This document shows, piece by piece, positions 1 to 29,683 of a DNA stretch of 29,683 nucleotides. The stretch is from a virus. Each line of letters begins with the position of its first letter. The first letter of the stretch is position 1. The position numbers were made by a program, and so were the translations under genes. The notes under the pieces are model-generated. The model saw nothing but the letters and a program-made list of their open reading frames with translations, made no database searches and was not told the DNA's origin. The stretch covers positions 1-29,683 of IMG/VR virus record IMGVR_UViG_3300025098_000196, one strand, 5' to 3'.

Positions 1-843
1 GAGAGACAACAAGAATTATTAAACACTATCTTTGGTGTAGGTGACAAACAAGGTTTGATTGAAACACCCTTACCTGTAATAGCACAACAAGTAGCAGGGT
101 TCTCACCCGCACAACAACAAGCGTTTAATTTAGCACAGCAAGGTATTGGTGGATATATGCCATATCTACAGGCTGCAGAAGCAGCTACAGGACAAGCTAG
201 AGATATTGCAACACAAGCAGGACAGATGTTTCAACCCGGTGCGGCACAAGCCTTTATGGATCCGTATCAACAAAATGTTACACAAGAAGCATTAAAAGAA
301 ATTCGCCGACAGGGTGATATTGCAAGACAATCACAATCTGCACAAGCCGTCAAAGCAGGAGCTTTTGGTGGTGCCAGAGAAGGTGTAGTTCGAGCAGAAA
401 CCGAACGCGGTATTCAAGATATTATGTCACGAAGAGTATTTGAAGATTTATCAAGAAACTATCAACAAGCATTGGCATCCAGTCAAGCGGCAGGAGCCGG
501 TCAGCTACAACAGGCAGGCATGGTAGGTGGTTTAGGAAAACAGTTTGGTGCACTAGGGACCACGGCTCAGGCACAACAGCTACAAGACATACAAAGTTTA
601 CTCGGTACGGGTGGCATGCAACAACAACTAGGTCAAGCACAGCTTGAAGCGGAAAGACAAAATTTATTAGCACAACAACAAGAACCTTACAGAAGATATT
701 CTTATGGATTAGAATCCCTAGCAGGATTACCATTTGGTGGTACAACGATTCAACAACAACAAGCACCAACAGCTAATCCTTTCTTACAAGCGGTTAGCGG
801 AATTGGAAGTTTAGCGTACGGATTAGGTCAATTTACACAATAG
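1..843 (+). CDS. Virion-associated protein, Q/A-rich, 5' end cut by window
   Basis: The reading frame is open from base 1, so the gene begins before the window; at least 280 residues are present. A TTG at 55 is only an internal codon. The protein is very rich in Gln, Ala and Gly, with few aromatic or cysteine residues, long predicted helices, and a Gly-rich C-terminus ending in GSLAYGLGQF. It is followed 8 bases later by the next gene, and both belong to a run of long virion-type genes. Small Q/A-rich proteins placed before two large proteins recall the ejected internal proteins of podoviruses (P22 gp7 or T7 gp14 position). That role is inferred from composition and position; no catalytic motif is visible. 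Confidence 0.7.
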   Translation, partial: ERQQELLNTIFGVGDKQGLIETPLPVIAQQVAGFSPAQQQAFNLAQQGIGGYMPYLQAAEAATGQARDIATQAGQMFQPGAAQAFMDPYQQNVTQEALKEIRRQGDIARQSQSAQAVKAGAFGGAREGVVRAETERGIQDIMSRRVFEDLSRNYQQALASSQAAGAGQLQQAGMVGGLGKQFGALGTTAQAQQLQDIQSLLGTGGMQQQLGQAQLEAERQNLLAQQQEPYRRYSYGLESLAGLPFGGTTIQQQQAPTANPFLQAVSGIGSLAYGLGQFTQ

Positions 844-851
844 GAGGTTAA

Positions 852-2597
852 ATGGTTTTAGATCGTAAAATGTTTAGAAGACCTTCAGAGACACCTCCTC
901 AAAGAGGTCCATCGTCTAAAGGTATAGGTATTACTTCAGGTTTAACGCAACCTGTTAAACTAGGAACAGGTGGTGATGTCGCTAGTAAGTATGAAGAATA
1001 CTTCAAAGAATTATCCCCTATTACAGAAAAGATGTATCCAAAAGAAAGTTTCTACGACAGAGCAGGCATGAGTCCTTTTCAATTCTTTGCGGCTCTCGGA
1101 ACACCGATGCAACCCGGTCAAACCGCTTTAGGTAAAATAGGTGAAGCTGGTCAATATTTGAATATTAAACCTGAGTCAAACACAGGTAGAGATCTAGCTT
1201 CAAAAATTGCTTTAGAAAAAGCTCTAGAGGGGGATGAAGATGAACTTCTCACCGTGGGTAAAGAAGACAGAGTTTTAGTCAAAGATCCAGAGAGCGAGAC
1301 AGGTTATAGAGAGATTATATCTCCTGTAAAAGATGAAGATAAAGACTATGAAGCGAAGGATCAACTAGGGAAACTTTATCAGGACTTTAATAATGGTGCG
1401 TTTGGAGATCCTAACTCACAAAATGCTAAAAACGTGTTTGAAGAACGTAAAAATCAAATTTTATCAAACGCTGAAGGAACCAGTGCTTCTAGCGCAATGA
1501 AAGAAATTCAACAAGCTGTTGATTTAAGGAAGGGTACAATTAATCCTGAAACAAATGAAATTTATACTGATGCTGAATTACAACAATTACAGATAAGCAT
1601 GCTAGATTCTCTGAGAGAAAGTGATCGAGCTATTTTAAATTTAGATGAGCAAGAAAGAAAATTAATTTTAGAAAACAATAACACCACTCTAACAAACTGG
1701 GTTACGAATGTTAATGATAAACTTAAAAAATCCGAAGATGTGTTCGACAATGCTTCTTTACAAGAAACTTTATTAACCAAGTCAGCTACTGGTACGGCTG
1801 CTGATACGAGAACAGCTATTTTAAATATTGTAAATACCGCTTCTGAACTTTTAGGTAAACCCGAACTTATTGAAACTTCTAGACAGGCTTTTGAGAAAAT
1901 ATTGCTTGGAGAAGACAATGATTTAAGTGCAACCGAGGCTTTGAAAGCAGCTCAATCATTCGCTACTGTTTTAAAATCTGAATTAATTACTGGTAATAAG
2001 AACATCAAAGAATTTGAAACTCTTGAACTTTCTGGAGCGAAGCTAACAAATAGTAGGGAAGGACAAGAACTTATTTTAAGAACAATTAAGCACGACGCTG
2101 CAATGGATATTTTAAGAGATCAAAAATATAAGGAATTACAAAACACAGGTGAAATTACAGACAATGAAGGCAATGTTCTCTATCAAGTAAAACCAGAAGA
2201 TCGGTTAGCTGGTGAAATTAGAATAAGTGATTCCTTGGGAGGAACTAGAATTATAGAAGATTTAGTAAGACAAGAATCTGATCAATTCTATAATGAAATT
2301 AAAGGACTAGTTGATGATATTAAAAGTTTAGAAACTCCTATAGATCAACGTTTCTTAGAAAGCTTAGATGCGGACAGAAGGACTTTCTATCCCACTTCTG
2401 GTGATAGTATTGATCTCTTAGAGGAATATGGAAAAACTGTCTTTTTTGTTGGATACGCAGATGAAAACGGAAAATATTCTATGCAAAATGAAATGGGTGA
2501 AGAACAATATTTCCCTACAACATGGAGACCAAGGGCGCCTGTATTGATTTACTATAATAGTGAAACAGGTCAAGCCGAAGGTATAAAGGTAAATTAA
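852..2597 (+). CDS. 581 aa virion-associated protein, probable internal/ejected protein
   Basis: I do not recognise a domain. The 581-residue product is acidic and lysine-rich, strongly helical, with likely coiled-coil stretches around residues 220-300 and 400-440. There is no signal peptide, membrane segment or cysteine cluster. An AGGAGG ribosome site overlaps the preceding stop codon region and sets the ATG at 852. The next gene starts one base after its stop, so the two are certainly cotranscribed. Its place between a Q/A-rich protein and a 1001 aa protein suggests the middle member of a podovirus ejection or inner-core set. It could also be a tail-tube or tail-fibre component. Confidence 0.65.
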   Translation: MVLDRKMFRRPSETPPQRGPSSKGIGITSGLTQPVKLGTGGDVASKYEEYFKELSPITEKMYPKESFYDRAGMSPFQFFAALGTPMQPGQTALGKIGEAGQYLNIKPESNTGRDLASKIALEKALEGDEDELLTVGKEDRVLVKDPESETGYREIISPVKDEDKDYEAKDQLGKLYQDFNNGAFGDPNSQNAKNVFEERKNQILSNAEGTSASSAMKEIQQAVDLRKGTINPETNEIYTDAELQQLQISMLDSLRESDRAILNLDEQERKLILENNNTTLTNWVTNVNDKLKKSEDVFDNASLQETLLTKSATGTAADTRTAILNIVNTASELLGKPELIETSRQAFEKILLGEDNDLSATEALKAAQSFATVLKSELITGNKNIKEFETLELSGAKLTNSREGQELILRTIKHDAAMDILRDQKYKELQNTGEITDNEGNVLYQVKPEDRLAGEIRISDSLGGTRIIEDLVRQESDQFYNEIKGLVDDIKSLETPIDQRFLESLDADRRTFYPTSGDSIDLLEEYGKTVFFVGYADENGKYSMQNEMGEEQYFPTTWRPRAPVLIYYNSETGQAEGIKVN

Positions 2598-2598
2598 A

Positions 2599-5500
2599 AT
2601 GCCCGCTGAATCAGCAGGAACAATTGATATAGGGATTAAAAAAGTAGCCGAAGAGACAGGTGTCTTGGATACTATTGATTATTCCCCAACAGAAGTTTTT
2701 AAAGATGTAATGTTTGAGGGCCCTCAAACTGTTGCGGAAAACTACAATGAATCTAAAGAAGCTAAAATAAAATACATTCAGGATGTAGGTGGGGTTGAAA
2801 TAGAAAATAAAAGTTTAGGACCACAAGATTATCTTCTTGCAATAGGTTTAGGACGTAGTCAAACCCATGAAATGAGAAGAAAAAAGTTTCTAGAATCTTA
2901 TCCAGAAGGCGATTATCAAATTCTAACAATTCCGGGAAAAGATGAAGATTATGAATCTTTTGAAATATTTAAATATGACAAAAGTGATAAAAAATACAGA
3001 ATGTTTGATCCTGTTGGATTAGAAATAGATGTCGGAGATTATGAAGAGGTAGGAAAAATTGCTGACTTTCAAACTTTTTCTGAAATTTTAGCCGTAACAG
3101 ATGAGTTTATGAGAGGAAAAGGATTGTGGAAAGCCGGAGCAGAAGTAGCGGCTCCTGCTGTAAAAGGTTTTTTAAAACGACTAGCTTCCGGTATGGGAAA
3201 GACATATGGTGCAAGTTTAGCCGGTCAAAACATCGATGAGTTTGTGGATTGGATGTTAGGATTTGGTGAAAATCAATTCAGACAATTAAGCGAGAATTTA
3301 AAAGAAGAGACAACATTCGAGGATAAGGCAGTAGAGCTGTCAAAAACTTTTTGGAATAACACTTTTTCTGATGAGGTTCAAAAAGAGGCTTTTCTTTCTT
3401 CATTGGGATACGGTCTTTTTGATACTGCGGCTGGGATTCTATCTGGTGAGATAAGACCCGGCTTATTCAAAGACGCCCCCGAAGTAGCTGCTTTAGTACA
3501 AGAAAATGGATTAGAACCTTTTTTAACAGGTCAATTGTTATCTAATGTTTTTTTAAGAAAAACTTGGTTTCAGACCAAGACTTTTGCGGAAACTGCGCCT
3601 GCTAAAATTGAAAAACAGTTATTAACTGCAACTGAAAAATTAAAACAGTTAGAAGAAGGTAAACAATTAAGTAATGAAGAATTACTGACAATTCAAGCAC
3701 AGTTAGAAGAAGCTTATGCTTTTCGATTAGATGAACTTTTATCTTCAAATAAAGCTACGAGAGATGGTGCTGATCTAGCTTTGAAAAATGTTTCGTCACA
3801 ATGGAATAGGATAGTAGAAAAAAATCTTCAAGCAAATATTAAAGACCTTAGTGAATACGCTCCTAGTAGTTCTATAAATATTTTAGGTATAAAAAAAGAA
3901 GGGCAGAAATTTATTAATCAATTAAATCCTAATCCAAAAGGAAAAAATATTAAAACAAAAACGGAAGAGGGAGACATTGTAATAAAAGAAGGTAAACCTG
4001 TTTCTATTTCTCCTGTTAACGCTCAAGAATTTGATAAATTAAATACTATCGTACAAGAACTAAGAAAATTACCTGATCAGTTAAATTTTTTAAATGAAAA
4101 AAAGTCTCAGGAAAGTTTAAAAGCTTTAGTGAATATTAGACAAAAGCTTTTTAATTTAAAAAACTCTCCCGACCCAGCAGTTAATGCAAAAGCGAATGAA
4201 TTATATGATTTAGTGTCACGAAGATTTAATCCGACGGATAGTAGTGTAGTAGCCAATAGTTCTGAATTTGTTCAGTCCTTAGGTTATTTAGATGAGTATA
4301 TGAAACTTAATGAAAATGTCTTAGGCTCTGCTAAGTTTGCCGAAGCTTTGAGCAAAGGGGATATGGACATCGGTGGAATTGTTGCACAATACATTCAACC
4401 CGGTAATTTTAATATGAATGCTCTTCAGCAAATGATGAAGAGTTTTGATGAAGTGGTCCCTGCTGGAGCGGAGATGACTACTGATATGATAAGAGATTTA
4501 TGGTTAAGAGAATTGCTTTTTGATCCATCTACAACAGGTCAAAAAATAAATCAATGGATTAGGAAAGATCCAGAAGGCTTAAAATTTTTATTGGGAAATA
4601 GAAATACTGTTGATGATCTTATTGAGGTAGCAAAAGATGCGGACAAATTAAAGAATAGTTTATTTTATCAGGCAAAAGAATTGGATGGAAACGCTTATGA
4701 AGTTGTTAAATCAACAATCAACAAAGCCAAAGGCACAGAGGGTTCAATAGGCGCTGCTTCTGAAATAGACGAATTAATACGAATCGGCGGTGGGGATAAG
4801 GATATGTACAGTCCTTATATGGTAAGTGTAAGAACAGGTATTATAGAAGATGTTTTATCAAAGTCTCAACGAGCAAATGAACGTAATCCAAGTCTTGTTA
4901 CCTTTGATGCGGAAACTTTAGAAAAAGAAGTTAACAATGTTCTATCTAATCCTCTTTTGATTAAATTTTTTGATGATCAAGGAATACAAAGATTAGGAGC
5001 ATTAAAAAGTTATTTTTCTCGATTAAAAGAAAGCGTAGGAGCTGGAGCGGAATTAGCTCGTGGTCAAGAAGCTCAAAAATTATTAAATAATTACTTGTTT
5101 CGTCCTTTTGCCACTACTATTGATACGGGTGGTAAGATATTAAAAGCAGACGTATTCGCGAGACTTTTTTCTGGAAAAGTCACTCCCGGAACATTGGCAG
5201 AAATTGAAAAAGCTCTTCCTTCCGATCCTCTTCAAGCTACTAAAATTATTTTGAAAGAATTAGTCAAAGAAGCAGGAGTTGAAGATGAGGAATATTCTGG
5301 AGCTGCTACAAGCACTGGGACAATAAATATAGGGCCCGGTAAATCTATAGAAATGGATTTACAATCTTCTGACATTGCTCCACAAGTCCCTGTCGAAGTT
5401 CCAACAACCGCGATTCCCGGATCGTCAATCTCTTCCACACAAGTCGTAGCACCCCTACCAACCATGAGTGGTCAACCTCAACAAACAAACGCGGCTCGTG

Positions 5501-5604
5501 CACAACAAGCTTTTCCGTTTGATCCTATCTTTGCTGCTGCCGACGGTGGTATCGCTGATAAAGGGATTATGAATACTTCTCGCGGTCGTCAAATGGTGGT
5601 ATGA
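2599..5604 (+). CDS. 1001 aa large virion protein, probable internal/ejected protein
   Basis: This is the longest protein of the window. It is mostly hydrophilic and helical, with long coiled-coil-like stretches around residues 330-400 and 470-540 and a Pro/Thr/Gln-rich tail. A Gly/Ala-rich amphipathic stretch near residues 175-215 might touch membrane. The C-terminus carries an ADGGIADKGIM motif that resembles KAADGGIMYLAPGG in the last gene of the window. I see no lysozyme or transglycosylase motif. The ATG at 2599 follows the previous stop by one base, and its own stop overlaps the next gene by four bases (ATGA). Length and position fit the large ejected core proteins of podoviruses (T7 gp16-like role), which is inference. 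Confidence 0.65.
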   Translation: MPAESAGTIDIGIKKVAEETGVLDTIDYSPTEVFKDVMFEGPQTVAENYNESKEAKIKYIQDVGGVEIENKSLGPQDYLLAIGLGRSQTHEMRRKKFLESYPEGDYQILTIPGKDEDYESFEIFKYDKSDKKYRMFDPVGLEIDVGDYEEVGKIADFQTFSEILAVTDEFMRGKGLWKAGAEVAAPAVKGFLKRLASGMGKTYGASLAGQNIDEFVDWMLGFGENQFRQLSENLKEETTFEDKAVELSKTFWNNTFSDEVQKEAFLSSLGYGLFDTAAGILSGEIRPGLFKDAPEVAALVQENGLEPFLTGQLLSNVFLRKTWFQTKTFAETAPAKIEKQLLTATEKLKQLEEGKQLSNEELLTIQAQLEEAYAFRLDELLSSNKATRDGADLALKNVSSQWNRIVEKNLQANIKDLSEYAPSSSINILGIKKEGQKFINQLNPNPKGKNIKTKTEEGDIVIKEGKPVSISPVNAQEFDKLNTIVQELRKLPDQLNFLNEKKSQESLKALVNIRQKLFNLKNSPDPAVNAKANELYDLVSRRFNPTDSSVVANSSEFVQSLGYLDEYMKLNENVLGSAKFAEALSKGDMDIGGIVAQYIQPGNFNMNALQQMMKSFDEVVPAGAEMTTDMIRDLWLRELLFDPSTTGQKINQWIRKDPEGLKFLLGNRNTVDDLIEVAKDADKLKNSLFYQAKELDGNAYEVVKSTINKAKGTEGSIGAASEIDELIRIGGGDKDMYSPYMVSVRTGIIEDVLSKSQRANERNPSLVTFDAETLEKEVNNVLSNPLLIKFFDDQGIQRLGALKSYFSRLKESVGAGAELARGQEAQKLLNNYLFRPFATTIDTGGKILKADVFARLFSGKVTPGTLAEIEKALPSDPLQATKIILKELVKEAGVEDEEYSGAATSTGTINIGPGKSIEMDLQSSDIAPQVPVEVPTTAIPGSSISSTQVVAPLPTMSGQPQQTNAARAQQAFPFDPIFAAADGGIADKGIMNTSRGRQMVV

Positions 5605-5972
5605 TCCGAAGAAGAAAGGATCTCAAACCTTACGAAGTTTTAGGATGCATGGTAAGAATCAACCATGATAGTAATTATATGCGTGAAATGATTGTTGAAC
5701 ACTTAGTACAGCACCATTTAACCGCTATTTCCAAAGATAATTATTTACTATGGACCAAGGATAATAAGCCTCATGCTTACGCTACGTGGATCAAGGATCA
5801 CGGAACAGAGGTTTATCATATGGCAGCTCCTTACGGCGATGTCTTCAAACTATGTCGAGATTTGAAAGATTATTTGAACCGTGAGAAAAATATCTATAAT
5901 GTAAGGTTTATTCGACGTGATAAAAATGGTACAGTTCGTAAAAAAGGTTTTATTAATACAAGGAAACAATAA
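5601..5972 (+). CDS. HlyC-like toxin-activating lysine acyltransferase homologue
   Basis: The 123-residue product matches the HlyC family (RTX toxin-activating lysine acyltransferases, GNAT-like fold) along its length. Residues 11-15 YEVLG correspond to LEVLG, NYLLWTKDNKPHAYATW (47-63) to NQYALLTRDNYPVAYCSW, and AAPYGD (75-80) to IAPFGD; the basic end also fits. HlyC proteins transfer fatty acyl groups from acyl-ACP to lysines of a protoxin. Here the residues aligned with the catalytic His23 and Asp92 of E. coli HlyC appear to be Met27 and His73, so activity is doubtful or the mechanism differs. The alignment is from memory. The gene overlaps the stop of the 1001 aa virion gene by ATGA and ends on the start of the next, so it is part of the late virion operon, possibly modifying a virion protein. 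Confidence 0.72.
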   Translation: MIRRRKDLKPYEVLGCMVRINHDSNYMREMIVEHLVQHHLTAISKDNYLLWTKDNKPHAYATWIKDHGTEVYHMAAPYGDVFKLCRDLKDYLNREKNIYNVRFIRRDKNGTVRKKGFINTRKQ

Positions 5973-6901
5973 TGGGTAGTTCAACAGGTTCTCAATCTTC
6001 TTCTAAAGCTGGCTTACAAAAGAAGCAAGGTCAAGAAGAAGCAAAACAAGTTATAGAAGATCTTGGTAAGGATACCAAGGGTGGACAACAGTATGAAACC
6101 AAAGGTCAATTTGTTTATAAATTAGACAAAGATGGAAATAGAATAGGACAAGTGGCAGGTCCGGGATATACCGGCGGTAGTGGCGCTGTTGACGCTATAA
6201 GAAAAGCTGGCTATCAAACAGATTTAGAGAAGGGTGGCTTAGGAGAACCGGGATCAGATTTAGAGATTAATCAACTTGCTAAAATTACTGGAAAAACTCC
6301 AGATGAAGTTAGGCAAGAAAGAGAAAGAGTAACGGAAGTTTATGGTCGTGATCCTGTTCGTAGATTAGGTATTGACAGATTCGGTGACGCTATGGCTTAC
6401 GGAGCCGCTGCTCCTACTACTCGTGAATTTTTGGGCGACTTAAACCGTGGTATTTTTGGTGGAACATATGGAAGTCGCATGAGAAATGAACCTGCACCTA
6501 AAGGATATGAAGGATTTGCTAAACCTCTTTTAGATTTAGCAATACCGGGTGGCTTAATACGAAGTATGGCTTCCAATATTTATGATGAGGGTAAAGAGTT
6601 TGTTACCACTCCTCCTATTGATTATTTTAAAAATTTAGGAATATTTGCACCGACTGAAACAGAAGAGATAGATCCTCGACGCCAAGCATTTTTAGAAAAT
6701 TTTCGAAGAAGGCAAGACACTCCTAAAGACACTCCTATTGAGCAGCCTGTTGTAACTGCTCCTGTAGAAGAAATTGTAGAAGAAGAATTACCGTCAATTC
6801 TCGGAGGCTATGATGCTGGCATTCAACCTGAGATATTATACCCTTATGGCACAGGAAACACGTTAGTATCCTATGAAGATTTGATTAACCGAATCGGCTA
6901 A
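5972..6901 (+). CDS. 309 aa late-operon protein of unknown function
   Basis: I do not recognise this protein. It begins with a Ser/Gln/Lys-rich low-complexity tract (residues 1-40), followed by a Gly-rich section (VAGPGYTGGSG), a charged helical part near 85-120, a hydrophobic segment AIPGGLIRSMAS near 188-200, and a Pro/Glu-rich end. No cysteines or catalytic motifs are evident. It starts on the last base of the acyltransferase-like gene's stop and ends convergently with the helicase gene, overlapping it by four bases (6898-6901). It closes the late + strand operon and is probably a virion or assembly protein. Confidence 0.6.
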   Translation: MGSSTGSQSSSKAGLQKKQGQEEAKQVIEDLGKDTKGGQQYETKGQFVYKLDKDGNRIGQVAGPGYTGGSGAVDAIRKAGYQTDLEKGGLGEPGSDLEINQLAKITGKTPDEVRQERERVTEVYGRDPVRRLGIDRFGDAMAYGAAAPTTREFLGDLNRGIFGGTYGSRMRNEPAPKGYEGFAKPLLDLAIPGGLIRSMASNIYDEGKEFVTTPPIDYFKNLGIFAPTETEEIDPRRQAFLENFRRRQDTPKDTPIEQPVVTAPVEEIVEEELPSILGGYDAGIQPEILYPYGTGNTLVSYEDLINRIG

Positions 6902-8334
6902 ACTAACCACTCTTTATAATCTTCACCCAATACTTGAGTAGCTAAATCAATTTTATTTCTCAAGCTTTTAATAATCTTTTCATCAACGGTTTTCTCTGTC
7001 ACTAAATCAATATAAGTCACTTTATTTGTTTGACCAATACGATGTGCACGATCTTCCGACTGTAGTCGTATTTCTAAATCATAAGAATTAGAGTAATAAA
7101 TCATATGATGTGCCGCTGTCAGTGTTAAACCAAAACCACCCGTACGAGGATTACCTACAAAGAAACGAATAGGATTGTTCATGTCTTGAAAGTTTAGTAC
7201 GGCTTCTTGCCTGTCTTCTGTTTTTGTATCCCCAAAGAAAGATACAACACTATCGGCACCATACTTCTCTGCTAAGGTTTCAGTGATCTTCATAATATCA
7301 TGACGGTACACGGCCCAGATAATAACCTTACCATCAATCTCTTCTAAACAATTCATTAACTCAGGTAATCTATTATTAGGTATTTCTTTTATCTCGCCGT
7401 CATTAACAATCACACTACCACAAACAATTTGATGTAGCTTTACTAACTGTGCAAGCATCGTCGTCACGGATGTTTCCTTACCTTCAATCTCGGCTATCGC
7501 CTCACGCTTCATGGTCTCATACATCTTCGCTTGTTCGGGTGTCATCTCGACAATACGTTTGGTAAAAACTTTATCAGGCAGGTCTAAGCAATCTGATTTC
7601 AATACACGATAAGAATACTGATCAACTTTATGGTTGAGTTCATCTAATCGCTGATAGCCTATGATTTGTTTAAAACTGTGACTTCCCATATTTCTGTTTA
7701 CTAATTGACAGTACCTTGCTTTGAAAGTGTAGAAAGAAGAGAAGTCTAAAAAATAAGGATCAAGAAAATAAGATTGTGTATACAAATCTAAGGGTGATTT
7801 AGTAACAGGAGAGCCTGTTAAGATACGACGATACTTAGCAAGTTGTCGTAGCTTAATAAGATTTTTTGTCCGTTGAGCAGTAGGAGACTTGATTGTTGTG
7901 CTTTCGTCGACAGCCATAAGAGCGACAAAGCCACTAAGAAATTTTTCTGCAATTTGTATTCCTTTCTTTGTTGCAAACGCATCAATGTTCATCAAGAAAA
8001 TAACTAACTTGTCTTTGATTGTGAACATCTCTGACAATTGTTTTAAATTTGATTTAGTTGTTTTCGGTGACCAAGTTACTACATGATAGTCAACATGTTC
8101 TGGCATGTGTGCGGGTATCTCAGATTTTTCCCAGTTACGATACACACCTTTCGGAGCAATGACTAAGGCTCCATTAATTTTTCCTTTATCATAAAGCATA
8201 GCAATATTGTCGATGAGAACTTTAGATTTACCTGTTCCCATTTCCATAAATAATGCAAAAGCTTCTCTATTCCACGACGCACCTAATGCTTTTAATTGAT
8301 GCTCGTATGGCATTGTTTTAAATTTGTAATCCAT
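6898..8334 (-). CDS. SNF2-family (SF2) DNA helicase/ATPase
   Basis: The 478-residue protein carries the full SF2/SNF2 motor. Motif I is MEMGTGKS (30-37), motif Ia is VIAPKGVYRNW near 58-68, motif II is DEST (143-146), motif III is TGSP (173-176), and motif VI is QSEDRAHRIGQ (425-435). The last is the classic SNF2 signature. Such phage helicases translocate on double-stranded DNA and take part in replication, recombination or remodelling. The motor takes up nearly the whole protein, so no extra nuclease domain is present. The start has an AAAGGA ribosome site 7 bases upstream. The gene faces the late operon and diverges from the replication genes, so it uses its own promoter in the 65-base gap at 8335-8399. 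Confidence 0.93.
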   Translation of the reverse strand: MDYKFKTMPYEHQLKALGASWNREAFALFMEMGTGKSKVLIDNIAMLYDKGKINGALVIAPKGVYRNWEKSEIPAHMPEHVDYHVVTWSPKTTKSNLKQLSEMFTIKDKLVIFLMNIDAFATKKGIQIAEKFLSGFVALMAVDESTTIKSPTAQRTKNLIKLRQLAKYRRILTGSPVTKSPLDLYTQSYFLDPYFLDFSSFYTFKARYCQLVNRNMGSHSFKQIIGYQRLDELNHKVDQYSYRVLKSDCLDLPDKVFTKRIVEMTPEQAKMYETMKREAIAEIEGKETSVTTMLAQLVKLHQIVCGSVIVNDGEIKEIPNNRLPELMNCLEEIDGKVIIWAVYRHDIMKITETLAEKYGADSVVSFFGDTKTEDRQEAVLNFQDMNNPIRFFVGNPRTGGFGLTLTAAHHMIYYSNSYDLEIRLQSEDRAHRIGQTNKVTYIDLVTEKTVDEKIIKSLRNKIDLATQVLGEDYKEWLV

Positions 8335-8399
8335 CAGTAATCCTTTTAAATTTCTACTAGCTAATTTATATTTTTTAATTTATAGTTCAACCAGAAATT
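8335..8399. promoter_or_regulatory. Divergent intergenic promoter region
   Basis: This 65-base A+T-rich gap separates the start of the SNF2 helicase gene (- strand) from the start of the replication operon (+ strand), so promoters for both must lie here or inside the genes. TATATT- and TAATTT-like stretches could serve as -10 boxes. I cannot assign clear -35 boxes, and neither repeated operator found elsewhere in the window is present. Confidence 0.4.
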
Positions 8400-8732
8400 A
8401 TGGCAGTATACGTAGTACAAGAAGCTTTAGGCAAAAATATTTTATCCGCAGAGAAGTACGGAGAGCTTGTATTGTTATTAGAATATAACAGGCAAATCGT
8501 ATTATCTTCGGCACCAACAGTGCGCGTCTTAAAAGAAAAATTAAAAAACTTTAGTGACGAAGATTACTTGTTGTTAATGGGTGACCCTGTGGCAATGGGT
8601 CTCGCATGTGCTATTGCATCCGATGTTAATCGTGGTAAAGTTAAATGCTTAAAGTGGGATAAACGAGAATCTCGTTACTATCCTGTAGAATTCGATATTC
8701 ATGAGAAAGGATTAAAGCATGATGAATTTTGA
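8400..8732 (+). CDS. 110 aa conserved-type phage protein at start of replication operon
   Basis: I do not recognise a named family. The protein looks like a compact alpha/beta domain, with hydrophobic helix LVLLLEYNRQIVL (23-35) and a small hydrophobic segment DPVAMGLACAIASDV (61-75), ending in a charged tail. The ATG at 8400 is the first possible start after the divergent gap, and no strong ribosome site precedes it. Its 3' end overlaps the next gene by 14 bases. First place in the replication operon suggests an early or replication-linked role, which is inference. Confidence 0.6.
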   Translation: MAVYVVQEALGKNILSAEKYGELVLLLEYNRQIVLSSAPTVRVLKEKLKNFSDEDYLLLMGDPVAMGLACAIASDVNRGKVKCLKWDKRESRYYPVEFDIHEKGLKHDEF

Positions 8733-9261
8733 AGATGATGCTAAAATTAATATTAGCAACAATAATCTGGACGAAGTGAGTTCACTTTGTCAAGAACTCA
8801 GCAATCTTGAAAACGATATCAAGTCTTACGAAGACACGGTAAAAGAACTCAAGAAAAAAGCTGACAAGTTATCGATGGAGGTCATCCCTGAAAAGATGAA
8901 CGAACTTGGATTAAAATCTGTAGAACTGAATGATGGTTCTAAATTAAAGATAGCAGAATTTGTTCAAGCACGGATTACTGAAGACAACAAAGAACAGGCA
9001 TTCTCATGGTTACGTGATAATGGCCATGGTGATCTCATCAAACATAATCTTTCTGCATCCTTTGGTCGAGGAGAAGATGACAAAGCACAGGACTTTAAAA
9101 CTCGTGCTGATGAAATCGGACTTGATCTAATGGAGAAAGAGTGGGTGGAACCTATGACACTCAAAGCCTTTGCAAAAGAGCAAGTGGCTCAAGGCTCCGG
9201 TATTCCAATGGATACCTTCGGGGTCTTTATAGGTAATAAGACGAAAATAACAAAAACATAA
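8719..9261 (+). CDS. 180 aa coiled-coil protein of replication operon
   Basis: Residues 17-60 (SSLCQELSNLENDIKSYEDT onward) form a clear coiled coil. A globular part follows with a short NDGSKLKIAEFVQARI strand region and a charged helical tail. An AAAGGA ribosome site lies 7 bases before the ATG at 8719, and a second ATG follows directly. The gene overlaps its upstream neighbour and stands just before the probable single-strand binding protein gene. Similar coiled-coil proteins in phages include Gam-like nuclease inhibitors and recombination mediators, but nothing here decides between them. Function unknown. Confidence 0.65.
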   Translation: MMNFEDDAKINISNNNLDEVSSLCQELSNLENDIKSYEDTVKELKKKADKLSMEVIPEKMNELGLKSVELNDGSKLKIAEFVQARITEDNKEQAFSWLRDNGHGDLIKHNLSASFGRGEDDKAQDFKTRADEIGLDLMEKEWVEPMTLKAFAKEQVAQGSGIPMDTFGVFIGNKTKITKT

Positions 9262-9276
9262 AAAGGAAAAACGATA

Positions 9277-10062
9277 ATGGCAAATGCTAAAACAGACACA
9301 GGTGCAGTAACTGTGAAAAAAGAAACTGCAGTCGTAGCGGCTAGCTTCTTAGAAGATGATGCTAACAAAGGGTTGGAGGGTATTACACAAGAAGACCTAG
9401 CAACACCTAGACTTAAAGTCTTAATGGCTTTATCTCCTCAAATAAATGAAATAGAGGGTGCGAGAGCAGGAATGATTTTAAACACCGCTACCGATAAACT
9501 GTTCGACGGATCAGAAGGTATTAAAGTATTACCTTGTGCATACGTTAGACAATATGTGGAATGGCAAGATAGAGGACAAGGAACGGGTGCACCTGTTAAT
9601 GTGTATGGTTCTGATTCTAACATCCTTGCGCAAACCACTAGGGATAATAATAACAAAGATAGATTAGAAAATGGTAACTATATTGAAACCTGTGCTAATC
9701 ACTTTGTATTAGTAGTAGAAGGCGACGGACAAATTTCTCCTGCGGTCATTACTATGAAATCAACTCAGTTAAAGAAGAGTAGGAAGTGGAACTCCATGAT
9801 GAATGGATTAGTCTTACAAGGTAAGAATGGTCCCTACAATCCTCCTTCTTTCTCAAGGTTCTATACTTTGAAGACTGCGCTTGAGGGTAATGATAAAGGA
9901 AAGTGGCACGGCTGGGATATCACTGCTAGTGAGTGGATTACAGATGACGATAAAACTTTATATGCGCAAGCAAAGAAGTTTTCTGACTCTGTGAGAAGCG
10001 GTAAAGAAACCGTGAAACACGAACAAGATGATACAAAACCTAGCGGAGACGTGCCGTTCTAA
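9277..10062 (+). CDS. Probable single-stranded DNA-binding protein
   Basis: The 261-residue protein has a central beta-rich region (about 45-225) with several aromatic residues (YVRQYVEW, RFYTLK, WHGWDI) suited to base stacking. Its C-terminal tail is disordered and acidic and ends in SGDVPF. That end matches the acidic tip of bacterial and phage SSBs (consensus DDDIPF), which recruits replication partners. It stands directly upstream of the primase, helicase and polymerase genes, where phage SSBs are usually found. The assignment rests on the tail, the aromatic pattern and the operon; I recognise no standard OB-fold signature by eye. An AAAGGA ribosome site lies before the ATG. Confidence 0.62.
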   Translation: MANAKTDTGAVTVKKETAVVAASFLEDDANKGLEGITQEDLATPRLKVLMALSPQINEIEGARAGMILNTATDKLFDGSEGIKVLPCAYVRQYVEWQDRGQGTGAPVNVYGSDSNILAQTTRDNNNKDRLENGNYIETCANHFVLVVEGDGQISPAVITMKSTQLKKSRKWNSMMNGLVLQGKNGPYNPPSFSRFYTLKTALEGNDKGKWHGWDITASEWITDDDKTLYAQAKKFSDSVRSGKETVKHEQDDTKPSGDVPF

Positions 10063-10181
10063 GTTTCGGTCCATCATGACAGGGTTCGCGTTGATCCTGC
10101 AAAAAAAGATCATAGGTGGGGACCGGGAGCGAAAAGCTTATAATTTTGCTGCCTATGATCAAGACGCACTAAAGGAGAATC
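10063..10181 (+). other. Structured 119-base leader between SSB and primase genes
   Basis: The gap holds a 9-bp perfect inverted repeat, GATCATAGG (10108-10116) with CCTATGATC (10152-10160). Inside it, AGC-g-AAAA (10128-10135) pairs with TTTTGCT (10144-10150) around one bulged G. A smaller CAGG/CCTG hairpin (10080-10083 with 10096-10099) precedes them. The AAAGGAG ribosome site of the primase gene follows. Together they could be a regulatory leader RNA, an RNA processing site or a DNA-level origin element. I could not match it to a known riboswitch. Confidence 0.5.
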
Positions 10182-11717
10182 ATGATTGAGAAATTTAAAC
10201 AAATATTCAGTGGACTAGACCGTGCTCACGGTGTTTATAAAAAAGGTGAGACACAGAATGGTATCAAACAAAAAGGTAAAGCTTACATAAAGAAAGAACC
10301 TGTCACTGATTTATTGTGGCAGAAACATCTAGACGGTGAGGAAAGTCTAGGAATCATTCCTGTACGAGACGCAATTAAAGAATTAGACGGTGATATTCTC
10401 ACACCAAGTACGTGTAGTTGGGGGTGTATTGATATTGATACATATCCCTTGGATCACGGAGCATTAATTAAAAAGATTAGAGATTTAAAGCTACCTTTGG
10501 TTGTATGTCGATCAAAGAGTGGGGGTGCACACTTATTTCTATTTACAAGTGAGCCTGTAGTAGCAAAAATATTAAAAGATAAGTTAGAAGAAATTGCAGC
10601 ATTATTAGGTTATGCGGACTGTGAAGTATTTCCAAAACAAATTGAGATACTTGCTGATAGAGGTGATACGGGTAATTTCTTAAATCTTCCATACTTTAAT
10701 GGTTTAACAGGTATGCGTTATGCTTTTAATGATAGGGGAGAAGCTTTAGATTTACCAGAATTCTTTGATATGTATGATACCTACGTACAGTCAGCAGAGC
10801 AGATCAATGAATTAAAGATTGAAAGTAAAAAACAAGTAGATGAATTAGAAGATGGACCGCCTTGTTTACAGATGATGATGTCTTTAGGTATACCAGAAGG
10901 GGGTCGAGATAATGCTTTGTTTCAATATGCCGTCTATGCGAAGAAGAAGTGGCCAGATGGTTGGCAGAACAAATTAGATGATTTTAATTTAAAGTATATG
11001 CAACCACCGTTGTCTTCATCTCAGATACAGAAGACAGTACGTCAACACGAACGCAACGAATATCAATACAAGTGTAAAGATCAACCGATGAAGTCACACT
11101 GTGCTTCGGGCACTTGTCGATTTAGAAAGTATGGTATAGGTGGTGACTTTCAACATGAGATGTCCGATCTTACAAAGTATCAATCAGATGAATCGCAGTG
11201 GTTTTTAAACATCGACGGTAGACGTTTATCTTTAAATACAAAAGATTTGTATGATCAAAATAGATTTATTCAATCTTGTATGGATCAATTAAATATTATT
11301 CCTAATCGATTGAATCCTCGTGATTGGATACAACGATTACAAGAATTGATTGCAAATGTAGAAATCATTGAGATGCCGAAAGAGATTACAAAAGAAGGTC
11401 GTTTTGATTTCTTACTTGATAGTTTCTTAGGTGATCAAGGTGAGGCAATGAACATAGAAGAAATACATATTGGTAAAGCTTGGTTTGAAGAAGGTATGGC
11501 TTATTTTAAACTGAACTCCTTACAAGACTTTTTAACAAAGAAACAGTTTAAAGATTTTACAACAACACAAATGTCTGCTCGTATTAAACAAATGGGAGGC
11601 GGTGATACAAGAAAGAAAGTAAAAAACAAGACTGTCTTTATGTGGTATGTACCTTACAATAAAACAGAAAAACTTAATTTAGATACACCTGATATGGAGG
11701 AGGCATTACCGTTTTGA
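10182..11717 (+). CDS. Archaeo-eukaryotic-type (AEP) primase with PriCT-like region
   Basis: The N-terminal half carries the AEP primase catalytic signature. The metal-binding DID is at residues 84-86 in WGCIDIDTYPLDH, the nucleotide-binding SGGAH at 113-117, and the third acidic motif EVFPKQ at 148-153, followed by GNFLNLPYFNG (164-174). Residues 230-330 look like a PriCT-type helical region (RDNALFQYAVYAKKKW) ending in a possible zinc site with Cys in YKCKDQPMKSHCASGTCRF. The C-terminal third is unassigned and ends in an acidic EEALPF tip, close to an SSB tail. It would make primers, or prime and extend, at the phage fork. An AAAGGAG site fixes the ATG at 10182. The 3' end overlaps the helicase start. 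Confidence 0.88.
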   Translation: MIEKFKQIFSGLDRAHGVYKKGETQNGIKQKGKAYIKKEPVTDLLWQKHLDGEESLGIIPVRDAIKELDGDILTPSTCSWGCIDIDTYPLDHGALIKKIRDLKLPLVVCRSKSGGAHLFLFTSEPVVAKILKDKLEEIAALLGYADCEVFPKQIEILADRGDTGNFLNLPYFNGLTGMRYAFNDRGEALDLPEFFDMYDTYVQSAEQINELKIESKKQVDELEDGPPCLQMMMSLGIPEGGRDNALFQYAVYAKKKWPDGWQNKLDDFNLKYMQPPLSSSQIQKTVRQHERNEYQYKCKDQPMKSHCASGTCRFRKYGIGGDFQHEMSDLTKYQSDESQWFLNIDGRRLSLNTKDLYDQNRFIQSCMDQLNIIPNRLNPRDWIQRLQELIANVEIIEMPKEITKEGRFDFLLDSFLGDQGEAMNIEEIHIGKAWFEEGMAYFKLNSLQDFLTKKQFKDFTTTQMSARIKQMGGGDTRKKVKNKTVFMWYVPYNKTEKLNLDTPDMEEALPF

Positions 11718-13243
11718 GGAAGATTATCTTTGGTCCACCCGGAACAGGGAAGACTACTTATCTTTTAGATAAAGTCTTTGCAAAGGAAGTGGAGCAAGGA
11801 GTTGATCCCGCAAAAATAGGATACTTTGCCTTTACAAGAAAAGCCGCACAAGAAGCTTTAATGAGAGCTCTAGGTAAATTTCCTAGTATATCAAAGAAGA
11901 ACTTTAAACACTTTCAAACACTGCATAGTTTGGCTTATCACTCTATTGGTTTAACAGAGAGCGATGTGATGAACGATGAAGACTATCGATATCTATCCGA
12001 TAAATTACAGATACGTTTGTCAAATCCTAATCGTAAAATAAATACATTAGGGGCAGGCTTTCCCGATGATCAGTTTACTGCACTGATTGATTTATCAAAG
12101 ATAAACGGAGTATCTGTACAAGAACAATTTCAACAACACGATGGACACTTAGAAGGTGGTTTATTAAAGTTAGAGTATATCGCTAAAGGTTTACACGACT
12201 ACAAGTTTGGTGGTAACAGCCCACGATTTAAGTTTGATTATACTGATATGTTAATTGAATTTAACAAACGTGATATGGACGTGGGATTAGATGTAATTAT
12301 TATTGACGAAGCGCAAGATTTATCATGGTTACAATGGCAATTGGTAGAGAAGTTATCCCGTAAAACAAAACGTATTTACATTGCGGGGGATGACGACCAA
12401 GCTATTTTTAAATGGGCAGGTGCTCGTAGTGATTTCTTAGTGAATATGGAAGGGGAGAAAGTAGTTTTAGGACAATCTTATAGAATACCAAAATCTGTTC
12501 AACGTGTCGCTAATAATATTATCTTGCCTGTACAAAAAAGAGTTTTTAAACATTGGCGTCCAAGAGACGATGAAGGTACAGTTAAATATTTACCTACACG
12601 ACATTTAAAACCATTATCAAACGGTGACTGGATGATACTAGGTCGTACTAATTATATTCTTGATCAGATAGAAGATTATTTAAAGTCTGAAGGATACTAC
12701 TACAAGCGCAATGAACAACGCTCTGTGAGTGATCGGTTATTTAAAGCCGTTCGCGCATGGGAAGAATTACAACGTAAAAATATAATAACACTGGACGATG
12801 TAAAAAATATTTATTACTATTTACCTAGAATTGAAAGAAGACATAAACAAATGCAGAATGTTCAAAAAGAATTATTTACATATGAAGAGTTAGTGAAAGA
12901 CCATGGCTTGTACTTAGATAAAAATACACCATGGCAAGATGCATTAACAAAGATTCCTGAAACAAAAAAGTTTTATTTATCTGCAGTGTTACGCCGAGAG
13001 CGTGACTTATCTCACGAACCACGGATCAAGCTATCAACCATACATGGTGCAAAAGGTGGTGAGGCAGATAATGTTATGTTGTTAACAGATCTTTCTAAAA
13101 AGGCTGATGAATCCTATTGGAAAGATAAAGATGATGAACGTAGGGTATTCTATGTTGGAGTAACACGAGCGAAAGAAAACTTGCATATTGTTCGATCTAA
13201 TTCTAATAGAGAATTTTCTGAATTATTTCAAAGGATACATTAA
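11714..13243 (+). CDS. UvrD/Rep-like superfamily 1A DNA helicase
   Basis: The 509-residue protein has all main SF1A motifs. Motif I is GPPGTGKT (7-14), Ia is FAFTRKAA (38-45), II is IDEAQD (197-202), III is GDDDQAIFKWAG (225-236), IV-like is QSYRIPKS (254-261), V is TIHGAKGGEAD (442-452), and VI is RRVFYVGVTRAKENL (476-490). It should unwind DNA 3' to 5' at the replication fork or during recombination. The start codon is TTG, overlapping the primase stop (TTGA), with a GGAGGAGG ribosome site 12 bases before. The next in-frame ATG is beyond motif I, so TTG is required. Its stop overlaps the polymerase start by one base, so synthesis of the three replication proteins is coupled. Confidence 0.93.
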   Translation: MRKIIFGPPGTGKTTYLLDKVFAKEVEQGVDPAKIGYFAFTRKAAQEALMRALGKFPSISKKNFKHFQTLHSLAYHSIGLTESDVMNDEDYRYLSDKLQIRLSNPNRKINTLGAGFPDDQFTALIDLSKINGVSVQEQFQQHDGHLEGGLLKLEYIAKGLHDYKFGGNSPRFKFDYTDMLIEFNKRDMDVGLDVIIIDEAQDLSWLQWQLVEKLSRKTKRIYIAGDDDQAIFKWAGARSDFLVNMEGEKVVLGQSYRIPKSVQRVANNIILPVQKRVFKHWRPRDDEGTVKYLPTRHLKPLSNGDWMILGRTNYILDQIEDYLKSEGYYYKRNEQRSVSDRLFKAVRAWEELQRKNIITLDDVKNIYYYLPRIERRHKQMQNVQKELFTYEELVKDHGLYLDKNTPWQDALTKIPETKKFYLSAVLRRERDLSHEPRIKLSTIHGAKGGEADNVMLLTDLSKKADESYWKDKDDERRVFYVGVTRAKENLHIVRSNSNREFSELFQRIH

Positions 13244-15129
13244 TGGGTATACAGATTCCAATCTTTCAACCGCCAAGTGAGTGGCTACCACCAGAAGACT
13301 TTCCTGATCTATCGGGCGCAAAAGAAATTGCAATTGATTTAGAAACACGTGATCCTCACATCAAGGACATTGGTCCGGGTTGGGCGACAGGTAAGGGTTA
13401 TGTTATAGGAGTAGCTATTGCCGTAGAAGGTTGGCAAGCATATTACCCTATTCGTCATGATGGCGGCGGTAATCTTGATGAAAAGGTTTTTAAGAAATGG
13501 TTTCAAGAAGTTCTCAATCTACCTTCCGATAAAATATTTCATAACGCTATGTACGATGTTGGTTGGATTACTTGTGGTATGGGTATGACTATCAATGGTC
13601 GATTATTGGATACTTTAATTGCCGCTCCTCTCGTGAATGAGAATATGATGCGGTACAATTTAAATGAATTAGCAAAGCACTATTTAGGCGAATCAAAGTC
13701 TGAAGCTTTACTATATGAGGCAGCCCGTGAATGGGGTGTGGACGCGAAGGGCGAGATGTATCGATTACCCCCGATGCATGTCGGCCCTTACGCAGAACAA
13801 GATGCCGCCGTAACATTGAAGTTATGGAATCATTTAAAGGTAGAGATTACTAAGCAAGAATTAACTCATATATTTGATCTTGAAACACGGTTATTTCCCG
13901 TGTTATTGGAGATGAAAAAGAAAGGAGTACGGGTTGACATACAAAGAGCAGAGAAGATTAAAGGCGAATTATATAAAAAGGAGAAGGAAATATTACGCCA
14001 GATTCAAAGAGATACGGGAGTTGAGATCAGCGTATGGGAAGCTCGATCGATTGCAAAGGCTTTCGATGCTCAAGACATTACTTATCCTAAAACACCGAGG
14101 TCTAATGAACCTTCTTTCAACAAACACTTCTTATCAACTCACCCTTCACCGATCGCCAAAATGGTTAACGAAGCTAGGGAAATAAATAAAGCACGCACAA
14201 CATTTATTGACACAATTTTAAAACACGAACACAAGGGTAGAATTCACGCTGAGATTCATCAAATGCGAGGTGAAAGTGGGGGCACGGTTACAGGACGTTT
14301 TAGTTATAGTAGCCCTAATCTTCAACAAGTTCCTGCAAGGAACAAGGTTCTCGGACCACTGATCAGAAGTTTATTTATACCTGAAGAAGGTTGTCGTTGG
14401 AGTACCTTTGATTATTCACAACAAGAACCAAGAATATTGGTTCACTTTGCAAAGCTTACCATGGGCGGTCTAAGAGGTGCCGACGAAGTAATACAAGCAT
14501 ACGAAGATACCGACGCCGACTTTCATCAAGTCGTGGCTGACATGGCGGGGATTGATCGTAAACAGGCGAAGACCATAAACTTAGGTATGATGTACGGCAT
14601 GGGTAAGGGAAAGCTAAGTAGTGAACTCGGTCTTGACATTGATGATACTGCGGCATTGTTCGAGGAGTATCATTCTCGCGTTCCGTTTGTCAAACAGTTA
14701 ATCGATCAAGCTTCTAAAAAAGCAGGTGATGTAGGAACTGTAAGAACATTACTAGGTCGTGTCTGCCGTTTTGAATCATGGGAACCTAACAGGTTTGGTA
14801 TAAACAAACCGTTGCCAAGAGCAGAAGCGGAAAGAGAATATGGGAAAGACATCAAACGTGCTTTTACATACAAAGCGTTAAATAGATTAATTCAAGGTAG
14901 TGCCGCTGATCAAACAAAGAAAGCCATGGTAGACTTATACGAGGCAGGATACCTTGCGCATATCCAAGTTCATGACGAGCTAGATTTAAGTTTGTCAAGT
15001 GAAAAAGAGATGAAAGAAATAAAGAATTTGATGGAAAACTGTGTCGAACTTAGGGTAAAATCAAAGGTTGACGTTGAAGTAGGGCCTAACTGGGGTCAGA
15101 TAAAAGAATTGAACTTAAAAGATGAGTAG
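13243..15129 (+). CDS. polA: Family A DNA polymerase with 3'-5' proofreading exonuclease
   Basis: The 628-residue enzyme is a short phage-type Pol I without the 5' nuclease. The exonuclease has ExoI IDLET (Asp32, Glu34), ExoII HNAMYD (100-105) and ExoIII YAEQDAA (183-189). The polymerase has motif A FDYSQQEPR (389-397, Asp390), motif B RKQAKTINLGMMYG (439-452) and motif C VHDE (576-579). Every catalytic acidic residue is present. The residue matching E. coli Phe762 is Leu447, a change linked in published viral ecology work to slower or temperate replication. The gene follows the helicase with one base of overlap (TAATG). It is the last large gene of the replication operon. Confidence 0.96.
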   Translation: MGIQIPIFQPPSEWLPPEDFPDLSGAKEIAIDLETRDPHIKDIGPGWATGKGYVIGVAIAVEGWQAYYPIRHDGGGNLDEKVFKKWFQEVLNLPSDKIFHNAMYDVGWITCGMGMTINGRLLDTLIAAPLVNENMMRYNLNELAKHYLGESKSEALLYEAAREWGVDAKGEMYRLPPMHVGPYAEQDAAVTLKLWNHLKVEITKQELTHIFDLETRLFPVLLEMKKKGVRVDIQRAEKIKGELYKKEKEILRQIQRDTGVEISVWEARSIAKAFDAQDITYPKTPRSNEPSFNKHFLSTHPSPIAKMVNEAREINKARTTFIDTILKHEHKGRIHAEIHQMRGESGGTVTGRFSYSSPNLQQVPARNKVLGPLIRSLFIPEEGCRWSTFDYSQQEPRILVHFAKLTMGGLRGADEVIQAYEDTDADFHQVVADMAGIDRKQAKTINLGMMYGMGKGKLSSELGLDIDDTAALFEEYHSRVPFVKQLIDQASKKAGDVGTVRTLLGRVCRFESWEPNRFGINKPLPRAEAEREYGKDIKRAFTYKALNRLIQGSAADQTKKAMVDLYEAGYLAHIQVHDELDLSLSSEKEMKEIKNLMENCVELRVKSKVDVEVGPNWGQIKELNLKDE

Positions 15130-15144
15130 TATATAAGGGTTGTT

Positions 15145-15453
15145 ATGTCTATTAAACAAAGAGATAATTTTGTAAATAATCCCTCTAATGAAGCGATGGC
15201 TAAAAAAATTCTTAAAGAACAGGGAAACAAAAACCCTACGTCTGAAGATATTGGGAAATTTTTATCTGATGAATTTGAAAAATTAGATAAGGATAAGATG
15301 GGATCTGATTTAGGAAGATTTATCGGCGGGGGACTAAAAAAAATAAAAACTGCCCTAGGTTTTAAAAGGGGCGGAGAAGTAAAGAAAACTAAGAAAAAAA
15401 TAAAACACGCTGGCCGTCTCGCGAAACGCGGATATGGCAAAGCAAGAAAATAA
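15145..15453 (+). CDS. 102 aa protein with highly basic C-terminus
   Basis: The first 60 residues are a charged helical domain. The C-terminal 40 are strongly basic and Gly-containing, with FKRGGEVKKTKKKIKHAG and ending in RGYGKARK. Such tails bind nucleic acid without sequence specificity and are common in small marine-phage proteins. A role in packaging or DNA condensation is possible but not shown. An AAGGG site precedes the ATG 15 bases after the polymerase stop. Confidence 0.6.
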   Translation: MSIKQRDNFVNNPSNEAMAKKILKEQGNKNPTSEDIGKFLSDEFEKLDKDKMGSDLGRFIGGGLKKIKTALGFKRGGEVKKTKKKIKHAGRLAKRGYGKARK

Positions 15454-15466
15454 CAAGGAGTATATT

Positions 15467-15625
15467 ATGGAACAAATACATGATTTAGAGAAGGCACTGA
15501 AGTCTCTGCAAGAAACGTATAACTTAGCGTTGAAAAAAATTGAAGAACTATGTGATGATAAACAAGAGATGAGACAAGAGATTTTTAAACTAAAGGGAAT
15601 ATATCAAGAACAATCTGTCGAGTAG
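15467..15625 (+). CDS. 52 aa coiled-coil protein
   Basis: The start is set by an AAGGAG ribosome site six bases before the ATG at 15467. An in-frame ATG at 15434 lies inside the upstream gene and lacks such a site. The product is almost entirely one heptad-patterned helix (MEQIHDLEKALKSLQETYNL onward). Function unknown; its stop overlaps the next start by one base. Confidence 0.6.
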   Translation: MEQIHDLEKALKSLQETYNLALKKIEELCDDKQEMRQEIFKLKGIYQEQSVE

Positions 15626-15930
15626 TGATTATTGATTTCGAGAAAGAAAGAAGAAAGAGAAGCTATCCCGATGAGGATGGCTTTCATGAATTTGTTCAGA
15701 TTATAGTTCCCATTAGAAAAAACGAAGAAGAACAAAGATTCTTATCGTCAGACTGTACCTTTCTTACCAACAGTGATTTTTTTTATGAACAGATGATGGA
15801 TTCAGACGTCAAAGAAAAGTTTACGGGAAACTTAAAACGATATTTTGAGGAGTACGAAGAACAATTAAGAGAAAGAGAAGAAGGAGTGGATTTAATTATG
15901 AATCACGTAGGAGATATAGAATGGAGTTAA
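15625..15930 (+). CDS. 101 aa acidic protein of unknown function
   Basis: The GTG at 15625 shares its first base with the preceding stop (TAGTG), and no in-frame ATG lies near. The product is acidic and aromatic-rich: FVQIIVPIRK (23-32) looks like a beta strand, and the second half is helical with a Glu/Arg-rich run. No motif is recognised. It overlaps the methyltransferase gene by ten bases, so the two are translated together. Confidence 0.55.
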   Translation: MIIDFEKERRKRSYPDEDGFHEFVQIIVPIRKNEEEQRFLSSDCTFLTNSDFFYEQMMDSDVKEKFTGNLKRYFEEYEEQLREREEGVDLIMNHVGDIEWS

Positions 15931-16532
15931 CTTATCATAGAATACCGGGCTGGTTTAATTACCAAGACTCGTATGCTCAATTAGCTAGTAACTTACCCGA
16001 CGAGTCTAAGATCGTGGAAATCGGATCCTTTATGGGTCGCTCTACAAGTTTCTTGGCAACATCTTTTTGGAACGCGAACAAGGAAAATGTAAAAATATAT
16101 TGTATTGATACATGGGAAGGTAGCGGTAAAGAACACGCTCACATCGATCTATCTAGAATGTATGAAACTTTTCGTGAGAATTTACAATTTTTTATCGGAA
16201 GAGAAATGGTTATTCCTTTACAAGGACGTAGTGATAATCAAGAGTTCTTAGATCGTTTTGAAGATGGCTCACTTGATGCAATCAGTGTCGACGGTGCTCA
16301 TACTTATGATGAAGTTAAAGATGATATTTTAAATTGGTGGCCAAAGTTAAAACCCGACGGTGTAATGATTGGTGATGATTACAATTGGGAAAGTGTTAAA
16401 CAAGCTGTCACTGATTCCTTTACAAAATTAAATGTATCTAGTGAGATATGGGTAAACTCAAGCACTGAGTATACATGGTATGTTGCGAAGAACGGTGACG
16501 CAGAACCTTATAAAAAGATGATTCCTAAATAA
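15921..16532 (+). CDS. Class I SAM-dependent methyltransferase (Methyltransf_24 type)
   Basis: The 203-residue protein has the Rossmann methyltransferase core. Motif I is VEIGSFMGRS (32-41), the acidic post-I loop is CIDTWEG (61-67), then VDGAHTYDEVKDDI (123-136) and LKPDGVMIGDDY (143-154). The DGAHTYxxVxxD and GDDY pattern is typical of Methyltransf_24 and related sugar or small-molecule O-methyltransferases, not of DNA methylases. Phage copies may modify glycans or metabolites, but the substrate cannot be read from sequence. It ends the + strand operon and overlaps a convergent small - strand gene by eight bases. Confidence 0.85.
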   Translation: MELTYHRIPGWFNYQDSYAQLASNLPDESKIVEIGSFMGRSTSFLATSFWNANKENVKIYCIDTWEGSGKEHAHIDLSRMYETFRENLQFFIGREMVIPLQGRSDNQEFLDRFEDGSLDAISVDGAHTYDEVKDDILNWWPKLKPDGVMIGDDYNWESVKQAVTDSFTKLNVSSEIWVNSSTEYTWYVAKNGDAEPYKKMIPK

Positions 16533-16722
16533 TATCTTTTGCTGTACAGAAACCTGTTACATACACATCGGGACGATACAATTGTCTTTTAACATCATCA
16601 ACAAAGAACAGACAATCGTCGATTGTTTGAAATGTTTCTTGTGTAGGTAATGCAACGCACGTTTTATCTAAGGGTAATGTTGGATTCTGTAAACACATTA
16701 TTAAAACGAGAAAGATTTTCAT
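16525..16722 (-). CDS. 65 aa exported cysteine-containing small protein
   Basis: The product starts with a short hydrophobic signal-like segment (MKIFLVLIMC), followed by a small region with three further Cys (DKTCVALP, DDCLFFV, GFCTAKD) that could form disulphides outside the cytoplasm. The Cys at residue 10 is not in a standard lipobox. It is convergent with the methyltransferase and divergent from the RHH regulator gene, sharing the 57-base control region 16723-16779. Function unknown; an envelope or superinfection role is speculative. Confidence 0.5.
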   Translation of the reverse strand: MKIFLVLIMCLQNPTLPLDKTCVALPTQETFQTIDDCLFFVDDVKRQLYRPDVYVTGFCTAKDII

Positions 16723-16744
16723 CTCAATATTGTATCTTATTTAG

Positions 16745-16780
16745 TTGCAAAAGTATTAATAATTTTATAAGATTATCCCA
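16745..16780 (+). promoter_or_regulatory. Promoter of RHH gene with operator half-site over the start codon
   Basis: TTGCAA (16745-16750) and TAAGAT (16768-16773) are 17 bases apart. The expected transcript start falls on the A of the ATG at 16780, and no ribosome site is present, so the mRNA is probably leaderless. ATTATCCCA (16772-16780) is one half of the operator repeated through the window and runs into the start codon, as expected for self-regulation. Confidence 0.55.
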
Positions 16781-16980
16781 TGAATACCGCAAAATATAAG
16801 TCGGTTGCAGTCCGATTAGAAAGTTATAAAAAAGCTGCGCCTATGGCGAAAGAAAGATATATGTCCATGGGATCGTTTATTCGTTATTTAATTGATAATG
16901 AATATGAGAGAATCAATGGCGTTACGCCCAAACCGAATGGAGCCCACCATGAATCCCGAGTTGAAGAAAGCCATCAGTGA
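16780..16980 (+). CDS. Ribbon-helix-helix (CopG/Arc-like) DNA-binding protein, candidate repressor
   Basis: Residues 6-44 match the RHH fold. A short strand YKSVAVRL (6-13) would enter the DNA major groove as a dimer, helix A covers 15-27, a turn contains MSMG, and helix B is SFIRYLIDNEYERI (32-45). The SxxIRxLI pattern is typical of CopG/Arc-type repressors and antitoxins. A flexible polar tail (46-66) follows. No HTH protein is visible elsewhere in the window, so this is the best local candidate for the regulator that reads ATTATCYCA-N6-TGRGATAAT. A half-site overlaps its start. The mRNA appears leaderless, as in lambda cI made from PRM. The next gene overlaps by 32 bases and is in another frame; it could be a partner protein. 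Confidence 0.72.
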   Translation: MNTAKYKSVAVRLESYKKAAPMAKERYMSMGSFIRYLIDNEYERINGVTPKPNGAHHESRVEESHQ

Positions 16981-17119
16981 TCTAATCACCTACGCTCGAT
17001 ATGATATCGGCGAGAACTTAGAAGACTCAATTAAAGTTATTGAAGGATGGTTAACTGAAAAAAAAGTACAAATTAATGATCATGACCCCAAATTTTTTAT
17101 AGAAGAAAAAGAGTTTTAA
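16949..17119 (+). CDS. 56 aa small protein coupled to RHH regulator
   Basis: ATG 16949 has a GGAG site six bases upstream. An upstream in-frame start at 16892 would overlap the RHH gene much further and has no site. The product is acidic and helical (NPELKKAISDLITYARYDIG onward) with a mixed-charge tail. It is unrecognised. Overlap with the RHH gene suggests cotranslation, so it could be a cofactor or, less likely, the toxin of an RHH antitoxin pair. No toxin motif is seen. Confidence 0.5.
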   Translation: MNPELKKAISDLITYARYDIGENLEDSIKVIEGWLTEKKVQINDHDPKFFIEEKEF

Positions 17120-17125
17120 AAGTTT

Positions 17126-17247
17126 GGATAGCTCACTCCTTACTTTATCCCTCCCACAAGGCACCGTTGTTCGAGCTATCCCAAGTCTAGGTATCCTTTC
17201 CTCCGTATTGCATTTTCCTAGACGAGTCAAGACTGACCAACGGTGCC
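17126..17247 (+). ncRNA. Pseudoknotted 5' leader over the start of the nuclease gene
   Basis: Three perfect helices can form. A is GGATAGCTC (17126-17134) with GAGCTATCC (17173-17181). B is GGCACCGTTG (17160-17169) with CAACGGTGCC (17238-17247). C is GTCTAGG (17185-17191) with CCTAGAC (17217-17223). A and B cross, giving an H-type pseudoknot with three-base linkers, and C sits inside the large loop. The GTG start of the next gene (17243) lies in the 3' strand of helix B, so the fold would hide it. This is the architecture of a translational switch or autoregulated leader. Not matched to a known family by eye. Confidence 0.6.
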
Positions 17248-17602
17248 ATTACTAGAACCTCGACATAAATTCGGTAGGAAAGTAGAGCGAATGATTACGC
17301 AGTTCTTGGAAGACTTAGATCCGAACTATGTCGTCTATACAAGCTCCACGGAACTCGGGCCAATTGATCTTGTTGTTGTGAATATTGAAACAGGAAAATC
17401 GCTTTTTGTTGATTGTAAGGGAACCAAGAGTAAGGGAGATAGACGTCATATGCCTCCTAAAATCACTAATAGAGAAAAATGGAAACATCTTAATCGATGG
17501 TTTGTTTTAATGAATGAGCGAGATGAGATCCATATTCGCAGTCATAAATACCTAAAAAACCCCGACCGAATAATTAAAGAATTCAAAAACGCGCTAAAAT
17601 AA
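17243..17602 (+). CDS. PD-(D/E)XK-type nuclease-like protein
   Basis: The 119-residue protein has the core of a small PD-(D/E)XK nuclease. Helix 1 has Glu15 (GRKVERMITQFL), then TELGPIDLVV with Asp42, a strand, and SLFVDCKG with Asp57-Cys-Lys59. A second helix (NREKWKHLNRW, 76-86) follows. Asp replaces the more common Glu in the ExK half. This is the size of Holliday-junction resolvases, HNH-free restriction-like enzymes and VRR-NUC proteins; which one cannot be told. The likely start is the GTG at 17243, inside a pseudoknot stem and without a ribosome site. No in-frame ATG lies before Met17, after Glu15. Confidence 0.65.
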   Translation: MPLLEPRHKFGRKVERMITQFLEDLDPNYVVYTSSTELGPIDLVVVNIETGKSLFVDCKGTKSKGDRRHMPPKITNREKWKHLNRWFVLMNERDEIHIRSHKYLKNPDRIIKEFKNALK

Positions 17603-17616
17603 GTTATATTGTGCGT

Positions 17617-18165
17617 ATGGTAGCACTTAATGTTCTTCGTGGCGTAGCCTCTTTAGTTCCCGCTTTAGGGGGAGCGACGTATATGGGATCAGAAAAACCC
17701 GAAGGTATTGAAGATGTTTTTAAAGCCGTAACAGGAACCTCGGGTATATCTCGAGGACTCGAAGGCATTATGTCTTTAAAAGACAAAAAGTCTGGAAAAA
17801 TAATTCCGTTTCAAAAACAAGAAAAAGATGAAGAAGAAGATCCGAACAGAGCTCCCGATCCCGATAGTTTACCAGACATGGTAAATTTAGATGAAGAACG
17901 AGAAAAAGAAAAAAATAAAATTTCTATTTTTGCAGACTCTTACGATGGAAAGTTAATGGAGTCTGTTTTTAGATATGTAGTTAAAGCAGGAATTTATGAT
18001 ACACGAGACGCAATGTTAGGTGTTATGAACACACCTATGGAACAGTTAGAAGATGTTTTAAAAAAGGCAGATCCTTATTATTTGAAACCCGATAACATCA
18101 TGACTTTAGATGAGTTACAAAAAATTTATGACCGTGACACAAACGAAAAAATTATTAAAGATTAA
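17617..18165 (+). CDS. 182 aa acidic protein of unknown function, probably leaderless
   Basis: ATG 17617 is preferred. TTCAAA (17582-17587), a 17-base spacer and TATATT (17605-17610) would start the transcript on that ATG. A GTG at 17611 is the other candidate; neither has a ribosome site. The N-terminus is small and hydrophobic (NVLRGVASLVPALGGATYMG), then an acidic disordered middle (EKDEEEDPNRAPDPDSLPD, about 73-91) and a helical C-terminal domain. No family recognised; the layout resembles a phage structural or scaffold-like protein. It ends convergently with the - strand operon, overlapping by four bases. Confidence 0.55.
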   Translation: MVALNVLRGVASLVPALGGATYMGSEKPEGIEDVFKAVTGTSGISRGLEGIMSLKDKKSGKIIPFQKQEKDEEEDPNRAPDPDSLPDMVNLDEEREKEKNKISIFADSYDGKLMESVFRYVVKAGIYDTRDAMLGVMNTPMEQLEDVLKKADPYYLKPDNIMTLDELQKIYDRDTNEKIIKD

Positions 18166-18356
18166 TTCTCTTGCGACTTAATTAAATAATTCAGATACCA
18201 TTGCGCTTTCTTTAAGTCTTCAATGCCATTCTTTTTTCGCCACCGTGAAATGTATTTGACGACGTTACCTTCAAAGTAATCTAATTTGTATTCACGGATA
18301 AAATCCGCGACTTCTATTTTGCCACGGTAGTAATTGGGGTTAATCTTGTCCTTCAT
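18162..18356 (-). CDS. DUF3310 family protein
   Basis: The 64 residues match the DUF3310 family, common in phages of many hosts: INPNYYRGKIEVADFIREYK followed by LDYFEGNVVKYISRWRKK and GIEDLKKAQWYLNYLI. Its function is not established; it has been annotated as nucleotide-kinase-like. ATG 18356 has an AAAGGA site six bases before it and overlaps the upstream zinc-ribbon gene by 17 bases. It is the last gene of the - strand operon starting at 19044. Confidence 0.85.
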   Translation of the reverse strand: MKDKINPNYYRGKIEVADFIREYKLDYFEGNVVKYISRWRKKNGIEDLKKAQWYLNYLIKSQEN

Positions 18357-18501
18357 CTTTTTCCTTTGGATAATATACTTCAACGAAGCTCTCACATTTG
18401 GGACAACTTAAATTTGTCACGATCAGATACTCTTCACTCTCTTCGTCGATGTCGTGATCGCCGCCCCAAATTAATTCATGATTACAGTGCCAACAGTTCA
18501 T
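18340..18501 (-). CDS. 53 aa zinc-ribbon-like phage protein
   Basis: The protein begins MNCWHCNHELIWGGDHDID and contains a second CPKC pair (SCPKCESFVEVYYP). Two CxxC knuckles about 30 residues apart form a zinc ribbon, and this small family recurs in tailed phages of proteobacteria. Its role is unknown. ATG 18501 overlaps the preceding stop as ATGA, so it is coupled within the five-gene - strand operon. The gene is short but the motif pattern makes it convincing. Confidence 0.8.
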   Translation of the reverse strand: MNCWHCNHELIWGGDHDIDEESEEYLIVTNLSCPKCESFVEVYYPKEKDEGQD

Positions 18502-18689
18502 CCGCCGCCTTCCCACATCTCATGGCCCTCGTCGGGATTGTCATTTTTATTTTTCTTCGACTCAATCCATATCTGTTCATTGCGCCAAATGTATTGATAC
18601 TGTTCGCCGTACTTATTGACGAAATCTTTTTCTGTCATGGTCTTGGCATCTTCTTCCATGTCCATGAAAAACGCTTTTACTTTTCCCAT
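18498..18689 (-). CDS. 63 aa acidic small protein
   Basis: Unrecognised 63-residue protein with an acidic helical first half (FFMDMEEDAKTMTEKDFVNK) and an aromatic segment YGEQYQYIWRNEQIWIE, then a polar tail ending in EGGG. Its ATG shares a base with the stop of the upstream gene, and its stop forms ATGA with the zinc-ribbon gene start. It is real by operon context; function unknown. Confidence 0.6.
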   Translation of the reverse strand: MGKVKAFFMDMEEDAKTMTEKDFVNKYGEQYQYIWRNEQIWIESKKNKNDNPDEGHEMWEGGG

Positions 18690-18934
18690 TACGCACTCTT
18701 CCTTTCAAAATGATACTTTCGCGGTTTTGTTCCTTTTGATAAAAAATATTCATACGCTTCACCGATCCCTCGTCGTAGGGCCTCGGTGGATTGATCGTGC
18801 GCCGATCTTTTTTCGGCGGTGTCTCTAAGACCGTCGTCTTTGTATTGATGCAGAACGGTACTTAAATACTGTAACGTTTTATAATTTAATTTGATCTCGT
18901 ATTGTTTGCCATTTCTACCGTATCGATTATTCAT
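18689..18934 (-). CDS. 81 aa small protein
   Basis: The start at 18934 forms an ATGA overlap with the upstream stop and has a GGAAG site five bases away. A longer reading from 18946 has no such site. The product is basic and helical with YKTLQYLSTVLHQYKDDGLRD in the middle and many charged residues. No family recognised. Third-from-end in size, it is part of the coupled - strand operon. Confidence 0.6.
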   Translation of the reverse strand: MNNRYGRNGKQYEIKLNYKTLQYLSTVLHQYKDDGLRDTAEKRSAHDQSTEALRRGIGEAYEYFLSKGTKPRKYHFERKSA

Positions 18935-19044
18935 CGTTTCTTCCATTTTTTTATAATCATTTCATCTGTAGAGTCATCAAGGTAAATTACCCATCCCCCT
19001 ATTTCAACGTAACAACACTCGTCTGTTCTAATATCTATTTTCAT
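18931..19044 (-). CDS. 37 aa small protein, first gene of - strand operon
   Basis: ATG 19044 follows an AAAGGA site and a good promoter. The short product (MKIDIRTDECCYVEIGGWVI start) is beta-rich with a paired Cys and ends in a basic helix. An ATG a few bases upstream is followed at once by a stop codon. Coupling by ATGA to the next gene supports it as real. Confidence 0.55.
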   Translation of the reverse strand: MKIDIRTDECCYVEIGGWVIYLDDSTDEMIIKKWKKR

Positions 19045-19058
19045 TTCATGATCCTTTC

Positions 19059-19095
19059 TTAATGGGATTCTAACACACCAGTCGTGCAAAATCAA
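19059..19095 (-). promoter_or_regulatory. Promoter of - strand operon with operator half-site
   Basis: Read on the - strand: TTGATT (19095-19090), 17 bases, TAGAAT (19072-19067). ATCCCATTAA (19068-19059), the left half of the repeated operator, covers the expected transcript start near 19060. The ribosome site AAAGGA and ATG 19044 follow. Confidence 0.65.
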
Positions 19096-19103
19096 CAATG
19101 GAA

Positions 19104-19118
19104 CACGGATCACGGGTC
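19104..19118. repeat. 15-bp repeat CACGGATCACGGGTC, copy 1
   Basis: Identical to 20715-20729, and its core CGGATCACGG recurs at 21537-21546. Here it lies just upstream of the - strand promoter (19095-19067) and before the + strand gene at 19150. It contains a direct ACGG-ATC-ACGG repeat, as expected for a protein-binding site. Confidence 0.6.
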
Positions 19119-19149
19119 GGATAAAAATGTCACATGAAGGAGAACCATT

Positions 19150-19326
19150 ATGTTTAATTTAACCAAACGATCCATGAACCATTTCTTAAATTTTTTTAAG
19201 AACGATGACAAAGAAGATACAATCAAAGAATTCTGTCAGTCAGAATACAAGAAAGATTGGTATGCCGCTTACATGACATACAAGCAAGAAGGTAAATTTC
19301 CTAATTTTCACAGAAGAACTCTGTAA
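19150..19326 (+). CDS. 58 aa small phage protein
   Basis: Preceded by an AAGGAG site and encoding 58 residues. The first half is basic and Phe-rich, the second half, IKEFCQSEYKKDWYAAYMTY followed by KQEGKFPNFHRRTL, looks like a conserved helical motif. I recall similar ends in marine phage small proteins but cannot name a family. It diverges from the - strand operon and ends before a terminator region shared with the AIPR gene. Confidence 0.6.
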   Translation: MFNLTKRSMNHFLNFFKNDDKEDTIKEFCQSEYKKDWYAAYMTYKQEGKFPNFHRRTL

Positions 19327-19339
19327 TTACAGGGTATAA

Positions 19340-19410
19340 AGACACTAGGGGGCATATGAACACCCCCTCAGCGGTCTTAAAATAGGTTTTTTAAGCTATT
19401 TTTTTTATTT
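19340..19410. terminator. Bidirectional terminator region between convergent genes
   Basis: Two hairpins lie between the convergent stops at 19326 and 19391. The first pairs AAGAC and GGGGG on the left with CCCCC and GTCTT on the right. The second is AAAATAG (19379-19385) with CTATTTT (19396-19402), followed by a T-rich run, giving a good + strand terminator that overlaps the last codons of the AIPR gene. Confidence 0.6.
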
Positions 19411-20617
19411 TACTCTCAGATTGGTAGAATTCTCTTTCCAATAGGTTATACATTGTTTCCCATGTACTCGATACTTTACCTAGAGCATTGACGTCATTTA
19501 GTTCCTTATAGATCCTATCCATTTTAGAGAACATTTTTTCACTTACTTGAGTTGCGAAACTTAGAACGTCCGAAAATGGAATTCTCCATGTTATGTCTTG
19601 ACCTTCGTTCGCGCCTACAAAAACACGGAACGCGGCTAAGACGGGGAACAAGAATGCATCAGCAACATCGTGGCTGATAATAATATCTTGAGTTATTAGT
19701 TTGAACTCTTGATCATTACGCGCCGCTTTTACATAATTTGAGGATCTTCTATTTTTTAAGACCTCATTTGTATGAGCGTTTAAACGTAAGTGATCCATTA
19801 ACCTTACAATGTCGGGAAGAATATTTGCTAATGCATGATAATCTTCTTCTCTACTCATAAAAGATTTAACAACGGACGCCTTACTAGAATACGCTTTGTT
19901 CGGATGTTTATCAGAACCGTGAATATAGTGGTTCGCATTAAACATCGTCATTAGTTGTAATAGACGAGTAACTTCTATTTCGCCGTCACCGTATTGACGA
20001 TAACTAACTTTCTTCCCCCATTTTAAATGATCTAAAACATTTTTAATAAAATCAAATTTATTATCTAGTTCTAGTAAAGAAGTTTGAGTTACGCTTGCAT
20101 GGGTATTCAATCCTTCAGAAATACTTGGTATTGTTTTAGGATCTACTCCCACTCGCAATTCGACTTTAACATACTGATTGCGCGGCAGGTCTAAACCTTT
20201 CTCTTTCAATTCTTTGATTGCTCGAGAAAGAACGGTAAAAGTTGTTCCACCATTTAAGATACCATGACGTTTTAATTCGTCTTCATCTACGACAATATTT
20301 AAAACATTATCATTGAGTTCGTCGACATATTTGACGTTGATAATAATACCACTGTTCTTTAAATGAAATTCAGAAGACTCTGAAAAATATTCTTCTCGAA
20401 TATCTTTCATCACTGATTTATTTTTAGGTAAGTTTTCGTGATCACGAGGATTGGCGGGTTTAATCGGCATATCTTCTATTCTCGGTATGAGATTATTAAT
20501 GTCAAAAAAACAATTGTAGTAAGTGATTGTTTGAGATCCGTGTTTCTTTGGATTAAAGAATGGATCGGTCGTTTTGCGTACTATTTCGGCACGCACTTTA
20601 TAGTGTTTAAGAGCCAT
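19391..20617 (-). CDS. AIPR family protein (abortive infection phage resistance)
   Basis: The 408-residue protein fits the AIPR family. FHLKNSGIIIN (84-94) corresponds to the family's F-x-NNG-I core. HGILNGGTTFTVL (118-130) corresponds to the IVNGxQT motif, and LNTHASVTQTSLLELDNKF (170-188) to the N-rich segment before the second domain. AIPR proteins occur in bacterial defence islands and abortive infection systems; their biochemical activity is not settled. In a phage it may block superinfection by rivals. It has its own promoter with the TGYGACA box, an AAAGGA site, and a terminator, so it is controlled apart from its neighbours. Confidence 0.75.
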   Translation of the reverse strand: MALKHYKVRAEIVRKTTDPFFNPKKHGSQTITYYNCFFDINNLIPRIEDMPIKPANPRDHENLPKNKSVMKDIREEYFSESSEFHLKNSGIIINVKYVDELNDNVLNIVVDEDELKRHGILNGGTTFTVLSRAIKELKEKGLDLPRNQYVKVELRVGVDPKTIPSISEGLNTHASVTQTSLLELDNKFDFIKNVLDHLKWGKKVSYRQYGDGEIEVTRLLQLMTMFNANHYIHGSDKHPNKAYSSKASVVKSFMSREEDYHALANILPDIVRLMDHLRLNAHTNEVLKNRRSSNYVKAARNDQEFKLITQDIIISHDVADAFLFPVLAAFRVFVGANEGQDITWRIPFSDVLSFATQVSEKMFSKMDRIYKELNDVNALGKVSSTWETMYNLLEREFYQSESKIKKIA

Positions 20618-20670
20618 AGGGCTTCCTTTCTTTTATGTCTTAGCGCACTGCTAAAACGTTGATACACTGT

Positions 20671-20716
20671 TAATGTATAGACCCGCGCGATAATTTCAAT
20701 GGTTGAACTTGTCGCA
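20671..20716 (-). promoter_or_regulatory. AIPR promoter with upstream TGYGACA box
   Basis: On the - strand: box TGCGACAAGTTCAACCA (20716-20700) lies directly against TTGAAA (20699-20694), then TACATT at 16 bases (20677-20672). The spacer begins TTATC like the operator promoters but the rest of the operator is absent. A 50-base leader with a short TAGC/GCTA hairpin leads to the start codon. Confidence 0.55.
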
Positions 20717-20729
20717 CGGATCACGGGTC
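20715..20729. repeat. 15-bp repeat CACGGATCACGGGTC, copy 2
   Basis: Exact copy of 19104-19118. It overlaps by two bases the TGYGACA box of the AIPR promoter and reaches the stop codon of the upstream - strand gene. In both copies the element lies immediately upstream of a - strand promoter. Confidence 0.6.
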
Positions 20730-20886
20730 ATTTACTTAGATAATCGAACATGTTTATGACGATTGTCGGCTTTCCGTTCGATTTAGAGTAAAGCTCATTA
20801 ATTAACATCGCAATCTGGCCCAATTCGTTAAAGGTCAACGACTCTAGTTCGCTTGCAATATCGTGTTGTAAGGCTTTTTGTTTCAT
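20728..20886 (-). CDS. 52 aa small protein
   Basis: ATG 20886 forms an ATGA overlap with the upstream stop and has a GGAG site eight bases away, so the longer reading from 20916 is unlikely. The product is helical, MKQKALQHDIASELESLTFN onward, ending in a strand-like PTIVINMFDYLSK. Unrecognised; second gene of a two-gene operon from 21140. Confidence 0.55.
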   Translation of the reverse strand: MKQKALQHDIASELESLTFNELGQIAMLINELYSKSNGKPTIVINMFDYLSK

Positions 20887-21140
20887 TTCAATATCTCCTC
20901 GGGTTTGTAGCCACACTCATTGATATAATAACTATCGCAGATCTCATCTAAGTCCACGCCGTGTTTTTCTTTGGCGTATTCTAGTAGACCATGGTGCGAG
21001 TCAATCATCCGAAGAACACGATCTAATATTTTAATATGATCCTCGTCTTCGAGATGTTGTTTTACTTCTTCAATGTCTTTTTCCACCGCGTCTAATTTTT
21101 CGTACGCCGTGGAGAATCTTATAACGGCTTTTGTTTCCAT
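20883..21140 (-). CDS. 85 aa helical acidic protein
   Basis: Unrecognised 85-residue protein made of charged helices (TAYEKLDAVEKDIEEVKQHL, then RVLRMIDSHHGLLEYAKEKH), with two Cys near the end. An AAAGGA site lies nine bases before the ATG. It is driven by a composite promoter carrying both the TGYGNCA box and the full operator, so it should respond to the same regulators as the structured RNAs. Confidence 0.6.
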   Translation of the reverse strand: METKAVIRFSTAYEKLDAVEKDIEEVKQHLEDEDHIKILDRVLRMIDSHHGLLEYAKEKHGVDLDEICDSYYINECGYKPEEILK

Positions 21141-21164
21141 ACTGTATCCTTTCGTTAAAGTACC

Positions 21165-21209
21165 ATTATCTCATATTAATGGGATAAAGTATCGGTACAT
21201 TCTGACGCA
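21165..21209 (-). promoter_or_regulatory. Composite promoter/operator of the 21140 operon
   Basis: On the - strand: box TGCGTCA-GAA-TGTACCG (21209-21193), a weak -35 GATACT (21193-21188), 17 bases, then -10 GATAAT (21170-21165). The 24-bp operator ATTATCTCA-N6-TGGGATAAA (+ strand 21165-21188) fills the spacer and covers the -10 box. Confidence 0.65.
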
Positions 21210-21291
21210 GGCACGAAAATCTATTTTCCCTCCCGAGGTTGATAGATTTTCAGAATAAAGTTTTATTCCTATAAAACTTTACGGGGTTCTT

Positions 21292-21339
21292 CACACCATT
21301 GCACACCTTTACACATGTGAAGGGGTGTGTAGAGGTGTG
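21292..21339. repeat. 48-bp symmetric CACACC/GGTGTG array
   Basis: CACACC at 21292-21297 and 21302-21307, the palindrome CACATGTG at 21312-21319, then GGTGTG at 21324-21329 and 21334-21339. All are exactly mirrored about 21315.5 and spaced ten bases apart, one helical turn. A protein dimer or tetramer could bind one face of the DNA. As RNA the same sequence folds into a long hairpin. Confidence 0.65.
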
Positions 21340-21346
21340 TAGTGGG

Positions 21347-21392
21347 TGCGACCGTTTTGACCATTGACTTTGTCTCAAGAATGTGGGACTAT
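21347..21392 (+). promoter_or_regulatory. Composite promoter of the 21398 ncRNA
   Basis: Box TGCGACC-GTT-TTGACCA (21347-21363) abuts TTGACT (21364-21369). A 17-base spacer and GACTAT (21387-21392) follow. The spacer and -10 hold a diverged operator, TTGTCTCA-N6-TGGGACTAT, with the same geometry as the 23345 and 24327 sites. Confidence 0.6.
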
Positions 21393-21397
21393 GTACT

Positions 21398-21531
21398 TAT
21401 ATTGGTGGCTGGTCTGCTGAAAAATTATATGCAGAAACCAAGATGTAGCCAAAAGGACGCAAAGCCTCGGGAACCAGACTTGGACGCCAATATACCCCAA
21501 CGCTCTTCATTGTAATAATTAGAGCGTTGGG
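21398..21531 (+). ncRNA. Probable structured ncRNA with terminal hairpin
   Basis: The predicted transcript starts at about 21398-21399, at the first base of a 10-bp closing helix: TATATTGGTG (21398-21407) with CGCCAATATA (21485-21494). Inside are hairpin TCTGC/GCAGA (21413-21417 with 21431-21435) and two crossing helices, CTGG/CCAG (21409-21412 with 21474-21477) and CCAAG/CTTGG (21438-21442 with 21479-21483), which suggest a pseudoknot. GGACGCAAAGCC at 21455-21466 equals a conserved core string of c-di-GMP-I aptamers as I remember it, but the flanks do not fit. An 11-bp hairpin CCCAACGCTCT/AGAGCGTTGGG (21496-21531) then ends it, without a U run. No open reading frame is present, so this is probably a free-standing RNA. 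Confidence 0.6.
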
Positions 21532-21536
21532 TTACG

Positions 21537-21546
21537 CGGATCACGG
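21537..21546. repeat. Partial third copy of the CGGATCACGG repeat
   Basis: CGGATCACGG matches the core of the 15-bp repeat at 19104 and 20715, six bases after the ncRNA's terminal hairpin. Flanks differ. Confidence 0.45.
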
Positions 21547-21601
21547 TACATGGAACTTTTAAAAAGTTTTTTTAGAAATGAAAACCAAATTTATTTCAAA
21601 A

Positions 21602-21705
21602 ATGACGTAACTCACGTAACTTTTACAATAAGTCATTGAAAACACTACCTTTAATGGTTACTTTTTACCCTTTTTTAGACGTAACCATGACGTAACTCAC
21701 GTAAC
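21602..21705. repeat. ACGTAAC iteron cluster upstream of terS
   Basis: ATGACGTAACTCACGTAAC occurs twice exactly (21602-21620 and 21687-21705). ACGTAAC itself occurs five times (21605, 21614, 21679, 21690, 21699). An inverted GGTTAC lies at 21656. Within each long copy the units are nine bases apart. A tract of nearly pure A/T (21751-21794) follows. This is the look of an iteron origin with a melting region, or of a terminase pac/cos recognition site beside terS. Confidence 0.7.
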
Positions 21706-21833
21706 CTCACTCCCATACAATCCCATCTCTATCTGAGGTTTCTGTACTGAATTGAAAATATTATATATATATAGTGAATTTAAAATATATATAGGACTTT
21801 TGAAAAGGTTTAAAATAGTGTATAAAACTAAAA

Positions 21834-22334
21834 ATGCCTAGAAATAGATCAGGATTGTCGAATAGACAACAAGCTTTTGTAGATATCTTTTGTAAGTCTA
21901 ACGGTCGGTTAACTCCGACTGAATGTGCAAGAGAAGCGGGGTATTCTGGAAAGTCCGCTACCACCGCGGCCTGTAATTTAAGGAATCCAAGATATTATCC
22001 TAAGGTTGTGGAAGCAATTGAGACGAAGCAGAGAGAATATGCTGAAGCTTCTAAATTGGACGTGACAAAGCATATGAGAGAAATGGCACGGTTGAGAGAT
22101 ATGGCGGCTGAGAACGGTCAGTATGCCGCGGCTATAAATGCTGAGTATCGTAGAGGTCAAGCCGTTGGATTATATATTGATCGTAAAGAAGTAGTAACGG
22201 GAAGTTTAGATAAGATGTCTAGACCCGAACTCGAAGCTAAATTGAAAGAGCTCCGAGAAGGTCTAGTTGTCAATGGTGAGTACGAAGTTATTGAAGATAA
22301 TACAACAGAAGCAGAAATAATATCAGAGCGATAA
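21834..22334 (+). CDS. terS: Terminase small subunit
   Basis: The 166-residue protein starts LSNRQQAFVDIFCKSNGRLT and PTECAREAGYSG, the HTH DNA-binding region of Terminase_2-type small subunits (residues 8-55). A helical oligomerisation part follows (EAIETKQREYAEASKLDVTK and AAAINAEYRRGQAVGLYIDR), then an acidic tail that would contact the large subunit. It recognises phage DNA and starts packaging. TATAAA at 21821-21826 places the transcript start at the ATG, and no ribosome site is visible, so it may be leaderless. Unusually, the large subunit gene is 5.5 kb downstream with accessory genes between. The iteron cluster just upstream may be its target. Confidence 0.9.
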   Translation: MPRNRSGLSNRQQAFVDIFCKSNGRLTPTECAREAGYSGKSATTAACNLRNPRYYPKVVEAIETKQREYAEASKLDVTKHMREMARLRDMAAENGQYAAAINAEYRRGQAVGLYIDRKEVVTGSLDKMSRPELEAKLKELREGLVVNGEYEVIEDNTTEAEIISER

Positions 22335-22377
22335 TTCCCGCAAATCGAAATAAAAATATAAACATGAAAATCCTTTC

Positions 22378-22413
22378 TTGACAAAGGATATTATCTCATT
22401 ATAATGGGATGTC
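22378..22413 (+). promoter_or_regulatory. Strong promoter with operator over the -10 box
   Basis: TTGACA (22378-22383), 16 bases, TATAAT (22400-22405) is the best consensus promoter of the window. The operator ATTATCTCA-N6-TGGGATGTC (22390-22413) covers the -10 box and transcript start. ATCCTTT/AAAGGAT (22370-22389) forms a hairpin around the -35. Confidence 0.75.
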
Positions 22414-22427
22414 AAGAAAGTAATAAA

Positions 22428-22619
22428 ATGAAATCACGTAAACGTGTGATCGACTTAGATCACGAGTTGGATTTTCTCAATCGATTTACATGGAGATACC
22501 AACAACAAATTAAATCTTTCGAACAGTCTGAACGACTAGATAGATTTATGCAAAAGCGGTACAATTATTTGTACACCAAACGAGCCTTGGACAAACAGAG
22601 GTTCTTAATTAACTTTTAG
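22428..22619 (+). CDS. 63 aa basic small protein
   Basis: The start is ATG 22428. An in-frame ATG at 22404 lies within the -10 box and cannot be in the mRNA. The transcript start near 22412 leaves a short leader with an AAGAAAG ribosome site. The product is basic and aromatic (DHELDFLNRFTWRYQQQIKS), helical, and may bind nucleic acid. Not recognised; first gene of a four-gene operon. Confidence 0.6.
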   Translation: MKSRKRVIDLDHELDFLNRFTWRYQQQIKSFEQSERLDRFMQKRYNYLYTKRALDKQRFLINF

Positions 22620-22631
22620 AAGGGAGTTATC

Positions 22632-22796
22632 ATGATAAGTAAAGTAACAATACAAGAGGTAGGTAGGTTTGAGAAAACACGACAAAAAGCTTATGAAGAT
22701 TTGAGGCGTTTTAATATTAAACTTTTAGATAAGTTAGAAGAGAAAGGCTTTGATAAATATTCCTTTCCTTTTGTCATCACTGAAAGGTCAAGATAA
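22632..22796 (+). CDS. 54 aa small protein
   Basis: Preceded by an AAGGGAG site and coupled by TAATG to the next gene. The product is helical and basic (EVGRFEKTRQKAYEDLRRFN) with a hydrophobic end SFPFVITERSR. Function unknown. Clear ribosome site and tight packing support it. Confidence 0.6.
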   Translation: MISKVTIQEVGRFEKTRQKAYEDLRRFNIKLLDKLEEKGFDKYSFPFVITERSR

Positions 22797-23062
22797 TGGG
22801 TAGGGGCACGGCAAAAGACATTGTTGATAATAGTTATTCAATAGACGACTTACATAGAGCATTACATTTTCATTTGAATACAAACATGTACCCACCGTTA
22901 CCACAACCTGTACAAGATAACATCACAAAGTTGTTCCATAAATTCTGGACGTCAAGTTTTTCAGAGGAACGATTTATCAAGGTATGGGAAAGAACAGTAG
23001 GCAAGAGAGACGCATTACATAAATATTCATTTGACGAATTTTTAACAACAGAAAGATTATGA
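22796..23062 (+). CDS. 88 aa small protein
   Basis: Shares one base with the preceding stop. The 88 residues are mostly helical, with SIDDLHRALHFHLNTNMYPP and LFHKFWTSSFSEERFIKVWE, so compact and rich in His, Trp and Phe. No family recognised. Member of the operator-controlled operon from 22412. Confidence 0.6.
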   Translation: MGRGTAKDIVDNSYSIDDLHRALHFHLNTNMYPPLPQPVQDNITKLFHKFWTSSFSEERFIKVWERTVGKRDALHKYSFDEFLTTERL

Positions 23063-23075
23063 AGGGGGTGAATAA

Positions 23076-23321
23076 ATGTCGAAAGTAAATTCATATTATC
23101 AAGACGCAAAAGAAAATATGGAATACGATTTAGAACGCATTGAAGACTTTTTAAAGAAATGCATGATCTTTGGAGATCATAAAAGCATTAATGCAAATTC
23201 TCTAAATCACACCGACGTTCAATTTCTATGTTTTAATTTTGCTAAAGAAATTATTAATATGGCAAGAACAAAGCGTGAGGAATTAACTGAAGAGATCAAG
23301 TCTTTAACAAAAGAAGACTAG
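23076..23321 (+). CDS. 81 aa coiled-coil-like small protein
   Basis: An AAGGGGG site precedes the ATG. The product is all-helical: NMEYDLERIEDFLKKCMIFG, a short polar turn, then FLCFNFAKEIINMARTKREE. Function unknown. It ends immediately before the TGCGACA box of the next promoter, so it closes the operon. Confidence 0.6.
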   Translation: MSKVNSYYQDAKENMEYDLERIEDFLKKCMIFGDHKSINANSLNHTDVQFLCFNFAKEIINMARTKREELTEEIKSLTKED

Positions 23322-23322
23322 G

Positions 23323-23368
23323 TGCGACAGTTATGACAGTTTACATTATCCCGTTAATTTGGGATAAT
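23323..23368 (+). promoter_or_regulatory. Composite promoter with the most symmetric operator
   Basis: Box TGCGACA-GTT-ATGACAG (23323-23339) abuts TTTACA (23340-23345). GATAAT (23363-23368) follows at 17 bases. The operator ATTATCCCG-N6-TGGGATAAT (23345-23368) has near-perfect nine-base arms and fills the spacer and -10. Confidence 0.75.
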
Positions 23369-23374
23369 GTTTTT

Positions 23375-23604
23375 ATTCGTGGCAATCGATGACGGTTGAT
23401 TGTCGGCTGACTGAACAAGCCTTTGACAGAGGGCTAAGGTATATCAAAGTCTTTTAAATGCACTAATGTGTGAGTTTGGACTGAGGTAGTTGTTAGTAGT
23501 TCCATATCTAAACTGCAATAGAGCGATGTGGTCTGTTAACGAAAGCTTGGGGGTATGAGTCACATCAAATCCCCCGCCGTTACGAATACATAGAGAGGTT
23601 TATT
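23375..23604 (+). ncRNA. 230-base structured leader RNA
   Basis: The predicted 5' end forms a closing helix with the 3' end: ATTCGT-GGC (23375-23383) with GCC-gtt-ACGAAT (23576-23587). Inside, GATGTG (23525-23530) pairs CACATC (23561-23566) while GGGGG (23549-23553) pairs CCCCC (23571-23575). These cross, giving a pseudoknot near the 3' end. Hairpins CAATC/GATTG (23383-23402) and AGCC/GGCT near 23419-23435 precede it. GGCTAAGGTA (23432-23441) also occurs in the 24355 RNA. It precedes a 59 aa gene with a clear ribosome site, and may be a riboregulatory leader, a processed ncRNA, or both. Confidence 0.6.
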
Positions 23605-23784
23605 ATGAATAAGTTTAAAGTATTTGGATTTGAAAAAATTTACTATGAACGTGAAATTGAAGCAGAAAATGAAGAGGATGCTCGTAGTAAAGCACTTGCT
23701 GATGTTCAAGAAAATCATTGGACTTTTTGGGACGATCAAGAAGGTGATGTAGAAATATGTGACCCTGTTTGGCTGAAGAGATGA
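23605..23784 (+). CDS. 59 aa small protein behind the 23375 RNA
   Basis: ATG 23605 has a GAGAGG site. The product is acidic, starting MNKFKVFGFEKIYYEREIEA with an EAENEEDARSKALADV helix, then NHWTFWDDQEGDVEICDP. This is a small alpha/beta fold of the kind with a strand-helix-strand pattern. No family named. Its stop forms ATGA with the next gene. Confidence 0.6.
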   Translation: MNKFKVFGFEKIYYEREIEAENEEDARSKALADVQENHWTFWDDQEGDVEICDPVWLKR

Positions 23785-23954
23785 GTGAAATAAAAATAGA
23801 TTTAGATTTTGTCAAAGCAGATAAAGAGTGTACAGAGTGTGATCATATTAATGATTATGTTTGTTTTGATCATGAGGAAATACAAGTAAGAGATAAATTT
23901 TCCGACGCTAAATATAAAGGACTTGGTGTTTGGTATAGAGAAGTAGATGAGTGA
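23781..23954 (+). CDS. 57 aa small protein with Cys cluster
   Basis: ATG 23781 overlaps the upstream stop (ATGA); an in-frame TTG at 23769 is less likely. ECTECDHINDYVCFDH has three Cys and two His that could bind zinc. The rest is acidic. Function unknown. It overlaps the nuclease gene by eight bases, so all three genes after the structured leader are coupled. Confidence 0.55.
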   Translation: MSEIKIDLDFVKADKECTECDHINDYVCFDHEEIQVRDKFSDAKYKGLGVWYREVDE

Positions 23955-24318
23955 AAGTAATTTCTATAAACAATTAAGAACCAATACGCCCGAAGTGCTG
24001 TGGACTAGAATTGAAAATAGACACGGTGGTGGAATTCCAGATTTGAACGGTCTATACGACGGTCGTGATTTTTGGGTAGAGTTAAAAATTACAACGACCA
24101 ATAAGGTGCGGTTGTCCCCTACTCAAATTTCATGGCATTACAATAGAGGATTATACGACGGTAGAAGTTTCATCCTTGTAAAGAATACGAAGACTAAAGA
24201 AATTAAATTATTTAATAATACGAACGTGAGAAAATTAGCGTTAGAAGGATTTCAATCAAATAGTTTAATTACTTTAAAAGCACCATACGATTGGTTATCC
24301 TTGGTGCGTCAGTTTTGA
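23947..24318 (+). CDS. VRR-NUC/PD-(D/E)XK nuclease, Holliday-junction-resolvase-like
   Basis: The 123 residues show the core of the VRR-NUC group: RIENRHGGGIPDLNGLYDGR with Pro31-Asp32, then FWVELKITT with Glu45-Leu-Lys47, then LSPTQISW with Gln60. The spacing of D, ExK and Q is that of small PD-(D/E)XK nucleases acting on structured or flap DNA. In phages these resolve recombination intermediates before packaging or act as endonucleases. It is the second such protein in the window (the other at 17243), and both lie downstream of a structured leader RNA. Its stop is followed at once by the next composite promoter, whose box lies inside the gene's last codons. Confidence 0.8.
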   Translation: MSESNFYKQLRTNTPEVLWTRIENRHGGGIPDLNGLYDGRDFWVELKITTTNKVRLSPTQISWHYNRGLYDGRSFILVKNTKTKEIKLFNNTNVRKLALEGFQSNSLITLKAPYDWLSLVRQF

Positions 24319-24350
24319 TCATTGCATTTATCCCATTAATTTGAGATGAT
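24305..24350 (+). promoter_or_regulatory. Composite promoter of the 24355 RNA
   Basis: Box TGCGTCA-GTT-TTGATCA (24305-24321) abuts TTGCAT (24322-24327). GATGAT (24345-24350) follows at 17 bases. The operator TTTATCCCA-N6-TGAGATGAT spans 24327-24350. The box is within the last codons of the nuclease gene. Confidence 0.7.
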
Positions 24351-24354
24351 GTAT

Positions 24355-24631
24355 TTCGATCAAGGTATGTGTCTCCCGATCCACACTGCTTGGTTAGTAA
24401 AGAAATCAAGAACAACAGGCGGGTCATCACTTAATCCTTGTTACAAGTGGAGTATGTGCAAGGTTCCTTGATCGAACAGGGACAAACAGGCTAAGCGTGA
24501 TTGAGTTTGAGTTTCATATCCTCAAATAATAGACACGTCTATGGGACTGCCCTGTGGCTAAGGTAGTGCCAAGGTAAAAAGAAGCGAACCTTGTGTTTAA
24601 ACCTAAAACTACCTACAAGATTGGAGTAATT
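24355..24631 (+). ncRNA. About 275-base structured leader RNA
   Basis: An 11-bp perfect helix joins the 5' end TTCGATCAAGG (24355-24365) to CCTTGATCGAA (24466-24476). The second half holds ACAGGG/CCCTGT (24476-24481 with 24550-24555), TTTGAG/CTCAAA (24506-24511 with 24521-24526), ATAGAC/GTCTAT (24529-24542), and CAAGGT/ACCTTG (24570-24575 with 24588-24593). GGCTAAGGTA (24556-24565) is shared with the 23375 RNA. No long reading frame is present. A 56 aa gene follows. The density of exact helices is far above what plain sequence gives, so it is probably a functional RNA; family unknown. Confidence 0.6.
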
Positions 24632-24802
24632 ATGAGTAATGATAAATTTGAAGAATTAAGAGAAAGTGTAAAAGACGATTTAGAAGGAATGTCAATGAAT
24701 GATTTCTCTAACTTAGTAGAAAAATATGATCTTGGTATAGAAACCATAGACAGTATATTTTATCAAGTTGTCGAAAAGATAGTTGAGGAAAAAAGTAATT
24801 AA
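24632..24802 (+). CDS. 56 aa small acidic protein
   Basis: ATG 24632 follows a TTGGAG site by seven bases. A GTG at 24593 lies within a hairpin of the leader and lacks a site. The product is acidic and helical (DDLEGMSMNDFSNLVEKYDL). Unrecognised. Confidence 0.55.
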   Translation: MSNDKFEELRESVKDDLEGMSMNDFSNLVEKYDLGIETIDSIFYQVVEKIVEEKSN

Positions 24803-24825
24803 AAATCTCAACGTGAAATTAATAG

Positions 24826-24854
24826 TTGACATATTCCCATTAATTTGAGACACT
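24826..24854 (+). promoter_or_regulatory. Operator-promoter of DUF932 gene
   Basis: Consensus TTGACA (24826-24831), 17 bases, GACACT (24849-24854). The operator half TTCCCA-N6-TGAGA fills the spacer (24831-24854). No TGYGACA box lies upstream. Confidence 0.65.
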
Positions 24855-24882
24855 AAGATAATCAAAAAAGAAAGAGGTAATC

Positions 24883-25929
24883 ATGAAAATTGAAAAAAAT
24901 TATGAATGGCAATCTATACTTGATTTGTCGGGTAAAGGCTTACAACAATTCAACGCCGTTGATCAAAATCTCAACGCAACACAATTGCTAAATAATGCGG
25001 GACTTGATTGGACTGTAACAATGAAGCCTGTATTTTTCCAAAACTCTAACAATACATTTGAAAACAGTAATAAGTTCTTTTCACTTGTAAGAAAAAAAGG
25101 CAATGAGGAAGACGTCCTTGTTAGCGGTTTAACTAATTCTTATCACGTTAACCAAAATGAGAATATGGCAAAATTAGGTGATCACTTTTCAAGAATTGCG
25201 GGTGTAAAGTTTGAGCATGCATTCGACTACGACGGCGGGAAGCGTGTTACCTTGTTAGCAAAAACAAACGGCGGTTTTAATATTGGTGATGATGTAGTCA
25301 ACAATTATTTAATGTTAAATACTAACCACACGGGGCGCGACGTCAATTCAATCAATACAACAAATATTGATATTTGGTGCTCTAATACTTTTATGCAAGC
25401 TTTAAAAGATAAAGATCAATTTTTTATCAAGCTTTCTCACCGTGTAGAATACAACGATCAAGTTGAGTCTATGGTTATTAATAAAGTTAATGAGGCTTTA
25501 AAGTTCAATGAGAAATACAAAGAGCAGGCGCAAGCGTTAGACACTAAACAATTAAGTGAGCGTGAAATGCTTAATTACTTTTTAATGGTTTATTCACCAA
25601 AGGCTTTAAACTCTTTTGAAGCTTCAAAGGGTGATTATAAAGCTATGTCTTCACTTGAAGCGCCTAACTTAACGCAAGTTAAACGTTGTTACGGTGTTTG
25701 GCATGATGTGATCGAAAGTAACGGCAAAATGTTCAAGCTCCAAAATACAGGTAATCACGCAAGAAAAGACACCGCTTGGAAAGCGTTCAACTGCGTAACT
25801 TATAATGAAGATCATCTGAGGGGCGGGCGTAACTCAGCAGACAACCGTTTAAAAAATACTTTTGTTAATAACGGTATTGACAATATTAAAAATACCGCAA
25901 TGACCGAAGCTTTACGGCTTGTAGCTTAA
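24883..25929 (+). CDS. DUF932 family phage/plasmid-like protein
   Basis: The 348-residue protein fits DUF932 (phage/plasmid-like protein family): NAGLDWTVTMKPVFF near 38-52, LVSGLTNSYHVNQNENMAKL in the first third, YDGGKRVTLLAKTNGGFNIG near 115-134, and CSNTFMQALKDKD near 166-178. The family is widespread on phages and plasmids with no settled role; it is often linked to replication or defence evasion. A GAGG site precedes the ATG. It is followed by a GC-rich terminator, so with its own operator-promoter it is a single-gene unit. Confidence 0.8.
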   Translation: MKIEKNYEWQSILDLSGKGLQQFNAVDQNLNATQLLNNAGLDWTVTMKPVFFQNSNNTFENSNKFFSLVRKKGNEEDVLVSGLTNSYHVNQNENMAKLGDHFSRIAGVKFEHAFDYDGGKRVTLLAKTNGGFNIGDDVVNNYLMLNTNHTGRDVNSINTTNIDIWCSNTFMQALKDKDQFFIKLSHRVEYNDQVESMVINKVNEALKFNEKYKEQAQALDTKQLSEREMLNYFLMVYSPKALNSFEASKGDYKAMSSLEAPNLTQVKRCYGVWHDVIESNGKMFKLQNTGNHARKDTAWKAFNCVTYNEDHLRGGRNSADNRLKNTFVNNGIDNIKNTAMTEALRLVA

Positions 25930-25935
25930 TCAAAA

Positions 25936-25963
25936 AACGGCGGGGGTTAATTCTCCCGCCGTT
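25936..25963 (+). terminator. Rho-independent terminator after DUF932
   Basis: AACGGCGGG (25936-25944) pairs CCCGCCGTT (25955-25963), nine bases with a ten-base loop, followed by AAATTCTTCTTT. The tail overlaps the next promoter's -35. Confidence 0.75.
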
Positions 25964-25972
25964 AAATTCTTC

Positions 25973-26001
25973 TTTACATTTTCCCATTAATTTGAGATAC
26001 T
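25973..26001 (+). promoter_or_regulatory. Operator-promoter of 26032 gene
   Basis: TTTACA (25973-25978), 17 bases, GATACT (25996-26001), with operator ATTTTCCCA-N6-TGAGATACT (25978-26001) filling spacer and -10. Confidence 0.7.
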
Positions 26002-26031
26002 TATCAAAGATCAAAAAAGAAAGTAGGTATC

Positions 26032-26286
26032 ATGACAAATTTAAATCCACGTGATTATATTATTGATAATTCAAAGTTTGATGAATTAGGCATTGACGGC
26101 ATGCAACGCCTTCAAATGTCTACCGCGTTAAACGGGTTGAAGCTTGAACTATCAACGGGCATGAAATTGACCGCAAAGGCTAATGTCCTTGAAGTTATAA
26201 GGCGGACCATTGTCGATTTGCCTAAAACAAAAAAGACCGCTTTTCGTGGTTTGGTAGAGTTCGGATTTTATAAAAAGCGGGTTTAA
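26032..26286 (+). CDS. 84 aa small basic protein
   Basis: Unrecognised 84-residue protein with an N-terminal polar stretch, a helix GMQRLQMSTALNGLKLELST, and a basic end RGLVEFGFYKKRV. An AGG site precedes the ATG. It is a single-gene unit between two operator-promoters, 43 bases before the next gene, and it uses G+C-richer codons than the replication genes. Confidence 0.6.
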   Translation: MTNLNPRDYIIDNSKFDELGIDGMQRLQMSTALNGLKLELSTGMKLTAKANVLEVIRRTIVDLPKTKKTAFRGLVEFGFYKKRV

Positions 26287-26293
26287 TTCCCGC

Positions 26294-26322
26294 TTTCCTT
26301 TTTCCCATAAATATGAGATAAT
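26294..26322 (+). promoter_or_regulatory. Operator-promoter giving a leaderless transcript
   Basis: TTTCCT (26294-26299), 17 bases, GATAAT (26317-26322). Operator TTTTTCCCA-N6-TGAGATAAT spans 26299-26322. The expected transcript start is at 26329, the A of the next gene's ATG. Confidence 0.65.
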
Positions 26323-26328
26323 CTTTTC

Positions 26329-27021
26329 ATGATCAAATTAATTAACAATTCAACAAATAGAAAAACGGGCGCTATTGCTACGACGTACAGAGCGGGCGGT
26401 CGCGATGTTTTTTCTACATGTCCTAATACTTGCGCATTAAAGCCAATTGATAAACACGGGTCAAACAAGATTGATCAAGTTTATCTAAAGGCTTTAAAGC
26501 GTGCAGTAGTTCGGGGCGGTGTTTCGTGGACTTATTCGCATTTTAAAGATTTACCCGCAAATAAAGAAAATGAAACAGTAATCAATAAATCTACTGACAC
26601 AATCAAAGAAGCGCTTGAAAGCTTCAACGGTGGGAAAGAGACGGTTTATACCGCGCCCGCTACAATGACAGATAAAGTTGATAATATTGACGGCGTTAAG
26701 CTTGTGCGTTGTCCCGCTGAGTATAATGAAAAAATCAATTGCCGTAATTGCGGGAGTGGTAAACCTTTATGCGCTAGGCTGAACCGTAGTTATATAATTA
26801 AATTCGTAGCACATGGTAATCAAAAGAAAAAAATTGGCGTCCAAGATTTCAAAGGCGGTTGCTATGCTAATTCGGGGCATACGCGTTTCGCGTGGCAAGA
26901 TACTCAAAAGCGCAACAAGTCAAGCTATTCAGATGCGGAACGTTTAGCGGGCTGGGTGAAAACTTTACCGCATGGTACGTTTATCCGACATCATATCGCG
27001 GGGGACATTGGCAATGAATAA
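26329..27021 (+). CDS. DUF7227-like phage protein with rearranged domain order
   Basis: The 230-residue protein has all the hallmarks of a Cys-rich phage family (DUF7227 type): NRKTG (10-14), CPNTCALK (31-38), WTYSHF (67-72), CPAEYNEKINCRNCGSG (128-144), FVAHGNQKKK (159-168), GGCYANSGH (176-184) and IRHHIAGD (219-226). In relatives I remember, the GCYA-to-RHNxAGD part comes directly after the CPxTCPLK motif and before the TYTH part. Here it is the last 55 residues. The pieces are complete, so this looks like a segment transposition within the gene. Biochemical function is unknown; the Cys pattern suggests metal or Fe-S binding. No ribosome site is present and the promoter points to a leaderless mRNA. 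Confidence 0.7.
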   Translation: MIKLINNSTNRKTGAIATTYRAGGRDVFSTCPNTCALKPIDKHGSNKIDQVYLKALKRAVVRGGVSWTYSHFKDLPANKENETVINKSTDTIKEALESFNGGKETVYTAPATMTDKVDNIDGVKLVRCPAEYNEKINCRNCGSGKPLCARLNRSYIIKFVAHGNQKKKIGVQDFKGGCYANSGHTRFAWQDTQKRNKSSYSDAERLAGWVKTLPHGTFIRHHIAGDIGNE

Positions 27022-27085
27022 TTCATTATTATTATTAACTATTTCGTTGACGTTTTATATATTCGCAATATTTGGGGGGCTTTGA
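27014..27085 (+). CDS. 23 aa single-membrane-segment peptide
   Basis: ATG 27014 overlaps the end of the preceding gene and has GGGGGA upstream. The peptide is one hydrophobic segment, MNNSLLLLTISLTFYIFAIF plus three residues, long enough to cross a membrane. Phage single-segment peptides include lysis regulators and holin-like products. It may also be chance. Confidence 0.35.
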   Translation: MNNSLLLLTISLTFYIFAIFGGL

Positions 27086-27157
27086 TTGTTATTTCTATTC
27101 CTTAATCCTTTGGGCGCCGTTCTTTTGGCGCTCTTAATCCTAACATTTATAATATAA
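27086..27157 (+). CDS. Possible second 23 aa membrane peptide (TTG start)
   Basis: TTG 27086 follows directly on the preceding TGA. The frame encodes hydrophobic residues almost throughout (LFLFLNPLGAVLLALLILTF). It overlaps a GGGCGCC/GGCGCTC hairpin, so the apparent peptide may only reflect that structure. No ribosome site beyond GGGGGG at 27074. Confidence 0.2.
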   Translation: MLFLFLNPLGAVLLALLILTFII

Positions 27158-27192
27158 ACCTAAATTATTACGATCAGATAAGACGGGAAAAA

Positions 27193-27223
27193 CGGGGCTA
27201 TTTTCAAAGCTTAATAAGCCCCG
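27193..27223 (+). terminator. Hairpin, weak terminator
   Basis: CGGGGCT (27193-27199) pairs AGCCCCG (27217-27223) around a 17-base A+T-rich loop. No U run follows (CCCCCTTGTCC), so termination is uncertain; it separates the 26329 unit from the next promoter. Confidence 0.4.
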
Positions 27224-27270
27224 CCCCCTTGTCCATTGTCCGCGCTAAACTTTCAGAAAACATTTGCTTA

Positions 27271-27294
27271 ATTGTCCCATTAATATATTATTAT
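27271..27294 (+). promoter_or_regulatory. Diverged operator and -10 box before 27298 gene
   Basis: ATTGTCCCA-N6 followed by TATTATTAT replaces the usual right half. TATTAT (27289-27294) lies at the expected -10 position, and a second half-site ATTATCTCA (27290-27298) runs into the ATG. The -35 is poor. Confidence 0.45.
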
Positions 27295-27297
27295 CTC

Positions 27298-27546
27298 ATG
27301 ATCAATAATAGTAATATTCAGCCGTTGAAAATTCTTAACGTTGCTGATTTCTTAAATGGTGAAATTACCATTAAGAAAGTGTTTCCCGTTTCCGCGGTGG
27401 AATTATTCATTAAACACCGCAACGCGAACGGCGGAGCTATTCGCAAAGGCGGGGACATTATCCGCAAGGCGCTTAAAGGCGTCGCGGTTCCCGTTCCGCG
27501 GTACGCCGTCAATGACTTCAAAAAACTGGTAAGGCGCACGGTCTAG
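27298..27546 (+). CDS. 82 aa basic protein, probably leaderless
   Basis: ATG 27298 is the first in-frame ATG after the -10 box; an earlier TTG reading from 27229 would cross the promoter. The product has ILNVADFLNGEITIKKVFPV (12-31) then a strongly basic region NANGGAIRKGGDIIRKALKG (47-66), and looks like a small nucleic-acid-binding domain. No family recognised. It has more GC-rich codons than most genes here and is followed by a strong terminator, so it is a single-gene unit. Confidence 0.6.
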   Translation: MINNSNIQPLKILNVADFLNGEITIKKVFPVSAVELFIKHRNANGGAIRKGGDIIRKALKGVAVPVPRYAVNDFKKLVRRTV

Positions 27547-27564
27547 CCAGTCAATAATCCCACG

Positions 27565-27594
27565 CCCCGCGCTTCACGGCGCGGGGTTTTTTTT
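27565..27594 (+). terminator. Strong Rho-independent terminator
   Basis: CCCCGCGC (27565-27572) pairs GCGCGGGG (27579-27586) with a six-base loop and is followed by eight T residues (27587-27594). It ends the accessory region. Confidence 0.92.
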
Positions 27595-27609
27595 GTGCTC
27601 CAGCTAGGG

Positions 27610-27794
27610 TGCGACATATTGCGTCTTGACAATATATGTAGTATGCTTACCGTGTTCCGTGATACAAGATCTAGTGTCAATGTGACATATTGTCGCAGGC
27701 AAGTGCCTAGGGTACCTTGGAGCATGGACAACGCAACATATAGTGTATCGACGACCCCCGACCCCCTAAATATGGGGTGTGACATTTTGTCGCA
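27610..27794 (+). promoter_or_regulatory. Three TGYGACA-type palindromes upstream of terL
   Basis: The gap 27595-27839 has no gene. It holds TGCGACA-TAT-TGCGTCT (27610-27626, next to a TTGACA), TGTGACA-TAT-TGTCGCA (27681-27697) and TGTGACA-TTT-TGTCGCA (27778-27794). The last lies where a -35 would be expected upstream of TACAAT (27819-27824), so an activator could replace the -35. A CCCC/GGGG hairpin (about 27759-27777) separates the second and third sites. Confidence 0.6.
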
Positions 27795-27839
27795 GGGCTA
27801 CGGGCCATGTTTTAGATATACAATAGGCGCAATATACTT

Positions 27840-29288
27840 ATGGCATATAAAACCGAAGCAGAACTACAAGAAGAGCTAATCAGACTCCAACTAGACAAGC
27901 TAAACAAAGCGGAGAAACAATTTATCCCGTTCGTAAAAACTGTATGGCCTGAGTTTGTTGAAGGACCCCACCACATAAAAATCGCAAAGCAGTTTGAAAG
28001 GATTGCTAGTGGAGAAATTAAAAGATTAATTGTAAACATGCCACCTCGACACACAAAGTCAGAGTTTGCTTCCTATCTCTTTCCCGCGTGGATGGTGGGC
28101 CGTAATCCGAAACTCAAGGTCATTCAAACCACACACACTGGAGAACTCGCTGTGAGATTTGGTCGTAAGATGAAAAACCTTATTGACACAGAAGACTATC
28201 GCACGGTCTTTCATGATGTGCGAATTAAATCAGATTCTAAAGCTGCCGGTCGTTGGGAAACGAATCACGGTGGTGAATACTACGCTGCGGGTATCGGCGG
28301 TGCTATTACAGGTCGTGGTGCTGATCTATTGATCATTGACGATCCTCACTCCGAACAAGATGCGTTATCCGAGACCGCGATGGACTCTGCCTATGAATGG
28401 TATACCTCTGGTCCTCGTCAGCGTTTACAACCGGGTGCCGCTATTGTTTGTGTCATGACGCGTTGGAATACAAAAGATCTTACAGGTAAATTAATTGATG
28501 CTCAGGCAAAAGATGTCAAAGGTGATAAATGGGAAGTCATTGAGTTCCCTGCTATACTACCCACAAACAAACCTGTCTGGCCTCAGTATTGGAAGCTCGA
28601 GGAACTCGAAGCAGTCAAAGCCTCGTTGTCGATTGGTAAGTGGAATGCACAGTGGCAACAAAATCCAACAGCAGAAGAAGGTTCTATTATCAAAAGAGAG
28701 TGGTGGCAATTATGGGAACATGAAGAAAAACCCGATCTTGTTCACATCATTCAAAGTTATGATACAGCATTTAGTAAAAAAGAAACGGCAGACTTTTCTG
28801 CGATTACCACATGGGGTGTGTTCTACCCCCCTAATAAAGGCCCCCACTTAATATTGATGGCTGCCAAAAAGGGACGTTGGGATTTTCCAGAGTTAAAAAG
28901 AATAGCCTTAGAAGAATATAAATACTGGGAGCCAGAAACTATTATCATCGAACAAAAAGCATCGGGGCAACCCCTAACTGACGAATTGCGCACCTTAGGT
29001 ATCCCTGTTGTGAAATTTACACCAAGTAGAGGAAACGATAAGATGGTCCGTGTAAATTCTGTCGCACCTATTTTTGAAGCAGGAAAAGTCTATGTACCTG
29101 ACGAAAAGTGGGCAGAAGAAGTTATTGAAGAATGCGCCGCTTTCCCGTATGGTGATCATGACGATCTTGTTGATAGTACCACTCAAGCAGTGATGCGATT
29201 CAGACAAGGTAACTTTGTGACTCTCGAGGATGATTATGATGACCCTCCTCAAGAAGATGTTTTTAATGATGAAAATCGATATTATTAA
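27840..29288 (+). CDS. terL: Terminase large subunit
   Basis: The 482-residue protein has the packaging ATPase and nuclease of a Terminase_6/gp17-like large subunit. The Walker A variant is MPPRHTKS (67-74), Walker B is LLIIDDPH (163-170), and the coupling motif is VMTRWN (205-210). The RNase-H-like nuclease has SYDTAFS with Asp308, IIIEQKASG with Glu371 and YGDHDDLVD with Asp439/Asp441. It drives DNA into the prohead and makes the cut. It lacks a ribosome site; the -10 TACAAT leaves a leader of only about nine bases. It starts a new late operon after the TGYGACA region. Confidence 0.95.
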   Translation: MAYKTEAELQEELIRLQLDKLNKAEKQFIPFVKTVWPEFVEGPHHIKIAKQFERIASGEIKRLIVNMPPRHTKSEFASYLFPAWMVGRNPKLKVIQTTHTGELAVRFGRKMKNLIDTEDYRTVFHDVRIKSDSKAAGRWETNHGGEYYAAGIGGAITGRGADLLIIDDPHSEQDALSETAMDSAYEWYTSGPRQRLQPGAAIVCVMTRWNTKDLTGKLIDAQAKDVKGDKWEVIEFPAILPTNKPVWPQYWKLEELEAVKASLSIGKWNAQWQQNPTAEEGSIIKREWWQLWEHEEKPDLVHIIQSYDTAFSKKETADFSAITTWGVFYPPNKGPHLILMAAKKGRWDFPELKRIALEEYKYWEPETIIIEQKASGQPLTDELRTLGIPVVKFTPSRGNDKMVRVNSVAPIFEAGKVYVPDEKWAEEVIEECAAFPYGDHDDLVDSTTQAVMRFRQGNFVTLEDDYDDPPQEDVFNDENRYY

Positions 29289-29303
29289 TGTTATAAAAAT
29301 CTA

Positions 29304-29683
29304 ATGGCTACAGGTAATACATTCATGGATATGATTTCAAGAGGAATCAACAATACAAAACCCGAAGGTGTAATGATGGCTCGAGATGATCGAATTGGAA
29401 CATTGATGAATTTATTAGAAGCGGAAAGAATGTCAGACAATCCAGATTTGGATAAGATTAGAGAATATGAAGGTGAACTATTTAATTTGATGTCACCAAG
29501 AAAAGCAGCCGATGGCGGAATCATGTATCTTGCTCCGGGAGGCGAGGTTCTTAAAAAAACAATTAAGACTCCTTCCACCTATGGTGACAGAGTATTTGAA
29601 GATTTTTTAATGGACGCTGATTTTACAAAAAAAGATGAAAAGACAGGGAAGATAAGAGGAGCTAAAGGAAAGTGGAACGCTTT
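29304..29683 (+). CDS. Late structural-type protein, 3' end cut by window
   Basis: At least 126 residues are present and the frame stays open to the end of the window. The product starts MATGNTFMDMISRGINNTKP and has a KAADGGIMYLAPGGEVLKK segment like the end of the 1001 aa virion protein. It begins 15 bases after the terL stop, so it belongs to the late operon. It has no clear ribosome site. The portal is usually near terL, but this segment does not look like one. Function unknown. Confidence 0.6.
   Translation, partial: MATGNTFMDMISRGINNTKPEGVMMARDDRIGTLMNLLEAERMSDNPDLDKIREYEGELFNLMSPRKAADGGIMYLAPGGEVLKKTIKTPSTYGDRVFEDFLMDADFTKKDEKTGKIRGAKGKWNA

Follow-up and report, generated by a model that had tools for sequence, protein, structure and literature searches.

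The window, a metagenomic IMG/VR fragment of 29,683 bp analysed at its full length, comes from a tailed marine phage whose PolA and TerL are closest to those of the HTVC023P-type pelagiphages HTVC023P, HTVC027P and 023Pt_psg01, and of DSL-LC04. To the first three of these, identity is 50-57% for PolA and 60-68% for TerL, and the gene order is identical: the window has the HTVC023P-type arrangement of primase, helicase and PolA, then small genes, followed by the small terminase gene (terS), an accessory island and the large terminase gene (terL). A relative of 45.9 kb (G001) overlaps the window at both ends, so that the two together cover the gene complement of the lineage. We found no Rfam families or tRNAs in the window and no integrase among its annotated proteins; HTVC027P, a member of the group, has been described as lytic (PMC12753301).

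Palindromic sites and the genes behind them

With up to three mismatches allowed, the pattern ATTATCYCA-N6-TGRGATAAT occurs six times in the window, where shuffled sequence would give 0.05, and a two-fold symmetric 24-bp matrix recovers seven strong sites (21165, 22390, 23345, 24327, 24831, 25978 and 26299) at 18.7-29.6 bits. The initial annotation had described a network of eleven sites: these seven stand on their own, three weaker ones are rescued by higher-scoring orthologs in relatives, and the last, at 16772, is a half-site only. A coding match at 11802 (17.6 bits), within a helicase gene, we take as chance.

Going along the window, the half-site ATTATCCC (16772..16779, plus strand; 11.4 bits) abuts the ATG of a gene for a small ribbon-helix-helix (RHH), Arc-like protein of 66 aa (16780..16980, plus strand), assigned to this fold through matches of its homologues. 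It is a conserved half-site in every relative of its lineage, being kept in L109-L117 with one mismatch in L115/L116, and is associated with a likely leaderless promoter, TTGCAA...TATAAG, on the plus strand. On the minus strand, a weak site (19048..19071; 13.6 bits, 19.5 in L113) precedes a 37-aa ORF (18931-19044, minus strand), and the strongest site (21165..21188; 29.6 bits) precedes a gene for 85 aa (20883-21140). All the sites that follow lie on the plus strand. A diverged site (21369..21392; 15.7 bits), whose L106/L113 orthologs reach 25.6 bits with TTGACA-17-GATACT, precedes a structured RNA of about 100 nt (21398..21497, plus strand) and a strong hairpin that extends to about 21535. This RNA is convincing: the fold of 21395-21535 has an MFE z of -4.05, and three compensatory base pairs distinguish two lineages. 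The site at 22390..22413 (20.2 bits) has a central -10 box and a -35 TTGACA at 22378, a perfect promoter match of the form TTGACA-16-TATAAT, and leads into a group of small genes starting at 22428, 22632, 22796 and 23076 (22428..23321, plus strand), with orthologs in G001/G002/L105/L106/L113.

The next site (23345..23368; 27.8 bits), kept in relatives, lies on TTTACA-17-GATAAT and is followed by a conserved untranslated leader or RNA (23369..23600, plus strand), which shows long invariant blocks in two alignments (A3/A6) and single-sequence folds that are not unusual (z = -1.3). Behind the site at 24327..24350 (24.9 bits) come a 240-nt untranslated stretch (24351-24590), whose folding is close to random (z of -1.4 and 0.0), and a small gene. 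A site on TTGACA-17-GACACT (24831..24854; 18.7 bits, 29.3 in the L106 ortholog) precedes the gene for a DUF932 protein of 348 aa (24883..25929, plus strand; Pfam PF06067, 2.8e-18), and one on TTTACA-17-GATACT (25978..26001; 25.2 bits) precedes the gene 26032-26286. At 26299..26322 (27.0 bits) the -10 box GATAAT ends 6 bases 5' of the start codon of a DUF7227 protein of 230 aa (26329..27021, plus strand; Pfam PF23872, 6.1e-29), which makes a leaderless mRNA probable; this site, that at 16772 and some of those in relatives fit leaderless transcripts. Finally, a diverged site (27271..27294; 12.4 bits, 20.8 in L105) precedes a small gene with its ATG at 27298.

The regulon suggested earlier, comprising small accessory genes, the DUF932 and DUF7227 genes and three structured RNAs, is supported for the genes and is reduced for the RNAs to one clear case (21398-21497) and one conserved leader, the fold of 24351-24590 being unremarkable. 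Nor is the network phage-wide, as had been proposed: its sites occur only in the stretch that begins at the RHH gene and stops just short of the large terminase gene. The replication operon and terL itself indeed have no site directly at them, as had been noted.

Promoter geometry and spread among relatives

To define the network beyond the window, we assembled a nonredundant set of 21 related contigs (191 kb) and called sites at a threshold of at least 18 bits; the contigs being related, the counts do not represent independent events. Of the 81 sites, 76 are noncoding, though noncoding DNA makes up only 28% of the set, and five shuffled sets yielded 0, 1, 0, 0 and 0 sites, bearing out the expected rarity of the matrix in shuffled and coding DNA. 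A de novo dyad search rediscovered the same palindrome, with no prior input, in L108, L106 and L113; it worked with three mismatches, while four were too noisy, and counts of perfect 5-mer dyads were too strict for most genomes. Sites are kept upstream of orthologous genes in relatives, as anticipated, and are 88% identical between orthologous positions, against 56-74% for their flanks. The predicted drift of the N6 was not seen at this distance, the N6 being conserved as well as the arms (88% each).

The sites overlap promoters of the sigma-70 type, with the best -35 box mostly at one of three discrete offsets from the start of the palindrome: in the 21-contig set, with a 17-bp spacer, these are -5 in 23 sites, -11 in 21 and -14 in 13. 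In each of the three registers the palindrome overlaps the -10 region, and the distance from site centre to start codon is mostly 24-42 bp. That the palindrome is retained while its register to the -35 box shifts points to an operator rather than a promoter element, and from the established mechanics of repression we infer a repressor site that overlaps the promoter. The proposal that at least six sites lie on TTKACA-17-GATAAT was overstated, the exact form occurring only at 23345 and looser versions at 24831, 25978, 24327, 26299 and 21165 (minus strand); a single promoter form does not hold for 22390, where the register differs (TTGACA-16-TATAAT, with the -10 box at the centre).

In relatives recognized by their small terminase, the palindrome recurs in the corresponding island, and one contig can have as many as nine sites. 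The usual form is TTGAC-N7..9-TTTATCCCATGTTAATAGGATAAT, and in many cases AGAAAGGA and an ATG come next. In G001 all six sites are 5' of its terL, and the remaining, mostly virion region (~40 kb, beyond position 5,106) has no site of 14 bits or more. When IMG/VR was scanned for exact matches to a degenerate pattern modelled on the window, mainly unrelated chance palindromes came up, the close relatives aside, and the motif had to be rebuilt from relatives. The resulting strict pattern found 21 stretches in all of IMG/VR, of which 20 carry genes of the HTVC023P-type group; the 21st (L289) is from the same contig as L196, which encodes the small terminase. As judged by this gene content, the network belongs to HTVC023P-type pelagiphages. 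Among relatives identified by a large terminase of ~70% identity it is mostly absent. In HTVC023P itself, TTGAC is followed by a related site at three positions (7936, 15159 and 16551), and HTVC027P has eight promoters combining TTGAC with a half-site against 1.15 expected, among them those at 388, 11576, 17395 and 17718 (both on the minus strand), 18184, 19224 and 19774. A single site-bearing contig from a marine MAG (L261/L277) proved to be that of a phage of this group binned with Flavobacteriaceae. A paper on 80 HTVC023P-type genomes makes no mention of a promoter, operator or palindrome (PMC9599517).

Across the set, 71 candidate genes begin no more than 75 bp from one of the 81 sites; they form 48 raw clusters, some of them spurious. 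Their products are mostly small, mostly have no Pfam match and are nearly all without known function; PADLOC gave no match for them, and none is a known defence inhibitor.

The candidate regulator and its rivals

The RHH protein belongs to a small family with an N-terminal KYKSV. Some of its homologues match the PHROG 'Arc-like repressor' (best 4e-4) and PDB 1x93, HP0222 (0.013), which we take to be an RHH protein, and one family member matches Pfam RHH_10 (0.063). Proteins of the RHH type, some 45-65 aa long, consist of a short strand and then two helices, and they bind specific DNA sequences as dimers or tetramers. Searched by itself, the window protein matches nothing in Pfam or PHROG significantly; its AlphaFold monomer has two helices (7-25 and 30-45), the strand not being modelled, and gives weak Foldseek matches only (CdbA, E = 9.9). 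The models that the candidate matches are those of RHH rather than HTH proteins. When the genes conserved across the long network contigs tested are considered, apart from terS, terL and a nuclease-like gene they reduce to the RHH family, and no other small DNA-binding family is shared between the window and the contigs L166, L172, L173, L192 and L195. A GcrA-like reading of another gene (L108:2361-2618) found no Pfam support.

In a sister lineage, the promoter of the RHH gene itself bears a dyad, ATCCCAT-N4-ATGGG. The arrangement TTGAC...CCCA-N6-TGGG recurs at this promoter in eight distinct upstream regions of that lineage, with one-letter variants in others, and the RHH promoter of L166/L172 reads CCTTGAC-N11-ATCCCATATATATGGGCA, with the same CCCA-N6-TGGG geometry. 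The strict matrix scores these promoters weakly, at 9-10 bits at most, because the right arm is TGGGC and not TGGGA; hence, we judged them by the exact CCCA-N6-TGGG geometry. In HTVC023P, the RHH gene gp13 is part of a run of genes that opens with gp11, which has the site at 7936 in front of it. At the RHH promoter, the window lineage and HTVC027P show no more than a half-site; in HTVC027P, whose RHH gene is gp21, ATCCTAT lies 3' of the gp21 -10 box. G011, L035, G008 and G010, phages that have RHH genes and no network, lack the dyad at these genes. A dyad at the gene's own promoter is a classic signature of autoregulation, and this co-variation of RHH genes and sites provides the best, if circumstantial, link between a protein and the palindrome. 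The initial annotation had already favored the RHH protein as the likely regulator; since its gene in relatives has an operator of its own, the predicted link is stronger than could be seen from the window.

We consider it likely that a dedicated, phage-encoded and autoregulated repressor uses the palindrome as its operator, and the RHH protein (16780-16980) is the best and most likely candidate for it, with predicted binding to the sites. There is a lesser chance that the sites are operators of another phage protein, such as an unrecognized small fold encoded elsewhere. RHH relatives occur in phages lacking the network (G011, L035), so the presence of an RHH gene does not predict sites; further, the RHH gene of the window has the half-site alone, and many small ORFs have no annotation. 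Against this, no other candidate stood out on inspection of the window and G001, whose small ORFs were searched in part, and only the RHH family is both common to all the long network contigs tested and equipped with its own operator.

A host regulon, in which a host transcription factor binds the sites and the phage has copied its operator to sense the state of the host, is unlikely. Phages do borrow host operators, and the promoters are of host type; nevertheless, 118 genomes of the Pelagibacteraceae, the family of genome G015, have only 0-3 loose matches each, many of which are one recurrent sequence with the centre ATGATCAT. Likewise, a search of 257 Gb of GTDB gave 27 exact matches, which come from scattered, unrelated taxa and whose number is near a rough estimate of chance. 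It is very unlikely, too, that the palindrome is itself part of the promoter, whether as an activator site or as a -10/spacer element read by a phage-modified RNA polymerase. Almost all sites do coincide with a promoter, and more distant phages (G005) also carry TATGGGAT near the -10 box; yet the same palindrome occurs in three registers to the -35 box and retains its two-fold symmetry where the -10 box has shifted, and near-consensus TTGACA-TATAAT promoters need no activator. Hardly credible is a role in DNA or RNA architecture, as terminator-like hairpins or packaging, replication or partition sites: the site at 23345 also scored as terminator-like, the sites lie between the terminase genes, and RHH proteins such as omega also serve in partition (PMC9499535), but most sites would not extend beyond the transcript start, they are coupled to promoters and start codons, and each cassette has one.

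A predicted shut-off circuit and its parallels

We posit that upon entry of the phage the host RNA polymerase would read the strong, near-consensus sigma-70-type promoters in front of the accessory genes and the structured RNA. With rising amounts of RHH protein, a dimer would bind each of the arms TATCCCA and TGGGATA, which are spaced by roughly one helical turn, and the two dimers, covering the -10 region, would stop initiation at all promoters of the network, including that of the RHH gene. The outcome, in a lytic phage, would be an early burst followed by the coordinated shut-off of the accessory island between the polymerase and large-terminase genes, an island that probably serves host takeover or counter-defence. 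Binding, repression and timing are all inferred here from sequence.

Published data on HTVC027P are compatible with such timing. All of its early genes are of unknown function, its temporal classes form a mosaic along the genome, and the island genes gp33 and gp34 belong to an extra cluster that is highly expressed at 6-9 h by RNA-seq (PMC12753301). Half-site promoters on the minus strand, at 17395 and 17718, precede gp33 and gp34. The timing of these two genes fits early expression and subsequent shut-off, which is not proof of it. More generally, a network of promoter-bound operators would explain how scattered genes share their timing, and the operator could be used as bait for unknown phage genes.

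Several known systems offer parallels. Like the stoperators of cluster A mycobacteriophages and the operators of P1 C1, the network would be a set of repeated targets, dispersed in a phage genome, for a single repressor. Stoperators, however, lack symmetry and act in temperate phages by terminating elongation (PMC9283540); the sites described here are symmetric, lie on promoters and occur in a group with a member reported to be lytic. With Arc/Mnt and omega the system would share a small RHH protein and inverted subsites that are spaced by roughly a helical turn. Omega can recognize its subsites in several orientations, and such a variety is also suggested in HTVC027P and psg01. Unlike here, Arc/Mnt act at a single switch of a temperate phage and omega acts on plasmid genes and partition, and the site sequence is unrelated to theirs.

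Bacterial anti-CRISPR-associated (Aca) repressors (PMC9410906, PMC9410881) are also small, autoregulated repressors acting at inverted repeats over a strong early promoter. The placing of the regulator gene under the operator of its targets, typical of the Aca systems, has its counterpart in the dyad of the sister-lineage RHH promoters, the window having the half-site only. Known Aca families differ in being HTH proteins that control one acr operon, as opposed to an RHH candidate with about ten dispersed promoters.

The nearest described circuit is that of archaeal rudiviruses such as SIRV2. There, a consensus early regulatory sequence is believed to be the target of shut-off by Aca8, and it is present at the gene for Aca8 as well (PMC11065993). 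For Aca8 a winged HTH fold is predicted, with archaeal TATA/BRE promoters at the genome termini, unlike the RHH candidate with sigma-70-type promoters in the terS-terL island of a bacterial phage, and the targets here include no known defence inhibitor. What the two would have in common is a strong promoter that, together with the shared regulatory element, stands in front of many small early genes, mostly single and unannotated; a small regulator gene bearing the same sequence; and an early burst, predicted here, that ends in shut-off.

A structured RNA and a leader behind operators

A structured RNA followed by a long hairpin lies at 21398-21535 of the window; comparison with three related phage contigs (L106, L113 and L114) revealed three compensatory base pairs in this RNA, for which no Rfam match was found. 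Three others (L102, L105 and L117) carry the same operator as that ahead of the RNA, but a different sequence downstream. An untranslated leader of about 230 nucleotides (23369-23600), flanked by an operator promoter on one side and a 59-aa gene on the other, displays long invariant blocks across relatives.

Other features of the accessory region

The short intergenic repeat GGATCACGG occurs in three copies in the window (19105, 20715 and 21537), and the island of the related phage DSL-LC04 contains a cluster of GGGCCACGGCCCACGGCCC-type repeats. The gene at 19391-20617 (-) codes for an AIPR-domain protein (PF10592, 2.4e-17), a phage-borne protein of abortive-infection type, which had no match in PADLOC.

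Operators and half-sites in other phages

L277, a contig of MAG CAJWGK010000046 binned with a marine Flavobacteriaceae, is an HTVC023P-type phage contig (PolA 54%) with one full operator, at 10840, ahead of a 71-aa gene. More distant phages sharing DUF7227 (L152, i.e. G005) show TATGGGAT adjoining the promoter -10 (L152 record positions 23138, 23733 and 27345), and have their own RHH gene (protein MDTEKWKSV...), upstream of which lies a different palindrome. HTVC027P has direct-orientation half-sites, AGGATAGTATAGGATAAT, with a 10-bp period (17718-17680, -), and 023Pt_psg01 an everted half-site pair upstream of its RHH gene. These two half-site layouts suggest a flexible subsite arrangement like that of the omega-type RHH repressors.
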